64,000 bases of DNA from the NCBI RefSeq assembly GCF_001314995.1, contig NZ_CP012938.1:4960001-5024000 (forward strand). The letters run 5' to 3'. The position numbers and the translations under genes were made by a program. This document shows, one piece after another, positions 1 to 64,000 of this stretch. The notes beneath the pieces were generated by a model. The model saw only the letters and a list, made by a program, of their open reading frames with translations, searched no databases and had not been told where the DNA came from. The DNA comes from Bacteroides ovatus (GTDB lineage: Bacteria > Bacteroidota > Bacteroidia > Bacteroidales > Bacteroidaceae). The number at the start of each line of letters is the position of its first letter. The first letter of the stretch is position 1.

Positions 1-3000
1 CGTACGAGTTAGCTCAATATAAGAATACTTATTATATCGTATATTCGAGCGGGCTAATTCGTCGTTGGGCCAAAACCTTGCGAGATTACACCGGTCAGGA
101 TACTTTTTTTGTAGGACGTATCTCTGAAGCTACAGACCGGTTAAAAATACAATCTACCTCCGATGGGAATCTATGGCTGATGTATAATCAGGCTGTTTGC
201 TATCGTGATAAAACTGATAAAGGTTGGCAAGAGATAAGCACCATTAAAGGTATGTCCAACTTCTTTACCTGTATGGATTTGGACAAGCAAGGAAACGCAT
301 GGGTCGGTTCTTCGTGGTCTGGATTGCGGAAAATTGAAAACTCTACACATAGAATTGAAACAATGCCCGGATTGAAATTAGGTGACGGCAGTGTGTTAAG
401 TAATGACATACAGTGCATCTTTGCCGATAATAATGGCGGAATTTGGGTAGGCACTTTGTGGCAAGGTATCTGTTACTATAATCCGAGTATGTATAAGTTC
501 AAGCTAATTCAGACTGTTCAGAATAAAACAATGATTACCAACGAATCGGTGCGTTGTTTGTTGGAAGACGAAGACGGAACGATACTCATTGGTACTACTG
601 CATACGGATTGATGCGTTACTCTCCTTCTACGGGAGAAGTCAGCAGGGCATTCAAAGATATTCTGTCCGGTGATCTTTGTCTGACTCTTTATAGAGACAG
701 TAAAAAGAGATTGTGGGTTGGAACGTATTTGAATGGATTTTGCTGCATAGATGGAAAAAATGTGAGATATTACAATAAACAATTAGTTAATACAGAGTTA
801 TTCCCGGAGCAGAATATCTCCCGAGCAGTTTATGAAGATCCGGATGGGCGTTACTGGGTCAGTGTCAGTAATGAAGGAGTAGGTGAGCTAGACACCTCAA
901 CGGGAAAAATACGATTGTTGCGGGATAAACATCCGAAGATTAGCTTTCATAAACGCGATTATGGTTTTTATCCTGTCAGCAATTCTACTTTTGCGGTGTT
1001 TGGGGAAAATGGTATTTACTACTATGATACTCATAAAGATAAAATCTTTGTTCCTGAAATAGACGATCCGGATAATCCTAAATTTATGGGGCCTCAGGTA
1101 AGCTATAATTGTGTGTACAAAGATAGCCATTCGCTAGAATGGTTTGGGACGGATATTGGAATTCGTGTATGGGACGAACAAAAGAAGAAAGCTCATACGA
1201 TAACTACAGAGACCGGATTGGCTAACAATTCTATATCGTCAATCATTGAGGATGATAGCGGTATTTATTGGGTATCAACGGTAAGTGGTATCTCACGAAT
1301 TGAATTAAAAGAGACTTCTGAAGGATATGATTTTCTCATAGTCAACTTCAGTTCAGAAGACGGATTGCAGGGAGGAAAGTTCTATGAGAATTCATCGTTA
1401 AAAACCCGTGATGGAGAACTGTATTTTGGCGGTCATCATGGCATTAATTCGTTTCAACCTCAAAAGATTTATTATAATCATGTCCACAATAAACCTATAT
1501 TCACTGCATTCCGTCTGTTCAATTCTCCTGTTAAGGAACACACAGAATATAAAGGGCGTGTTATTCTTGAATATCCGATAAATAATACTCGTGAGATTCA
1601 TTTGAAGTATAATGAGAACTTTGTTACTTTCGAATTTGCCGGGCTTAACTATGTGAATACTTTGCAAACCTACTATAGGTATAAACTCGAGAATTTTGAT
1701 CCGGACTGGAATGAAATAAAGACCAATGGTCTGGGAGTGGCTACCTATACCGGTTTACATCCGGGGAAATATAAATTAGTGGTATACACAGCCAATAATG
1801 ACAGAAGTTGGGGAGAACAGGCCGCAGAAATGACTATTGTCGTTTCTCCGCCTTTTTGGGCAACTGTTCCTGCTTACATATTTTACATATTGATTGCAGG
1901 TGGAGTCATCTATTTGTTTTTAAAAGCTTATAGGAAGAAAAAACTTAAAAAGCAGTTCGAACAAGAGGCATTGAAACGTGAACAGCAGAAAGAAGAGCTT
2001 AATCAGATGAAGTTCCGCTTTTTCACCAATATCAGTCACGAATTCCGTACTCCGCTTACTTTGATAATGACGCCTTTAGGTATCCTTATTCAACAAGCGG
2101 AGAATCCAATGAAGGACAAATTGAAGTCAATCTATAACCATGCCGGTAATTTGTTGGAGTTGATTAATCAACTGCTTGATTTTCGGAAACTGGAGATGGG
2201 AGGTGAAAGTCTGAAATTACATCAGGCTGACATCGTAGAGTTTGTGCGGTACATTGGTTCAGGGTTTAAAGAACTGGCGACAAATCGATCTATAAAGTTT
2301 TCGATAGAGAGTGAATGTCCTGGCATGAATATCTGGTTTGATGATACGAAAATGCAACGGATTCTGAATAATATTTATTCCAATGCATTTAAATTCACTC
2401 CTGATGGAGGGCTTATCTCAACGATTGTAGCGACGGAGAAAAAAGATGAAAAGATATTCGTAAGAATCGAAATATCCGATACAGGATGTGGAATCAGTGA
2501 AAAAGACTTGAATGTGATATTTGACCGCTTTTATCAGTCGGAGCCAATTCCTGGTGTGACAGGTTCCGGTATTGGTTTGCATATGGTCAAAGAATATGTC
2601 TCTTTGCATAACGGAAAGATAGAAGTGCATAGCAAAATAGGAGTAGGAACAACATTTTTGATATATATTCCATCCGACTTGAAAGGAGACGACAGTGAAT
2701 CCAAAATTCCGGCTATGTCTCCCGATGTGGAAGAAAAGGTGGTATATTCGGACAGGAAAACTATTTTGATAGTGGAAGACAATGTAGAATTCCGTCGTTT
2801 TTTGGTGGAACAATTGATAGGTCAATTTAATATTCTGGAGGCTGGAGACGGAGCCGAAGGCGAAGAAGTTGCCATACATAAGTCGCCGGACCTGATAATA
2901 TCCGATATGATGATGCCGAAAGTGGATGGTCTGGAAATGTGTGTCCGGATTAAAAACAATATTCAGACCTCACATATCCCGATTATCTTGCTCACGGCAC

Positions 3001-3521
3001 GTATTTCAGACGAAGCTCGGATAGAAAGTTATAAAGCTGGTGCTGATTCTTATATATCGAAACCTTTCAATTATGACATATTACTGACGCGTATTAATAT
3101 GCTTTTAGAACAGCAGGAAAAGCGTAAGGAAATATTTCATAAAGAAATAGAAATCTCTCCTCAGAATATCACTATTACTTCTTTAGATGAAGAATTTGTG
3201 GAGAAAGCCTTACGGTTGGTGGAAGAGAATATGGAAAATCCGGAGTTCTCGGTTAATAACTTGTGTGATGACTTGGGGATGAGTCGTAGTCAGCTATACC
3301 GTAAATTTGAGTCCATTACAGGATTGACACCGAATGATTTTATTCGTTCTGTCCGATTGAAACGAGCTGCCCAGTTGCTTCGGGGCAGTTCATATAATAT
3401 TTCGGAGATTTCGGACAGGGTCGGATTCAATTCCATTAAATATTTCAATAAATACTTTAAAGAAGAGTTCGGATTCACTCCGACGCAATATCGTTCGAAT
3501 GGTAGTGGAGAGACTAAATAA
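1..3521 (+). CDS. Hybrid two-component system regulator (HTCS), 5'-truncated by window edge
   Basis: The frame is open from the first bases of the window (codons from position 3), so the N-terminus lies outside. In order it shows two-component-regulator propeller repeats with the recurrent pattern N-G-G-I-W-V-G-T (to about base 1500), a Y_Y_Y domain (about 1550-1850), one transmembrane helix (about 1860-1925), a HisKA domain with phospho-acceptor His in ISHEFRTPL (codon at 2037), an HATPase with N and G boxes (GCGIS, GSGIGLHMV), a receiver domain with Asp in ISDMMMPKVDG (codon at 2904), and a C-terminal AraC-type HTH (about 3190-3510). The family senses oligosaccharides in the periplasm and activates the adjacent PUL. 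Its place just upstream of the esterase/SusCD genes, reading the same way, suggests that it controls PUL-1. The missing part is only the N-terminal propeller and signal peptide. Confidence 0.95.
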   Translation, partial: YELAQYKNTYYIVYSSGLIRRWAKTLRDYTGQDTFFVGRISEATDRLKIQSTSDGNLWLMYNQAVCYRDKTDKGWQEISTIKGMSNFFTCMDLDKQGNAWVGSSWSGLRKIENSTHRIETMPGLKLGDGSVLSNDIQCIFADNNGGIWVGTLWQGICYYNPSMYKFKLIQTVQNKTMITNESVRCLLEDEDGTILIGTTAYGLMRYSPSTGEVSRAFKDILSGDLCLTLYRDSKKRLWVGTYLNGFCCIDGKNVRYYNKQLVNTELFPEQNISRAVYEDPDGRYWVSVSNEGVGELDTSTGKIRLLRDKHPKISFHKRDYGFYPVSNSTFAVFGENGIYYYDTHKDKIFVPEIDDPDNPKFMGPQVSYNCVYKDSHSLEWFGTDIGIRVWDEQKKKAHTITTETGLANNSISSIIEDDSGIYWVSTVSGISRIELKETSEGYDFLIVNFSSEDGLQGGKFYENSSLKTRDGELYFGGHHGINSFQPQKIYYNHVHNKPIFTAFRLFNSPVKEHTEYKGRVILEYPINNTREIHLKYNENFVTFEFAGLNYVNTLQTYYRYKLENFDPDWNEIKTNGLGVATYTGLHPGKYKLVVYTANNDRSWGEQAAEMTIVVSPPFWATVPAYIFYILIAGGVIYLFLKAYRKKKLKKQFEQEALKREQQKEELNQMKFRFFTNISHEFRTPLTLIMTPLGILIQQAENPMKDKLKSIYNHAGNLLELINQLLDFRKLEMGGESLKLHQADIVEFVRYIGSGFKELATNRSIKFSIESECPGMNIWFDDTKMQRILNNIYSNAFKFTPDGGLISTIVATEKKDEKIFVRIEISDTGCGISEKDLNVIFDRFYQSEPIPGVTGSGIGLHMVKEYVSLHNGKIEVHSKIGVGTTFLIYIPSDLKGDDSESKIPAMSPDVEEKVVYSDRKTILIVEDNVEFRRFLVEQLIGQFNILEAGDGAEGEEVAIHKSPDLIISDMMMPKVDGLEMCVRIKNNIQTSHIPIILLTARISDEARIESYKAGADSYISKPFNYDILLTRINMLLEQQEKRKEIFHKEIEISPQNITITSLDEEFVEKALRLVEENMENPEFSVNNLCDDLGMSRSQLYRKFESITGLTPNDFIRSVRLKRAAQLLRGSSYNISEISDRVGFNSIKYFNKYFKEEFGFTPTQYRSNGSGETK

Positions 3522-3532
3522 AAAGTCTCTCC
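3507..3532 (+). terminator. Hairpin overlapping the HTCS stop codon
   Basis: A 9-bp perfect stem, GGAGAGACT (3507-3515) paired with AGTCTCTCC (3524-3532), has an 8-nt loop that contains the TAA stop of the HTCS gene (3519-3521). No long U-tract follows, so it may be a weak terminator or an mRNA 3'-end stabiliser. Confidence 0.5.
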
Positions 3533-3574
3533 ATTCCCATTTATATACTGAAAATGCCCTAAAAAGGGTATAAT

Positions 3575-3641
3575 GAGACAAACTAACCTAATAATCGGGA
3601 CAAATTATCTCAATGGTGTCGATTGGATTCGTCTATTTTTG
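3575..3641 (+). promoter_or_regulatory. Candidate HTCS operator and promoter of PUL-1
   Basis: Two direct repeats, GAGACAAACTA (3575-3585) and GGGACAAATTA (3597-3607), lie exactly 22 bp apart, as expected for an AraC-type dimer. A Bacteroides -7 element TATTTTTG (TAnnTTTG) sits at 3634-3641. The predicted transcript start near 3647 lies downstream of the first in-frame codon at 3613, so the next gene should start at ATG 3685. Binding by the upstream HTCS is inferred. Confidence 0.55.
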
Positions 3642-3684
3642 CAGTGTGATTAAAAATAACTATGAACTGCAAAATGATGGAACC

Positions 3685-4998
3685 ATGAAGAATATTCTAT
3701 CTAAAAGAACATTTATTGTATTACCACTATTTCTTTTTTCACTTCATCCGCTTTGGGGACAGAAAAGTAACTTTAAAAATGACATTTGTATTCCGGGCAA
3801 ACTGTATATGCTTTCGGATATAAGGAATGATGTTTTTGTCGAAGCACTAATTAAAAGATGGAGACCTTACAATGACTTTGTGAGATTTTCGGGTGACTGT
3901 GTTTATTCGAGAAAACTGAATCGTGTAGCTTCTGTCGATACTCCTGTGGATGGATCGAATATGAAAATCGAATTGGTCAATTCGGATGAGTTTGAAATAA
4001 TAAAAGAAAAAGCAATTTCTATATGCGTAGGGAAAAAAGGAATAGGAACTCAGGAAGTTACTGTTCAGATACTGGGGGACAGTTTTGTCAACGGAGCTTT
4101 TTTCAGGGACGCGTTGCTGTCGAAGAATTATATTCCCGGTATAAAACTGGTCGGACTAAGGAATATAAAGAATGAAGAAGGACAATATGATGAAGGGCGG
4201 GGTGGATGGACAGTGAAGAAATACTTCGAGATTCCTAAAGGAGAGATGACATCATATCATGGATATATGCAACCTGTGGGTGAATATAGATATTGGGGGA
4301 GTTGTGAGTTTTGGAAAAACTGTTATAAGGTGATTAATGGTGAACTGACAGATACTGAAATAGTCTATAACTGTGGGAGATACGATCAATGCATAACTAA
4401 ATTCGATAAGGAGACAGGTTATTTGGCAGCTCCGAAGAAAAACGATTTAATGTATGATAATGCACGTGGAAGCTACATGGTTTATACAGGAAAGAAGTGG
4501 AAGAATGTTGAGGTTGATGAGAGAAAATGGGCTTTCAATTATAGAAAATATCTGGATATGTGGAATCTTGATGCACCTAAGTTCTTTGCACAGATGTTGG
4601 GGCTCAATGATTATCGCGACAGTTTGACGGCCGATTATCGGGAATGGAATAAAAAGATTGCCGAGATGAAAGAGTCATATTACAAAGCTGTGCCCGATGG
4701 TAAATTTATAATTCTGATCCCGTGTACAACCTGTGGTTCGCTCAACAATGTCAGAGGAGATTTTACGTTACGGCAGAATGCATCCATGTGGCAACTGCGA
4801 AAAAATATCATTGATACATTTGATGGTAGGGAAAGTGAAGGATACTATGTCGTTGACATAGGCATTACCATTGATAATGAAAAAGGGTACAACCGGAATC
4901 GTGACGGAATACAGACCGGAAATCCCCATCCATATCCTAATTATCCGACAATGGGAATTCCTCTTGCTGCCTTTATTCAATATTATAGAGAACTTTAA
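3685..4998 (+). CDS. Secreted SGNH/GDSL-like esterase
   Basis: A 437-residue protein with a signal peptide (basic start, LPLFLFSLHPLWGQ cleavage region). The first in-frame codon is at 3613, but ATG 3685 is chosen because the -7 promoter element lies between the two and only this start gives a clean signal peptide. SGNH motifs are visible: block I GDSF with the nucleophile Ser, a GLND block III, and a C-terminal NPHPYPNYP segment that could supply the block-V His. Secreted members of this superfamily in PULs usually remove acetyl or other acyl groups from polysaccharides. It is the first gene after the HTCS, 7 nt ahead of the sigma gene. The family assignment rests on the motifs; deacetylation of the PUL-1 glycan is inferred. 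It is longer than a minimal SGNH domain (about 200-250 residues), so there is an extra insert of unknown role. Confidence 0.72.
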   Translation: MKNILSKRTFIVLPLFLFSLHPLWGQKSNFKNDICIPGKLYMLSDIRNDVFVEALIKRWRPYNDFVRFSGDCVYSRKLNRVASVDTPVDGSNMKIELVNSDEFEIIKEKAISICVGKKGIGTQEVTVQILGDSFVNGAFFRDALLSKNYIPGIKLVGLRNIKNEEGQYDEGRGGWTVKKYFEIPKGEMTSYHGYMQPVGEYRYWGSCEFWKNCYKVINGELTDTEIVYNCGRYDQCITKFDKETGYLAAPKKNDLMYDNARGSYMVYTGKKWKNVEVDERKWAFNYRKYLDMWNLDAPKFFAQMLGLNDYRDSLTADYREWNKKIAEMKESYYKAVPDGKFIILIPCTTCGSLNNVRGDFTLRQNASMWQLRKNIIDTFDGRESEGYYVVDIGITIDNEKGYNRNRDGIQTGNPHPYPNYPTMGIPLAAFIQYYREL

Positions 4999-5005
4999 AA
5001 TAACA

Positions 5006-5515
5006 ATGATGGCTAATACTTTTGATGATATCATAACTTGCTCTTATAAAGAGTATCACCAGATAATTCTCAATTACATAACCTATCGCATCACTCATCG
5101 TTGTGAGGCAGAAGATTTGGCTCAAGATGTATTTGTACGTTTATTGGATTATAAACAAATGCTTCGTCCGGATACTGTAAAGTATTTCTTGTTTACCATT
5201 GCCCGTAACATCGTAACCGATTATTTACGCAGATACTACAAAAAACAAGAAGTGAATAATTATATCTATGATATGATCCCTTCTTTTACTAATGAAACAG
5301 AAGAGAAGATTATTGCCGATGACTTGTGTAAGACAGAACAACGGATACTTGCTGCCTTTCCTGTACAACGGCGTACGGTGTATGCGTTGAGCCGTTATGA
5401 AGAAAAAGATACGGAAGAGATAGCCAATATGTTGAATCTTAGTCAGCGTACGGTAGATTATCATTTATTTTTAGGACGTCGTGACATGCGCCGATATATG
5501 AAGAATTGCATTTAA
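5006..5515 (+). CDS. ECF-type RNA polymerase sigma factor (orphan)
   Basis: A 169-residue protein with sigma-70 region 2 (AEDLAQDVFVRLLDY, then FTIARNIVTDYLRRYY) and region 4 (FPVQRRTVYALSRY, then DTEEIANMLNLSQRTVDYH as the HTH). Two adjacent ATGs (5006, 5009) are possible; the frame stays open into the preceding gene, but that upstream part is a shadow. It begins 7 nt after the esterase and ends 134 nt before SusC, so it is inside the PUL-1 unit. There is no FecR anti-sigma gene beside it and the following SusC has no STN domain, so the classical trans-envelope circuit is absent. It may give a second control layer under the HTCS, or act on distant promoters. Confidence 0.88.
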   Translation: MMANTFDDIITCSYKEYHQIILNYITYRITHRCEAEDLAQDVFVRLLDYKQMLRPDTVKYFLFTIARNIVTDYLRRYYKKQEVNNYIYDMIPSFTNETEEKIIADDLCKTEQRILAAFPVQRRTVYALSRYEEKDTEEIANMLNLSQRTVDYHLFLGRRDMRRYMKNCI

Positions 5516-5649
5516 TATGAACTGAATCAATAAATAGAAGTGAAGCCAATGAAGAAAAAAAGCAGAAAAAGTAAAATGACGGGATGTCTGCACATCTTGC
5601 CGAGTCTTGAGAATAAAAATAATAATGTAAAAACCTCAGATTTAATTTC

Positions 5650-8600
5650 ATGAAACTCCGAAAGAAAATGCTATGTATGGTAAAGCAGGTGAAGAAGATA
5701 ACAATCTTTGCTTGTTTGGTGTGTGTGGTGTATCCCGTTGCTGGGATACAAGCGGCTGTCGGTGAACAGCAGTCGGTAGCACAAACCCTGAAGAAAATTA
5801 AAGGAAAAGTGATTGACGTGTTAGGTGAGCCGCTTATCGGCGTCAATGTGAGTGTAGTCGGACAAACGGGTGGTACGATTACCGACATTGATGGTAACTA
5901 TTCGCTAGATGTTCCTGCGGGTGCTAAATTGAAATTTAGTTATATCGGTTACGAAGACCAAATAATTGATGCAGGTGTAAAAGCGGTACTAAATGTGACA
6001 ATGAAGGAGAGTACTGAAGTGCTCGAAGAAGTGGTAGTTGTAGGATATGGCGCACAGAAGAAAGAAACACTAACAGGTGCGGTGACCGTAGTTAGTGACA
6101 AGATGTTAAAGGATAAGGGAGCTCTCTCTAATCCTGCACAGGCTTTGCAAGGACAAGTGCCGGGAGTCATTATAACCCGTAACTCGGCTGCTCCGGGAGA
6201 TGAGAGCTGGAATATGAAATTACGCGGTTCATTCTCGAAGAATAATTCAGCTCCGTTGGTGATTATTGATGGTGTGGAGTCTGACGATTTTTCCCAATTA
6301 AATCCGGGTGATATAGAGTCCATCAATTTCCTTAAAGACGCTTCTGCAGCTATCTATGGTAGTAAAGCTGCCGGAGGTGTTGTTCTGGTACAGACTAAAA
6401 AGGCCAAAGAAGGTAAGGTAAAGGTGGAATATAGTGGTTCGGTAACTGCTAAATTCGTAGGGTTGCAGCCTACACTGATGACATTGGATGAGTGGTGTGA
6501 TGCTATGGAACAAGCTCGTTTGAATGATAACAAAAAGCTGGCAGACGATCAATGGCTGCAATACGTAGCTTTGGCTCGTCAGAATAAGGGACATTATATT
6601 AATGTGGAGCAGTCGGGTAATCCTTTCCCGGATTCTTTCCAAGGTTTATACGACTTCGTCTTTTTTGATACCGATTGGCAAGATATCATGTGGGGGACAG
6701 CAGCTTCCACTTCACATGAACTGAGCGTATCGGGTGGTAACGAAAGGTCTGTCTTCCGTCTTTCCGGACGATATATGTATGATGATAGTAATTTGAAATG
6801 GGGTAACAATAAGAATCAACGTTATAATTTTCGTTTGAGTAATACATTCCATCTTACAAAGAACTTTGATCTTGAGTCTATCATTTTCTATTATCGTCAG
6901 GATCAAGTGTCACCGACGCAAATTGGAGAAGCTTTGACAGCCGGAACGCAACAACCGGGTTTTCCTTCTTCCACGATGGATGGGAAACCTTATGCGTGGG
7001 GTAACTGGGCTACGCCCAACTGGCGTTGTGAATTGGGAGGAGACAACAAACTCAACACTTCCGGTATCAATATCAGTGAGACATTTAAATATCGTTTTGA
7101 CGAGCATTTTGATGCAGTAGCCACTTTGGGGTATAACACCTCTACTGCCATTCGGGACGTGAAAAACCAAACAGTAGATTATTATGACTACACTGGTACA
7201 AAACGGGAAACGCGTGTGGAACCCAGGCAAGAGGATACTTATTATATTAAAACAACTGCACGAACCAATCTGTATACGTTAAATTTCTATTTGAACTGGA
7301 AGCGGACATTCGGTAGTCATAACCTCGGAATGATGCTTGGTACGCAATATAGCATGAAAGAATATGATTATACTGCAACTAAGGCTTTGAATATTTTACC
7401 TTCACTGAATATTATCAACGGAATAGGAGAGATAACATTACGCAACACAAAGAATGAAGGACCTTCCAGATATCAGGAAGCATTGCTTTCTTATTTTGCA
7501 CGTTTGAACTATAACTATAAATCCAAATACTTGCTTGAAGGAAATTTCCGTTATGACGGTTCTTCTAAATTTCAGCCGGAGAATCGTTGGGCTTTCTTTG
7601 GAGGTGTATCCGGAGGATGGCGTATCAGTGAAGAAGAGTTTGTGAAAGGGCTGGGTGTTTTCGATGATTTGAAACTACGTCTTTCTTATGGTACAGTGGG
7701 TAATCAGGGAGGTATTGATCGATACGATGGTGTGCAGCTATACGATTTCAAACAGAATGGAGGTGCATTAGTGGGGAGTGGTTTACTTTCCTATGTGGAT
7801 ACAAACGGTAAGCTGTTGAGTACAGACCGTACATGGGAAGTCATCAAGAACTACAATATCGGTTTGGATTTCGGTTTCCTGGATAATCGACTGACAGGTA
7901 CTGCCGAACTTTTTTGGAAGAAGTGTAACAATATGTTGATTGATGTCACCTATCCTGGAACATTGGGGGATAAAGCTCCTACCGCTAATAGAGGTAGTTT
8001 TAAGGCAAACGGTTGGGAAGGCACGATTAACTGGTCGGATAAAATAGGAGAAATTTCCTATCATCTGGGGGGGACTTTCACCTATACCACTAACAAATTG
8101 GTAGATAATGGGGGTGACGCTGTGATTAAATCCGGTGTAGTTTCAAATCGTGAAGGCTATCCGTTGAATTCCGTGTTCGGTTTGAAATATTGCGGTAAGA
8201 TACAAACGCAAGATCAGTTGGATAAATATATTAATCAATATGCCAATGGCAATAACAATATTGCTATGCCTGGTAACTTGCGTTTGGGAGATAATATGTA
8301 TGAAGATGTCAATAAAGATGGTAAATTGACAGAAGCTGACTATGTATATTTGGGAACTGACGATCCGAAGGTGTCTTTCTCTTTTAATGCCGGATTATCG
8401 TGGAAAGGCTTCGATGTCTCGGTTATTTTCCAAGGAGCCGGTAAACGCACAGTATGGCGTGGTGGCGAAAATAATCAAAAGGGAAAGAATGACAATTGGC
8501 GGATACCGATGATGTCTTGGTATAATAATTCAACGAATCAGTCGGTTGGTAATGTATGGTCGGCAGAAACGCCGAACGCCCATTATCCCACTTACACACA

Positions 8601-8886
8601 TCAGACACAGATCAATCTGTATAACTATATTTGTTCTTCCTGGTCAGTGGAAGATGGTGCTTATCTTCGTCTGAAGAATGTTACGTTAGGCTACACGTTT
8701 CCGGCAAATGTGCTTTCGAAGACTAAATTCATAAGCTATGCCCGTATTTATGTATCGGGAGCTGATTTGTGGGAGAATAGTAAAATCAAGGATGGATGGG
8801 ATCCGGAAGCGTCGCGCAAAGTAGAGACATTTGGCCGCTATCCTTTTACGAGAAACCTGACGGTAGGATTAAACTTGACCTTTTAA
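5650..8886 (+). CDS. SusC-family TonB-dependent outer-membrane transporter (PUL-1)
   Basis: 1078 residues. A signal peptide (about residues 1-36) is followed by a carboxypeptidase-regulatory-like domain (IKGKVIDVLGEPLIGVNVSV, about 48-120), the SusC motif EEVVVVGYG, a plug domain (about 125-235) and a beta-barrel that ends in the typical aromatic NLTVGLNLTF. There is no N-terminal STN domain, which fits HTCS rather than sigma/anti-sigma control. It imports oligosaccharides of the PUL-1 glycan through the outer membrane together with the SusD encoded 12 nt downstream. The glycan itself cannot be read from this protein. Confidence 0.95.
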   Translation: MKLRKKMLCMVKQVKKITIFACLVCVVYPVAGIQAAVGEQQSVAQTLKKIKGKVIDVLGEPLIGVNVSVVGQTGGTITDIDGNYSLDVPAGAKLKFSYIGYEDQIIDAGVKAVLNVTMKESTEVLEEVVVVGYGAQKKETLTGAVTVVSDKMLKDKGALSNPAQALQGQVPGVIITRNSAAPGDESWNMKLRGSFSKNNSAPLVIIDGVESDDFSQLNPGDIESINFLKDASAAIYGSKAAGGVVLVQTKKAKEGKVKVEYSGSVTAKFVGLQPTLMTLDEWCDAMEQARLNDNKKLADDQWLQYVALARQNKGHYINVEQSGNPFPDSFQGLYDFVFFDTDWQDIMWGTAASTSHELSVSGGNERSVFRLSGRYMYDDSNLKWGNNKNQRYNFRLSNTFHLTKNFDLESIIFYYRQDQVSPTQIGEALTAGTQQPGFPSSTMDGKPYAWGNWATPNWRCELGGDNKLNTSGINISETFKYRFDEHFDAVATLGYNTSTAIRDVKNQTVDYYDYTGTKRETRVEPRQEDTYYIKTTARTNLYTLNFYLNWKRTFGSHNLGMMLGTQYSMKEYDYTATKALNILPSLNIINGIGEITLRNTKNEGPSRYQEALLSYFARLNYNYKSKYLLEGNFRYDGSSKFQPENRWAFFGGVSGGWRISEEEFVKGLGVFDDLKLRLSYGTVGNQGGIDRYDGVQLYDFKQNGGALVGSGLLSYVDTNGKLLSTDRTWEVIKNYNIGLDFGFLDNRLTGTAELFWKKCNNMLIDVTYPGTLGDKAPTANRGSFKANGWEGTINWSDKIGEISYHLGGTFTYTTNKLVDNGGDAVIKSGVVSNREGYPLNSVFGLKYCGKIQTQDQLDKYINQYANGNNNIAMPGNLRLGDNMYEDVNKDGKLTEADYVYLGTDDPKVSFSFNAGLSWKGFDVSVIFQGAGKRTVWRGGENNQKGKNDNWRIPMMSWYNNSTNQSVGNVWSAETPNAHYPTYTHQTQINLYNYICSSWSVEDGAYLRLKNVTLGYTFPANVLSKTKFISYARIYVSGADLWENSKIKDGWDPEASRKVETFGRYPFTRNLTVGLNLTF

Positions 8887-8898
8887 ATATTAAATAGT

Positions 8899-10635
8899 AT
8901 GAGATTAAATAAAATAAAAAATCTGTTTGTCGTTTTAACCTTGGGACTGTCCACACACTCTTGCCTTGATCTCGAGCCGCAAGAACAGTTGGCGGAAACG
9001 AACTACTGGAACACACCGGATGACTATCTGCTATTTGCCAATCAATTCTATGGCTGGACACGTCACTTTTCAGGAGCAATGGAATATAAGTCGACAAAAC
9101 CGGTACATTCTGATTATACTTCAGATCTGTTTACCAATAAAGATGAACGTAATTTATTTAGCAATGGAAGCAATGCTGTACAGCCTGCGGATGCTAACTA
9201 TACCAGCAATTACTCGCACATCCGCCGTACGAATCTGTTATTGAAAAATGCAGAGTCATATGCCACTCCGAGTGACATAGCCCAGTATGTGGGTGAAGCA
9301 AAATTCTTTCGTGCTTATTCTTATTTCGATTTATTGCAACTATATGGCAATGCTATTTTGGTGAAGGAACCTATGGAGGTAACTGATGCGCGAATGTATG
9401 TCAAGCAGAATGATCGTAGTGAAGTGGCTGATTTCATCATTAAAGATTTGAAAGAAGCCGTTCCTCTGTTACCGAAGTTCTCCGAAATACAAGAGTATGG
9501 GCGCATAAGTCGGGAAGGATGTCAGGCATTCTTGTCACGAGTGGCGTTGTACGAAGGTACCTGGCAAAAAAGTCGTGGTAACGTAGAACGTGGAAAAGAA
9601 CTGCTGGATATTGCGGCGAAAGCTGCCAAAGACGTGATCGATAGCAAAACATTCAGTTTGTTCAAACCGGAAGCATTGGGTGACAGTGCACAGAAATATA
9701 TGTTCATCTTGGAGGATGCGAAGTCTAATCCTGCCGGATTACAGAAAAGTGCTAATAAAGAATATATATTTGCTCGGCGCTTTGATGAAATATTGGCACC
9801 TATCAACTGGAATATTACACAAAGTTCATTATATAATGCAATATGGATTAGTCGTAAATTCGCCAATATGTATCTTTGTCAAAATGGACTTCCCATCACT
9901 TATGGAGGAAAAACAAACCCTCAATTCAAAGGGTATATGAAAATAGATGATGAATTTCAGGATCGTGACAATCGTATGCGTTATACAATGATGCGTCCTC
10001 ACGATAACTTTTGGAACAATCAGAAACCACGTACTTCTTGGGATGGAAAGGATAAGAACCCATATATATCTAATTTTGTGCCGAAGACGGGGACCGGATA
10101 TCACAATCAGAAATGGGCAACAGAGCGTAAGGTGGAAGATAAAAAAGAAGGTTATGATTTTCCTATAATCCGTTATGCTGAAGTTTTGTTGAATTATGCA
10201 GAGGCAGTGTATGAACGGGACGACAAGATCTCGAATACTGACCTGAATATTTCCTTGAATTTGGTGCGTCTCCGTGTTAATCCGGCTATGACTCCATTGA
10301 CTAATGAACTGATTACCCAAAATGCGGGTATGGATATGCGGACAGAAATCCGCCGTGAGCGTACCATTGAACTATTCAATGAAGGCTTCCGCTTAGATGA
10401 CCTGAAACGTTGGAAGACAGCAGAAACAGAAATGCCGATGGATATTGTAGGAATTCAGTGGAAAGGTACGGAGTATGAAAAAGTGTGGGCGAATTGTCCT
10501 TATGAGACCAATGCTGAAGGTTGTATCATTATTGAAAAGGGGCGTAAATGGGAAGAAAAGAACTATCTGTTCCCGTTGCCGAGTGACCAGTTGCAGTTGA
10601 ATCCTAATTTGCAACAGAATCCCGGATGGGAATAA
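8899..10635 (+). CDS. SusD-family glycan-binding lipoprotein (PUL-1)
   Basis: 578 residues with a lipoprotein signal ending in the lipobox region LSTHSC, then a SusD fold: the N-terminal segment has the typical NYWNTPDDYLLFANQFY pattern, the TPR-like part has AKFFRAYSYFDLLQLYG, and the C-terminal SusD_RagB segment has the RRERTIELFNEGFRLDDLKR signature and ends in the usual QNPGWE. It sits 12 nt after SusC and should cap that transporter on the cell surface. Standard length for the family. Confidence 0.95.
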   Translation: MRLNKIKNLFVVLTLGLSTHSCLDLEPQEQLAETNYWNTPDDYLLFANQFYGWTRHFSGAMEYKSTKPVHSDYTSDLFTNKDERNLFSNGSNAVQPADANYTSNYSHIRRTNLLLKNAESYATPSDIAQYVGEAKFFRAYSYFDLLQLYGNAILVKEPMEVTDARMYVKQNDRSEVADFIIKDLKEAVPLLPKFSEIQEYGRISREGCQAFLSRVALYEGTWQKSRGNVERGKELLDIAAKAAKDVIDSKTFSLFKPEALGDSAQKYMFILEDAKSNPAGLQKSANKEYIFARRFDEILAPINWNITQSSLYNAIWISRKFANMYLCQNGLPITYGGKTNPQFKGYMKIDDEFQDRDNRMRYTMMRPHDNFWNNQKPRTSWDGKDKNPYISNFVPKTGTGYHNQKWATERKVEDKKEGYDFPIIRYAEVLLNYAEAVYERDDKISNTDLNISLNLVRLRVNPAMTPLTNELITQNAGMDMRTEIRRERTIELFNEGFRLDDLKRWKTAETEMPMDIVGIQWKGTEYEKVWANCPYETNAEGCIIIEKGRKWEEKNYLFPLPSDQLQLNPNLQQNPGWE

Positions 10636-10662
10636 TAATAAAAACAAATAATTGTAAGTGAC

Positions 10663-12060
10663 ATGAAAAACAGATATTCATTGTTTAAGAAAGGATATTG
10701 GGAGGCTGGTGTATTACTTGGCTTATGTCTGTTAATAGCTTCCTGCGGAGAGAAGGAATTTACTACTGACATGCCCGAGAACAAGTTGATTACAGCTATT
10801 TCATTGGAAGTGAGTAGTGAACTGCCTGTGCAGTTGGGAACAGATACAACTATTGTCTATCATATTACTCCCGAAAATGCGGATCATACAGAGTTGAAGT
10901 GGACGACTACTAACGAATTGGTAGCTACAGTATCACAAGATGGAACGATTTCTGCTAAATCGTTGGGAAAAACGATGATTACCGTAACTCCATCGGTAGG
11001 ATTTGGAACAGCATCCACTGTACGGACTATCGAGGTAACAGTGATTCCGGAAGTAATCAAGACTACCGGGATTCAGTTTACAAACATTGAGGAAGGAGTT
11101 TACGAAACTGATAAATTACAGTTGAAATATGATATATTGCCTGCTGACCATACTTATTCTTATTTGACTTGGGCAAGTAGCAATGAAAATATTGCGACGG
11201 TAGATAAGAATGGAGTAGTGACGGGGATAAAAGCCGGAGATGTGACTATCTATGCATATACGCACGATGGCAGTAATGTAAGAGGAGAATATTCATTGAA
11301 AGTGATGAAATATGAACCTGCGACGAATGTTGAGATTGTTCCTCATACGGATGTTCTCTACTGGAAACAGCAACTTGATTTAGACTTTACACTAACACCG
11401 GAAGTAGCTACTGTAAGTTCTGTGGAATGGACATCAAGCGATGAGAAGGTATTGACTGTGGAAGGAGGAAAAGTGAAAGCCATGGGCTTCGGAGCAGCCA
11501 CTGTTACTGCCACTTGTATAGAGACTGGCAATAAATCGACTATCGACTTGACTGTAGCCTCAGGTTTTTATGTATGGGATGCCACAACAGACTTTGAGGG
11601 ATGGGCTATCAATAGTAATATTGGCTCTATGGAGCGTAAAGACGGAAAACTGGTTATGACCGTGACTGCTGATAATAATAAGCGCGTGTATATGCAAAGA
11701 GTCTATAGTACGGTAGCTAATCAGATGGATATGAATTTTAAAGATTATCCGGTGATTGCCATGAAATGCACAGATATACCATCGGGTGCACAATATACTC
11801 TTAATCTTGCTAACTTGGGAAATACCGTAAATATCGCACCGGCTATGAAAGTTGAGAAATTGTCAGATGGTACACAACTGGTTTATTATGACGCATCTTC
11901 CTTAGCACAGTTTACCAATACAGAAGGGGTTGTTCCGATTAGAGCCTTTATGTTCAAGATATTAAAAGTCGATATTCCTTCATTCTCGGCAGACTGGATA
12001 CGTACATTTAAGAGTGTAGAAGAAATGATGACGTTTTCAGAGGTTGAGGCTGGGAAATAA
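10663..12060 (+). CDS. Surface lipoprotein with Big_2-type Ig repeats (probable glycan-binding protein)
   Basis: 465 residues. The lipoprotein signal ends at LLIASC. Three bacterial Ig-like group 2 repeats follow, seen from the repeated W(T/A)(T/S)(T/S)(N/D)E..(A/L)TV and G..(T/V)T(V/A)T patterns at about residues 45-130, 135-215 and 220-300. The last 160 residues form a different beta-rich domain (about 303-465, starting YVWDATTDFEGWAI), possibly a carbohydrate-binding module. Its position straight after SusD is where PULs usually encode a surface glycan-binding protein, so that role is inferred from context. I do not recognise the C-terminal domain. Confidence 0.75.
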   Translation: MKNRYSLFKKGYWEAGVLLGLCLLIASCGEKEFTTDMPENKLITAISLEVSSELPVQLGTDTTIVYHITPENADHTELKWTTTNELVATVSQDGTISAKSLGKTMITVTPSVGFGTASTVRTIEVTVIPEVIKTTGIQFTNIEEGVYETDKLQLKYDILPADHTYSYLTWASSNENIATVDKNGVVTGIKAGDVTIYAYTHDGSNVRGEYSLKVMKYEPATNVEIVPHTDVLYWKQQLDLDFTLTPEVATVSSVEWTSSDEKVLTVEGGKVKAMGFGAATVTATCIETGNKSTIDLTVASGFYVWDATTDFEGWAINSNIGSMERKDGKLVMTVTADNNKRVYMQRVYSTVANQMDMNFKDYPVIAMKCTDIPSGAQYTLNLANLGNTVNIAPAMKVEKLSDGTQLVYYDASSLAQFTNTEGVVPIRAFMFKILKVDIPSFSADWIRTFKSVEEMMTFSEVEAGK

Positions 12061-12088
12061 TATGGACTTATATTCACCTTATAGTTAA

Positions 12089-13384
12089 ATGATTATGAAG
12101 ATAGATTATATAAAGAATCAGATAAAGGTAGCAGGCATGGTGATTGCCTGCACCTCACTATGCTCGTGTAACAGTGAAATAGAAGATGGGACGACCGATA
12201 TAGATAGTTGGCCGTTGCCTCGCATAGAAGTGACCTACCCTACGGAATTTGAACACCCGGGAGTTGTTTTTACTGTAGAAGACATCGAGCGTTTTCGTAA
12301 GATTGCTACCCAACAGATACAACCACAATATGCGGGTTATGAATTATTGAGCGCGGATAAACTCTCTCAAAGTACATATATAATGAATGGTCCTTATGAT
12401 GAAATTTATGCCGGTGAAGATGCTTCTCATCCGAACATCATGAATCAATTTGGAAACGATTTTGCGGCAGCTTGTCAGAATGCCATTATGTTTGCTGCTA
12501 CACAACAAAAAGGCTATGCTGATAAGTCAATGGAGATAATACGTGGCTATTCCGCCAGCCTTAAAAAGCCTGTCTATAGTGCGAGACAAGCCGGTTTGGA
12601 TCATGTATTGATGGTGGGTAACTTATGCATAAAACTAGTTTATGCTGTTGAGCTTATGCGATATCTTGATGGTTCCGGGATGACGAATGAGGACTTTCAG
12701 GGAGCATGTGATATGTTTAAGCGGTGTTTTATTCCCGTATTAGATGATTTCTTCTCTATCACAGAGCCTAAGAATAAGGCAGTCGGTAACTTTGGCGTAT
12801 CTGCCATTAACTGTTACATGGCCATGGCGATTGTATTGGATGATATGGAAATGTATAAGAAAGCTATAGATATTTATCTTTACGGATATGAAAATGGTTC
12901 TATACGTTATTATATAGATGGAGAAACTGGACAATGTCAGGAAAGTGGTCGTGACCAAACACATGCACAGTTGGGATTAGGTATGATGTCCATGCTTTGT
13001 GAGACGGCCTGGAAACAAGGTACTGATCTCTACGGTGTGTTAGACAACCGCTTGCCGAAAGGCTATGAATATACAGCTAAATATAATTTAGGGTATGATG
13101 TGCCATTCAAGTATATGCCGGAACTCACCGGGAAGTATAATTGGTATGAAATAGACGAAGTAGACAAGAAAGAGGTAGCCAGTGGTCAGAGACCTGAATC
13201 AAGACGTGGTAAATTTGCTCCTGTCTATGAGCGGGTGTACAATCATTATGCGACACGTTTAGGATTGGGAATGCCTTATGTGAAAGAAGTCTTAGAAACA
13301 AAGGTTCGTCCTGAAAACGCCGGTACTGATATTGCTCATTTGGGGTATGGGACTTTTCTGTATTGTAGCGAAGGTTTTGAATAG
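12089..13384 (+). CDS. Alginate-lyase-fold lipoprotein, PL38/PL5-like candidate polysaccharide lyase
   Basis: 431 residues (start 12089, or the second Met at 12095). A lipoprotein-type signal ends near SLCSC. The mature protein resembles the alginate_lyase (alpha/alpha)-toroid family: an N-terminal HPGVVFTVEDIERFRK segment, NFGVSAINCYMAMAIVLDD (the N-x-G stretch), and ESGRDQTHAQLGLGMM, a motif of GRDQ-x-H-x-QLG type that I associate with PL38-like glucuronan lyases. The motif His is a plausible catalytic residue. It would cleave a uronic-acid chain by beta-elimination in the periplasm or at the surface. The family call comes from motif memory; PL5-like mannuronan or another uronan is the alternative. 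It sits between the binding lipoprotein and the second esterase. Confidence 0.65.
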   Translation: MIMKIDYIKNQIKVAGMVIACTSLCSCNSEIEDGTTDIDSWPLPRIEVTYPTEFEHPGVVFTVEDIERFRKIATQQIQPQYAGYELLSADKLSQSTYIMNGPYDEIYAGEDASHPNIMNQFGNDFAAACQNAIMFAATQQKGYADKSMEIIRGYSASLKKPVYSARQAGLDHVLMVGNLCIKLVYAVELMRYLDGSGMTNEDFQGACDMFKRCFIPVLDDFFSITEPKNKAVGNFGVSAINCYMAMAIVLDDMEMYKKAIDIYLYGYENGSIRYYIDGETGQCQESGRDQTHAQLGLGMMSMLCETAWKQGTDLYGVLDNRLPKGYEYTAKYNLGYDVPFKYMPELTGKYNWYEIDEVDKKEVASGQRPESRRGKFAPVYERVYNHYATRLGLGMPYVKEVLETKVRPENAGTDIAHLGYGTFLYCSEGFE

Positions 13385-13390
13385 TAGTTT

Positions 13391-14680
13391 ATGAAAAGAC
13401 TGTTTTTTATATTCATTTCTTTCTGCATGGCGGCGGCTCTGTCCGCCCAATTGCAGGAAAGAATGGTTAAAGTGAATGTTGTACCTGATCATGTCGATTG
13501 GAAGTACGAACTGGGTGAGAAGGTGAAATTCAACGTTGTGGTGACAAAGAATCGTGTACCTCAAGAAAATGTGACTGTATGGTATGAAGTTGCTCAGGAT
13601 ATGATGCATCCATTACTCAAAGATACCATTGTCTTGGAAAATGGTGTGCTGACATTGGATGCCGGAACCATGAAAACTCCTGGCTTTTTGCGTTGTCGTG
13701 TCTGGACAAAATATGACGGTAGAACTGTTGAAGGACGGGCTACGGCTGCCTTTGAACCTGAGAAGATAAAACCGACAGCTGTTTTGCCAAACGATTTCAA
13801 TACTTTCTGGGAAAGTGCCAAACAGGAGAATGTTCGAATTCCTATGAATGTGAAATTGCGTTTACTGCCCGAACGTTGTACCGAGAAGGTGAATGTTTAT
13901 GAATGGAATGTACAGAACTACCGTTTGAACAGCCGGGTATATGGTATTCTTTGTGTGCCGGTAAAGCCCGGAAAGTATCCTGCTTTATTGCGGGTACCGG
14001 GAGCGGGAGTACGGGGATATGCCGGTGCGATTGTAGAAGCGGAAAAAGGTATGATTACGTTGGAGATTGGCATCCATGGTATTCCGGTAACATTAGAACC
14101 GTCCGTTTATGCTAGTTTGAGCCAGGGAGGACTTTATCGATATCAATATCAGAATTGGGACAATCGTGATGAAGTTTATTATAAACGCGTCTATATGGGA
14201 TGTGTACGTGCGGTAGATTATCTTTGTTCTATGAAAGAATTTGATGGCAGCAACCTCTTGGTGCAGGGAGGTAGTCAGGGAGGTGCGTTGGCCATCGTCA
14301 CGGCGGTTCTTAATCCGCGTGTGACAGGAGTCGTTAGCTTCTTTCCGGCACTTAGCGATTTGAGCGGCTATGAGAAAGGACGGGCAGGTGGATGGCCGCA
14401 TTTATTCAGAGACTCCACCGATGCTGTCGAAATCAGAAAGAAGAAATTGGAAGTATCTTCTTATTATGATGTGGCTAATTTCGCAAAGCAGCTGAAAGTC
14501 CCGGTCTTCTTCTATTTAGGATATAACGACATGGTATGTCCTCCTACTTCCACATTTTCTGTATATAACGTAATTACTTCCCCTAAAGAGATTGTGATAA
14601 TGGAGGAAGCCGAGCACTATGCTTATCCGGAACATTGGTCACAGGCTTTGCAATGGATTTATTCTAAACAGGGAATGTGA
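13391..14680 (+). CDS. CE7-like acetyl-xylan-esterase-family alpha/beta hydrolase
   Basis: 429 residues with a type I signal peptide (MKRLFFIFISFCMAAALSAQ). An N-terminal beta-sandwich-like part (about 20-120) precedes an AXE1-family alpha/beta-hydrolase domain. The nucleophile elbow GGSQGG is present (about residue 296); an acid in FYLGYNDMVCPPTST and a His in EEAEHYAYPEHW complete a likely triad. The family removes acetyl groups from sugars. It begins 6 nt after the lyase gene and is the last gene of PUL-1. With the SGNH esterase it gives this locus two probable deacetylases. Confidence 0.82.
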   Translation: MKRLFFIFISFCMAAALSAQLQERMVKVNVVPDHVDWKYELGEKVKFNVVVTKNRVPQENVTVWYEVAQDMMHPLLKDTIVLENGVLTLDAGTMKTPGFLRCRVWTKYDGRTVEGRATAAFEPEKIKPTAVLPNDFNTFWESAKQENVRIPMNVKLRLLPERCTEKVNVYEWNVQNYRLNSRVYGILCVPVKPGKYPALLRVPGAGVRGYAGAIVEAEKGMITLEIGIHGIPVTLEPSVYASLSQGGLYRYQYQNWDNRDEVYYKRVYMGCVRAVDYLCSMKEFDGSNLLVQGGSQGGALAIVTAVLNPRVTGVVSFFPALSDLSGYEKGRAGGWPHLFRDSTDAVEIRKKKLEVSSYYDVANFAKQLKVPVFFYLGYNDMVCPPTSTFSVYNVITSPKEIVIMEEAEHYAYPEHWSQALQWIYSKQGM

Positions 14681-14810
14681 GAGGGGCTCTTATGATTCGT
14701 ATGTTACTACTCATATTAGATTTGTACCTGTTTTATTGTCATACTGTCAGGGATACATTCAAGTAGATGAATATCAGCACTCTGTCACCTGACAATAACC
14801 ATTGATAATA

Positions 14811-14847
14811 GGCTGACAATAAAATATCCCGACTTTTATTGTCAGCC
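14811..14847. terminator. Left 14-bp hairpin, terminator and possible island boundary
   Basis: A perfect 14-bp stem: GGCTGACAATAAAA (14811-14824), a 9-nt loop, and TTTTATTGTCAGCC (14834-14847). It lies between the convergent CE7-like and VirE genes, so it can terminate both. The same stem with a different 9-nt loop recurs at 18447-18483. Two more TGACAATA/TATTGTCA words lie just outside it, near 14735 and 14790. Confidence 0.75.
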
Positions 14848-14860
14848 TTACTTTTATCTC

Positions 14861-16945
14861 TTATAATACCTTTATAACCTGATAAACAGTACCTTTATAA
14901 GTATGCTTCGAAGGAATACCGCATTTTTGCAGCAATCTCCCGAAGTGATATACTTTGTTATCAGACAATGATATACCGCTTTTCTTTTTCAGATAATTTA
15001 GTATTTCGACCGGAGTAAGAAATTCTCCTTCCTCTTTCGTTTGCGCAGCTTTAAAATACTGATAAAACAATTGCAGCATAGCCGGTGTCTGCTCAAACTC
15101 ACGGTTGTTTTCCGTCATAATCTGCTCATCCTCACTGTCAAACCAGTAGCGTTCGCCATGATGAATCTCGTGCATGGCTTGTGCATAAAGCTGTTCATAA
15201 TCTATCGGCTGTGTAGTGTCGATGTTTCCCGTCACTTCAATACAAATGACACGGCGGCTTCCCGAAGGATCAGTCAGCAAATCCTTCTGATTGCTTGTAC
15301 CGATAAATGAAGCATACCGCTGCAATTCAAGTACCGAGCGACCGTGCGGTTTCCGTAGATTGACCACAGGCTTTTGAAGAATATGTTTCAGAAATCCCTG
15401 TTGTGGCAGAGTTATCTGGTCAAACTCATCGATGTTGATGAGCGCAAACCGATTCAGATACAGTTCTGCATCCCGTTTATGGCTGAAATCAATGCTGTCT
15501 GTATAGTAAGCGCGAAGTGCAGGTGGAATCATTTCACGGCAGAAAGTTGACTTATGAGTTCCTTGTGCCCCCACTAATATGGGCGATGTATTATTCGCAT
15601 GCATTTTATCTACCCCTCTCCAATGTGAAACCATATTCAGGAACCAACGGTGGAAAAGCAATTCCCAATGCGGATTCTTGCAAGGAACCCTGTTTGCCAA
15701 AGCATGAATACGGTCTTTGCCGTCCCAATGAGGCAGATGAAACAGAAACTCTTCCAACGGATTGTAGATCGGCACACGGTTGGAATGTAAGTATCGGTCT
15801 ATATCCCTATCCCATACGCCAATACCTTCGGATTGTGCGTCGAGCATGATGCTGTTTTGTGCCCGTTTGTCAATGGGATGAAAGTAAAACTGAAACGAGA
15901 AACGCTCCCGATATTCCACTTCCCCGATCTGCGTATTATAACGGAACTCATAACGACGGTTCATAAATTCATCCATTTGCAGGCTAAGACGTTGTTCTTT
16001 AGTCAGGCAGCTGCTTTTGGGCACTCCCTTACATTCCTTATATACGTTTCTTATCATTTCGCGTACCAGCATCGGATTTTTTCTTTTGTAATAACGCATG
16101 ATGGTTCGTCGGGTTACCTCCTCTTCCGGGATGCCGGAGTAGTAACAATTTTCGGCAAGCGGGACTACTAATGTTTGCAAATCATGATCGTTTCGATGCC
16201 AGTCCGTTTCCATTTCTTCGAATGTTTTCCGCAATGCCGCTTCATAAAGCAATGCTACCGTATCTTCCGTGTCATACCCCGGCAGTGCTCGATTCAGCGG
16301 AGATGCTTCAGTGCTCGATTTCTCATGATAAGTCATCTCGCCGGGCATACCGATGGGCTGTGAAAGATAGAAAGGTACGGGAGCGGGACGATAAATCAAG
16401 TCCGGATCATAACTAAGACGTGAGAATTGTTCCAGTTTCGGCTCTTTTAATAGAATGTTGAAGGGAAGTTGAGGCTGATAACATTTAATGGCAAGCCGGT
16501 AAGCATGTGCCTGAAACACTTCGGCTTCTTCCGTTGTTTGCGGTAAAGTGCCGTCCGGACGGGTGAAGCAAGTCCATATCTTGACGCTTTTACCACTTGC
16601 TCCCATAAAAGCCAGCATTGTTTGGGGAAGTTCGGCAGCCTTTTGCTTCACGATTTCCACTTCTGTCTTTCCGGCTAGCGGACCGATGGTCAGTTCTACA
16701 ATGCCATTGTAGGTTTTCATTCGCTTCACTCCGTTCACTCGCCCGAAGGCTGCTGCGGGAATCACTCGTGGTAGTTTGCTGGCGAGGGAACAAGGCTCAT
16801 CGGGTAGAACAAAATGCAGGGCCTGACGTAATCCGGTTACCGGGCGGAGCTTGGTTTCTTTTTTCATTTTTTCTATCAGCAGGTCGATGTCTGTTACGCT
16901 TAGTGCCTCCGTATCTCCGTTTTCCCTGATTTGTGTAATCTTCAT
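14861..16945 (-). CDS. VirE/VapE-type primase-helicase-like ATPase (VirE_N + VirE + DUF3874)
   Basis: 694 residues from the ATG at 16945. An in-frame codon at 17023 is rejected because a good promoter (16993-17024) lies between. Order of parts: a VirE_N-like (BT4734-like) domain at about 30-190; a linker; the VirE ATPase domain with Walker A GAQGTHKST (459-467), Walker B INIDEFD and a later GTSNQ...GSRR segment; and a C-terminal winged-helix DUF3874 (YHFGRLLQKCGIPS). Such proteins are common in Bacteroidetes and related to VapE of phage satellites and pathogenicity islands, where they act in DNA replication. It is transcribed against its neighbours and faces a 22-bp repeat array upstream. Function in this genome is unknown; a replication role is inferred. 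Confidence 0.85.
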   Translation of the reverse strand: MKITQIRENGDTEALSVTDIDLLIEKMKKETKLRPVTGLRQALHFVLPDEPCSLASKLPRVIPAAAFGRVNGVKRMKTYNGIVELTIGPLAGKTEVEIVKQKAAELPQTMLAFMGASGKSVKIWTCFTRPDGTLPQTTEEAEVFQAHAYRLAIKCYQPQLPFNILLKEPKLEQFSRLSYDPDLIYRPAPVPFYLSQPIGMPGEMTYHEKSSTEASPLNRALPGYDTEDTVALLYEAALRKTFEEMETDWHRNDHDLQTLVVPLAENCYYSGIPEEEVTRRTIMRYYKRKNPMLVREMIRNVYKECKGVPKSSCLTKEQRLSLQMDEFMNRRYEFRYNTQIGEVEYRERFSFQFYFHPIDKRAQNSIMLDAQSEGIGVWDRDIDRYLHSNRVPIYNPLEEFLFHLPHWDGKDRIHALANRVPCKNPHWELLFHRWFLNMVSHWRGVDKMHANNTSPILVGAQGTHKSTFCREMIPPALRAYYTDSIDFSHKRDAELYLNRFALINIDEFDQITLPQQGFLKHILQKPVVNLRKPHGRSVLELQRYASFIGTSNQKDLLTDPSGSRRVICIEVTGNIDTTQPIDYEQLYAQAMHEIHHGERYWFDSEDEQIMTENNREFEQTPAMLQLFYQYFKAAQTKEEGEFLTPVEILNYLKKKSGISLSDNKVYHFGRLLQKCGIPSKHTYKGTVYQVIKVL

Positions 16946-16992
16946 TTTTCTTCTCTTGATATTTAATGAGAGTAAGTGTTTGTTATTGGTTT

Positions 16993-17024
16993 CAAAGGTA
17001 CGGATAAGGTATCTGTAAAGCAAA
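16993..17024 (-). promoter_or_regulatory. Promoter of the VirE-like gene
   Basis: On the minus strand there is a -33 TTTG (plus-strand CAAA 17021-17024), a 20-bp spacer and a -7 TACCTTTG (plus-strand 16993-17000). Transcription would start near 16987, giving a leader of about 40 nt before ATG 16945. Confidence 0.7.
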
Positions 17025-17033
17025 CTATTTGCG

Positions 17034-17049
17034 CTTTATCGCGATAAAG
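17034..17049. promoter_or_regulatory. Perfect 16-bp palindrome upstream of the VirE promoter
   Basis: CTTTATCGCGATAAAG is a perfect palindrome that begins 10 bp upstream of the -33 element. It has the size and place of an operator for a dimeric DNA-binding protein. No cognate regulator is known; the HTH-like protein at 17982 is a candidate only by proximity. Confidence 0.45.
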
Positions 17050-17166
17050 AATGTGCTTTCTTGTTATACTCTATTCAAGAAGGCGGACTTGAAACATTAA
17101 CAAGCAAGTAAAGATATGCTCGCCACTGTGTATTGTTGCATAAAGACACCGTTATTCTTACGTTAA

Positions 17167-17396
17167 CTTACCGGTATTGGTAGTTCGCCACGGCCGTGAC
17201 GAGATCTTCCCACGGCCGTGGTAGGAATTCGTCACGGCTGTGGAAAGAAGTAACCACGGCCGTGGGAAGGTAAAGATACCGGTACTTTAGCTGAACAATA
17301 CTGCTGCTTTAGCCGAACAATGCTGCTGCTTTAACGGAACAATACTGTTACTTTAGCAGAACAATACCTGCTTCTTTAGTGAAAGATACCGGATGT
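17167..17396. repeat. 22-bp-register tandem repeat array (iteron-like)
   Basis: Ten core octamers or decamers begin at exact 22-bp steps: 17189, 17211, 17233, 17255, 17277, 17299, 17321, 17343, 17365 and 17387. The first four are the palindrome CACGGCCGTG (the third has one change, CACGGCTGTG). The next six begin TAC or TGC (TACCGGTA, TACTGCTG, TGCTGCTG, TACTGTTA, TACCTGCT, TACCGGAT) and sit in units of the type GAACAATACTGCTGCTTTAG. A further TACCGGTA at 17169 starts the array slightly out of step. 22 bp is not a multiple of three and no protein repeat is encoded. The array lies upstream of, and divergent to, the VirE-like gene. Replication iterons or a multi-site operator are the best explanations. 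Confidence 0.8.
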
Positions 17397-17522
17397 GCAG
17401 TACTCATTTAACGGGGCGACATTCGCTTCGTAGCGAGTTTATATTTCTTATAGGCTCTTTGCTAATATTGAACTTCCTCTCTTTCAATACAAAACTTCCT
17501 GTATTTATTTCCGTATTTCCAC

Positions 17523-17602
17523 TTTGTTTCGAAAAAAAAGCATATCTTTGTCATACGCTTTCTGTTCACCAGCGTGATGAAACAGGTAAGAAGCGTTTTT
17601 TA
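17523..17602 (+). ncRNA. Candidate short hairpin RNA or attenuator
   Basis: A promoter-like TTTG (17523-17526) and a canonical -7 TATCTTTG (17543-17550) precede a compact inverted repeat: ACGCTT (17555-17560) and CTGTT (17562-17566) pair with AACAG (17581-17585) and AAGCGT (17591-17596), followed by a run of T. The predicted start (about 17555) coincides with the hairpin, so the product would be a terminated RNA of roughly 45-50 nt or a leader attenuating the gene at 17982. The -33 to -7 spacer (16 bp) is short. Nothing protein-coding is convincing here. Confidence 0.4.
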
Positions 17603-17981
17603 TTTATAAATAGGAATATTATTGCATTATCCCTCGTATTTGAAATCTAGCAAGTTTCTGTCCGTAGAGGGGGGGCAACAGATATTCCACGTGAACGGCC
17701 GTATGTCAACATATCGATGAAAGATGTGTTATATATACACAATTAGCGTGGATGTCTGTTGTTATCATTATCTTTCGGACGGGTTTGCTAGGCCTCAAAT
17801 ACGGATAATGATTCAACAGCATTCACGCTTTTTTTTGTATCCGGTTGGTTTCATAACCCTTAAAAATCCCCAACCCCAATCTCCTGTCCGCCCGGAATAC
17901 AAAAAGCGCGAATGTTTGTTGAATCAACATCAACAGAGCACTATTTATTCCTTGTTGTATAACAAATTAAAAACAAACACT

Positions 17982-18416
17982 ATGTCACAATGGATTAGCA
18001 TAGAAGCGGCAGCCGAGAAATACCGACTCGAAAAAGAGTATATCTGGCTCTGGGTGGAAATGAAAAAAATCACAGTGTCTTATGAGAACGATACAGTTTC
18101 CATAGATGATGATAGTATCCAGCAATTCATAAAACGGACTAAGCTGGGAATTACGTCTGAATATATCGATGAGTTAGAGCAACTTTGCATGGAAAAAAAC
18201 AAAACCAGCAGATTGTATGCTTCACTCTTGAATATGCGGGATCAGGAATTAATGGCAATTAGAGGACAAAGTTCGCGACTGGACGGTTTATGGAAAATGG
18301 TGGAGGAACAATACGAAAGACTGCGATCCTTCGAGAAGAATTCTATGTCGGACAACGCTATTTGTAGCAACTGCTGGATCAGAAAGATATGCAGGAGATT
18401 GAAACGAATTCTATAA
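17982..18416 (+). CDS. Small HTH-like / coiled-coil hypothetical protein
   Basis: 144 residues from ATG 17982. The upstream in-frame extension to 17724 is low-complexity and lacks support. The first 50 residues (SQWISIEAAAEKYRLEKEYI, then DDDSIQQFI) look like an excisionase or MerR-type helix-turn-helix module. Residues about 55-115 are strongly helical and coiled-coil-like. The C-terminus is basic and has a CSNCWIRKIC cysteine cluster. I do not recognise a named family. It lies between the array and the right-hand hairpin, so it may be a DNA-binding partner of the VirE-like protein; that is inference from position. Confidence 0.65.
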   Translation: MSQWISIEAAAEKYRLEKEYIWLWVEMKKITVSYENDTVSIDDDSIQQFIKRTKLGITSEYIDELEQLCMEKNKTSRLYASLLNMRDQELMAIRGQSSRLDGLWKMVEEQYERLRSFEKNSMSDNAICSNCWIRKICRRLKRIL

Positions 18417-18446
18417 TTCTGCTGTGAATTTATCTATTAAATAACA

Positions 18447-18483
18447 GGCTGACAATAAAAGTACGATCTTTTTATTGTCAGCC
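18447..18483. terminator. Right 14-bp hairpin, terminator and possible island boundary
   Basis: GGCTGACAATAAAA (18447-18460), a 9-nt loop, then TTTTATTGTCAGCC (18470-18483): the stem is identical to that at 14811-14847. Three more ATTGTCA/TGACAAT words follow within 75 bp, near 18485, 18499 and 18552. It lies between the convergent genes at 17982 and 18593 and can terminate both. Confidence 0.75.
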
Positions 18484-18592
18484 TATTGTCATAGCCTATT
18501 GTCAGGGTGCAATGAGTTGCTAGTCACCGTATTATCCAGCCAAAACTCCTGCTGACAATAAGAACCCTCCAATTTATATGTAAACCTAAAAC

Positions 18593-18793
18593 CTATGAAA
18601 CTTTTCTGTTATTAATTACACGCATGGCCGCAGTATAGTATTCGCAAGGAACAGAAATCAAAATACTGTTTAAACCATTGTCTTTCGTTGACACTTGAAT
18701 ATAAGCTGCATTCAACAAACTCTTTACGCTGGCTACTTCCCAAGGACTACCAGCAAAAACTTTGACTTGAGAAATCTTTCTACTTGTAATCAT
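18593..18793 (-). CDS. DUF2007-type small protein
   Basis: 66 residues. The core VKVFAGSPWEVASVKSLLNAAYIQ matches the DUF2007 pattern in which a short beta strand and a helix precede a hydrophobic strand; the family is annotated as putative signal-transducing but has no firm function. A -7 element TATCTTTG on the minus strand (plus-strand 18827-18834) gives a transcript of its own. It lies outside the paired hairpins, so it may or may not belong to the island. Small genes of this kind often accompany accessory loci in Bacteroides. Confidence 0.7.
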   Translation of the reverse strand: MITSRKISQVKVFAGSPWEVASVKSLLNAAYIQVSTKDNGLNSILISVPCEYYTAAMRVINNRKVS

Positions 18794-18826
18794 GATCTTT
18801 ATAGTGTGTTTTTGTTTTTACTGCGA

Positions 18827-18834
18827 CAAAGATA
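18827..18834 (-). promoter_or_regulatory. -7 element of the DUF2007 gene
   Basis: CAAAGATA on the plus strand reads TATCTTTG (TAnnTTTG) on the minus strand, 34 nt ahead of the start codon. No clear -33 TTTG is seen at the usual distance. Confidence 0.55.
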
Positions 18835-18960
18835 AGAGAGAAAAGCAACATAGAGGTGCAATATTGTTTCATCTATAGTATACAAATGATTCATTGAATC
18901 AGGATTTGTATTAATTGACCAGTTTTTTGCGTTAATAAGAGTTGTTTTCCCTCACATCAT

Positions 18961-20601
18961 TCATTTCTTATTTTGCGTATTTGTTATTGTTTCTACAAGG
19001 CTATTGATATAAACCTCTATATTATCATAGGCAGTACTTAGATTTCTTCCGTTTGCATCATATTTGTTTGGGTTCAATCCGTTGGCGGTTTCCCATTCGT
19101 CAGGCATGCCGTCATTGTCAGAATCAGTAATTTGTGGCAATGATTTTAATGTTGGCCATGCGCTCCAGTCGCTACCAGCTCCGGAAGGCTTTAGGTCTTT
19201 CTGACTATCGATAAGTCCGCCCTTAGGATAATTCTGACTTTTCCAATGGATGATACCTTTGTCGCAATGTTCACAAGGACCGTTCGGGCAGGGGGCATCT
19301 CCTAATCCGTTGTGTTCGTTCTTTCCGATGAATTGTGCCGTTCCTGTGCGTGTCTCTTCAACGATACGAGTATCTATATCATCTCGTTTGAGACTGCAAC
19401 CCGCATATTTCAACACCAGCTCGTAAGCTTTTTGTGCTGTGTGGGTAGTTACCGCATCTACTTCTACCGGAGTATCCCGTTTCAGTTCATCGAGAGAGTG
19501 ACCGGTGTTGTTACGGATACCAGTCCAGTTGTCTTTGTTCACTTTTGCGGCGGATGCTTCTGTCAGTTGGTTTCCTGCCTCGAAGTGATTCCGGCTGATA
19601 TGATACTGTCCCAATACCCCTTTGATCGGTGCAAAATCTCCATCAGAAGAGCTGATGTCGATAGCCATCACACGGTTGGCCACTTTGGCATCCGTAGCGG
19701 GTCCGGGTTTGTAGTAGTTGTCCACAATGTTAATACCCATTGCTGCGCCGCCATAACATCCGTTACCGCTCCAGTTATAAATAACATTATTACGCATATC
19801 AGTACGTTCCTGACCTTGATATTTTACTCCGGAACCGAAACGTGGTGTGCGACTGTCATGGTGTGCCATCAGATTATGATGATAGGAAGCGTTGACTCCT
19901 CCCCAAATACCGCCATATCCATGAGGGCCTTTGGTATGTCCCGATAAGCGGAGACTTTCTGAAATAATACACCATTGCATAGTAAAGTTAGTATTATCAT
20001 AGAATGAAGCACATTCGTCAGTGCTCCAACTGATGGAACAATGGTCAATCATGATATTGTTTTTCTGGCGTCCTCCCAGAGCATCTGCACCGTCGGAAGC
20101 CGAAGAGCCCAGCAAATCCGTATCTCCCATTCGGAAACGCAGGTATCGTAGAATTACATTATCGGCCGATACATTTACTGGAAAGTGAGCCAGGCAGATA
20201 CCGTCTCCGGGAGCTGTCTGGCCGGCTATCGTGACATCACCGTTCCGAATGTCCAGTGTCGATTTTAGATAAATGGTGCCGGATATACAGAAGACAATTA
20301 TACGAGGCTCCTTTTGTTCGATGGCATACCGGAGGGTACCCGGTGCTTTGGAGTCTTCCAGGGATCTGACAATATATACCTTTCCACCTCTTCCTCCTGT
20401 AGTGTTCATTCCTCCTCCTTCAGCTCCGGGAAAGGCATATGCTGTTTCTTCTACTGGTGGAGATACGGAGGGAGAATCCGGTGGAGTCTCCTGTTCTTTA
20501 TTATCTTCATTGACTGAAGATGTGGAACAGGAGGAGAACGATTCTACTTGTGTGGCAAACAGTAGTGCCACGAAAATGAATTTTACCTTGTTGTTTTTCA
20601 T
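18961..20601 (-). CDS. Pectate lyase family 1 (PL1) lipoprotein
   Basis: 546 residues. The signal ends in a lipobox-like SFSSC, followed by a low-complexity Pro/Ser/Glu spacer typical of surface lipoproteins. The catalytic domain (about 55-400) is a right-handed beta-helix with PL1 features: FPGAEGGG at the start, RYLRFRMGD, IDHCSISWSTDE, and AHHDSRTPRFG where the second Arg would be the catalytic base. A Ca-binding DSDNDGMPDEWE segment sits near the C-terminus (about 505). It cleaves homogalacturonan by beta-elimination. It is transcribed away from the CE8 gene at 20884 across a shared 282-bp control region, so the two are likely co-induced. Family confident; endo or exo mode not readable. 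Confidence 0.92.
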   Translation of the reverse strand: MKNNKVKFIFVALLFATQVESFSSCSTSSVNEDNKEQETPPDSPSVSPPVEETAYAFPGAEGGGMNTTGGRGGKVYIVRSLEDSKAPGTLRYAIEQKEPRIIVFCISGTIYLKSTLDIRNGDVTIAGQTAPGDGICLAHFPVNVSADNVILRYLRFRMGDTDLLGSSASDGADALGGRQKNNIMIDHCSISWSTDECASFYDNTNFTMQWCIISESLRLSGHTKGPHGYGGIWGGVNASYHHNLMAHHDSRTPRFGSGVKYQGQERTDMRNNVIYNWSGNGCYGGAAMGINIVDNYYKPGPATDAKVANRVMAIDISSSDGDFAPIKGVLGQYHISRNHFEAGNQLTEASAAKVNKDNWTGIRNNTGHSLDELKRDTPVEVDAVTTHTAQKAYELVLKYAGCSLKRDDIDTRIVEETRTGTAQFIGKNEHNGLGDAPCPNGPCEHCDKGIIHWKSQNYPKGGLIDSQKDLKPSGAGSDWSAWPTLKSLPQITDSDNDGMPDEWETANGLNPNKYDANGRNLSTAYDNIEVYINSLVETITNTQNKK

Positions 20602-20646
20602 ATCTTACCTGATTTTTTATAAAATGTGATGATAGTGATACTGATA

Positions 20647-20654
20647 CAAATGTA
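20647..20654 (-). promoter_or_regulatory. -7 element of the PL1 gene
   Basis: Plus-strand CAAATGTA reads TACATTTG (TAnnTTTG) on the minus strand, 46 nt upstream of the PL1 start codon, within the divergent control region. Confidence 0.5.
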
Positions 20655-20710
20655 AGTGGATAGAATTTGATAGACAACTGGTTGCATAGATAGTGCACCA
20701 GATTGCACAA

Positions 20711-20802
20711 AAAGTCCGCAACTTTTGAATGATATTAAAAAAGTCCACGCAAACAAACAAATAGTGAGAAAGTATTCATGTTGTTCCGTATACTTTTGTA
20801 AC
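20711..20802 (+). promoter_or_regulatory. HTCS-type operator and promoter of the CE8-GH95 unit
   Basis: AAGTCCACGC (20741-20750) is preceded by a related half-site AAGTCCGCAA (20712-20721) and followed 20 bp from its start by ATAGTGAG. The -7 TACTTTTG (20791-20798) continues as ACTTTTGTAAC starting at 20792, exactly 51 bp after the operator. The same word and the same 51-bp spacing recur at 25021-25082 before SusC, which argues for a common activator, most simply the HTCS at 33519. Confidence 0.65.
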
Positions 20803-20883
20803 GTGAAATAGTAACTGCTCAAGGCAGGACGACCAAATAATAATGGAATAAGAATCTATCATTAAGAATATAACAAATAATTT

Positions 20884-22503
20884 ATGAAAGCACATTTATT
20901 TTCAAAGATGTCCCAAGGACTATTGTTGTTATCAGCTTTGCTGGCAACAAGTTGCAAGGAAAGTAGCAATAACTTTTTTGTTCCCGACCATGAAGCCCCT
21001 TCTTTGGTGTCTGTAACTCCTGCAAATGGTGAAACGGCCGAAGAAAACAATACGATTCTGCTTACTTTTAACGAGTATGTGAAAGCGGGAGAAGGGAAAG
21101 CGAATTTTAATGGCGAGGAAGTGGAGTTGACTTTCAAAGGTAAAACAGCGTCTTACGCTTATACTGCTTTGGACTATAATCAGGCCTGTCAGTTCAGCCT
21201 CCCCAAAGGTGCAGTCATAGACTTTCAGGGAAATGTATTCGAAGGTGTTAGTATTCAGTTTACAATCAGAGAACGTCCTCAACCGGAAGCACGCATATTT
21301 GATGCGGTGGTCAGTCCTGACGGAAAAGGAAACTATACCAGTATACAGAAAGCAATAGATAATGTCCCCTCGAAAAGAACAGAACCTTGGCTTATTTTCG
21401 TGGCGAACGGAACGTATGAAGAACAAATAATCATTCCTGAAGACAAACCGTATATTCATCTCATCGGACAGGATGTGGATAAGACAATTGTCAAGTTACG
21501 AATTAACAGCTCAACCGAAGCCAGTGCGACTGATCCGGATGTGTGGAAGTACTCTTATAAGAACTTAGGAAAAACGGAAGCCGCTATGGTATCAGTGAAG
21601 GCTACGGATTTTTACGCAGAGAATATATCTTTTGTAAACGGATATGGCAAAGAATTACAGAAAGGCCCTATGGCATTGGCAATGTATACCCAGAATGACC
21701 GCAACTCATTCAATAATTGCAAATTCCTCTCGTACCAAGACACCTGGCAGACCGGGCCTAAATCGGATAACGGCAGACTGTATGCACAGAATTGCTGGAT
21801 TGAAGGAGCCGTTGATTACTTCTATGGAAACGGGAATTGCTTTCTCGAACATTGCACCTTTTATAATATGAGGGATGGCGCAATTATTGTTGCTCCTTCT
21901 CATAAAGTAGGAACACGTTGGGGATATGTGTTGAATAATTGCATTGTGGATGGAAATGAATTGGCTGATACAGAAAGTGTCAAGTTGGGGCGTCCCTGGC
22001 ACAATTCTCCGATAGCTGTATATCTCAATACGATTTTTAATATAAAGATAGCTCCGGAAGGATGGACGGATATGGGAGCTATTCCTCAAATGTTTGCTGA
22101 ATATAACAGTAAAGATAAGGAGGGGAATACTGTAGATTTAAGTCAGCGTAAAACGCAATATACCTATCAGGATGAACAAGAGAATCCGGTGACAGGCATT
22201 TGTCAGGCTGTCCTTACGGCAGGTGAAGCAGCTCGGTATACGTATGAAAACGTTGTTCGTGAGGGCGATAATTGGGACCCGAAGAAATATATGGAACAAA
22301 TATCCGCACCGGAAAATCTGAAAAGAGAAAACGGAATATTAAGTTGGGATGCTTCAAAATATGCAATTTGTTATTTGGTAATTGCGAACGATGAAACTGT
22401 ACAAATAACCAAGGAAACGTCTTGTAATGTTGAGGAAGGAAAGACATATCAGGTGAAGGCCGTTAGTGAGTATGGGTCTTTGAGTGAACCTTCAAAAGAG
22501 TGA
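20884..22503 (+). CDS. Pectin methylesterase (CE8) lipoprotein with N-terminal Ig-like domain
   Basis: 539 residues. Lipoprotein signal (LLSALLATSC). Residues about 35-125 form a Big_5/SbsA-type Ig-like domain (SVTPANGETAEENNTILLTF). The CE8 beta-helix follows (about 140-440): GNYTSIQKAIDNVP, GPMALAMY, the SYQDTW block with the catalytic-site Asp, IEGAVDYFYG with the second Asp, and LGRPWH with the conserved Arg/Trp. A small fibronectin-like tail (about 465-539) ends the protein. It removes methyl esters from homogalacturonan so that PL1 and GH28 can act. It starts the operon running into GH95, 21 nt away. Confidence 0.93.
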   Translation: MKAHLFSKMSQGLLLLSALLATSCKESSNNFFVPDHEAPSLVSVTPANGETAEENNTILLTFNEYVKAGEGKANFNGEEVELTFKGKTASYAYTALDYNQACQFSLPKGAVIDFQGNVFEGVSIQFTIRERPQPEARIFDAVVSPDGKGNYTSIQKAIDNVPSKRTEPWLIFVANGTYEEQIIIPEDKPYIHLIGQDVDKTIVKLRINSSTEASATDPDVWKYSYKNLGKTEAAMVSVKATDFYAENISFVNGYGKELQKGPMALAMYTQNDRNSFNNCKFLSYQDTWQTGPKSDNGRLYAQNCWIEGAVDYFYGNGNCFLEHCTFYNMRDGAIIVAPSHKVGTRWGYVLNNCIVDGNELADTESVKLGRPWHNSPIAVYLNTIFNIKIAPEGWTDMGAIPQMFAEYNSKDKEGNTVDLSQRKTQYTYQDEQENPVTGICQAVLTAGEAARYTYENVVREGDNWDPKKYMEQISAPENLKRENGILSWDASKYAICYLVIANDETVQITKETSCNVEEGKTYQVKAVSEYGSLSEPSKE

Positions 22504-22524
22504 TGACAATTAAAACTTTAAAAT

Positions 22525-25005
22525 ATGAAAATGATAAGTAAAGTATTCAGTTGTATGTTGGCTTTTTCTTCTCTGTTGGGGAATGTGGAAGGACAAAACA
22601 TCTATAGAATATGGTATGACAAACCCGCTTCTTATTGGGAAGAAGCACTCCCGGTTGGTAATGGACGGATTGCAGCAATGGTGTTCGGTGACCCTCAACT
22701 GGAACAAATACAGTTGAACGAAGAAACAGTGTCGGCGGGCTCTCCTTACCAGAACTATAATGAAGAAGCAAAAACGGCTTTGCCGGAAATGCGCCGGTTG
22801 ATTTTTGAAGGAAAGTACGAAGAAGCGCAGAACATGGCGGCAACGAAGATTCTTTCACAAGTGGGGAATGAAATGCCTTACCAGACAGTGGGTCGTCTGA
22901 ATATTCGTTATCAAGATCACAAAAAGGTAAATAATTACTATCGTGATCTGGATATAAGCAATGCAGTAGCTGTGACTCGCTACGAAGTAGACGGAGTGGA
23001 ATTTACCGAAGAAACATTTGCATCATTTACCGATCAACTGGTTATCAGGCATATCAAAGCATCCAAACCGGGAACAATCAATTGCGAACTGTTTTTTAAT
23101 ACCCCGATGAGAGATCCGAAACGTAGTATTTATGGAAAGAAAGGTTTGCGGCTGGAAGGTATTACGCATGGCAGCCGTTATTTTCCGGGTAAAGTGCACT
23201 ATTGTGCCGATTTGGATGTGAAACATAAAGGTGGGAAAGTGATAACTGCCAATGACACGTTGCTTAGCGTTCAAGGAGCCAGTGAACTTACATTGTATAT
23301 CTCGATGGCGACTAACTTTGTCAACTATAAAGATATATCGGGCGATCCGTATCAACGGAATAAAGCTTATTTGAAAAATGCAGCGAAAGATTATAGTAAA
23401 GCGAAAGCCGCTCATATTGCTGCTTATCAGAAACAATTCAATCGTGTAACTTTGGATTTGGGTGAAACTTCCCAAGCCAATAAGCCGATGGATGTACGTA
23501 TCAAGGAATTTTCTTCATCCTATGATCCGGCATTGATAGCATTGTATTTCCAGTATGGACGTTACTTATTGATTTCATCTTCACAGCCCGGATGCCAGCC
23601 CGCCAACTTGCAGGGCAAATGGAATCATAACCCGGGACCTCCCTGGAGCTGCAATTATACAACGAATATTAATGCTGAAATGAATTACTGGCCGGCGGAA
23701 ATCACCAACTTGGCCGAACTTCATAAACCATTCATCCAGATGGTACGTGAATTGAGCGAGAATGGGCGTGAAGCTGCCAGTCGAATGTATGGTTGTCGTG
23801 GCTGGGTGTTGCATCATAATACGGATTTGTGGCGTATGACGGGTGCGGTGGACCGTCCTTATTGTGGGACATGGCCTGTGGCTAATGCATGGCTTTGCCA
23901 GCATTTATGGGACCGTTATTTGTTTTCCGGTGATAAGAAGTATTTGGAGGAAGTATATCCGATGATGAAAAGTGCTTCGGAATTCTTTGTCGACTTTCTG
24001 GTACGCGACCCGAACACGGGTTATCTGGTTGTCACTCCTTCCAACTCACCCGAGAATTCTCCGCGCTGGATAAAGAAGAAAAGTAATCTTTTTGCAGGAA
24101 TCACGATGGATAATCAGTTGGTTTTTGATTTATTTTCAAATACATGCGAAGCTGCCAAAGTGCTGAACGCAGATACTGATTTTTGTGATACATTGAAGAA
24201 TATGCGCCGGCAGTTGCCTCCGATGCAGGTAGGGCAGTACGGACAATTGCAGGAATGGTTTGAAGACTGGGATCATCCTAATGATCGTCACCGGCACATC
24301 TCTCATCTTTGGGGGCTATATCCCGGTTATCAGATTTCTCCTTATCGTTCTCCGGTACTCTTTGAAGCGGCAAAAAACACATTGATACAACGGGGAGATC
24401 CTTCTACCGGTTGGTCAATGGGATGGAAAGTTTGTTTCTGGGCCCGTATGCTTGACGGGGATCATGCTTATCAGTTGATAAAGAATCAGCTGACTTATGT
24501 CAGCCCTGAAATACAAAAAGGACAGGGAGGCGGAACGTATCCTAATTTATTCGACGCGCATCCACCTTTCCAAATAGATGGTAACTTCGGTTGCACGGCT
24601 GGTATTGCCGAAATGCTGGTGCAAAGTCATGATGGTGCGATTCATCTGTTGCCTTCATTGCCTTCGGAATGGAAGAGCGGGACAGTGAAAGGGTTGCGTG
24701 CCCGGGGAGGTTTTTTGATTGATGAATTGACTTGGAAGGACGGTAAGCTGGTAAAAGCTGTGTTACGTTCGGAAACCGGAGGCAATCTGCGCCTGCGCTC
24801 TTACTGGAAATTGGCTGCTGAAGGAGCATTGTTGAAACAGAAGAAGGAAGAGGAAGCGAATCCGAACGCATTATTTAAAGTACAGCAAATCTCACGCCCG
24901 ATGATTAGTGAAAAAGCGCCTTTAAAAGGAGTGGCATTACGTGATACTTATTTGTATGATGTGGATACACGCGAAGGAGAGGTGATTATTGTTACAGTAA
25001 AATAA
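22525..25005 (+). CDS. GH95-family glycosidase (alpha-L-fucosidase / alpha-L-galactosidase)
   Basis: 826 residues with a signal peptide ending near GNVEGQ. The N-terminal beta-sandwich begins with [21 protein letters not shown], a GH95 hallmark; the (alpha/alpha)6 barrel carries [12 protein letters not shown] (the Asn pair), [20 protein letters not shown] (proposed acid Glu) and [16 protein letters not shown] (proposed Asp). By analogy with bifidobacterial AfcA the enzyme inverts and cuts terminal alpha-1,2-linked L-fucose; some pectin-locus members prefer L-galactose. Its presence in a homogalacturonan PUL suggests decorated pectin or xyloglucan-like side chains. Substrate is not readable from sequence. 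Confidence 0.9.
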
Positions 25006-25020
25006 GACATTCTATATAAA

Positions 25021-25082
25021 AAGTCCACGCTTTTGCATAAATAATGAGTGGAAAACAGATGTAAAAGTGTGACTTTTGTAAC
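25021..25082 (+). promoter_or_regulatory. HTCS-type operator and promoter of the SusC operon
   Basis: AAGTCCACGC (25021-25030) runs into TTTTGCATA (25031-25039) and ATAATGAG (25041-25048). ACTTTTGTAAC starts at 25072, the same 51-bp spacing as at 20741. The -7 is GACTTTTG, one base off consensus, as expected for an activator-dependent promoter. CACGCTTTTGCATA (25026-25039) is repeated exactly at 37981-37994. Confidence 0.65.
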
Positions 25083-25116
25083 ATCAAAAATGAAACAAAT
25101 TAATCAAGATAATACT

Positions 25117-28100
25117 ATGGATGTACAAAGACATTTATTTTTGAGAAGATGCTTTGCGTATATATGTTGCTTGCTCTTGTGCTTTATAACGGCGACAACA
25201 GTATATGCACAGAAGGTATCTGTGAAAGGAACGGTGGTGGATACCAACGGCGATGCTATTATTGGTGCTAGTGTGAAGGTGTTGAAAAAGTCCTCCGTCG
25301 GTACAATTACCGACTTGGATGGAAATTTCACTTTGTCTGTTCCCGAAGATGCAACAAAGTTGGAAATTAGTTTTGTAGGAATGAAATCAGTTGTTGCGAC
25401 TGTGAAACCGGGCAAACATCTGAAAGTTGTGTTGGAAGAAGACAATCAGACTTTGGACGAAGTGGTAGTGGTAGGATACGGAACCTCACGTCGCGGAGAT
25501 TTGACCGGTGCGATTTCTTCAGTGAGTGAGAAGGTTTTGAAGGATATTCCGATAACTTCTGCGGCTGCGGCTATTACAGGAAAACTGGCAGGTGTGAATG
25601 TAGTGGCTACTGATGGATCGCCCGATGCAACAATCCAGATTACAGTGCGTGGCGGTGGTTCTATTACCCAGGACAATTCACCGTTATATATTGTTGACGG
25701 TTTTCAGGTGAGTAATATCAATGATATTCCTCCCGGTGATATTCAGAGCATTGATGTTTTGAAAGATGCTTCTTCTACCGCCATTTATGGAGCTAAAGGT
25801 GCGAACGGCGTTATTCTTGTTACTACAAAAAGCGGTAAGGCGGGAAAAACAGAAGTCTCATTCAATGCTCACTGGGGTGTCAGTAATGTGTATAATCTGA
25901 CGGGGGTACTTTCACCTTACGAATACTACTGTTTTCAGAAAGAGCTTGATCCGGGCACCTCTCTGACCAGTAGCATTAATTCGATGTATGGACGTTGGGA
26001 CGACCGCAATATTTATCGTTCGGTAGAAGGCACGAACTGGCAGGATAAAGTATATGGAAACACCGGATTCAAACAAAGCTATAACGTTGGTATAACAGGA
26101 GGAACGGATGCTACATTGCGTTATAATTTGAGTTATACGCGGGATGATGAGAAGTACATTATGCTCAACTCCAATTATGTGAGGGATAACTTGAGTGTGA
26201 AGATGGATAAAAAGTTGAGTAACAAATTGAAGTTTGAGTTTTCCAGCCGTTTGACTAGAATGGTGATTGACGGTGCGGGTACCAATGGAGGTAAATTGAG
26301 AGATGCCGTTCTTTTCTCGCCAATCAACAGCCTTGCAAGTATAGATGCGGGAGATGCTTTGGGGGGTGAAATTGATTACTCGGATGATGCATTGTTATCA
26401 TCATTGAATGATCCTGTATATAATACGGTGAATGAGTATAAGAAGCAAAACCAGTTTTCTATGACTTATAATGCCGGCTTTAACTGGGAAATTGTTAAAG
26501 GATTGACTTATCAGCTGAAAGGTAGTTACGCATATACTTATAATTATACCGATAATGTCTGGCTAAAGAAAACCGGAGAGTCGAGTTCCAACGCTGGTCA
26601 GCCCGTAGCCAAACGTACGGATGAGAAAGGTGCACGATGGAACTTGCAGAACATATTGAGTTACCGGTTCTCTCTGAAAAAGAATCACCGCCTTGATCTG
26701 ATGGCCGGACATGAAATGGTGAGTAATTACAGAAATCAGATGATTGCCTCATCCAAATATTATCCTATGGATTTTACGGCGAGCGAAGTGTTGGCTATGT
26801 GGAACTATGGAGAATCCCAACCAACGTATACCACTCTTGGTGAACCTTCCCGTACGGCATCTTACTTCGGTCGTTTAAACTATGCTTTCAAAGACCGGTA
26901 CATGTTCACTTTTACAGCCCGTGCCGACGGAACGAATGTGTTCGCTCCTGAAAACCGTTGGGGATTTTTCCCGGGTATGGCATTGGCATGGCGCATTTCC
27001 CAGGAAAAATTTATGAAGCAGACGGAAGACTGGCTGGATAATCTGAAACTTCGTGTGAGTTACGGGTCAGTTGGTAATGCGCGTGTCAATTCATACTGGA
27101 GACAGGATTATAAAATGGAATCTTCTGCCAATAGGCAATATTATCTGAATGAAACAGTACAGAGTGCCCTGAAATTGCAGAACACCTTGCGGAACGAGAA
27201 TCTGACTTGGGAGACGAAGTTATCCTCTAATGTGGGAATAGATGCCAGCCTCTTTAATAGCCGTTTGAATGTGACGGTTGACTTCTATAATGATATAACG
27301 AAAGATTTAATCTTACGCATGGATCTTCCTTCAAATTCGGGATATGAATATCAGTATCAGAATGTAGGCCGCAGTACGAACAGGGGAGTTGAACTTACGC
27401 TTAGCGGAACGATTATCAATAGTAAAGATTTCTATCTGGGCGCTAACTTCAATATATCATTCAATAAAAATATAGTGAATAAACTGGATGGAACGGCAAC
27501 CGTATTGAGTGCGCAATCCAACTGGCGACCGGATATCGGCTCTGATGATTTTCGTGCTATTGTAGGTCAGGCGGTAGGACAGATTTATGGTTTCGAAGTA
27601 GAGGGCTTTTATTCTGTAGACGACTTTACGTTTGATGAGAATACGAAAAAATGGATACTGAATGAAGGGGTAGTAGACGACAGGGCTTTGTTCTCTAATG
27701 ACCTGCCTAACTTTGGTCCTGGCTTTATCAAACTGAAGGATCAGAATAATGACGGTGTGATCGATGCGGATAATGACCGTAAAGTGATCGGTAGTGTACA
27801 GCCAAAGCATATTGGCGGATTCGGGCTGAATGCTGCATGGAGAGGGTTTGACTTTGCGGCAATGTTCAACTGGTCATATGGCAATAAAGTATATAATGCC
27901 AATAAGATTATGGCATCCACTCATACGAATCGTAAATATAATAATATCAGAGATTTTATGAGTTTGGAAAACCGTTGGTCGATTATTGATCCGGAAACGG
28001 GTGCCAATGTAATGTATGGTAATGACGCCAATCCGGAACGCTTTGTTGAAATCAATTCCAAAGCCTCTATCTGGATGCCTATGATGGGACGTACGCTTGT

Positions 28101-28368
28101 GACGGACTGGGCGATTGAAGACGGCTCTTTTTTGCGTTGTAGTAACCTGACGTTAGGGTATACGCTTCCGGTTACTGTGACTCGTAAGCTAGGAGTCAAG
28201 AACCTGCGCGTGTATGCTACGGCCAATAACCTGTTTTGCTGGACAGCTTATTCCGGACAGGATCCTGAAGTGAGCACACAACGTTCTACCCCTTTGACTC
28301 CGGGTGTGGATTATTCTGCATATCCGAAAGCACATTCTTATGTATTCGGTCTTAATGTTACTTTTTAA
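25117..28368 (+). CDS. SusC-family TonB-dependent transporter (PUL-2)
   Basis: 1083 residues from ATG 25117. In-frame starts at 25048 and 25090 are less likely because the -7 element is at 25071-25078. The signal peptide ends at TTVYAQ, then comes the carboxypeptidase-like domain (VKGTVVDTNGDAIIGASV), the LDEVVVVGYG motif, the plug (about 115-225) and the barrel ending HSYVFGLNVTF. No STN domain, consistent with HTCS control. It should import pectin oligosaccharides with the SusD encoded 10 nt downstream. Confidence 0.95.
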   Translation: MDVQRHLFLRRCFAYICCLLLCFITATTVYAQKVSVKGTVVDTNGDAIIGASVKVLKKSSVGTITDLDGNFTLSVPEDATKLEISFVGMKSVVATVKPGKHLKVVLEEDNQTLDEVVVVGYGTSRRGDLTGAISSVSEKVLKDIPITSAAAAITGKLAGVNVVATDGSPDATIQITVRGGGSITQDNSPLYIVDGFQVSNINDIPPGDIQSIDVLKDASSTAIYGAKGANGVILVTTKSGKAGKTEVSFNAHWGVSNVYNLTGVLSPYEYYCFQKELDPGTSLTSSINSMYGRWDDRNIYRSVEGTNWQDKVYGNTGFKQSYNVGITGGTDATLRYNLSYTRDDEKYIMLNSNYVRDNLSVKMDKKLSNKLKFEFSSRLTRMVIDGAGTNGGKLRDAVLFSPINSLASIDAGDALGGEIDYSDDALLSSLNDPVYNTVNEYKKQNQFSMTYNAGFNWEIVKGLTYQLKGSYAYTYNYTDNVWLKKTGESSSNAGQPVAKRTDEKGARWNLQNILSYRFSLKKNHRLDLMAGHEMVSNYRNQMIASSKYYPMDFTASEVLAMWNYGESQPTYTTLGEPSRTASYFGRLNYAFKDRYMFTFTARADGTNVFAPENRWGFFPGMALAWRISQEKFMKQTEDWLDNLKLRVSYGSVGNARVNSYWRQDYKMESSANRQYYLNETVQSALKLQNTLRNENLTWETKLSSNVGIDASLFNSRLNVTVDFYNDITKDLILRMDLPSNSGYEYQYQNVGRSTNRGVELTLSGTIINSKDFYLGANFNISFNKNIVNKLDGTATVLSAQSNWRPDIGSDDFRAIVGQAVGQIYGFEVEGFYSVDDFTFDENTKKWILNEGVVDDRALFSNDLPNFGPGFIKLKDQNNDGVIDADNDRKVIGSVQPKHIGGFGLNAAWRGFDFAAMFNWSYGNKVYNANKIMASTHTNRKYNNIRDFMSLENRWSIIDPETGANVMYGNDANPERFVEINSKASIWMPMMGRTLVTDWAIEDGSFLRCSNLTLGYTLPVTVTRKLGVKNLRVYATANNLFCWTAYSGQDPEVSTQRSTPLTPGVDYSAYPKAHSYVFGLNVTF

Positions 28369-28378
28369 TACTTGAAAA

Positions 28379-30454
28379 ATGAAAATACAGAAACTATTTT
28401 TAGCGGTTTTATCCTCCTCTGTGTTATGCACTTCGTGTATGGATAATTTTTTGGATACCGAAAGTCCTTCTATTCCAAGTGATGAGAATCTGTTTAAATC
28501 GACAGCTCTGACGGAAGCAGCCCTGATGGGTGTATATGCGACAATGACGGACACCTATATATATGGTCAGAAACTGTGTGTCAACTGGCAGGGAGCTTCT
28601 GACGTGGAGGTTGGCTCGGGTGCGTTTTCTACGGAAAACTATAATTCGACACTTCGTGATGAAGGTGCTGGCAATTTTTATGACGATAATTATAACCGGA
28701 ATACCAGATGGGACAAACTTTATTATCTGGCAGAATCCGCCACTACTATCGTAGATGGTATACGTCGGTCACCGTTGATGCAATCTACTTCGGACAAGGC
28801 TGCCATGCGTAGATATTTAGGAGAGGCATTAGCACTAAAAGCGTTAGGCTATTTTGAATTGATCCGTTATTGGGGAGATGTGCCATATAAAGAGCATGCG
28901 TCTGAAAGCGGATTGGGAAATGTCTATATAGGAAAAGTGGATCGTGATATTGTTTATAATTATATCATAGAGGATTTGAAAGAGGCAATTGAATATCTGC
29001 CTTGGATGGGAGAAGAATCATATACGGTAGAACGCATGAATAAAGGTTTTGCCAAAGGACTGCTGGCAAAGGTAGCGCTATTTGCTGGAGGATGGTCTGT
29101 ACGGGATGGAAATCAGTTTCCGGACTTGGATGTGGAACATCATCCGACCATTCCGGAAATGAACGGATATTTCGTCGGTCGCCCTAAGAATTGGAAAGAT
29201 TATTATGAACTGGCTGCCAAACAGTGTGCGGAGATTTTGGGAGCGACTGATAATCCTCATGAGCTTGATCCCAGTTATGAGAATATTTGGTCTACTGTCA
29301 ATCATCTGGAATACAACAAGTATAATGAAAACCTGTTTGAAGTTGCTTTTGGTGAAGGACAGAATGGAGATGTGGGGGCCACGATGGGATACAACCTGAA
29401 CAGAGGGGTTTTTAATACCACCCAAGGTATGGGAGGGGCAGGATATGCGGCTACTACTGCTTACTATTTTTATTCATTTGATCCGGCAGACACCCGTCGG
29501 GATGTTACTTGTGTTTTCCAGGAATATATCAATGAGAATGGAAAAAATAAGGAAGTTATTCGCTGTAATCCATTAGGAGTGGCTTGTGGTAAATGGCGTT
29601 GGTATTGGATGACTGATAATTATATGAAAGTCCGTTTCCCGAAAGCTAATTCACGTATTGCTACTGGTATCAACTGGATTTTGATGCGGTATTCAGATAT
29701 TTACCTGATGTTTGCGGAGGCTCAAAATGTATTGACAGGACCGGATGCAGTTAGTCCGATTGCCGGTATGTCTCCCCGACAGGCTTTGGAAAAGGTTCGT
29801 GAAAGAGCATTTGGTACTGGTGCTCCCGAAATCACGCAGTATGACGCGGATTTCTTCACGGCTATTGTCAATGAACGGGCATGGGAGTTTGGATGTGAAT
29901 CTATTCGTCGTCAGGATTTGACACGTTGGGGATTGTTGGCGGAGAAAATAGAAGAGATGAAAATAGGTCTTTGTATGTTGTATGACTACAAGCCGGTGAC
30001 TATTTTCGGGAAGACTTATCAAGTGGATGAAATACCGAGAAAAATCTATTATAAATATGAAGACTCTGATAATCCGGAATACATTGATATGTCGTCTGTT
30101 AACTTCAATGAGGATATGGGAACCGGTACTGCTTCTGCATCAAAAGGACAGTATGAGTGCAACTGGATCAGTATGCAGGTGACATTGAATAAGGATGGTG
30201 ATATAAATGCAACCCTGAATACTAATTATGTGAAAACAATGGCTAGAATATTGGTTTGCGGTACAGGGCTGAATGCGTCTTACGACTATTCGAATTTGTT
30301 TGGCAGGCTGAACTGGGGCGGTGAAGCCGAAGCGGAGTTCCGTAAATATTCTGTTGGTAATGGAGTGTGTAATTATCGCCATGTATTCGCTATTTATTAT
30401 GAGGATGTCAATAAGACGCAAGGGTATGTTTCTAATTCGTATGGTTATAAATAA
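28379..30454 (+). CDS. SusD-family glycan-binding lipoprotein (PUL-2)
   Basis: 691 residues, at the long end for SusD. Lipobox at SSVLCTSC. SusD features: NFLDTESPSIPSDENLFKS near the start, YLGEALALKALGYFELIRYWGDVPY, and the C-terminal NERAWEFGCESIRRQDLTRWG. Extra C-terminal residues (about 560-691) extend beyond the usual end and may form an additional binding surface. It forms the surface lid of the transporter encoded just upstream and is followed after 16 nt by the DUF5123-type lipoprotein. Confidence 0.93.
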   Translation: MKIQKLFLAVLSSSVLCTSCMDNFLDTESPSIPSDENLFKSTALTEAALMGVYATMTDTYIYGQKLCVNWQGASDVEVGSGAFSTENYNSTLRDEGAGNFYDDNYNRNTRWDKLYYLAESATTIVDGIRRSPLMQSTSDKAAMRRYLGEALALKALGYFELIRYWGDVPYKEHASESGLGNVYIGKVDRDIVYNYIIEDLKEAIEYLPWMGEESYTVERMNKGFAKGLLAKVALFAGGWSVRDGNQFPDLDVEHHPTIPEMNGYFVGRPKNWKDYYELAAKQCAEILGATDNPHELDPSYENIWSTVNHLEYNKYNENLFEVAFGEGQNGDVGATMGYNLNRGVFNTTQGMGGAGYAATTAYYFYSFDPADTRRDVTCVFQEYINENGKNKEVIRCNPLGVACGKWRWYWMTDNYMKVRFPKANSRIATGINWILMRYSDIYLMFAEAQNVLTGPDAVSPIAGMSPRQALEKVRERAFGTGAPEITQYDADFFTAIVNERAWEFGCESIRRQDLTRWGLLAEKIEEMKIGLCMLYDYKPVTIFGKTYQVDEIPRKIYYKYEDSDNPEYIDMSSVNFNEDMGTGTASASKGQYECNWISMQVTLNKDGDINATLNTNYVKTMARILVCGTGLNASYDYSNLFGRLNWGGEAEAEFRKYSVGNGVCNYRHVFAIYYEDVNKTQGYVSNSYGYK

Positions 30455-30470
30455 TTAATGGTAGGAAAAG

Positions 30471-32144
30471 ATGAAAAGACTAGTTAATAGATTATCCGGA
30501 GCATGCCTGTATGTACTATTGGCTTTGATAGTGGGTATGTCTTCCTGTGAGGACGATGCCAATGACTGGACAGTTAATAAGAACTATGATGCTTTGTTCC
30601 GTCCGTTGACGTTCGATAAGTCGGCTACCGATGCGACTTCGGTTACATTAAGATATTCGCAGATTGTGAATGCAAAAGTCTATATTTTTGAGTTTTATAC
30701 GGACAGCTTGGAGTTTAATGCGGAAAATTATGTAAGGACAGATACGATTCTGAAAGATACATTGACTGTATTTTCAGAGAGTAATACGCCTATGAGGGTG
30801 GAATATCGTACTTTGTTTCAGGAGTTCAACGGTTCTACGCAATATTCTGTTCGTATGAAAGGAGAAGATGCGCAGGGAAAGGCAAGCACTTATGTCAGTG
30901 TAGCATTTAAAACTCCGGATGAGCAATTATTTACCGGAGTGGAAGTTACAGCTAATTCCGCAACCTTGACATGGGAAGAAACGAACAGGGTAACTCATCT
31001 GACGTTGGCTCAAATGGTGGATACGAAATATGGTGAGGAAAAACAGATTGATTTGACTTCGGAAGATATAGCGGCTTGTTCAAAAACACTCTCCGAATTG
31101 GAGAATGGAGCGACCTATCGTGTTCGGATTTATAATAATGATGCATTACGTGGTTCGTATGTATTCAAGACACTGGGATTGGGTGGTAGCGAAATCCTTT
31201 TTGTGGAGGCTACGGAAACCGGAGTCATTGATTTAAGTACATTGTTATCTAATTTTGTGAAAGAGAAAGAATGTAGCAATGTAACTGTCCAACTTACTCC
31301 GGGGGCGGTGTATAAGGTAAGTGAACTAAAGATTCCGGGATTGGATAATATTTTGTTTACCAGTACGGAAGCTAATGAAAATAATCGTCCACAGCTTATT
31401 GTGACTAATAAAATATCATTGGCTTCTCCGATACAGTCTCTGTCATTCGAGTTTGTTTGCCTGAATGGAAATGGCGAGGCCAGTTATATGACGGATTGGA
31501 AAAATAGTTCTTATGCCCAGTCTATTTCATTTACAGGATGTGCTATACAGAACATAAAACGTACGCTTGTACGTATTAGCGATGGAAGTGGTGTGTTCAT
31601 GACGGATATTACGATTGATAACTGTGTCATATCCGAAGTTGGTACGGACGGATATGGAATGATTAATTTCGGAAAAAATATCGATCAGTTGGAAAAGGTT
31701 TCTATAACGAATAGTACATTGATTAATATTGGTGACCAGTTGATGGACGTGAAAGGGGGAATCGGTGATGTGATATTGGAAAATTGTACTTTCTATAATT
31801 CTATGGATGCTAAGAAGGAATTGCCTAAAGTTTTCCGTTTCGATAATGCGGCAAGTACTCCGCCTTCTCCGAAATCTGCGACAATGCGGAATTTGATTTT
31901 CTCCGGTCCGAACAAAGGAAAGAAAATGAATAGTGGAAATGGTGCTTATGACATTTTGAACTTCTCTGATAATTGTTATATCACCTCCGACCTGCAGGAA
32001 GGCAATAACAGGTTTGAAGAAATAACGAGAATAAAACAAAGCTCGGATGACTTGTTCGTTGATCCATTGAACGGTGATTTCCATATTAAACCGGGAGCCG
32101 GGTTCGCCGGAACGGGTAATGCTGGTGATCCACGTTGGTATTAA
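30471..32144 (+). CDS. Surface lipoprotein with FN3-like and DUF4957/DUF5123-type beta-helix domains
   Basis: 557 residues. Lipoprotein signal (VGMSSC). Two fibronectin-III-like domains (about 40-230; TQYSVRMKGEDAQGKA, ATYRVRIYNNDALRG) are followed by a parallel beta-helix region (about 250-557) with repeated turns such as ITIDNCVISEVG, VSITNSTLINIG and VILENCTFYNS, and a C-terminal LFVDPLNGDFHIKPG segment typical of DUF5123. Proteins of this plan follow SusD in pectin PULs (for example the B. thetaiotaomicron BT4112 region, from memory) and are taken as pectin-binding. No catalytic motif is obvious. Confidence 0.82.
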   Translation: MKRLVNRLSGACLYVLLALIVGMSSCEDDANDWTVNKNYDALFRPLTFDKSATDATSVTLRYSQIVNAKVYIFEFYTDSLEFNAENYVRTDTILKDTLTVFSESNTPMRVEYRTLFQEFNGSTQYSVRMKGEDAQGKASTYVSVAFKTPDEQLFTGVEVTANSATLTWEETNRVTHLTLAQMVDTKYGEEKQIDLTSEDIAACSKTLSELENGATYRVRIYNNDALRGSYVFKTLGLGGSEILFVEATETGVIDLSTLLSNFVKEKECSNVTVQLTPGAVYKVSELKIPGLDNILFTSTEANENNRPQLIVTNKISLASPIQSLSFEFVCLNGNGEASYMTDWKNSSYAQSISFTGCAIQNIKRTLVRISDGSGVFMTDITIDNCVISEVGTDGYGMINFGKNIDQLEKVSITNSTLINIGDQLMDVKGGIGDVILENCTFYNSMDAKKELPKVFRFDNAASTPPSPKSATMRNLIFSGPNKGKKMNSGNGAYDILNFSDNCYITSDLQEGNNRFEEITRIKQSSDDLFVDPLNGDFHIKPGAGFAGTGNAGDPRWY

Positions 32145-32177
32145 TTGATCCTATACTTGTTAGGTATAAAGAATATC

Positions 32178-33482
32178 ATGAAGAATATTGTATTATCAAT
32201 TTTATTGATGAGTGCCTGTGCAATGATTTATGCACAGGCGGACTCATCGCCTTATCAGGCTATTGTAGCTGTTGATGGTAGTGGAGATTATAAAACGGTT
32301 CAGGAAGCAATCAATGCTGTACCTGACGGACAGACGAAACCTTGGTTGATTCTGATAAAGAATGGCTTGTATAATGAGCAGGTGATTATCCCTAAGAATA
32401 AGCCATACGTACATTTAATAGGCCAGGATAAGGATAAGACCATTATTCATTTAAACTTGAATGTTGGTAGTAAACTGACCGGTAAAGAAATAGGTGGAAA
32501 AACAGCTTATTGGGAACACTCGGTTCATAATCCTTCCTCTCCAGTTTATAAATACGAGGGATCGGTAGTGGTGGTAAAAGGAGACCACTTTTATACGGAA
32601 AACATTTCGTATGTGAATGACTGGGGAGTTTTATCAGATAATGGTCCGCAGGCTTTGGCTATGAATAGTCAGGCAGATTGTGCTTCCTTTTATAATTGTA
32701 AGTTCCGTTCTTTTCAAGATACTTGGATGACTGCCAATAATGATGTCAGTCGGCACTATGTGAAAGATTGCTGGATAGAAGGCGCGGTAGACTATTTTTA
32801 TGGTGGTGGTGATGTGTTGCTGGAAAACTGTACGCTTTATAATGTACGGAGTGGAGCAGTAATAGTGGCTCCTTCCCATAAAGATGCTAAATATGGTTAT
32901 GCTTTTCGTAATTGCACTATAGATGGAAACAGTGAAGCGGCTGACGGACGTTTGAAGTTGGGGCGTCCATGGCATAATAATTCGAAGACGGTGTATATCA
33001 ATACCATCATGCTTATCCCTGTCGCTGATGAAGGATGGACGAATATGGGAACGGTTCCCGGAATTTTTGCCGAATACAATAGTCGTGATGCACAGGGTAA
33101 TGTGTTGGATTTAAGTAAACGCAAAACGGAATATCAATATAAAGACCGCCAAACCGGTAAGGAAGTATCGGGTACCTGTCAGGCAACTATAACGAAAGAG
33201 GAGGCGGACAAATATACGTACGAAAATATGATTCCGGGTAATGATGGCTGGAATCCGCGTATTATGATGGAGAAATTAGGAAGTCCGCGCAGTCTGGTTT
33301 ATCAGCAAGGCACTCTTAAATGGAATCCTGTGAAGAATGCGATCGGATATATTGTATATGATGGAGAACAGATTCTCGGGACGACTACTGATACCTCTTT
33401 TCCGGTGTCGGAAGTGAATTATGCTTTGAAGGTATCTGCCGTGAATCAATATGGAACGCAAGGTAAAAAAGGTGTATTGTAA
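32178..33482 (+). CDS. Pectin methylesterase (CE8), secreted form
   Basis: 434 residues from ATG 32178, where a clear signal peptide (SILLMSACAMIYAQ) begins; an in-frame codon at 32145 is rejected. CE8 motifs: GDYKTVQEAINAVPDG, GPQALAMNSQADCASFYNCK, FRSFQDTW, IEGAVDYFYGGG and LGRPWH. It parallels the CE8 at 20884 but lacks the Ig domain and the lipobox, so it is probably periplasmic while the other is at the surface. A short FN3-like C-terminal domain (about 365-434) is shared by both. It ends 36 bp before the convergent HTCS gene. Confidence 0.93.
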   Translation: MKNIVLSILLMSACAMIYAQADSSPYQAIVAVDGSGDYKTVQEAINAVPDGQTKPWLILIKNGLYNEQVIIPKNKPYVHLIGQDKDKTIIHLNLNVGSKLTGKEIGGKTAYWEHSVHNPSSPVYKYEGSVVVVKGDHFYTENISYVNDWGVLSDNGPQALAMNSQADCASFYNCKFRSFQDTWMTANNDVSRHYVKDCWIEGAVDYFYGGGDVLLENCTLYNVRSGAVIVAPSHKDAKYGYAFRNCTIDGNSEAADGRLKLGRPWHNNSKTVYINTIMLIPVADEGWTNMGTVPGIFAEYNSRDAQGNVLDLSKRKTEYQYKDRQTGKEVSGTCQATITKEEADKYTYENMIPGNDGWNPRIMMEKLGSPRSLVYQQGTLKWNPVKNAIGYIVYDGEQILGTTTDTSFPVSEVNYALKVSAVNQYGTQGKKGVL

Positions 33483-33518
33483 TTGAATATAGAAAACTGG
33501 TAAGGAAAGGGGAGGTGC

Positions 33519-36500
33519 TTATGAGGCATCTCCCTTTCTTTCTTTATATTCTGTAGGAGTGACTCCCATGATTTTTTTGAAGCGCCTGCTAAAGTACTTC
33601 GGGTCATTGAAACCGGTCATATAAGCAATTTGGGAGAAACTGTATTCACTTTTTTCAATTAGCTGGGCGGCTCGTTTGATGCGCATTTCACATACGAAAT
33701 CTACCGGAGTCAGCCCAACAATGGATTTTAATTTTCGGTAGAATACCGTACGGCTTAACATTAGTTTGTTGGCGAAGTCGTCGATGGTGATATCTGTATT
33801 ATCCATTTGTTCCTCCATAAACGCCATTACTTGTTGCATGAATTGTTCATCGTATGGAGTCACTTGAGGTTGTGAAGGCTCCCACCCATTTATATGATCC
33901 TCTTCTTGAGTATGCTCTGACAGTTTCGATAAATATAGATCTTGTAGCTGTTTACGCTGACGGAGCAGCGACAAGATTCTGGTTTTTAAGTATGTAGAGC
34001 TGAATGGTTTGGTAATGTAGTCATCGATACCTTGTTCCAGTCCTGCTATCCGATCATCTAAAGAAGATTTTGCTGATAGTAATATAATAGGAATATGGCA
34101 GGTGTCATGATCGGCTTTGATTGCTTTCACCATGTCTAATCCATCCATGACCGGCATCATAACATCACTGATTATCAGATCCGGAATGTACTGCTGTGCA
34201 TATTTTAATCCTTCTTTTCCATTTGTTGCTTCGAGAACAGTGTAAGTCTCTGACAGGATATTCCATAGGAAATGACGTAATTCATTGTTGTCTTCGACAA
34301 TAAGAATGGAAGTTTTTTCATCCTCTGCGTCGGTTTTATTTTCATTCTCTGCGTATGCTGCCTTGAAGGATGTACTATCCGAATCTTCTTCAGTAGCTTG
34401 TATCGTCGGTGAATTATTGTCACTGTCGGATAAAATAAATTCGGTTTGTTGATCGTCTGCAAATGCTTTTTCTTCCTTAGGAAGTGTGACAATGAATTCA
34501 CTTCCACTTCCCGGCTCGCTTTTCACTTGGATATTTCCGTGATGTAATTCTATTAATTCGCGTACTAGTGAAAGCCCAATGCCGGATGAGGGCTGCAGGA
34601 TATTGTATTGTGCCAGTGTTTCAAATCGATAAAATAGGGATTGTTGCTTTTCGGGAGCAATGCCAATGCCTTCATCAGATACGGAGATGGTGACTTGCTC
34701 CGAACCTGTTATCATATTTACCGTTACTTTCTTCCCGTTCGGTGTATATTTGAAGGCATTTGAAAGTAGATTGAAGAATATCTTTTCAAATTTGTCACGG
34801 TCTACCCATGCGTATATTTTGTCTGTATTAGTTTGAAGTTGGAAATCAATTCTCTTTTCTTTTGCTATAAGGTGGAAGCTTTCCATTATCTTCTGTAATT
34901 GGGAAACGAGTTCTGTCTTTTCTACCAACACTTTCATCTTCTTATTTTGGATTTTGCGGAAATCCAGTAGTTGATTAACCAGACGAAGCATACGTTCTGT
35001 GTTTTTATGTACCAAATTTAGATGTTCCCGAACTGTCGGAGAGATTGCTTCATGCGCTAGAATTTCTGATACAGGGCTGGATATTAAAGTTAAAGGAGTG
35101 CGTAATTCATGTGAAATATCAGTGAAGAAACGCAGTTTGATATTGGATAAATGTTGTTCCAGATCAACCTGATGCCGCAAACGGTAGATATAGAACAGGA
35201 TGTATACAATGATAGTGGTGAATAAAACGAACATGACAATATAGAATAACCATGCCCAGTATGTTTCCCAAAAAGTGGGTAAAACATGAATGGGGAGAGT
35301 GCGTATATTATCGGTCCATACTCCGTCGCTATTGCTGGAACGGATTTGCAGTTGATATTCTCCGGCAGGTAAATTTATGTATGTTGCAGAGCGGTTATTA
35401 CCGGCTTCGTTCCATTCTTCTTCCAGGCCTTGCAGGCGATAGGCGTATTCGATGGCATCGGGATTTACATAATCAATGGCTGCAAATTGAAAGGTGACAT
35501 TACGTTCCGAAGGATTTAGTTCCAGTTCTTTTATGTCATCAAGCGCTACATGAAGTTGACTTCCTTGTATTTTGAGTCCGGTAAATACAATAGGAGGTAC
35601 ATAAGAACTTTTTTTCATTTGTTCTGTGTTGATTTCAAGTATCCCTTGATTGGTTCCGAGAACGATTTTCTTTTGACTGGTTAGTGTGGGAACTGCTTCA
35701 GTGAGATTCAGTTCTCTCTGAAAGTAATTACTTCCATAATTCTCAAATGTTCCTTGTTGTGGATTGAATTTGGATATGGAGTTTTCGGAGATTACCCATA
35801 ATTGTTTTTGAGTATCTTCGAGCATTGAAAGTACCAAATCGGAAGCTAATCCGTCTTTGATTGTATAACTTTTGAATTGTATATCTTCCGTGAGCAGATT
35901 TTTAGAGATAACCTGGCTGATTCCTCCGGTGAATGTTATTACATAAGTGTTTTTTCGACTGTCAGTAAATATCTGCATGACATCATTACTGCTAAGGCTG
36001 GAATCTACATTAGGGATACGGTTGCTGTGATAGAACTTAATTTCTTCAGGCTGATCGAACTTATTGGAGAATGTAAGTAAACCATTGGTTGTGCCAATCA
36101 ATAACACTCCGTTGGGGGCTTCTGCGATATGTCTTATTTTGAGTGAAGTAGAAACAGGATAGTTTTTCAGCCGGTTGCCGCTATGGATAAAGTTGGTAGA
36201 ACCATCAGGTGCGTGTGATAATAGGTTGAGGCCACCTCCATAACATGCGATCCATATATTGTCATGACTATCCTGAATAATACTATAGACACTATTGTTG
36301 CTTAAACTGTATGTATCTTGTGGCTGATGGACGAATTGTTGTAAAAGATAGGAGTGCTCATTTTTCTTCTTTAGAAGGATGAGGCCGTCTTTTTTGGTTC
36401 CCATCCATATATTTCCTTGTTTATCTTCCATAAAACAGTACACACTTTTTCCGAAAGTAACCTCTTGAGGGGTGATTATGCCCTGTGGAGAAAGGTAGCC

Positions 36501-37898
36501 TTCTAATGTCCCATCCGGACGGTAAATTCTGACGTTTCCCTTTTTGGAAGCAACCCAGAGACGTTTCTGTTTGTCGGCAAGAAAAGCACGTATTTCCAAT
36601 CCATTGTCTATGGGACGTATTCTGTATTTATTGGGATAGAAAGATATTTTGTCTACGCCCCGGTCATTGGTAATCCATACATTCTGTTGCCGGTCGGTAT
36701 AATAATAGCGAATAGAGGGGGCAAATAGGGAAGCGGGATTATTTTCATCTGCAAAGTATAGTTTCAGTTGATTACTGTCGCGGTCATAATAGCACAAATG
36801 CCCTTTTTGAGGACTCATCCATAGTGTGCCTTCATGGTCTTCAAAGATCATGTACCGGTTGTCGCGTTCATATTGGATTAGGTTTTGTATAGGAGCTGTG
36901 AAGTGCTGCTTATCTCCTGTTTTCAGATTTAGCTTTATCACACCGGAGGTATTGGCAAAGATCCAGACTTCTCCGGTTTTGTCCTGATAAAAGAAATGAG
37001 CTTCATTGGATGGCTGGGTGGCTGTTTGTATATTAAAATGTTGGAATTTTTTCTTTTCTGTATCGTATGTTATAAATCCGTTGTCAGTTCCTAAGCCGAT
37101 CTTGTCATTAGAAGGGGAAATGGAAGATATGGAATAGATATCTGTGACAGGACATGGTAACTCCTGGAATTTTATATTTCCGTTCTTGGGATCATATATT
37201 GCGATTTTTCCGGAAGTTGAGATAAGATATATTCTCTTATTATATTCTTTGACCATTTTGAACGGATAATCGCTGTTGATTCGTTTTTTCCCGATGATGG
37301 TTACTCCCTTATCTGTCATGATCCATTCGTCCCCGTCGGAATCTTCGTAAATGTCGAATATCTTGTTTCCTTTTAAATTTTGGTTGAAACTGCTGTATAA
37401 AATGATATCTTTTCCTTCTTTGCAGGTTTGCTCATTGATTCTGAAAGCATAACCTTGTTCGCAGGTGATCCATGTAATCCCTTTATTTAAGGTATAGATA
37501 TTGCTGACTGTGTTGGTCTGTTGCAGGGATGATTCAATAGGAAGGAGTATGTCAATAAACTTCTCTGTCTGAATATCAAATAGATATGCACGGTTATCAT
37601 AAGATTTGCACCATATATCTCCGTCTTTGCTTTCTGTAATATAAGAGAAACGGTTAGTCGTTAAAGTACAGCCGTCTCCCGGAAATGCTTTGTAATTTTT
37701 AAATGTGTATCCGTCGAATTTGTTCAGTCCATTCCAGGTGGCGAACCAAAGAAATCCTTTTTTGTCTTGCATTATATTCACTACTACTCCTTGCGAAAGG
37801 CCACTATTGACAGAGAAGTGTTTAATCTGGCAAAGAGGTTGAGCTGCTACAGTCAGACTGGTGTATAAGCATAAAAGGAAAACATAGAGTGTCTTCAT
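33519..37898 (-). CDS. Hybrid two-component system regulator (HTCS), complete (PUL-2)
   Basis: 1459 residues. Signal peptide (FLLCLYTSLTVAAQ); a periplasmic sensor of about 14 propeller repeats starting with HFSVNSGLSQGVVVNI; a Y_Y_Y domain (about 790-860); a TM helix (about 880-905); HisKA with His930 in DISHELRTPLTL; an HATPase (NAFKYTPNGKKV, DEGIGI, SGIGLSLVREL); a receiver with Asp1245 in ISDVMMPVMDG; and a C-terminal AraC HTH ending in FKKIMGVTPTEY. All catalytic residues are present. It lies beside GH28 and CE8 and should activate PUL-2 on sensing pectic oligosaccharides. A -7 element TATTTTTG on the minus strand (37922-37929) is 24 nt from the start. Confidence 0.96.
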   Translation of the reverse strand: MKTLYVFLLCLYTSLTVAAQPLCQIKHFSVNSGLSQGVVVNIMQDKKGFLWFATWNGLNKFDGYTFKNYKAFPGDGCTLTTNRFSYITESKDGDIWCKSYDNRAYLFDIQTEKFIDILLPIESSLQQTNTVSNIYTLNKGITWITCEQGYAFRINEQTCKEGKDIILYSSFNQNLKGNKIFDIYEDSDGDEWIMTDKGVTIIGKKRINSDYPFKMVKEYNKRIYLISTSGKIAIYDPKNGNIKFQELPCPVTDIYSISSISPSNDKIGLGTDNGFITYDTEKKKFQHFNIQTATQPSNEAHFFYQDKTGEVWIFANTSGVIKLNLKTGDKQHFTAPIQNLIQYERDNRYMIFEDHEGTLWMSPQKGHLCYYDRDSNQLKLYFADENNPASLFAPSIRYYYTDRQQNVWITNDRGVDKISFYPNKYRIRPIDNGLEIRAFLADKQKRLWVASKKGNVRIYRPDGTLEGYLSPQGIITPQEVTFGKSVYCFMEDKQGNIWMGTKKDGLILLKKKNEHSYLLQQFVHQPQDTYSLSNNSVYSIIQDSHDNIWIACYGGGLNLLSHAPDGSTNFIHSGNRLKNYPVSTSLKIRHIAEAPNGVLLIGTTNGLLTFSNKFDQPEEIKFYHSNRIPNVDSSLSSNDVMQIFTDSRKNTYVITFTGGISQVISKNLLTEDIQFKSYTIKDGLASDLVLSMLEDTQKQLWVISENSISKFNPQQGTFENYGSNYFQRELNLTEAVPTLTSQKKIVLGTNQGILEINTEQMKKSSYVPPIVFTGLKIQGSQLHVALDDIKELELNPSERNVTFQFAAIDYVNPDAIEYAYRLQGLEEEWNEAGNNRSATYINLPAGEYQLQIRSSNSDGVWTDNIRTLPIHVLPTFWETYWAWLFYIVMFVLFTTIIVYILFYIYRLRHQVDLEQHLSNIKLRFFTDISHELRTPLTLISSPVSEILAHEAISPTVREHLNLVHKNTERMLRLVNQLLDFRKIQNKKMKVLVEKTELVSQLQKIMESFHLIAKEKRIDFQLQTNTDKIYAWVDRDKFEKIFFNLLSNAFKYTPNGKKVTVNMITGSEQVTISVSDEGIGIAPEKQQSLFYRFETLAQYNILQPSSGIGLSLVRELIELHHGNIQVKSEPGSGSEFIVTLPKEEKAFADDQQTEFILSDSDNNSPTIQATEEDSDSTSFKAAYAENENKTDAEDEKTSILIVEDNNELRHFLWNILSETYTVLEATNGKEGLKYAQQYIPDLIISDVMMPVMDGLDMVKAIKADHDTCHIPIILLSAKSSLDDRIAGLEQGIDDYITKPFSSTYLKTRILSLLRQRKQLQDLYLSKLSEHTQEEDHINGWEPSQPQVTPYDEQFMQQVMAFMEEQMDNTDITIDDFANKLMLSRTVFYRKLKSIVGLTPVDFVCEMRIKRAAQLIEKSEYSFSQIAYMTGFNDPKYFSRRFKKIMGVTPTEYKERKGDAS

Positions 37899-37921
37899 GA
37901 TATTATAAATTATGTGTAGAG

Positions 37922-38067
37922 CAAAAATAGATAAAACTGGATTAAAAAGGAAATATAAAACCGTGATTGAACATAAAATGCACGCTTTTGCATATTTAAT
38001 CCACCTGTCTATCCTCTATCAAGCACAATTATTACCCTATAAGGAGAGAAGATACCTCGTACTTTTG
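37922..38067. promoter_or_regulatory. Divergent HTCS/GH28 control region with shared operator word
   Basis: Minus-strand -7 TATTTTTG (37922-37929) serves the HTCS. For GH28 the plus-strand -7 is TACTTTTG (38060-38067). CACGCTTTTGCATA (37981-37994) is identical to the operator part before SusC (25026-25039), and a second AATCCACC half-site lies at 37998-38005. Spacing to the -7 is longer than the 51 bp seen at the other two promoters, so regulation here may differ. Confidence 0.55.
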
Positions 38068-38110
38068 TTTTGACAATTAGAACTGGTAAAATTTTAAATG
38101 AAAACTATAA

Positions 38111-39652
38111 ATGAAACGTCTATTTATTTGTGTAGTGGGACTTGTTATAGCCGTAACCGCATGGTCTCGTACCTTTAATATGAAGGAGCTTGGAGCTGAT
38201 CCCCGAGGTATTGAATCTTGTACGGAGTTAATAAACCAAACGATTGAAAAAGCATCTTCTGAAGGTGGAGGAACTATTTATTTCCCGGCAGGTGTTTATT
38301 TGACAGCCACTATCCACATGAAAAGTAATATAACTTTGTATGTGGAGTCCGGAGCTGTTCTTCGTTTTTCAGATCGTTTTGAAGATTATCTTCCTTTTGT
38401 GAAGATTCGTTGGGAAGGTACAGTGATGAATACTTTGTCTCCCCTGATTTATGCGCATGATGCGGAGAATTTGACTATAACCGGGCGTGGAACGTTGAAC
38501 GGTAATGGATTCAAATGGTGGAGCTGGGAGAAAGAAACACGGGAGCTGATTAAAAAGAACGGAGGAAAATTGCCTGCTTTGAATAAACTACAACGAATGT
38601 GGGAAGAGGCTAATGAAGATCTGGAAATTTCGGATTATTATAAACCTTCTTTAGAGCGTCGTATGTTTCGGCCTCCTTTTATTCAGTTTTATGAATGTAA
38701 CAATGTGTTGATAGAGAATGTGAAAATTGTCAATTCTCCTTTTTGGACCATAAATCCGGCTTTTTGTGATAATGTAACAGTGCATGGAGTGACGATATAT
38801 AACCCTTCAAAAGACCCAAAAGGTCCCAATACGGATGGAATAAACCCTTCTTCTTGCCGGAATGTGCGTATTTCTGATTGTTTTATTAGTGTGGGGGATG
38901 ATTGTATTACAATTAAATCGGGGCGTGATGCTGATGGACGGAAATATGGAAAGGCATGTGAAAATATAACGATAACTAATTGTGTTATGCTTTCCGGTCA
39001 TGGAGGGGTAGTTATTGGTAGTGAAATGTCAGGCGGTGTAAGGAGAGTGACAATTTCTAATTGTGTTTTCGATGGTACGGATTCCGGTATTCGCTTGAAA
39101 TCTTCTCGTGGGAGAGGAGGAGTTGTTGAAGAGCTTCGGGTAGATAATATCGTCATGAAGAATATTCAGCGGAATGCCTTCATCTTTGATTTGTTCTATG
39201 ATAAAGAATCAAAAGTGGAACCTGTCAGTGAACGGACTCCTGTTTTCCGGAACATTCATTTGAGTAATATCACAGGTTCTGATATCAAGCAAATTGGTTA
39301 TATTAAAGGGATTGAAGAAATGCCTGTACAAGGTTTGTCCTTTTCAAATATTAATATGAAGGCAGAGGTTGGATTTATAGTTGATATTGCTGAGGATATT
39401 CGTTTTGATAATGTGGATTTCTCTTCGCAGACTGGTTCACCGTGGCAATTCAGTAAGTGTAAGCAGATTGTTCTGAATAATGTTAGATCGAAGTATCCTG
39501 TAAACCAACAACCGATTGTTACTTTTGAAGATGTCGATAATGCTATTATTAATAATTGTTTTCAGATGACTCCTGTGAAGGATTTTTATAAAGCTAATAA
39601 CAGTCATATTATTGAAGGACATAATTATTGGAAAAAAGAGAGTTTTAAATAA
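38111..39652 (+). CDS. GH28 polygalacturonase-family glycoside hydrolase
   Basis: 513 residues with a signal peptide (MKRLFICVVGLVIAVTAWS). A right-handed beta-helix with the four GH28 motifs: NTDGIN, GDDCI, GHGG and (R/D)-type GIRLKS. The catalytic Asp residues are in NTD and GDD. GAVLRFSDRFEDYLP and LTITGRGTLNGNG are typical of Bacteroides exo-acting members. It hydrolyses alpha-1,4-galacturonosyl bonds of de-esterified pectin, completing the PL1/CE8 set. It is transcribed divergently from the HTCS and ends at a strong bidirectional terminator. Confidence 0.93.
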   Translation: MKRLFICVVGLVIAVTAWSRTFNMKELGADPRGIESCTELINQTIEKASSEGGGTIYFPAGVYLTATIHMKSNITLYVESGAVLRFSDRFEDYLPFVKIRWEGTVMNTLSPLIYAHDAENLTITGRGTLNGNGFKWWSWEKETRELIKKNGGKLPALNKLQRMWEEANEDLEISDYYKPSLERRMFRPPFIQFYECNNVLIENVKIVNSPFWTINPAFCDNVTVHGVTIYNPSKDPKGPNTDGINPSSCRNVRISDCFISVGDDCITIKSGRDADGRKYGKACENITITNCVMLSGHGGVVIGSEMSGGVRRVTISNCVFDGTDSGIRLKSSRGRGGVVEELRVDNIVMKNIQRNAFIFDLFYDKESKVEPVSERTPVFRNIHLSNITGSDIKQIGYIKGIEEMPVQGLSFSNINMKAEVGFIVDIAEDIRFDNVDFSSQTGSPWQFSKCKQIVLNNVRSKYPVNQQPIVTFEDVDNAIINNCFQMTPVKDFYKANNSHIIEGHNYWKKESFK

Positions 39653-39702
39653 ACAGGAACTATCATATTATTTCTGTTGAATTTTATTGTTGGGTAGATA
39701 TG

Positions 39703-39741
39703 AGAAGAACGATATTACATCATCTGTAATATCGTTCTTCT
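39703..39741. terminator. Strong bidirectional terminator
   Basis: A 17-bp perfect stem, AGAAGAACGATATTACA (39703-39719) with TGTAATATCGTTCTTCT (39725-39741), and a 5-nt loop. It lies between convergent GH28 and the acyl-CoA synthetase gene and marks the right edge of PUL-2. Confidence 0.85.
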
Positions 39742-39763
39742 ATTGATTAGAGTTGTTTATAAT

Positions 39764-41419
39764 TTACTTCTTATCGTTTTCGCGAATCTCCACCCGGCGG
39801 ATCTTACCGCTGATTGTCTTAGGAAGCTCTTCTACAAACTCGATCACACGCGGATATTTATAAGGAGCAGTCACTTTCTTCACGTGGTTCTGCAATTCCT
39901 TAATCAGTTCTTCTCCGGCACGTGCTTTATAGTCTTTGGATAGAACAATCGTAGCTTTTACTACCTGACCGCGAATCTCGTCGGGTACTCCGGTAATGGC
40001 ACATTCCACAACAGCCGGATGAGTCATCAACGCACTTTCCACTTCGAATGGGCCGATGCGGTAACCGGAACTCTTGATAACGTCGTCTGCACGACCGACA
40101 AACCACAGGTATCCGTCTTCATCTTTCCAGGCAACATCGCCGGTGTAATAAATACCATCGTGCCAAGCTTCATGAGTACGTTCCGCATCCCGGTAGTATT
40201 CTTTGAAAAGTCCGAGAGGTTTACCTTTGCTGGTGCGGATTACAATTTGTCCTTGTTCACCCGCTTCAACAGAGCGACCTTCATGGTTGATCAAGTCTAC
40301 ATCATATTGAGGATTCGGCAGCCCCATGCTTCCCGGTTTCGGTTCCATCCAAGGCATGGTGGCGATGGTGAGGGTTGTTTCTGTTTGTCCGAAACCTTCC
40401 ATCAGTTTGATACCCGTCAGCTTCTTGAAAGTTTCAAATACGGCAGGGTTCAATGCCTCTCCGGCAATGGTGCAATATTTAAGTGAAGACAAGTCGTACT
40501 TTGTCAGGTCTTCGTGAATCAAGAACCGGAAGATGGTAGGAGGTGCACAGAGAGAGGTGACATGATATTCCTGGATTTTTTCCAGAATAGCTGCCGGGGT
40601 AAACTTCTCGTGGTCGTAGACGAAGATATTGGCTCCGGCAATCCACTGTCCGTAGAGTTTTCCCCATACTGCTTTTCCCCAGCCGGTATCGGCAATGGTG
40701 AGGTGAAGGCTATTTTCATCCAAGTTGTGCCAAAAACTACCGGTAACGATATGACCTAACGGATAAGTAAAGTCATGTGCCACCATCTTAGGTTCGCCGG
40801 TAGTGCCGGAAGTAAAATACATCAGAGAGATGTCATCATTAGTATTCGCATGGCGCGGACGTACAAACGGAGCAGCATTTTCGATACCCTGATGGAAATC
40901 TTCGAAGCCTTCCGGGATTTCCGGACCGACACTGACTAACTTTTCAACCGTGGGACATTCGGGAAGAGCCTCTTTGATATGTTGCAGGATGATTCCTTCG
41001 CCGGCAGCTACGATCATTTTGATGTCGGCAGCATTGCAGCGATAGATAATATCCTTCTTGGTCAGCAAGTGAGTAGCCGGAATGACAGTTGCTCCTAGTT
41101 TGTGAAGAGCGATGGTGCTATACCAGAACTCATAACGGCGTTTCAGAATCAGCATCACCATGTCGCCACGGCCGATACCCAGGCTCTGGAAGTAAGAAGC
41201 GGTCATGTCCGTAGATCGTTTCATGTCGGCAAATGAGAATTGGCGACTTTCGCCTTTGTCATTTGTCCAAAGTAAAGCGTTCTTGTCAGGTTGTTCGGCT
41301 GCCCAGGCATCTACTACGTCATAACCGAAGTTGAAGTTCTCCGGGACGTTTATTTTCAAATTCTTGTTGAAGTCCTCTTGTGAGCTGAAAGAGGTCTGTG
41401 ATAAAAATCTTTCTACCAT
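39764..41419 (-). CDS. AMP-forming acyl-CoA synthetase (acetyl/medium-chain type)
   Basis: 551 residues, cytoplasmic. The adenylate-forming fold is clear from [13 protein letters not shown] (P-loop), [31 protein letters not shown] and the C-terminal catalytic Lys in KTISGKIRR. It activates a carboxylic acid to its CoA thioester with ATP. Sequence style ([13 protein letters not shown]) is of the acetyl-CoA synthetase / medium-chain acyl-CoA ligase group; the exact acid is not readable. It follows the cupin regulator by 7 nt, so the two are surely cotranscribed and the regulator may sense a related metabolite. Confidence 0.9.
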
Positions 41420-41426
41420 GATGTTG

Positions 41427-41981
41427 TTACATAATTACTGCCAGAAAACGTACCGTTTTGCCATCGAGCGCTTTCATGCCATGTGGAAGTTTAGAGTTAA
41501 AATAAATACTGTCTCCTTGATTGAGGATGATTTCTTTGCCTTCGATGTTGATAAGCATACGTCCTTCGATGACAAGGTTGAATTCCTGTCCATTATGTTT
41601 GTTATAATGGATCGGCTCGTCGATTGCTTTCGGTTCAACGGTAACGATGAACGGATCGGCGGTACGGTTCATGAATCCTGAAGCCAGTGACTGGTATTTA
41701 TAAGCTTTGGTACGTTCAATGCTGATACCTTTGCCGGCACGAGTCACAAAGTAGCTGCTCATTTTAGGTTCTTCGCCAAACATCAGAGCGTCGAGGGCTA
41801 CATTATACGTACGGGCTATTTTTTGTAACATGCTGACAGAGATGTCGTAATCTCCTGTTTCCGCAAGCCGGTATTCTTCAGCAGAAATGTCACTATCGCG
41901 GGCGATATCCTCTGCGGTCAGTTCCAATACATCACGTAATCCGCGGAGGCGTTCTGCTATCTGTTTAATTTGTTCATTCAT
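41427..41981 (-). CDS. XRE-family regulator with cupin domain
   Basis: 184 residues. An N-terminal HTH_3 (about 8-64; [25 protein letters not shown]) is joined to a C-terminal cupin_2 barrel (about 110-182; [37 protein letters not shown]). This layout is typical of small-molecule-sensing repressors or activators. It lies 39 nt after proC and 7 nt before the acyl-CoA synthetase, which is its likely target. The ligand is unknown. Confidence 0.9.
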
Positions 41982-42020
41982 ACAAATGGTTAGTATTTTA
42001 TGATTAATAATTCTATGGTG

Positions 42021-42794
42021 TTATTTGGAAGCTTTCATGGCTTTGATAATAGCAGAGGTGAAGCCGTTGTGTTCTAATTCATTGATACCCTTGATGGTGA
42101 TTCCGCCCGGAGTGGTTACTTTGTCGATTTCTACGCTGGGGTGGGTGTCGTTGTTCTGAATCAGTGCGGCCGCTCCTTTTAAGGATTGGGCTATCATCTG
42201 CATGGCATCTTTAGGGCGGAGTCCCATTTCGATTCCGGCTTGCATGGCTGCCTGAATGTATTTCAGTACGTAAGCGATACCGCAGGATGCCAATGCGGTG
42301 GCTGCCGCTATTTTATCTTCGGGGATAAGCATCACTGTTCCCATCTCGCTAAATAACCGGAGGATGAAGTTGTCTTGTTCATCATTCGTGTTGCGCGCGG
42401 CAACAAGCGTCATGCTTTCCAGTTCGCTGATAGCGGTGTTCGGAATCAGACGGAACATGGGCATTTCCGGTGCTACGACATAATGAGCCAGTTCTTCAAA
42501 ACTGATGCCGGCAGCTACGGAGATGAGTATCTGTTTGCTTTTTAATTTCAACTCGCGCATCACCGATTCCATAAACCACGGTTTGACGGCAAGGATGACA
42601 ATGTCTGCTCCTGTGGCTGCTTCCAGATTATTGTTGGTGGTGGAGATACCCGGAAATTCTTTTTTCAGTTTCTCTAGTTTTCCGGCACTGGGATTGGATA
42701 CAATGATATCCGAATCGTCTATCAGACTTCCTTTTGCCAGGCCACGGGCTATTGAACCGCCCATGTTTCCTGCACCGATAATGGCTATTTTCAT
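42021..42794 (-). CDS. proC: Pyrroline-5-carboxylate reductase
   Basis: 257 residues. The Rossmann motif GAGNMGGSIARG at the N-terminus and the C-terminal dimer domain with VTTPGGITIKGINELEHNG (the ProC signature) identify NAD(P)H-dependent pyrroline-5-carboxylate reductase, the last step of proline synthesis. It follows argD on the same strand, but a hairpin at 42854-42899 separates them, so it probably has its own promoter or depends on read-through. The placing next to arginine genes fits shared glutamate/ornithine metabolism. Confidence 0.94.
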   Translation of the reverse strand: MKIAIIGAGNMGGSIARGLAKGSLIDDSDIIVSNPSAGKLEKLKKEFPGISTTNNNLEAATGADIVILAVKPWFMESVMRELKLKSKQILISVAAGISFEELAHYVVAPEMPMFRLIPNTAISELESMTLVAARNTNDEQDNFILRLFSEMGTVMLIPEDKIAAATALASCGIAYVLKYIQAAMQAGIEMGLRPKDAMQMIAQSLKGAAALIQNNDTHPSVEIDKVTTPGGITIKGINELEHNGFTSAIIKAMKASK

Positions 42795-42853
42795 ATACGC
42801 TTGTTTTTAATGAGTTGTTACAGACAAAGGTAACAGTTAATTACGAAAAAACA

Positions 42854-42899
42854 AAAAGCAGCCAGAATAAGAAATAAATTTCTAATAAAGGCTGCTTTT
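42854..42899 (-). terminator. Terminator after argD
   Basis: AAAAGCAGCC (42854-42863) pairs with GGCTGCTTTT (42890-42899), with a 26-nt loop; read on the minus strand the stem ends in a T-run. It ends the argR-argD transcription unit. Confidence 0.65.
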
Positions 42900-42930
42900 A
42901 TCGTTGGCTGTTTATTAATCAAATGAGCGG

Positions 42931-44052
42931 TTAGAGTACTTTTTTGAACCGGGCGAGGAACTCTTTCGCTTCCTCCATGCTGAGACAGAGAGGAGGTAAC
43001 AGGCGAAGTACATTCGTGCCGCTTGCTCCGGTAAATACATGCTCGTCATAGATGAGACGGCTGCGTAGTTCCTTGATCGGTTCTTCAAATTCGAGGCCGA
43101 TCATTAGTCCGCGTCCGCGCACTTCTTTGATTTGCGGGAATTTTTTCAGCTCTTCCAGTAAGTAATCACCTACTGCCTTAGCATTTTCTACCAGATTTTC
43201 CTGTTCAATGACATCCATCACAGCGAGAGCTGCCGAACATGCCAGGTGATTTCCTCCAAAAGTAGTTCCCAACTGGCCATATACCGGTTTAAACATCGGG
43301 CTGATTAAGACACCTGCCATTGGAAAGCCGTTACCGATTCCTTTGGCTACAGTGATGATATCCGGCTTAATGTCATTATATTGATGAGCGAAGAATTTAC
43401 CGCTACGCCCGTATCCGCTCTGAATTTCATCGAGAATCAGGATCGTTCCTGTTTCGCTGCAAGCTTTGCGGAGTTCCTGCATAAATTCGGTGGTTGGTAT
43501 CTTGATACCGCCTACACCTTGTATTCCTTCAATGATAACAGCGCATGTGTCTCCTTTAGACAATTCCTGTTTCATCGCTTCCACATCGTTGAGTGGGAGA
43601 TAGGTGACATGACCGTTATTGTTGATAGGAGCGATAATAGAAGGATTGTGAGTCGCTTCTACTGCAAGAGACGTCCGTCCGTGGAATGCTTTATTGAAAG
43701 ATACAATCTTAGTACGTCCGTTGTGGAAAGAAGCAAGTTTCAGAGCATTCTCGTTTGCTTCGGCACCACTGTTAATCAGAAACAGGCTGTAGTCTTCGTA
43801 ACCGGAAATCTTTCCTAGTCGTTCGGCTACCTCTTGTTGGAGCTTATTGATAACGGAGTTTGAGTAGAAACCAAGTTTAGCCACCTGATTACTGATCATC
43901 GCTACATAGTGGGGATGTGCATGTCCGATGGAGATAACGGCATGGCCTCCGTAGAGGTCCAGATATTCCGTTCCGTTTTTATCCCATACTTTACAGCCAT
44001 CACCTTTGACAATGTTGATATTGTATAAAGGATATACGTCGAATAAATTCAT
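42931..44052 (-). CDS. argD: N-acyl-ornithine aminotransferase
   Basis: 373 residues, a class III PLP aminotransferase: GGHAVISIGHAHPHY, SGAEANENALKLA, LDEIQSGYGRSGKFFAHQ, and the PLP Lys in ITVAKGIGNGFPMAG. In Bacteroides arginine synthesis runs on N-succinyl intermediates, so the substrate is probably N-succinylglutamate semialdehyde rather than the acetyl form (family knowledge, not visible here). It follows argC by 13 nt and is the last gene of the arg unit. Confidence 0.93.
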   Translation of the reverse strand: MNLFDVYPLYNINIVKGDGCKVWDKNGTEYLDLYGGHAVISIGHAHPHYVAMISNQVAKLGFYSNSVINKLQQEVAERLGKISGYEDYSLFLINSGAEANENALKLASFHNGRTKIVSFNKAFHGRTSLAVEATHNPSIIAPINNNGHVTYLPLNDVEAMKQELSKGDTCAVIIEGIQGVGGIKIPTTEFMQELRKACSETGTILILDEIQSGYGRSGKFFAHQYNDIKPDIITVAKGIGNGFPMAGVLISPMFKPVYGQLGTTFGGNHLACSAALAVMDVIEQENLVENAKAVGDYLLEELKKFPQIKEVRGRGLMIGLEFEEPIKELRSRLIYDEHVFTGASGTNVLRLLPPLCLSMEEAKEFLARFKKVL

Positions 44053-44065
44053 AATTCTTCTGTTT

Positions 44066-45034
44066 TTAAAAAGCTGAAGGCTTCAAACGTAGTCCTACGG
44101 TTTCTTCCAGATTGAACATCAGGTTCATATTATGAACGGCTTGTCCACTGGCGCCTTTCAGCAAATTGTCGATACAAGAGATAATCAATAGCTTATCACC
44201 ATGTTTTTCCAGATGTATCAGGCACTTATTAGTATTAACGACTTGTTTCAAGTCAATATTCTTGTCTACGATGTGTACAAAGGAGTCTTTTGCATAATAT
44301 TCCTCATACATACGAACGATTTCTTCCAGCGCTACTTTGGTCTTGACTACCAGCGTCGCGAAGATACCACGAGCGAAATCTCCACGGTACGGAATAAAGT
44401 CGATGTCCGAATCGAAGCTGTTTTGCAACTGTTTCAGCGATTGCTTGATTTCCGGAACGTGTTGGTGGTCGAATGCTTTGTACACACTCATATTGTTGTT
44501 TCTCCAACTGAAATGACTGGTAGCACCCGGTTTCACCCCGGCTCCCGTACTTCCTGTAATAGCATTTACCATTACATCATCAGTCAGCATCAGATTCTTG
44601 GCAAGCGGAAGCAAACCAAGCTGGATGCAGGTTGCAAAACAGCCGGGGTTGGCTACGTGCTTCGCCGTACAAGTGGCACGACGGTTCAGTTCCGGCAGAC
44701 CGTAGATAAAGTCGTGGTCGTCACTTTTGATACGGTAGTCCATGGAGAGGTCGATAATCTTCAGGTTTTCCGGTATGTTGTGACTTTCCATGAATTTCTT
44801 TGTATCTCCGTGGGCGGTACAGAAGAAAAGAACGTCGATTTCGTCCAGAGGTAACTGGTCGGTGAACGTTAAATCCGTTTCGCCATACAGGCCTTCGTGA
44901 ACGTCGGTAATTCTGTTTCCGGCATTACTGCTGCTGTTGATAAATACGATTTCAGTTTCCGGATGGTTGAGCAGCAGACGGATTAACTCGCCTGCAGTAT
45001 ATCCTGCGCCACCAATGATTCCTGCTTTAATCAT
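44066..45034 (-). CDS. argC: N-acyl-gamma-glutamyl-phosphate reductase
   Basis: 322 residues. GGAGYTAGELIRLL at the N-terminus binds NADP; HVANPGCFATC holds the catalytic Cys; GVKPGATSHFSWRNNN and FDHQHVPEI are further ArgC marks. It reduces N-acylglutamyl phosphate to the semialdehyde. Its start overlaps the argG stop by 4 bp (translational coupling). It belongs to the shorter class of ArgC. Confidence 0.95.
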   Translation of the reverse strand: MIKAGIIGGAGYTAGELIRLLLNHPETEIVFINSSSNAGNRITDVHEGLYGETDLTFTDQLPLDEIDVLFFCTAHGDTKKFMESHNIPENLKIIDLSMDYRIKSDDHDFIYGLPELNRRATCTAKHVANPGCFATCIQLGLLPLAKNLMLTDDVMVNAITGSTGAGVKPGATSHFSWRNNNMSVYKAFDHQHVPEIKQSLKQLQNSFDSDIDFIPYRGDFARGIFATLVVKTKVALEEIVRMYEEYYAKDSFVHIVDKNIDLKQVVNTNKCLIHLEKHGDKLLIISCIDNLLKGASGQAVHNMNLMFNLEETVGLRLKPSAF

Positions 45035-46239
45035 ATCTCTTCGTCTTTGTGGTTATTATAGTAAACACGTAGCGGAGTAGAAGTCACTTTGATAAAGCCT
45101 TTTGCGTCTTCGGCTGTCCAGCCTTTCTGCATTTCACCGTATTCTCCGAATTTAGTCTTCACCAGATCATCTTCCGATTCTACACCTACGGTAGAGAAGG
45201 AAAGAGGGCGAAGCTCGAGGATAGCTGTACCGTTTACGTTGCGCTGGCTTTCCTGCAACATGGCTTCGATGTCACGCATCACCGGCTCCAGGTATTGACT
45301 TTCGTGGAGGAACATACCGTACCAGTTAGCTACTTGATCCTTCCAATATTGTTGCCATTTGCTTAATGTATATTTCTCAAGGAAACGGTGAGCGCCGATA
45401 ATCAACATCGGGGCGGCTGCTTCGAATCCTACACGGCCTTTGATACCGATAATTGTATCGCCTACGTGCATATCACGGCCGATACCGTATGCTGCGCCAA
45501 TCTCTTCCACTTTCTGGATGGCTTTGATCGGGTCGTCAAACTTCTCGTCGTTGACAGCTTTCAGTTCCCCTTTTTCGAAAGTCAGGCGGAGCTGTTCGCT
45601 ACCTTCTTTTTCAACGTGCTTGAGGTAAGCTGTTTCCGGGAGTCCTTGCGCGGAGTCGAGGATTTCGCCACCACAGATAGAAGTACCCCATAAGCCTACG
45701 TTATAAGAGTATTTCAGTTTGGTGAAGTCTGCACTGAAACCATGCTTGTTCAGATAGTCGATTTCTTCCTGACGGCTCAATGCCATATCACGGGTTAATG
45801 TGATGATTTCCACATTGGGAGCCAGTACGAGGAAAGTCATATCGAAACGAATCTGGTCGTTACCTGCGCCGGTAGAACCATGTGCAATGGCGTCTGCACC
45901 AATTTCGTTAGCATAGCGTGCGATAGCCAATGCCTGGAAAATACGTTCGGAACTAACCGAAATAGGATAAGTACCATTACGCAGCACATTTCCGAAAACC
46001 ATGTATTTCAGGCTCTTTTCGTAGTATTCCTGGGTAACGTCTATTGTTACATATTTCGTAGCTCCCAGTTTATAAGCATTTTCTTCGTTTGTTTTCAGTT
46101 GTTCTTCACTGAAACCACCCGTATTGGCACAAGCTGCATATACTTCGTAACCTTTTTCTTTGGCGAGGTACATGACGGTGAACGATGTGTCCAGTCCGCC
46201 GCTGAATGCCACCACTACTTTTTTCTTCTTTTCTTCCAT
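45031..46239 (-). CDS. argG: Argininosuccinate synthase
   Basis: 402 residues. The N-terminal ATP-binding motif AFSGGLDTSF, GSTGAGNDQIRF and the C-terminal synthase domain (GRVGFEAAAPMLII) mark argininosuccinate synthase, which joins citrulline and aspartate. It lies 13 nt after the GNAT gene and overlaps argC by 4 bp. The gene is in the middle of a compact five-gene unit led by argR. Confidence 0.95.
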   Translation of the reverse strand: MEEKKKKVVVAFSGGLDTSFTVMYLAKEKGYEVYAACANTGGFSEEQLKTNEENAYKLGATKYVTIDVTQEYYEKSLKYMVFGNVLRNGTYPISVSSERIFQALAIARYANEIGADAIAHGSTGAGNDQIRFDMTFLVLAPNVEIITLTRDMALSRQEEIDYLNKHGFSADFTKLKYSYNVGLWGTSICGGEILDSAQGLPETAYLKHVEKEGSEQLRLTFEKGELKAVNDEKFDDPIKAIQKVEEIGAAYGIGRDMHVGDTIIGIKGRVGFEAAAPMLIIGAHRFLEKYTLSKWQQYWKDQVANWYGMFLHESQYLEPVMRDIEAMLQESQRNVNGTAILELRPLSFSTVGVESEDDLVKTKFGEYGEMQKGWTAEDAKGFIKVTSTPLRVYYNNHKDEEI

Positions 46240-46252
46240 AGTGCTGTATCTT

Positions 46253-46831
46253 TTAAATGTTATTTCTTTCTTGTTCTTTTTTGATGTTCCGCGGCTCTGT
46301 CGGATCGTATAGCATGGCTGTACAGATGCAGAACTTGCGGTTTTTCGCTACCAGGATATCATGGTTGATACATCCTTCGCATCCTTTCCAGAAAGCTTCG
46401 TCGTCTGTCAGTTCGTTGAAGGTGACAGGCACATAACCCAGTTCGGTATTCATCTTCATGACGGCTGCACCAGAGGTCAGACTGAATATTTTAGCTTTCG
46501 GCCATCGGAGACGTGCCAGTTGGAAAGAAGCTTGTTTGATACGTTTGGCCAGTCCTAATCCACGGAAATCGGGATGAACGATCAGACCGGAAGTAGCCAC
46601 GTATTGTTTGTTTCCCCATGATTCTATATAGGTGAATCCGGCGAAAGTGTCACCACAAAGAGCAATAATCGCCTTACCTTCTTTCATCTTTGTCGCTACG
46701 TATTCGTGTGTGCGTTCCGCAATTCCTGTTCCTCGTACGGCGGCAGCATTTCTGATAGTTTCCAAAATAGTGTCAACGTAAACCTCATGTGAGGCGTCGG
46801 CTACCATAACATCTATTTGTTGAGTGTCCAT
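46253..46831 (-). CDS. GNAT-family acyltransferase of the arginine operon (candidate N-acylglutamate synthase)
   Basis: 192 residues. A GNAT core is seen: KEGKAIIALCGDTFAGFTYIESW (beta strands), ATSGLIVHPDFRGLGLAKRIKQA (motif A with R/Q-x-x-G-x-G/A for CoA binding), and VMKMNTELGYVPV (motif B). A C-terminal region has cysteines (FWKGCEGC, FCICTAM). Placed between argR and argG with gaps of 27 and 13 nt, it is very likely an arginine enzyme. No usual argA or argJ is in the window, so the first acylation of glutamate, probably with succinyl-CoA, is a good fit. I recall such a role proposed for the B. thetaiotaomicron counterpart but cannot verify it here. Confidence 0.75.
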   Translation of the reverse strand: MDTQQIDVMVADASHEVYVDTILETIRNAAAVRGTGIAERTHEYVATKMKEGKAIIALCGDTFAGFTYIESWGNKQYVATSGLIVHPDFRGLGLAKRIKQASFQLARLRWPKAKIFSLTSGAAVMKMNTELGYVPVTFNELTDDEAFWKGCEGCINHDILVAKNRKFCICTAMLYDPTEPRNIKKEQERNNI

Positions 46832-46858
46832 TTCTTTATTATATAATAATAGGTATAA

Positions 46859-47332
46859 TTATTCGATATTGGGAATGATGAGTGACAAAAGCTGACGTAT
46901 TTTACTGGTTGCAACTCCTTCACGCAACACCAACATGATCGTATCGTCACCGGCAATGGTTCCCAGAATTTCACTGAATTCATTGTTGTCGATGTCATAA
47001 GCCATGCTGCTGGCATAACCGGGACGGGTGCGGATAACGGCGATGTTACCGGAAAACTGCAAAGAGATAAATCCGTTGTTGCGTAACATTTCACCGGCAC
47101 TCTGGTCGGTAGAACGTTTATACATAATGTTGTTCGGCAGTACATATACGTACTTTCCATTCATACTGGCAGCCTTGGCTACTTTCAATTGTTTCAAGTC
47201 GCGGGAAAGGGTGGCCTGTGTCAGTTCGAAGCCTTCGCGGTTCAGCTCTTGCAGCAGTTCTTCCTGCGAACCGACCTCCTTGCTTGAGATAATCATTTTG
47301 ATGGCGTCTAACCGATTTGCTTTCTTCTTCAT
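46859..47332 (-). CDS. argR: Arginine repressor
   Basis: 157 residues. The N-terminal winged HTH (RLDAIKMIISSKEVGSQEELLQEL, then TQATLSRDLKQLKV) and the C-terminal oligomerisation/arginine-binding domain (GTIAGDDTIMLVLREG) are standard ArgR. It heads the arg unit and lies behind three 21-bp-spaced TGCAT sites at 47361-47412, so it probably represses itself and the genes downstream. Confidence 0.95.
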   Translation of the reverse strand: MKKKANRLDAIKMIISSKEVGSQEELLQELNREGFELTQATLSRDLKQLKVAKAASMNGKYVYVLPNNIMYKRSTDQSAGEMLRNNGFISLQFSGNIAVIRTRPGYASSMAYDIDNNEFSEILGTIAGDDTIMLVLREGVATSKIRQLLSLIIPNIE

Positions 47333-47356
47333 TGTATAATTATTCTAAGAATGGCG

Positions 47357-47412
47357 CAAAAGTATGCATTATTTTGGAGAAAAGATGCATAAAACCAAAG
47401 TTTTTTTGCATA
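47357..47412 (-). promoter_or_regulatory. argR promoter with three ArgR-box-like sites
   Basis: The minus-strand -7 TACTTTTG is plus-strand 47357-47364. ATGCAT occurs at 47364-47369 and 47385-47390, and TTGCAT at 47406-47411: exactly 21 bp apart, the spacing of adjacent ARG boxes (18-bp box plus 3 bp) on one DNA face. The first box touches the -7, as expected for repression. Confidence 0.6.
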
Positions 47413-47542
47413 AAAGTGAAAATACTTTAGAAAGGGATAGTGATATAATCAGGATATATGTGGGTATATGTAACAAAGTTGTTTCTTTATTGCTTCATTT
47501 TGTGCTGACTTTTTTTATTGTCTATTAAAAAAGATGCAATTG

Positions 47543-47574
47543 TTTGTTTAGGGATTTTTAAATATATAAATTTG
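47543..47574 (+). promoter_or_regulatory. Promoter of the PUL-3 sigma gene
   Basis: TTTG (47543-47546), a 20-bp spacer and TAAATTTG (47567-47574) match the Bacteroides housekeeping promoter. The transcript would start about 47580, just ahead of AAGGAG (47585-47590), which is 9 nt before ATG 47600. This decides against the GTG at 47579 as start. Confidence 0.65.
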
Positions 47575-47599
47575 TAAAGTGAATAAGGAGACAAATCGT

Positions 47600-48172
47600 A
47601 TGATAGATGAAGATATTGAGCTTTATTCTCTTTTTAGAAAAGGAGATAGAAAGGCTTTTGATACTTTATTTTTGAAGTATTATTCCATACTATGTGCCTT
47701 CGGGAAGTACTATATTCCTATAGAAGATGCTGAAGAAGTTGTTTTGGATATCATGACATGGCTATGGGAAAACAGAGAATTCCAGATCATAGAAACTTCT
47801 TTGCGAAGTTATTTGTTTATGGCGGTCAGAAACAGATGCTTGGATTTAATAAGTAAGAATCAGACAAAAAGACGTTGTTATGAGCATATGTTTGCTAAAG
47901 AAATGCAGACAAGTTTTGAAGATCCTGATTTTTATGTAGTGGAGGAATTGATGGCGAAAATAGAAAAGGCCGTGATGCGATTGCCGGACTCCTATCGTAT
48001 AACTTTTGAGATGAGCCGTTATCAAGATAAAACATATAAAGAGATTGCGAAAGAATTAAACGTTTCCATAAAATTAGTGGAGTATCGTATCCAGCAAGCA
48101 TTGAGACTTTTACGTGTAGAACTAAAAGACTATTTACCGTTGATTACAATCATATTCCCTTATTTTCTCTAA
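47600..48172 (+). CDS. ECF-type RNA polymerase sigma factor (PUL-3)
   Basis: 190 residues from ATG 47600, preceded by AAGGAG, unusual in a genus that mostly lacks strong Shine-Dalgarno sites. Region 2 (YSLFRKGDRKAFDTLFLKYY, then RNRCLDLI) and region 4 (LPDSYRITFEMSRYQDKTYK, then EIAKELNVSIKLVEYRI) are complete. It is the Bacteroidetes SusC-linked type; the FecR anti-sigma encoded 119 bp on should hold it until the SusC signals that ligand is present. Confidence 0.93.
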   Translation: MIDEDIELYSLFRKGDRKAFDTLFLKYYSILCAFGKYYIPIEDAEEVVLDIMTWLWENREFQIIETSLRSYLFMAVRNRCLDLISKNQTKRRCYEHMFAKEMQTSFEDPDFYVVEELMAKIEKAVMRLPDSYRITFEMSRYQDKTYKEIAKELNVSIKLVEYRIQQALRLLRVELKDYLPLITIIFPYFL

Positions 48173-48203
48173 GGATAGCCGATTCGTTTTTGAGTCTTAA
48201 AAT

Positions 48204-48239
48204 AAAAATGCAGCTTTTAATTAAAAAAGTTGCATTTTT
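48204..48239 (+). terminator. Hairpin between sigma and anti-sigma genes
   Basis: AAAAATGCAGCTTTTAA (48204-48220) faces TTAAAAAAGTTGCATTTTT (48221-48239): a long imperfect stem that ends in a T-run. It is in the middle of the regulatory pair, so it would act as an attenuator that lowers anti-sigma and transporter expression relative to sigma. Confidence 0.6.
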
Positions 48240-48291
48240 GTTTAGGGGCTAATTGAAGTATTCCGTCTTCTTAATAAAATGAACATAAAAG

Positions 48292-49314
48292 ATGATGGAA
48301 TTACATGAAAATATAGATGAGGCTCTTTTACTCCTTTATTTTTCCGGTACACTAGGAGAGAAAGAAAAAGAAGAGGTAGAAAATTGGATTTCCCTCTCTG
48401 AAGAGAACAGAAAAATAGCTAAACAGATTTGTTACATACACCACGTAACAGATATAATAGATACCGTGAAGCAGATAGATCCTAAACAGGCATTGGTGAA
48501 GCTGGATAAGAGATTGTCAAAAAGGAAGAAAATAAACTGGTGGGAATGGGGGATAAGAGCAGCAGCTGTGTTATTTATTCCTTTATTCTTATCTTTCTTC
48601 TATTTTGTATTTAATCAAGATAAAAATTATGATCGTTATGTCGAAATTCGGTCTAATCCGGGGATGATGACAAAAGTGGAGTTACCGGATGGTACTTGGG
48701 TATGGCTGAATTCTGCTTCTTATCTAAAATATCCAGTGTCTTTTGAAGGAGAATATCGAAAGGTTGAATTGCTCGGAGAAGCTTATTTTTCAGTACAAAA
48801 GGATAATGGACGGAAATTCTTAGTCGATGTAGGAAAGGGGATTGAATTAGAGGTTTTAGGTACTGAATTTAACGTGGATGCTTATCCGGATGATAAGTTT
48901 GTAGCTGCTACTTTGGTGACAGGTAGAGTAAAATTCCATTGTCAGCAGAAAGGCAGGGAGGTTACTTATAGTATGCAACCCGGACAGAAGGTGATTTATA
49001 ATTTATTGGATGAGAAACTTTTGTGTACAACTACTTTTGTTGAATCTGATATTGCTTGGAAAAGTGGAAGGATCATTTATCGAGATACTCCTCTTGAAGA
49101 TGCTTTAAGAACTTTGAGCAAGCGTTTTGACGTAGAGTTCCGTATTGTTAATCCATTATTAAAGAAATATTGCTTTACAGGTACTTTTATTAATCAACGT
49201 CTGGATAAGATCTTGGAACACTTCAAAATAGCTTCAGGGGTGAGATACAGATATCTTGAATCGGCATTGGACAACGGTGTTGTGAAAGAGAAAACAATAA
49301 TAGAAATTTATTAA
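48292..49314 (+). CDS. FecR-family anti-sigma factor
   Basis: 340 residues (start 48292, or the second Met at 48295). A cytoplasmic N-terminal part (about 1-85) precedes one TM helix (about 88-107), then the FecR domain (RSNPGMMTKVELPDGTWVWL, LLGEAYFSVQ, VLGTEFNVDAY) and a C-terminal DUF4974/secretin-like part (IIYRDTPLEDALRTLSKRFD, FTGTFINQRLDKILEHF). It should bind the STN domain of the downstream SusC in the periplasm and release the sigma factor. Complete and of normal length. Confidence 0.94.
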   Translation: MMELHENIDEALLLLYFSGTLGEKEKEEVENWISLSEENRKIAKQICYIHHVTDIIDTVKQIDPKQALVKLDKRLSKRKKINWWEWGIRAAAVLFIPLFLSFFYFVFNQDKNYDRYVEIRSNPGMMTKVELPDGTWVWLNSASYLKYPVSFEGEYRKVELLGEAYFSVQKDNGRKFLVDVGKGIELEVLGTEFNVDAYPDDKFVAATLVTGRVKFHCQQKGREVTYSMQPGQKVIYNLLDEKLLCTTTFVESDIAWKSGRIIYRDTPLEDALRTLSKRFDVEFRIVNPLLKKYCFTGTFINQRLDKILEHFKIASGVRYRYLESALDNGVVKEKTIIEIY

Positions 49315-49355
49315 ACAAAAAAGAACTATGAAAACACTCCCTCCTTAAACAAAAA

Positions 49356-49389
49356 ATATGGGAAAAATATAGCACTATTCTTCCCATAT
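49356..49389 (+). other. Hairpin in the leader of the PUL-3 SusC gene
   Basis: ATATGGGAA (49356-49364) pairs with TTCCCATAT (49381-49389) around a 16-nt loop, 75 nt upstream of the SusC start. It lacks a T-run, so it is more likely an mRNA processing or stability element than a terminator. Confidence 0.45.
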
Positions 49390-49464
49390 AAAAAATCATT
49401 TAGCCTTACTTGTTTGCCGACAAGTGTAGTTAACTTTATTTTTAATTTAAATCACAACAAATTT

Positions 49465-52400
49465 ATGCAAAAACATTGTAGTATCCAAATTCTTGGGATT
49501 AAAAGGCTACTGAAAGCAACTTTAAAAGGAATTCCATTGCCTATGAGATTATTAATTATTATGCTATGTGTTTCGATAGGATGCATTCGTGCGACAAATA
49601 CTTATGCGCAAAATGCGATCCTTGACTTGAAAGTCAATAATCAAACGATTGAAACCGTCTTGAAAATAATAGAATCGCGGACTGACTTTGTATTCTTCTT
49701 TAACAGTCAGCAGGTTAATGTACATAAACGTGTCTCTATTAATGTCAATAAACAGAATATTTTTAAAATTCTAGATGAGGTTTTTAAGGGAAGTGACGTT
49801 GTTTATTCAGTGCTTGATAAAAGCATAATTTTGTCTAGTAAAAGATTTGCGCCTGATGGAAATTTGAAGAAGATTACAGGTAAGGTCGTTGATACGAACG
49901 GTGAACCGTTGATTGGTGTTACAATTGCTCTGAAAGGAAGCAATAGAGGAACGGTGAGTGATGTAAACGGAAATTTTTCTTTAAACGGAGAAGAAGGAAA
50001 GCTTAATGTGTTGAATATCTCATATATTGGTTATAAAGACCAACAGGTAAAAGTTGAGGATGGTAAAACTTTGATTATTACATTGGAAGAGGATACCAAG
50101 GTTTTGGAAGAAGTAGTTGTTGTGGGATATGGTACACAGAAAAAAATCAATTTGACGGGTGCTGTTGCTGTGGTTGACGATAAACAAGTAATCGGACGTT
50201 CGGCCGATAATTTGTCTAAACTACTTCAAGGAGCTGTTCCTAATATGAATGTTACTGTTTCTAACGGTCGTCCGGGACAGGGTGGTAGCATAAATATTCG
50301 TGGTATCAATTCTATCAGTAGTAGTGCCACGCCTTTGATATTAGTTGATGGTGTAGAAGGTACTATCGATGCAGTGAATCCCAATGATGTGGAGTCTATT
50401 AGTGTATTGAAAGATGCTTCTTCTGCTGCTGTATATGGGGCTCGTGCAGCTTATGGAGTAATTTTGGTTACAACAAAATCTGGTAATGATGATAAAACAC
50501 GTGTTTCTTATAACGGACGTTATAGCTTTGGCTCACCTACAGTTTCCAGAGATTTTGAGACTCGCGGTTATTATTCGGCGGCTATCAATGATATGTTTTA
50601 TTCTACCTATCAAGGTTCTAACTATACGAATTATAATGATGAAGATTATTATGAAATGTGGATCCGGCGTAATGATAAAACGGAAAATCCGGAACGACCG
50701 TGGGTGGTTATCAAAGATGGTGAATATAAATATTATGGTAACTTTGATTGGTATAACTACTTCATGGATGAGTCTCGTCCTACATGGGAACACAATATTA
50801 GTGTCAGTGGTGGCAATAAGAAAGTGCACTATTTCCTTTCCGGTGCTTATTATGATCAGAAAGGAGTTATTCGGAAAAATATGGATAGTTTCACTAAATA
50901 CAATTTCCGTTCCAAGGTAAGTATTGAGATTGCTCCATGGTTGAAGATAAGTAATAATACGTCATACAAAAAGGATTCTTATCCATTTCCGGGGCCAGGT
51001 GCTATTAACAATCTTTTTGATGCGATAAGTAAGCATGCCTTAGCTTCTATTGTTCCAATCAATCCGGATGGTACATATATGGGGAATGCAACAGTTATTA
51101 CAGGAGGATATCGCCCTGCTAATGATCTTAGTGCAATTCTTGAATACGGTAAACACAAGAATGAGGATACTAATTACTTTTTTAATACCACCTTTGAGGC
51201 GGTAATGACACCTGTTAAGAATGTAACGGTGACGGCTAATTATTCGTTTGCTCAACATGAATATACGGCAATGAATCGTAGTGCTAATTATCCATATTCA
51301 CGTGTACCCGGAGAAGTTCTTTGGAAAACAGATGGTTATGGCCTTAATACTCTTTATGAACGTTCTAATCATGATTGGTTTCATTCATACAATATTTATG
51401 GAAATTATACAAATACATTTGCCGATGTGCACCATGTAAGTGCAACTGCCGGTGTCAATTATGAAACTAAATTTTTTAAAGACATCAAAATACAACGTAA
51501 TGATTTATTGTCCGAAGATTTAACTGATTTTAATTTAGCTAATGGTGATGAAATGAGTATTGCGGGTGGTAAAAATAGATATGCTCTTTTCGGTCTTTTT
51601 TATCGTTTGAATTATGACTATAAAAATAGATATTTATTTGAATTTAGCGGACGCTATGATGGTAGTTCACGGTTTGCCCGGGGACATCGCTATGGCTTTT
51701 TTCCTTCAGTTTCTGCCGGGTGGAGAATTAATGAAGAAAAGTTCTTTGCACCATTACGTAAACAAATTAGTAATTTGAAATTACGCTTTTCTTTGGGAGC
51801 ATTAGGAAACCAACAAGTCGGATATTATGACTATTTGCAGACTATATCTTCTGGTGGTACAATTTCTTATGCTTTTGGTGATAAAAATAAAGCGTCAGGT
51901 GCTAGTATCTCTGCTCCGAATGCTTCTGATTTCACTTGGGAAACGGTTGTTACAAAAAATATCGGTTTGGATCTCGGACTATTGAATAATCGTTTGAATA
52001 TGACGGCTGATATATATGTACGTGATACGAAAGATATGTTGATGGCTTCCAAGGATCTTCCGAATGTATATGGTGCTTCTTCTCCAAAAACAAATGCTGC
52101 TAACTTACGTACGAAAGGTTGGGAAGCATCGATTAGTTGGAATGATTCTTTTAATCTAAAGGGAAAAGCGTTCCATTATTCTGTCGTACTAGGCTTGGCT
52201 GATAATACGACTAAAGTGACAAAGTATAACAATGATAACAAAACATTGGGCACTCCATATGAAGGACAACAACTGGGAGAGATTTGGGGATATGTTGTTG
52301 ATGGTCTCTTCAAAACTGATGAAGAAGCTGAAAACTATCCGGTAAATCAGAGTTACGTAAATAATATATTGAATATTTCTGTAAAATCTCAAGGTCTCCA

Positions 52401-53040
52401 TGCGGGGGATGTGAAATATGTGGACTTGGATGGCGATAATATTATTTCTCCTACTTTATCGGCAAACGATGTGAAGGATCAGAAAGTGATTGGAAATTCT
52501 TTACCAAGATATACATATTCTGTCAGATTAGCTGCAGATTGGAATGGAATTGATTTTTCTGCTTTGTTGCAAGGCGTCGGTCGCCAACATTGGTATCCCA
52601 ATGGTGAAACTAGTCTGTTCTGGGGTCCCTATGCCCGTCCTTATTGTACTTTTATTCCGAAGGATTTCTTGACAGATGTTTGGTCAGAAGATAATCCGGA
52701 TGCTTATTTCCCACGTCCGAGAGGCTATGTGGCATTGGATGTTAATCCACGTGAGTTGTCTAAACCTAATACTCGCTATTTGCAAAATGTGGCTTATTGC
52801 CGTCTTAAAAATGTAACAGTCGGTTACTCTTTGCCACGTACTTGGCTAAAGGCTTTGCATATGGAACGTGTCAGGGTTTATTTTAGTGGAGAGAATCTTT
52901 TTACATTCAGCCCTTTACATAGTAATTATATTGATCCGGAACATGCTGGGGCTTCTACGAGCTGGAAAAGTGGTCATACGAACGTGACTTCTTATCCAAT
53001 GAGTAAGACCTATTCATTTGGAATTGATGTGACTTTTTAA
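49465..53040 (+). CDS. SusC-family TonB-dependent transporter with STN domain (PUL-3)
   Basis: 1191 residues from ATG 49465; the earlier in-frame TTG at 49414 is not convincing. After a long signal region (ending near NTYAQ) comes the secretin/TonB short N-terminal domain STN (LKVNNQTIETVLKIIESRTD, about 50-110), then the carboxypeptidase-like domain (ITGKVVDTNGEPLIGVTI), LEEVVVVGYGTQKK, the plug and the barrel ending YSFGIDVTF. The STN domain is the contact for FecR, so this transporter is also the sensor of PUL-3. Its cargo is unknown. Confidence 0.95.
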   Translation: MQKHCSIQILGIKRLLKATLKGIPLPMRLLIIMLCVSIGCIRATNTYAQNAILDLKVNNQTIETVLKIIESRTDFVFFFNSQQVNVHKRVSINVNKQNIFKILDEVFKGSDVVYSVLDKSIILSSKRFAPDGNLKKITGKVVDTNGEPLIGVTIALKGSNRGTVSDVNGNFSLNGEEGKLNVLNISYIGYKDQQVKVEDGKTLIITLEEDTKVLEEVVVVGYGTQKKINLTGAVAVVDDKQVIGRSADNLSKLLQGAVPNMNVTVSNGRPGQGGSINIRGINSISSSATPLILVDGVEGTIDAVNPNDVESISVLKDASSAAVYGARAAYGVILVTTKSGNDDKTRVSYNGRYSFGSPTVSRDFETRGYYSAAINDMFYSTYQGSNYTNYNDEDYYEMWIRRNDKTENPERPWVVIKDGEYKYYGNFDWYNYFMDESRPTWEHNISVSGGNKKVHYFLSGAYYDQKGVIRKNMDSFTKYNFRSKVSIEIAPWLKISNNTSYKKDSYPFPGPGAINNLFDAISKHALASIVPINPDGTYMGNATVITGGYRPANDLSAILEYGKHKNEDTNYFFNTTFEAVMTPVKNVTVTANYSFAQHEYTAMNRSANYPYSRVPGEVLWKTDGYGLNTLYERSNHDWFHSYNIYGNYTNTFADVHHVSATAGVNYETKFFKDIKIQRNDLLSEDLTDFNLANGDEMSIAGGKNRYALFGLFYRLNYDYKNRYLFEFSGRYDGSSRFARGHRYGFFPSVSAGWRINEEKFFAPLRKQISNLKLRFSLGALGNQQVGYYDYLQTISSGGTISYAFGDKNKASGASISAPNASDFTWETVVTKNIGLDLGLLNNRLNMTADIYVRDTKDMLMASKDLPNVYGASSPKTNAANLRTKGWEASISWNDSFNLKGKAFHYSVVLGLADNTTKVTKYNNDNKTLGTPYEGQQLGEIWGYVVDGLFKTDEEAENYPVNQSYVNNILNISVKSQGLHAGDVKYVDLDGDNIISPTLSANDVKDQKVIGNSLPRYTYSVRLAADWNGIDFSALLQGVGRQHWYPNGETSLFWGPYARPYCTFIPKDFLTDVWSEDNPDAYFPRPRGYVALDVNPRELSKPNTRYLQNVAYCRLKNVTVGYSLPRTWLKALHMERVRVYFSGENLFTFSPLHSNYIDPEHAGASTSWKSGHTNVTSYPMSKTYSFGIDVTF

Positions 53041-53063
53041 TGGAAAATAAAAACTAGGATAAT

Positions 53064-54815
53064 ATGAGTAGTATAAAATATAAAATATGGATGCTCTTGC
53101 CTCTGATGGCAATGATTTCTTGTGAAAGTATTTTGGATAAATTTCCGGAAGATAAAATTACACCGGAAACATTCTTTACAACAGAAAACGAGTTAGAATT
53201 GTATTCAAACAATTTCTATGTCGCTTGTATTTCGGGTACAGGAGTGTTTAAAGATTACGGTGATGTAATTATTCAGCCTATCTTGGAAAAAGCGATTAGC
53301 GGGCAACGCACTATACCTGAAACAGATTCTAATTTCGATGGTTGGGGTTGGGGAGCCCTTCGTGATATTAATTTCTGCCTGGAGAACATTTATCGTTGCC
53401 AGAATGAGGAAGTACGGAATCATTATGAAGGTTTGGCACGTTTTTTTAGAGCTTATTTTTATTTTGTAAAGGTGAGGCGTTTTGGAGATGTGCCATGGTA
53501 TGATTATGTGATTGGAAGTGCTGATACGGAAGCTTTGAGTAAACCTAGAGATTCTCGTGAGTTTGTAATGGGGAAAGTATTGGAGGACATTGATTTCGCG
53601 ATTGATAATTTGAGAAAACAAAAAGATGTATACCGGGTGACTCGTTGGACTGCTTTGGCTTTAAAATCCAGAATTTGTTTGTTTGAAGGTACATTTCGAA
53701 AGTATCATGGTTTGAATGATTGGGAAAAGTATCTTCGTGAATGTGCATCCGCATCGGATATCTTTATCAATGAGAGTGGTTATACAGTTTATACGGCAGG
53801 TTCTACCCCTTATTTCAATTTATTTGGCTCTTTGAATGCTGAACCCACGGAAATAATCCTGGCGAAAGATTACAATGCAGCTTTGGGATTGACTAATATT
53901 GTACAGGCATTTTGCAATTCTCCTGGTGAGGCAAATTCAGGTGTGACAAAGCGTTTTGTTAATTCTTATCTGATGAAAGATGGTTCTCGTTTTACAGATA
54001 AGAGTAATTATGAGACTATTGGATTTGTGGAAGAGATGAAAAACCGTGATCCGCGTCTGACACAAACGATTCGTGCAGCAGGATATGTACGTGATGACGG
54101 GAAAAAATATCTGCCAAACTTTAAGTTGGCAAAATTAGGGTATCATCTGAAGAAGTACGATTGTGGAGTTAAATATGATATGTCTTCTGAATCTGATTTG
54201 CCATTGTTTCGTACAGCCGAAGTTTATTTGAATTGTGCGGAAGCAAAAGCAGAATTGGGGACATTGACTCAGGATGATTTGAATAAAACAATTAATAAGC
54301 TAAGGGCTCGTGTAAATATGCCGAATTTATTAATGGCAACAGCAAATGCTAATCCGGACCCTTATTTGAAGGAGTGGTATCCGCACGTGGAAAGTGACGA
54401 TAATCAGGGGATTATCCTTGAAATTAGACGTGAACGCGCTATAGAACTGGTAATGGAAGGCTTTAGATATTATGATATCATGCGTTGGAAGGAAGGTAAA
54501 ATATTTGAAAAACCATTTCTTGGTATTTATTTTCCCGGTCCGGGTGAATATGATTTGGACGGTGATGGAACGAATGATGTTTATCTGTATTTGAGTACTG
54601 ATAAAGGAAACTCTTCTTGTGTAGATCAGTTTGAGATAGGTGGTGAACTTAGCTTGGATCATGAGACAAGTGGTAATTTGATTATTCATCAAAGTATCAA
54701 AAGAGTATGGAATGAGGACAAGGATTACTTGTACCCGATACCAACAAAGGATCGTGTTTTAACAAATGGAGCATTAACGCAGAACCCGGGTTGGAATGAT
54801 GGACTTATTTTTTAA
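53064..54815 (+). CDS. SusD-family glycan-binding lipoprotein (PUL-3)
   Basis: 583 residues. Lipoprotein signal (LMAMISC). SusD pattern: ILDKFPEDKITPETFFTTENE at the start, YEGLARFFRAYFYFVKVRRFGDVPWYD, and EIRRERAIELVMEGFRYYDIMRW in the C-terminal half, ending QNPGWNDG. A DLDGDGTNDVYLY segment may bind calcium. It follows SusC by 23 nt and precedes the first NAGPA-family gene by 6 nt. Confidence 0.95.
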   Translation: MSSIKYKIWMLLPLMAMISCESILDKFPEDKITPETFFTTENELELYSNNFYVACISGTGVFKDYGDVIIQPILEKAISGQRTIPETDSNFDGWGWGALRDINFCLENIYRCQNEEVRNHYEGLARFFRAYFYFVKVRRFGDVPWYDYVIGSADTEALSKPRDSREFVMGKVLEDIDFAIDNLRKQKDVYRVTRWTALALKSRICLFEGTFRKYHGLNDWEKYLRECASASDIFINESGYTVYTAGSTPYFNLFGSLNAEPTEIILAKDYNAALGLTNIVQAFCNSPGEANSGVTKRFVNSYLMKDGSRFTDKSNYETIGFVEEMKNRDPRLTQTIRAAGYVRDDGKKYLPNFKLAKLGYHLKKYDCGVKYDMSSESDLPLFRTAEVYLNCAEAKAELGTLTQDDLNKTINKLRARVNMPNLLMATANANPDPYLKEWYPHVESDDNQGIILEIRRERAIELVMEGFRYYDIMRWKEGKIFEKPFLGIYFPGPGEYDLDGDGTNDVYLYLSTDKGNSSCVDQFEIGGELSLDHETSGNLIIHQSIKRVWNEDKDYLYPIPTKDRVLTNGALTQNPGWNDGLIF

Positions 54816-54821
54816 TTTTAA

Positions 54822-56687
54822 ATGGAGAAAATAATGAAAATGAAATATTTATATATGTCTTTTCTATTGGCGTTAGTCTATAGTTGTAGTGACTCTGGAG
54901 ATAATTCAGATTATAGCGAAATGTTGAAAAAAGATTTCAACCAAGAAATTAAATGGGATGTGGATTCATTGGCTCTTATGAGAGCATCTTGGGAAAAAAC
55001 GGATTTAGGTAACGGGGCAGCTGTTTGTACGGCACAAGCGAGCATGTGGGGGACTACCCAAAGCGTTTCTTATGTGGTATATCCGACGACTATGTTTTCT
55101 ACCAGAGTTGCTGTATGTGATACTCCTGCCAAAACTAGTATGATTGCTAAAGATAAAAAAGCATTGTTTGCTATCAATGGCAGTTATTCTATTTCCGGAA
55201 ATCCGTCTACATTTACTATGGTGGATAAGGTGGTGAAGGTTGCGTCTACGATCGAATCTGCCAGTAAAGTGAACGGAGTGATTGCTATTGATGCGGAAGG
55301 TTCTGTAGATGTGAAGTCTTGTACGTTTTCAGATTATACGGATGTGGAAGATGAATATGAATCAGCTTTAGCATCAGGTCCAATGTTACTTATGGAAGGG
55401 AAAGTGTGTTCGTTTCCTCAAGATGCTATTTATACACAACGTATGGCTCGGTCTGTGATTGGGATAACTGCTCAGGGAAAAATGATGCTGCTTACTATTG
55501 ATGGTGCTATAACGGGAAATGCTGATGGTGCAACACTTGAGGAGGCAGCTTTTATTGCCAAAACATTGGGGATGAAGAATGCGGTTTGTTTGGCTGACGG
55601 AAGTTCTTCCACGCTATGGACATCAGGTAAAGGCGTAGTGAATCATCCGGTTGGAAATGGACAGTATGATCATGAAGGCGAAGGTACAGTGTCTACTGTG
55701 ATCTATGTTGCAGCTTCTTCTTTATTTGACGGTGGTGATGGAACGGTTGATAATCCTTATTTGATTAGCAATAGGAATCATATGAGGAACATGATGTCTG
55801 TTGTAGAACTTGATAAAACTTATTATTTCGAAATGACGAATGATGTTGATATGACTGGCATTGACTGGAAACCGCTGAATACGGGTGAGCCTGTTGACCG
55901 TTTTGATATAAAGATTCATTTTGATGGTAAGGGACATACGATTAGAAATTTACATTGTGAGATCAGTTCTCGGTACGCCAGTTTCTTTGGGGTAATGAAT
56001 GGTTCATGTCGTAATGTGCGCTTTGAAAATGCGGAAGTTATTGGATATGGTTCTTCTTGTACGGGTATTGTTGCCGGTTATTTGGGAACAAATGCTTTGG
56101 AGTGTTTGATTGAAAATGTATATGTGTCTGGTACTGTAAGTGGCATACAGCAAGTGGGTGGTATTGGTGGCATTTTTGCTAAAGGTACTGTACGGAATTG
56201 TTATGCAGATGTAAAAGTAATCGGGGCTTCTCGTGCCGGTGGTATTGTTGCTGAACCAAGGAATGCTGTAGTTGTTGAAAACTGTTTTGCGACAGGAACT
56301 CTTTATAGTACAGGAAATGCAGGTGGTATTGCCGGAGGACTTAATGGCAATAATCCTACAATAAAAGGTTGTATCGCTTGGAATGAACAGATTGATGGTG
56401 AACCTGTATCAGGACGTGTTATTGGATGGCAGTCAAATACCTATACGAAGGCTACGGATTGTTATGCGAAAAAAGATATGATTATCGCATGGGGACCCAA
56501 CAAAGGTATGACGGGGGCCGATGCTAATACTGCCGGAACTTATGATTGGGGTAACAATAAAACTGCAATTTGCCATGGTATTACTACGGAAAATAGTGTA
56601 GATGCTGCTAAGAAAATAGGTTGGTCTACAGATATATGGGATCTTTCAGGCGTAACTCCATTATTGAAATCTTTTAATGATAAGTAA
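54822..56687 (+). CDS. NAGPA-family (DUF2233) lipoprotein fused to a GLUG-type beta-solenoid
   Basis: 621 residues (start 54822; Met codons at 54834 and 54840 are alternatives). Lipobox at LVYSC. Residues about 60-300 match the phosphodiester-glycosidase (NAGPA/DUF2233) domain: FAINGSYS, ALASGPMLL, ARSVIGITAQGKMMLLTIDG, and LADGSSSTLW near 265. The usual loop here is DGGGSSTM, so the glycines are partly replaced. Residues about 315-600 are a repeat domain of GLUG character (VSGTVSGIQQVGGIGG, ATGTLYSTGNAGGIAGG). The family includes the human mannose-6-phosphate uncovering enzyme, which cuts a sugar from a phosphodiester. Substrate here unknown; the solenoid may bind glycan or another surface protein. 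Confidence 0.82.
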   Translation: MEKIMKMKYLYMSFLLALVYSCSDSGDNSDYSEMLKKDFNQEIKWDVDSLALMRASWEKTDLGNGAAVCTAQASMWGTTQSVSYVVYPTTMFSTRVAVCDTPAKTSMIAKDKKALFAINGSYSISGNPSTFTMVDKVVKVASTIESASKVNGVIAIDAEGSVDVKSCTFSDYTDVEDEYESALASGPMLLMEGKVCSFPQDAIYTQRMARSVIGITAQGKMMLLTIDGAITGNADGATLEEAAFIAKTLGMKNAVCLADGSSSTLWTSGKGVVNHPVGNGQYDHEGEGTVSTVIYVAASSLFDGGDGTVDNPYLISNRNHMRNMMSVVELDKTYYFEMTNDVDMTGIDWKPLNTGEPVDRFDIKIHFDGKGHTIRNLHCEISSRYASFFGVMNGSCRNVRFENAEVIGYGSSCTGIVAGYLGTNALECLIENVYVSGTVSGIQQVGGIGGIFAKGTVRNCYADVKVIGASRAGGIVAEPRNAVVVENCFATGTLYSTGNAGGIAGGLNGNNPTIKGCIAWNEQIDGEPVSGRVIGWQSNTYTKATDCYAKKDMIIAWGPNKGMTGADANTAGTYDWGNNKTAICHGITTENSVDAAKKIGWSTDIWDLSGVTPLLKSFNDK

Positions 56688-56731
56688 TGATACGAATAGG
56701 GAATCTATATGTTTATTTAAAAAATTATATT

Positions 56732-57751
56732 ATGAAGTTTACGAAGTTAACAATTGCTTTTTTATCCGTATTTTTTTGTCTAGTTGTCGCTTGTGGAAGT
56801 GATGGGATCAATGATGACCCCAAAACACCGGATGTTACAGAGCCGGTAACACCAAATGAACCGGACGAACCGGACAACCCTTCCGTTGTAAAAGTTCCGA
56901 CTCTACAGAAGAATGTCCAAGATGAATGGAAAATTGATTCTATCGATGATGGTTTTATTTATTATAACTATGAACGGTATGACGATGTGAGTAAGGCTCA
57001 ACAGATTGTAAATGTGCTGGAAATTGATTTACTTTCCAATAAGTACAAAGTTGAATTTACATATAATAATGGAGATTCTCTTTCAACTACAGCACAAGTA
57101 CGTGGGGCTATTGGTGGTATTAATGGTGGGTATGAACAGGAAGCTATTTATATTCGTATCAATGGAACTAATATCTCTGAAGTGACACTACCGGAGGGAC
57201 ATTTACGATACTGGAAACATGATGGTGCGCTTTATTCGGATGGAAAATCTGATATTGGAATTATATATGGCGGCAGAAATGGAAAGGCTGCAATTGATAC
57301 ATATAAACAACATTCTGCAAAGTATTTGTTAGCTAGTGCCCCCACACTGATTGACGATTACAATCCGTTAGGTGAAACTTTTGTTGGTAATTATACTATG
57401 GAACAATTGGAGTCTTTTGACTATGAAGATTATCGCAGACATCAAGGAGTACGTCATCCTCGTACGGTGGTTGCTGTGACAGAGGATAAAGATTTGTTGT
57501 TAGTCACTATTGATGGGCGCTGGGCTGGTAAGGCGGAAGGTATGAGCGCAAAAGAAGTAACCTTATTCCTCAAAAAGCATTTCAATCCTCAATATGCACT
57601 TAATATGGATGGTGGTGGATCTACTACTATGTATGTGAAGGGGAAAGGAGCGGCAAAAACAGATGTTGTCAATTATCCTACTGATAATGGAGTCTTTAAC
57701 CACTATGGACAACGTCGTGTAACAACTCATATTATAGTAAAAAGAAAGTAG
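56732..57751 (+). CDS. NAGPA-family (DUF2233) phosphodiester glycosidase lipoprotein
   Basis: 339 residues from ATG 56732, which begins a lipoprotein signal (FFCLVVAC); the in-frame codon at 56687 overlaps the previous stop and gives no signal peptide. After a Pro/Glu/Asp-rich linker (about 30-65) the single NAGPA domain shows GAIGGINGGY, ASAPTLIDD, HPRTVVAVTEDKDLLLVTIDG and the canonical loop NMDGGGSTTMY. It therefore looks more clearly catalytic than its neighbour. It is the last gene of PUL-3 and ends at a strong terminator. A B. ovatus DUF2233 protein has a known structure (from memory); whether this is that protein I cannot tell. Confidence 0.85.
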   Translation: MKFTKLTIAFLSVFFCLVVACGSDGINDDPKTPDVTEPVTPNEPDEPDNPSVVKVPTLQKNVQDEWKIDSIDDGFIYYNYERYDDVSKAQQIVNVLEIDLLSNKYKVEFTYNNGDSLSTTAQVRGAIGGINGGYEQEAIYIRINGTNISEVTLPEGHLRYWKHDGALYSDGKSDIGIIYGGRNGKAAIDTYKQHSAKYLLASAPTLIDDYNPLGETFVGNYTMEQLESFDYEDYRRHQGVRHPRTVVAVTEDKDLLLVTIDGRWAGKAEGMSAKEVTLFLKKHFNPQYALNMDGGGSTTMYVKGKGAAKTDVVNYPTDNGVFNHYGQRRVTTHIIVKRK

Positions 57752-57793
57752 ATCTTAATCATTTCATCATAAAATAGGTATTTTATATATTGT

Positions 57794-57836
57794 AAACGGT
57801 ATAAATCCATTTAGCAAAGATGGCTTTATACCGTTT
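57794..57836 (+). terminator. Terminator of PUL-3
   Basis: AAACGGTATAAA (57794-57805) and TTTATACCGTTT (57825-57836) form a 12-bp stem, extended inside by CCAT/ATGG after one mismatch. It closes the sigma-to-NAGPA operon. Confidence 0.8.
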
Positions 57837-57915
57837 ATTAGTACCTATACAGAGGTGTAGGGAAAATGTGAATCTGTTTATATTTGCAATTGTATTGTGT
57901 CTTTTGTCTTTTGTG

Positions 57916-57979
57916 TCAAAATGTATACCCTTTCAATCAAAATACATAAGGAAAAGGAGGAGGGAATCGCCTATCTTTG
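57916..57979 (+). promoter_or_regulatory. Rhamnose operon promoter with AraC-type direct repeats
   Basis: TCAAAATGTATA (57916-57927) and TCAAAATACATA (57937-57948) are direct repeats 21 bp apart. The -7 is TATCTTTG (57972-57979). No -33 TTTG is present; the downstream repeat occupies the space just upstream of it, as at AraC-family class II promoters. A RhaR-type activator is the expected binder (inferred; its gene is not in the window). Confidence 0.65.
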
Positions 57980-58022
57980 CCATGTAGGTAAATGGATACC
58001 TTAAATATATAGACAGAATACC

Positions 58023-59483
58023 ATGAAACAAAACTTTTTTGCAGTCGACCTGGGCGCAACGAGCGGCCGTACAATCTTAGGAACTTTCATTGAAGGCGGA
58101 TTAAATCTGGAAGAGATTAATCGCTTTCCTAACCACCTGGTTGAAGTAGGTGGACATTTCTATTGGGATATTTATGCATTATATCGTCATATTCTTGACG
58201 GGTTGAAGTTGGTTGCTCACCGTGGAGAGTCCATTGCTTCTATCGGTATCGATACCTGGGGAGTGGATTTTGTATGTGTCGGAAAAGACGGTAACTTGCT
58301 TCGCCAGCCTTATGCATATCGTGACCCGCATACAGTAGGAGCACCGGAGGCTCTTTTCTCCCGTATTTCCCGTAGCAAAGTGTATGGTAAAACGGGTATT
58401 CAGATTATGAATTTTAATTCACTTTTCCAATTAGATACTTTACGTCGCAATCACGACAGTGCGTTGGAGGCGGCAGATAAAATTCTGTTTATGCCGGATG
58501 CGTTGAGTTATATGCTTACCGGAGAGATGGTGACGGAATATACGATTGCTTCGACAGCCCAGCTGGTGAATGCACAGACACGACGTTTGGAGCCGGAGTT
58601 GCTGAAAGCGGTAGGATTGAGTGAGAAGAATTTCGGCCGTTTTGTATTCCCGGGTGAAAAGGTGGGAGTATTGACGGAAGAAGTGCAAAAGATAACCGGA
58701 CTGGGTGCAATTCCTGTGATTGCGGTAGCCGGCCATGATACCGGTTCTGCTGTTGCTGCCGTTCCGGCATTGGATCGCAACTTTGCTTATTTGAGTAGCG
58801 GAACCTGGTCACTGATGGGAGTTGAAACGGATGCTCCGGTGATTAATGCTGAAACGGAAGCGTTGAACTTTACCAATGAAGGTGGTGTGGAAGGAACTAT
58901 CCGTCTATTGAAGAATATCTGTGGAATGTGGTTGCTGGAACGTTGCCGTCTGAATTGGGGAGATACAAGTTATCCTGAATTAATCAGTGAGGCGGATGCT
59001 TGTGAACCGTTCCGTAGTCTGATTAATCCGGATGATGACTGTTTCGCGAATCCTGCGGACATGGAAAAAGCTATTACAGAATATTGCCGGGCTACCGGAC
59101 AGTCGGTTCCCGAGAAACGCGGACAAGTAGTGCGTTGCATCTTTGAAAGTTTGGCTTTGCGTTATCGCCAGGTGTTGGAGAATTTGCGTTCACTTTCTCC
59201 CCGTCCGATTGAAACATTGCACGTGATTGGCGGAGGTAGCCGGAATGATTTGCTGAACCAGTTTACTGCCAATGCGATAGGAATTCCTGTGGTAGCCGGT
59301 CCATCTGAAGCAACAGCCATCGGTAATGTGATGATTCAGGCAATGGCAGCAGGTGAAGCAACGGATGTTGCCGGTATGCGCCAGTTAATCAACCGCTCTA
59401 TCCCGTTGAAAACTTATCAGCCGCAAGATACGGAAGTTTGGGACGCGGCTTATATCCATTTTAAAAATTGCGTTCGGAAATAA
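58023..59483 (+). CDS. rhaB: Rhamnulokinase
   Basis: 486 residues. FGGY-kinase features: AVDLGATSGR (phosphate 1), IGIDTWGVDFVCV, AVAGHDTGSAVAAVPA and VIGGGSRNDLLNQFTANA (adenosine). The N-terminal ATSGR and context mark the rhamnulose rather than fuculose kinase. It phosphorylates L-rhamnulose at O-1 in the cytoplasm. First gene of the operon, 46 nt ahead of rhaA. Confidence 0.93.
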   Translation: MKQNFFAVDLGATSGRTILGTFIEGGLNLEEINRFPNHLVEVGGHFYWDIYALYRHILDGLKLVAHRGESIASIGIDTWGVDFVCVGKDGNLLRQPYAYRDPHTVGAPEALFSRISRSKVYGKTGIQIMNFNSLFQLDTLRRNHDSALEAADKILFMPDALSYMLTGEMVTEYTIASTAQLVNAQTRRLEPELLKAVGLSEKNFGRFVFPGEKVGVLTEEVQKITGLGAIPVIAVAGHDTGSAVAAVPALDRNFAYLSSGTWSLMGVETDAPVINAETEALNFTNEGGVEGTIRLLKNICGMWLLERCRLNWGDTSYPELISEADACEPFRSLINPDDDCFANPADMEKAITEYCRATGQSVPEKRGQVVRCIFESLALRYRQVLENLRSLSPRPIETLHVIGGGSRNDLLNQFTANAIGIPVVAGPSEATAIGNVMIQAMAAGEATDVAGMRQLINRSIPLKTYQPQDTEVWDAAYIHFKNCVRK

Positions 59484-59529
59484 ATAGAACGATCGACAGA
59501 ATAATCATTTTTAAAACTAATAGAATATC

Positions 59530-60786
59530 ATGAAAAAAGAAGAACTGATTCAGAAAGCGTATGAAATTGCTGTGGAACGTTATGCAGCAGTAGGTGTAGA
59601 CACCGAAAAAGTATTGAAAACTATGCAGGATTTTCATCTGTCACTTCACTGCTGGCAGGCTGATGACGTTGCAGGATTTGAAGTACAGGCCGGTTCATTG
59701 ACCGGAGGTATCCAGGCAACCGGTAATTATCCGGGCAAAGCTCGTAACATTGATGAACTGCGTGCTGACATCTTGAAAGCTGCTTCTTATATCCCGGGGA
59801 CTCATCGTTTGAACTTGCATGAAATCTATGGAGATTTCCAAGGTAAGGTGGTAGACCGTGACCAAGTGGAACCGGAACATTTCAAGAGTTGGATAGAATG
59901 GGGTAAAGAACATAACATGAAACTTGACTTCAACTCTACTTCTTTCTCTCATCCGAAATCAGGTGACTTGTCACTTTCTAATCCTGATGAAGGTATCCGT
60001 CAGTTCTGGATTGAACATACCAAACGTTGTCGTGCAGTTGCAGAAGAAATGGGTAAGGCACAGGGCGATCCATGTATCATGAACCTTTGGGTGCATGACG
60101 GAAGCAAGGATATCACTGTAAACCGAATGAAATATCGTGCGTTGTTGAAAGATTCTTTGGATCAGATTTTCGCTACCGAATATAAGAATATGAAAGATTG
60201 TATCGAATCTAAGGTGTTCGGTATCGGCCTGGAAAGCTACACGGTAGGTTCTAACGACTTCTATATCGGTTACGGTGCTTCTCGCAATAAGATGATTACT
60301 TTGGATACCGGTCACTTCCATCCGACAGAAAGTGTAGCTGATAAAGTATCTTCATTATTGCTTTATGTTCCTGAATTGATGTTGCACGTAAGCCGTCCGG
60401 TTCGTTGGGATTCAGACCACGTAACTATCATGGATGACCCGACTATGGAACTGTTCAGCGAAATCGTTCGTTGCGGTGCTCTGGATCGTGTACATTATGG
60501 TCTTGACTATTTCGATGCATCTATCAACCGTATTGGTGCATACGTAATCGGTAGCCGTGCTGCACAGAAATGTATGACTCGTGCTCTGCTCGAACCGATT
60601 GCCAAGTTGCGTGAATACGAAGCAAACGGACAGGGATTCCAACGTCTGGCTTTGCTTGAAGAAGAAAAGGCTCTTCCTTGGAATGCAGTTTGGGATATGT
60701 TCTGCTTGAAGAACAATGTTCCTGTTGGTGAAGATTTCATCGCAGAAATAGAAAAGTACGAAGCCGAAGTAACTTCTAAACGATAA
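59530..60786 (+). CDS. rhaA: L-rhamnose isomerase
   Basis: 418 residues. Metal-site motifs LWVHDGSKD, TLDTGHFHPTE and HVSRPVRWDSDHV are those of L-rhamnose isomerase, a TIM-barrel enzyme that uses Mn/Co and converts L-rhamnose to L-rhamnulose. It lies between rhaB and rhaT with a 3-nt gap to the latter. Length matches the family. Confidence 0.95.
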   Translation: MKKEELIQKAYEIAVERYAAVGVDTEKVLKTMQDFHLSLHCWQADDVAGFEVQAGSLTGGIQATGNYPGKARNIDELRADILKAASYIPGTHRLNLHEIYGDFQGKVVDRDQVEPEHFKSWIEWGKEHNMKLDFNSTSFSHPKSGDLSLSNPDEGIRQFWIEHTKRCRAVAEEMGKAQGDPCIMNLWVHDGSKDITVNRMKYRALLKDSLDQIFATEYKNMKDCIESKVFGIGLESYTVGSNDFYIGYGASRNKMITLDTGHFHPTESVADKVSSLLLYVPELMLHVSRPVRWDSDHVTIMDDPTMELFSEIVRCGALDRVHYGLDYFDASINRIGAYVIGSRAAQKCMTRALLEPIAKLREYEANGQGFQRLALLEEEKALPWNAVWDMFCLKNNVPVGEDFIAEIEKYEAEVTSKR

Positions 60787-60789
60787 GTT

Positions 60790-61809
60790 ATGGAAATCTT
60801 AATCGGCTTATTGATTATAGCCATCGGTAGCTTTTGCCAGTCCAGTTCTTATGTACCTATCAAAAAGGTAAAAGAATGGAGCTGGGAAAGCTTCTGGTTA
60901 ATACAAGGTGTATTTGCCTGGTTAGTGTTCCCGTTCCTGGGTTCACTACTGGGTGTACCCCAAGAGAGCAGTTTGTTCGACTTGTGGGGAGCAGGAGGTG
61001 CTGGAATGAGCATCTTTTATGGTATATTGTGGGGAGTAGGAGGATTGACTTTCGGACTTTCCATGCGCTATTTGGGTGTTGCGCTCGGACAGAGTATCTC
61101 ACTGGGTACTTGTGCCGGTTTCGGTACCCTTCTTCCGGCTCTTTTTGCCGGTACAAACTTGTTTGAAGGTAACGGGCTGATTCTTTTGTTGGGTGTTTGC
61201 ATCACGTTGGCAGGTATTGCTATTATCGGGTATGCCGGTAGCTTGCGTGCGCAAAACATGAGTGAAGAAGAAAAACGTGCTGCCGTAAAAGACTTTGCAT
61301 TGACAAAAGGGTTACTGGTTGCACTTTTGGCTGGTGTCATGAGTGCCTGCTTTGCTTTGGGACTGGATGCAGGAACACCTATCAAAGAAGCCGCTTTGGC
61401 TGGTGGAGTGGAAGGACTTTATGCCGGTCTTCCGGTTATCTTTCTGGTTACGCTTGGAGGCTTCCTGACAAATGCAGCTTACTGTTTGCAACAGAATGTA
61501 GCTAATAAATCGATGGGTGACTATGCTAAAGGAAAAGTATGGGGCAATAATCTAGTGTTCTGTGCGTTGGCTGGTGTACTATGGTATATGCAGTTTTTCG
61601 GATTGGAAATGGGTAAGAGCTTCCTCACCGAAAGCCCGGTGTTACTGGCTTTCTCCTGGTGTATTCTGATGGCATTGAACGTAACCTTTAGTAATGTTTG
61701 GGGAATAATTCTGAAAGAATGGAAAGGGGTATCAAACAAGACCATAACTGTGCTGATAGCTGGTCTGATCGTCCTTATCTTCTCTTTAGTGTTCCCAAAT
61801 TTGTTTTAA
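60790..61809 (+). CDS. rhaT: L-rhamnose/H+ symporter
   Basis: 339 residues with about ten hydrophobic helices and no signal peptide. GSFCQSSSYVPIKKVKEWSWE at the N-terminus, GALGQ-like helices (LGVALGQSISLGTCAGFGT) and VWGIILKEWKG near the end agree with RhaT of the drug/metabolite transporter superfamily. It carries L-rhamnose across the inner membrane with protons. Followed by a 92-nt gap that holds an inverted repeat. Confidence 0.94.
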   Translation: MEILIGLLIIAIGSFCQSSSYVPIKKVKEWSWESFWLIQGVFAWLVFPFLGSLLGVPQESSLFDLWGAGGAGMSIFYGILWGVGGLTFGLSMRYLGVALGQSISLGTCAGFGTLLPALFAGTNLFEGNGLILLLGVCITLAGIAIIGYAGSLRAQNMSEEEKRAAVKDFALTKGLLVALLAGVMSACFALGLDAGTPIKEAALAGGVEGLYAGLPVIFLVTLGGFLTNAAYCLQQNVANKSMGDYAKGKVWGNNLVFCALAGVLWYMQFFGLEMGKSFLTESPVLLAFSWCILMALNVTFSNVWGIILKEWKGVSNKTITVLIAGLIVLIFSLVFPNLF

Positions 61810-61820
61810 AAAAATCAAGA

Positions 61821-61879
61821 ACGGATTACACGGGTTATGCAGTTTTTTTATAACTTGCGGCAAAATCCGTGTAATCCGT
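61821..61879. repeat. Inverted repeat between rhaT and rhaD
   Basis: ACGGATTACACGG (61821-61833) pairs with CCGTGTAATCCGT (61867-61879); inside it GTTAT (61834-61838) pairs with ATAAC (61850-61854). The word CACGGATTACACGG belongs to a repeat also present at 63912-64000 and, from memory, frequent in Bacteroides genomes. It may stabilise or punctuate the mRNA. Confidence 0.75.
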
Positions 61880-61901
61880 GCCTAATTAAAATATATATAT
61901 A

Positions 61902-62711
61902 ATGAAATCAATTTTAGAGAATCGTCCGGCACTTGCCAAAGAAGTAAACAAGGTAGCAGAAGTTGCCGGATACTTGTGGCAGAAAGGATGGGCTGAACGT
62001 AATGGTGGTAATATAACTGTTAATATCACAGAGTTTGTAGACGATGAAATCCGTCAGATGAAGCCGATCAGCGAAGTAAAGTCTATCGGTGTGACTCTTC
62101 CTTATCTGAAAGGCTGCTATTTCTACTGCAAGGGAACTAATAAACGCATGCGTGATTTAGCCCGCTGGCCGATGGAAAATGGTTCGGTAATCCGTATTCT
62201 GGATGACTGTGCCAGCTATGTGATTATTGCGGATGAAGCCGTAGCCCCGACATCGGAATTGCCTTCTCACTTGAGCGTACACAATGACCTGTTGAGCAAA
62301 AACTCTCCTTATAAAGCATCTGTACACACACACCCGATTGAACTGATTGCCATGACACATTGTCCGAAATTTCTGGAAAAAGATGTGGCTACCAATCTGT
62401 TGTGGAGTATGATTCCTGAAACAAAGGCATTCTGCCCGCGTGGTTTGGGTATCATTCCTTATAAATTACCTAGCTCGGTGGAATTGGCTGAAGCTACCAT
62501 CAAAGAATTGCAGGATTACGATGTGGTGATGTGGGAGAAACATGGTGTATTTGCAGTGGATTGCGATGCGATGCAGGCATTCGATCAGATTGATGTACTC
62601 AATAAGTCGGCTCTGATTTATATCGCAGCTAAAAATATGGGCTTCGAACCGGATGGTATGAGTCAGGAACAGATGAAAGAAATGTCAGTTGCTTTCAATC
62701 TTCCTAAATAA
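61902..62711 (+). CDS. rhaD: Rhamnulose-1-phosphate aldolase
   Basis: 269 residues. Class II (zinc) aldolase: AERNGGNITVN near the N-terminus binds phosphate, SVHTHPIELIAMTH supplies two zinc His residues with a further His in WEKHGVFAVD; LPSHLSVHNDLL is also typical. It splits L-rhamnulose-1-phosphate into dihydroxyacetone phosphate and L-lactaldehyde. The lactaldehyde feeds the reductase encoded 19 nt downstream. Confidence 0.94.
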   Translation: MKSILENRPALAKEVNKVAEVAGYLWQKGWAERNGGNITVNITEFVDDEIRQMKPISEVKSIGVTLPYLKGCYFYCKGTNKRMRDLARWPMENGSVIRILDDCASYVIIADEAVAPTSELPSHLSVHNDLLSKNSPYKASVHTHPIELIAMTHCPKFLEKDVATNLLWSMIPETKAFCPRGLGIIPYKLPSSVELAEATIKELQDYDVVMWEKHGVFAVDCDAMQAFDQIDVLNKSALIYIAAKNMGFEPDGMSQEQMKEMSVAFNLPK

Positions 62712-62730
62712 AACAACAAATAGCACAATT

Positions 62731-63885
62731 ATGAATCGCATTATTTTAAACGAAACTTCTTACTTCGGTGCCGGATGCCGTAGTGTCATTGCTGTGGAAG
62801 CAGCCAGACGTGGCTTTAAGAAAGCCTTTTTTGTAACGGATAAAGATCTTATCAAGTTTGGGGTGGCTGCCGAAATCATTAAAGTATTTGATGAAAATCA
62901 GATTCCTTACGAACTTTATAGTGATGTAAAAGCGAACCCTACGATTGCAAATGTACAAAACGGTGTGGCGGCATACAAAGCTTCCGGAGCCGATTTTATC
63001 GTTGCTTTGGGCGGCGGTTCTTCCATTGATACTGCCAAGGGAATCGGTATTGTTGTGAACAATCCGGATTTTGCAGACGTGAAATCTCTGGAAGGGGTAG
63101 CCGATACCAAACACAAAGCGGTGCCTACTTTCGCGCTGCCTACTACTGCCGGAACAGCTGCCGAGGTAACGATCAATTATGTGATTATTGATGAAGATGC
63201 CCGCAAGAAAATGGTTTGCGTAGATCCGAACGACATTCCTGCCGTAGCTATCGTAGACCCTGAACTGATGTACTCAATGCCAAAAGGATTGACTGCAGCT
63301 ACCGGTATGGATGCTTTGACTCATGCCATCGAAAGTTATATCACTCCGGGTGCCTGGGTTATGAGCGATATGTTCGAATTGAAAGCCATTGAAATGATTG
63401 CTCAAAACTTGAAAGCAGCTGTGGATAATGGTAAAGATGTGGCAGCCCGCGAAGCAATGTCACAGGCACAATATATTGCCGGTATGGGATTCTCGAATGT
63501 CGGTTTAGGAATTGTTCACTCGATGGCGCATCCGTTAGGTGCATTCTATGATACTCCTCATGGGGTAGCCAATGCCTTATTGTTGCCGTATGTGATGGAA
63601 TACAATGCTGAATCTCCGGCAGCTCCGAAATATATCCATATTGCGAAAGCAATGGGAGTGGACACTACCGGAATGAGTGAAGCCGAGGGAGTAAAAGCGG
63701 CTGTTGAGGCAGTGAAAGCACTTTCTGCCAGTATCAATATACCGCAAAAATTACATGAAATCAATGTGAAGGAAGAAGATATTCCTGCACTGGCTGTAGC
63801 TGCTTTCAATGATGTTTGTACAGGCGGTAATCCTCGTCCTACTTCGGTAGCAGATATCGAAGCTCTATATCGCAAAGCTTTCTAA
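62731..63885 (+). CDS. fucO: Lactaldehyde reductase (iron-type alcohol dehydrogenase)
   Basis: 384 residues from ATG 62731; an in-frame codon at 62689 falls inside rhaD and is rejected. Group III Fe-ADH marks: LGGGSSIDTAKGIG, ALPTTAGTAAEVT, and the metal-binding GIVHSMAHPLGAFYDTPHGVANA. It reduces L-lactaldehyde to L-1,2-propanediol under anaerobic conditions, regenerating NAD+. Last gene of the visible rhamnose operon; the operon may continue past the window. Confidence 0.94.
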   Translation: MNRIILNETSYFGAGCRSVIAVEAARRGFKKAFFVTDKDLIKFGVAAEIIKVFDENQIPYELYSDVKANPTIANVQNGVAAYKASGADFIVALGGGSSIDTAKGIGIVVNNPDFADVKSLEGVADTKHKAVPTFALPTTAGTAAEVTINYVIIDEDARKKMVCVDPNDIPAVAIVDPELMYSMPKGLTAATGMDALTHAIESYITPGAWVMSDMFELKAIEMIAQNLKAAVDNGKDVAAREAMSQAQYIAGMGFSNVGLGIVHSMAHPLGAFYDTPHGVANALLLPYVMEYNAESPAAPKYIHIAKAMGVDTTGMSEAEGVKAAVEAVKALSASINIPQKLHEINVKEEDIPALAVAAFNDVCTGGNPRPTSVADIEALYRKAF

Positions 63886-63911
63886 AGTTAGTTTTTGCGG
63901 AAGTTCTTTTC

Positions 63912-64000
63912 ACCACAGATTACACGGATTAGCACAGATTCAATCTTGAATTATTGATTTTCTATATCAAGATTCTGTGTTAATCCGTGCAATTTGTGGT
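63912..64000. repeat. Large inverted repeat after fucO
   Basis: An arm of about 38 nt (63912-63949, starting ACCACAGATTACACGG) and its near-complement (63967-64000, ending at the window edge with ATTTGTGGT) form a long imperfect hairpin with a 17-nt loop. It shares ATTACACGGATT-type words with the repeat at 61821. It may be a REP-like element or a terminator; the outer end may lie beyond the window. Confidence 0.75.

Follow-up and report, generated by a model that had tools for sequence, protein, structure and literature searches.

Six genes, all transcribed in one direction, lie between argR (opposite strand) and rhaK in the genome of Bacteroides ovatus (6,472,489 bases, one contig), and the set is bounded since these are its immediate neighbours. 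The coordinates in Table 1 refer to the window, which is the whole 64,000-nucleotide stretch analysed (NZ_CP012938.1, positions 4,960,001 to 5,024,000).

Table 1. Genes of the studied locus, with the family models that identify them
Feature	Coordinates	Strand	Models and start sites
ECF sigma factor	47600..48172	+	TIGR02985 147 bits (cut-off 126.4); mechanical ORF begins GTG 47579
FecR-type anti-sigma factor	48292..49314	+	PF04773 (FecR) and PF16344 (FecR_C)
STN-SusC/RagA TonB-dependent transporter	49414..53040	+	TIGR04056 909 bits (cut-off 368); PF07660 STN 42.3 bits (cut-off 28.4)
SusD lipoprotein	53064..54815	+	PF07980 (SusD_RagB) 153 bits
ORF5, lipoprotein-like, N-terminal NAGPA fold and C-terminal GLUG beta-helix	54834..56687	+	PF09992 95.7 bits (cut-off 25); mechanical start 54822
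ORF6, lipoprotein-like NAGPA-fold protein, signature intact	56732..57751	+	PF09992 82.2 bits (cut-off 25); mechanical start 56687

Gene content and genomic site

The original prediction of a sigma factor, FecR, STN-SusC, SusD and two NAGPA-family genes holds throughout, all six being found where they had been placed with domains above cut-off. The start listed for susC is a mechanical TTG, and a later ATG is the probable true start. SusC and SusD form the adjacent pair typical of a SusCD polysaccharide utilization locus (PUL), separated by 23 bp, and the ECF sigma factor, the FecR protein with its FecR_C domain and the STN domain of the transporter make up the complete set for trans-envelope signalling. 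This gene order is common to the ECF-sigma/FecR-controlled SusCD loci of Bacteroides, from which the studied locus differs in having no CAZyme. No glycoside hydrolase (GH), polysaccharide lyase (PL), carbohydrate esterase (CE) or sulfatase model matched any of the six proteins (Pfam/NCBIfam, E up to 0.001), in agreement with the predicted lack of a standard hydrolase or lyase, and the set thus falls outside a PUL definition that demands a recognised carbohydrate-active enzyme (GH, PL, CE).

The site itself is variable. In three sibling genomes (L251-L253) argR is found no more than about 0.7 kb upstream of rhaK and the PUL is absent; in four more (L276-L279) the interval holds several unrelated genes in three cases and one sizeable ORF in the other. 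No full-length match to ORF6 above 34% identity was found in the 60 relatives searched beside the B. ovatus genome, although the protein collection includes a relative at 79%, named B. congonensis. The locus is thus, judging from these comparisons, accessory. A joint function with the adjacent rhamnose operon found no support, as siblings have argR and rhaK with no PUL, or with other genes, between them. By eye, the cargo in L276-L278 may be a peptide-maturation and export-like cluster. Elsewhere in the window are a PUL with a hybrid two-component regulator, SusCD, a Big_2/DUF4979 protein, an alginate-lyase-like protein and an AXE1 esterase (78-14680), and a pectin-type PUL with pectinesterases, GH95, SusCD, DUF4957/DUF5123, a hybrid two-component regulator and GH28 (20884-39652).

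The two NAGPA-family proteins

ORF6 scores above the PF09992 cut-off, has a predicted NAGPA fold, and keeps the N-x-D-GGGS loop and arginine of the family (N306, D308-S312, R259). Loop and fold are those of the vertebrate mannose-6-phosphate uncovering enzyme (6pku, 6pki, 6u11), a resemblance which supports phosphodiester chemistry for ORF6; the vertebrate enzyme differs in that it is 16-20% identical, serves lysosomal targeting and has no transport partners. ORF6 is therefore predicted to be a phosphodiester glycosidase, and the sole enzyme of the locus.

ORF5 also has the NAGPA fold (structure model and fold search: 3ohg, TM 0.72 by target length) and matches PDB 3n6z with an E of 6e-35, but C-x-A-DGSS stands in place of the signature loop. 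In a motif comparison the equivalent of D308 was present in one of 15 ORF5-type proteins and none of six further ones; this survey left out four of 175 NAGPA-labelled proteins (E at least 1e-15) and 49 that were labelled by their beta-helix. We predict that ORF5 is a binding pseudo-enzyme with a GLUG beta-helix. Of the two NAGPA enzymes originally proposed, both do belong to PF09992; they are not two equal enzymes, because ORF5 has lost the signature loop and half of it is beta-helix.

A related operon in the same genome (L029) encodes BACOVA_00430, its protein at L029:7407-8390 being identical over 284 residues to PDB 3ohg; this match marks the genome as B. ovatus, very probably strain ATCC 8483. 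Like the studied locus it comprises FecR, SusC, SusD and two NAGPA-fold lipoproteins; unlike it, it adds a BACON protein, DUF6528, GH3 and a metallophosphoesterase. Its NAGPA proteins, 326 and 327 aa long, have no GLUG module such as that of ORF5, and ORF6 and 3ohg share about 22% identity when aligned by structure. A 2013 JBC paper on BACOVA_00430 reportedly describes weak activity of the bacterial protein on GlcNAc-P-mannose. To our knowledge, few PF09992 members have a measured activity.

Related operons in Bacteroidota

Of 2,804 candidates in the protein collection, 1,213 are ORF6 relatives at E up to 0.001; alignment set A1 is a hand-picked 19 of the 120 listed, and set A2, also chosen by hand, comprises 16 of 96. 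A contig search with the single protein found nothing, and an alignment query gave 79 named loci, drawn from the best 80 of 223 relatives and so representing the proteins closest to ORF6; among the organisms are Sphingobacterium, Pontibacter, Parapedobacter, an Alistipes MAG and Phocaeicola vulgatus ATCC 8482. Fifteen of the 79 were excluded from the count because their upstream sequence is shorter than 7 kb. SusC and SusD lie upstream on the same strand in 42 of the remaining 64, a sigma factor or FecR is visible in 19 of these 42, and no upstream SusCD was found in the other 22. The mechanical ORF filter missed some NAGPA ORFs that tblastn makes visible (e.g. L067). A PF09992 match occurs in 53 of 119 genomes across the genus, and the genus loci discussed here are a hand-picked subset of these matches. 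In the B. ovatus genome itself, five of eight NAGPA genes fall within 4.5 kb downstream of a SusD gene, positions which make up 7.8% of the genome (112 of 114 SusD matches used). Counted as separate loci, three of five are SusD-linked (binomial P about 0.004), so the association exceeds chance. SusCD-NAGPA is thus, on present gene neighbourhoods, a recurrent kind of locus in Bacteroidota rather than a single oddity, and the survey that had been proposed alongside the original prediction turned up similar gene sets in many Bacteroidota as well as the second such operon in this genome. Several Bacteroides also carry an orphan NAGPA gene (L031:8790-9650; similar in L032, L033, L036 and L037) amid housekeeping-type genes, with no SusCD directly upstream.

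Eight Sphingobacterium operons share the order sigma, FecR, SusC, SusD and a single NAGPA protein. In these, and in two Chitinophaga proteins, an ORF6-like NAGPA domain and a beta-helix like the C-terminus of ORF5 are joined in one polypeptide of approximately 680 residues with the loop intact. Among the named loci listed, 24 of 36 SusCD-linked operons (counted by eye) have the beta-helix fused to the NAGPA gene or in the same run, which indicates that the two modules belong together. In a tree (three of 214 proteins dropped for coverage) ORF6 and the fusions form a clade of 33 with support of 0.94, and the NAGPA domain of ORF5 falls outside it, so the pair did not arise merely by the splitting of a fusion gene. 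No gene follows NAGPA in the same-strand run in four of the eight operons (L072, L074, L075, L080); two others have just one ORF of approximately 120 aa after it, and L073 and L076 have additional unannotated genes.

Other SusCD-NAGPA operons encode a phosphoesterase: alkaline phosphatase (L034, L172, L182), GDPD (L152), metallophosphoesterase (L029, L030, L118, L139), histidine phosphatase (L123, L200) or Exo_endo_phos (L144 by Pfam; L099 and others by similarity). With one method for both sets, 17 of 36 SusCD-NAGPA clusters had one versus 6 of 34 random B. ovatus SusCD operons (p 0.008), the control being from one genome, the test set from many, and the seeds from both. The clusters derive from 143 loci, 62 of which have NAGPA downstream of SusD, and the control from 40, six of which gave no SusD run; of the 96 proteins in partner set A3, three were left out as short (122-132 aa). 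The studied operon was originally outside the clusters, and adding it gives 17/37 (p 0.010). Counting one repeated operon type once reduces the figures to 13/31 (p 0.030), or 13/32 with the studied operon (p 0.036), and PF00149 partners are nearly equal (8/93 versus 5/88 in the control). A family search found no phosphoesterase within 9 kb downstream of the three NAGPA-preceding SusD genes of the genome, and one near 11 of 109 SusD genes in the genome-wide control; this control undercounts, because Pfam does find a phosphoesterase in L030 and in L029 (where the start of the domain is slightly more than 9 kb away from SusD), and the same-method control of 6/34 was relied on instead. The enrichment beside SusCD-NAGPA is modest. 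No phosphoesterase is present at the studied locus, in its nearest operons with a visible neighbourhood (clusters L067, L068 and L071) or in the Sphingobacterium cluster, so the case for phosphodiester chemistry here comes from the protein family, the fold and the signature, and the gene neighbourhood adds secondary support.

Several operon types recur. One in several Bacteroides (L030:712-8091, about 370.7-378.1 kb in the B. ovatus genome) has SusCD, DUF5018, NAGPA, GHL10/DUF4985 and a metallophosphoesterase; a second (L035, L167, L172, L174, L182) has SusCD, NAGPA, BACON, NAGPA and alkaline phosphatase, mostly accompanied by a sigma factor or FecR, and L182 adds GH123, a hint of N-acetylhexosamine in its substrate. 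A third, mostly of rumen Bacteroidales (L099, L116, L126, L135, L140, L144), has an Exo_endo_phos-like protein (Pfam for L144, similarity for the rest), SusCD and NAGPA proteins of approximately 710 residues.

Proposed function and substrate

We slightly favour the reading that this accessory SusCD locus induces itself and imports a glycan carrying sugar-1-phosphodiester links. SusD and ORF5 would hold the ligand, probably at the cell surface; ORF6 would cleave the bond between the sugar C1 and phosphate; and SusC would import the product. Signalling would run from the transporter's STN domain through FecR, releasing the sigma factor and raising expression of the operon, and leftover phosphate would be removed by a phosphatase encoded elsewhere, the locus having none of its own. 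Against this, a lone enzyme could hardly degrade a complex polymer, and the missing phosphoesterases, the shrinkage of the enrichment on collapsing, the near-equal PF00149 counts, the 22 loci that have no SusCD upstream, the position of the ORF5 NAGPA domain outside the clade of ORF6 and the fusions, and the small number of PF09992 members with a measured activity weigh on the same side.

ORF6 might instead hydrolyse another bond (an O-glycoside, a sugar-peptide or a lipid link) in an ordinary PUL with its other enzymes encoded elsewhere, which we regard as unlikely, if the most serious competitor. The family name does rest on few assayed members, and related operons also encode GH3, GH20, GH97, GH123 and GHL10; the signature loop and fold shared with the vertebrate enzyme, the phosphoesterase partners commoner than in the control and the four Sphingobacterium operons that end at the NAGPA gene all speak against it. 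A small sugar-1-phosphodiester (nucleotide sugar, glycerophospho-sugar or glycolipid head group), for which one glycosidase would suffice, is a less probable target still. It would suit the single predicted enzyme, the GDPD partners of some related loci and the UDP-GlcNAc hydrolysis ascribed to the vertebrate enzyme in the accessible part of PMC12024695, but ORF5 and SusD suggest that a larger ligand is captured, and the B. ovatus genome also has a GDPD downstream of SusD without NAGPA. A role in envelope or capsule turnover or in competition is very improbable in spite of the accessory gene set at a variable site and the orphan genes beside housekeeping genes in the genus, as no biosynthesis cluster is present and a SusCD pair combined with STN and FecR/sigma is what a nutrient import locus normally looks like.

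For the import locus we favour, the phosphodiester-glycan substrate first proposed gains partial support for its chemistry from the fold and signature of ORF6, and modestly from the phosphoesterases of related operons; phosphomannan is the least likely of the substrates that had been named. CcMan5-type enzymes act on phosphomannan. Yeast phosphomannan was set aside as first choice on account of the very poor growth of B. ovatus on alpha-mannan, and mucin O-glycans because the species is reported not to grow on them, both according to the portion of PMC3243724 available. A plant glycan is less likely; hybrid two-component systems, according to the same portion (Martens 2011), control most identified plant-glycan PULs. 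By elimination a microbial phosphoglycan would fit best, and the putative substrate is most likely of microbial origin, for instance a teichoic-acid linkage or a sugar-1-phosphate polymer, capsule or LPS.

More tentatively, and with the balance somewhat against it, these operons may form an undescribed CAZyme-free class of SusCD nutrient loci across Bacteroidota that is dedicated to glycans with sugar-1-phosphodiester links made by other microbes, such as teichoic-acid linkage units, capsules of sugar-1-phosphate or phosphorylated LPS. In this scenario an ancient branch of the NAGPA family would have shed its catalytic loop and taken on the binding of glycans at the surface beside an active enzyme. 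PULs tend to be recognised and interpreted by the CAZymes they encode, so a recurrent type that has none would be overlooked. If the proposal is true, gut and environmental Bacteroidota could draw on bacterial and fungal phosphoglycans as a class of nutrients, and ORF5, a predicted pseudo-enzyme beside its active relative, is a concrete candidate binding protein. No description of a SusCD-NAGPA locus was found in the accessible parts of the open-licence literature, which does not contradict the earlier statement that no such PUL was known; yet the genome holds the second operon with the structurally solved BACOVA_00430, and relatives are widespread. A parallel is the ShfP family of surface proteins, in which, according to the part of PMC11488536 available, a NAGPA domain is fused to calcineurin-like phosphoesterase domains: NAGPA is again paired with phosphoester chemistry, but by domain fusion and without SusCD.
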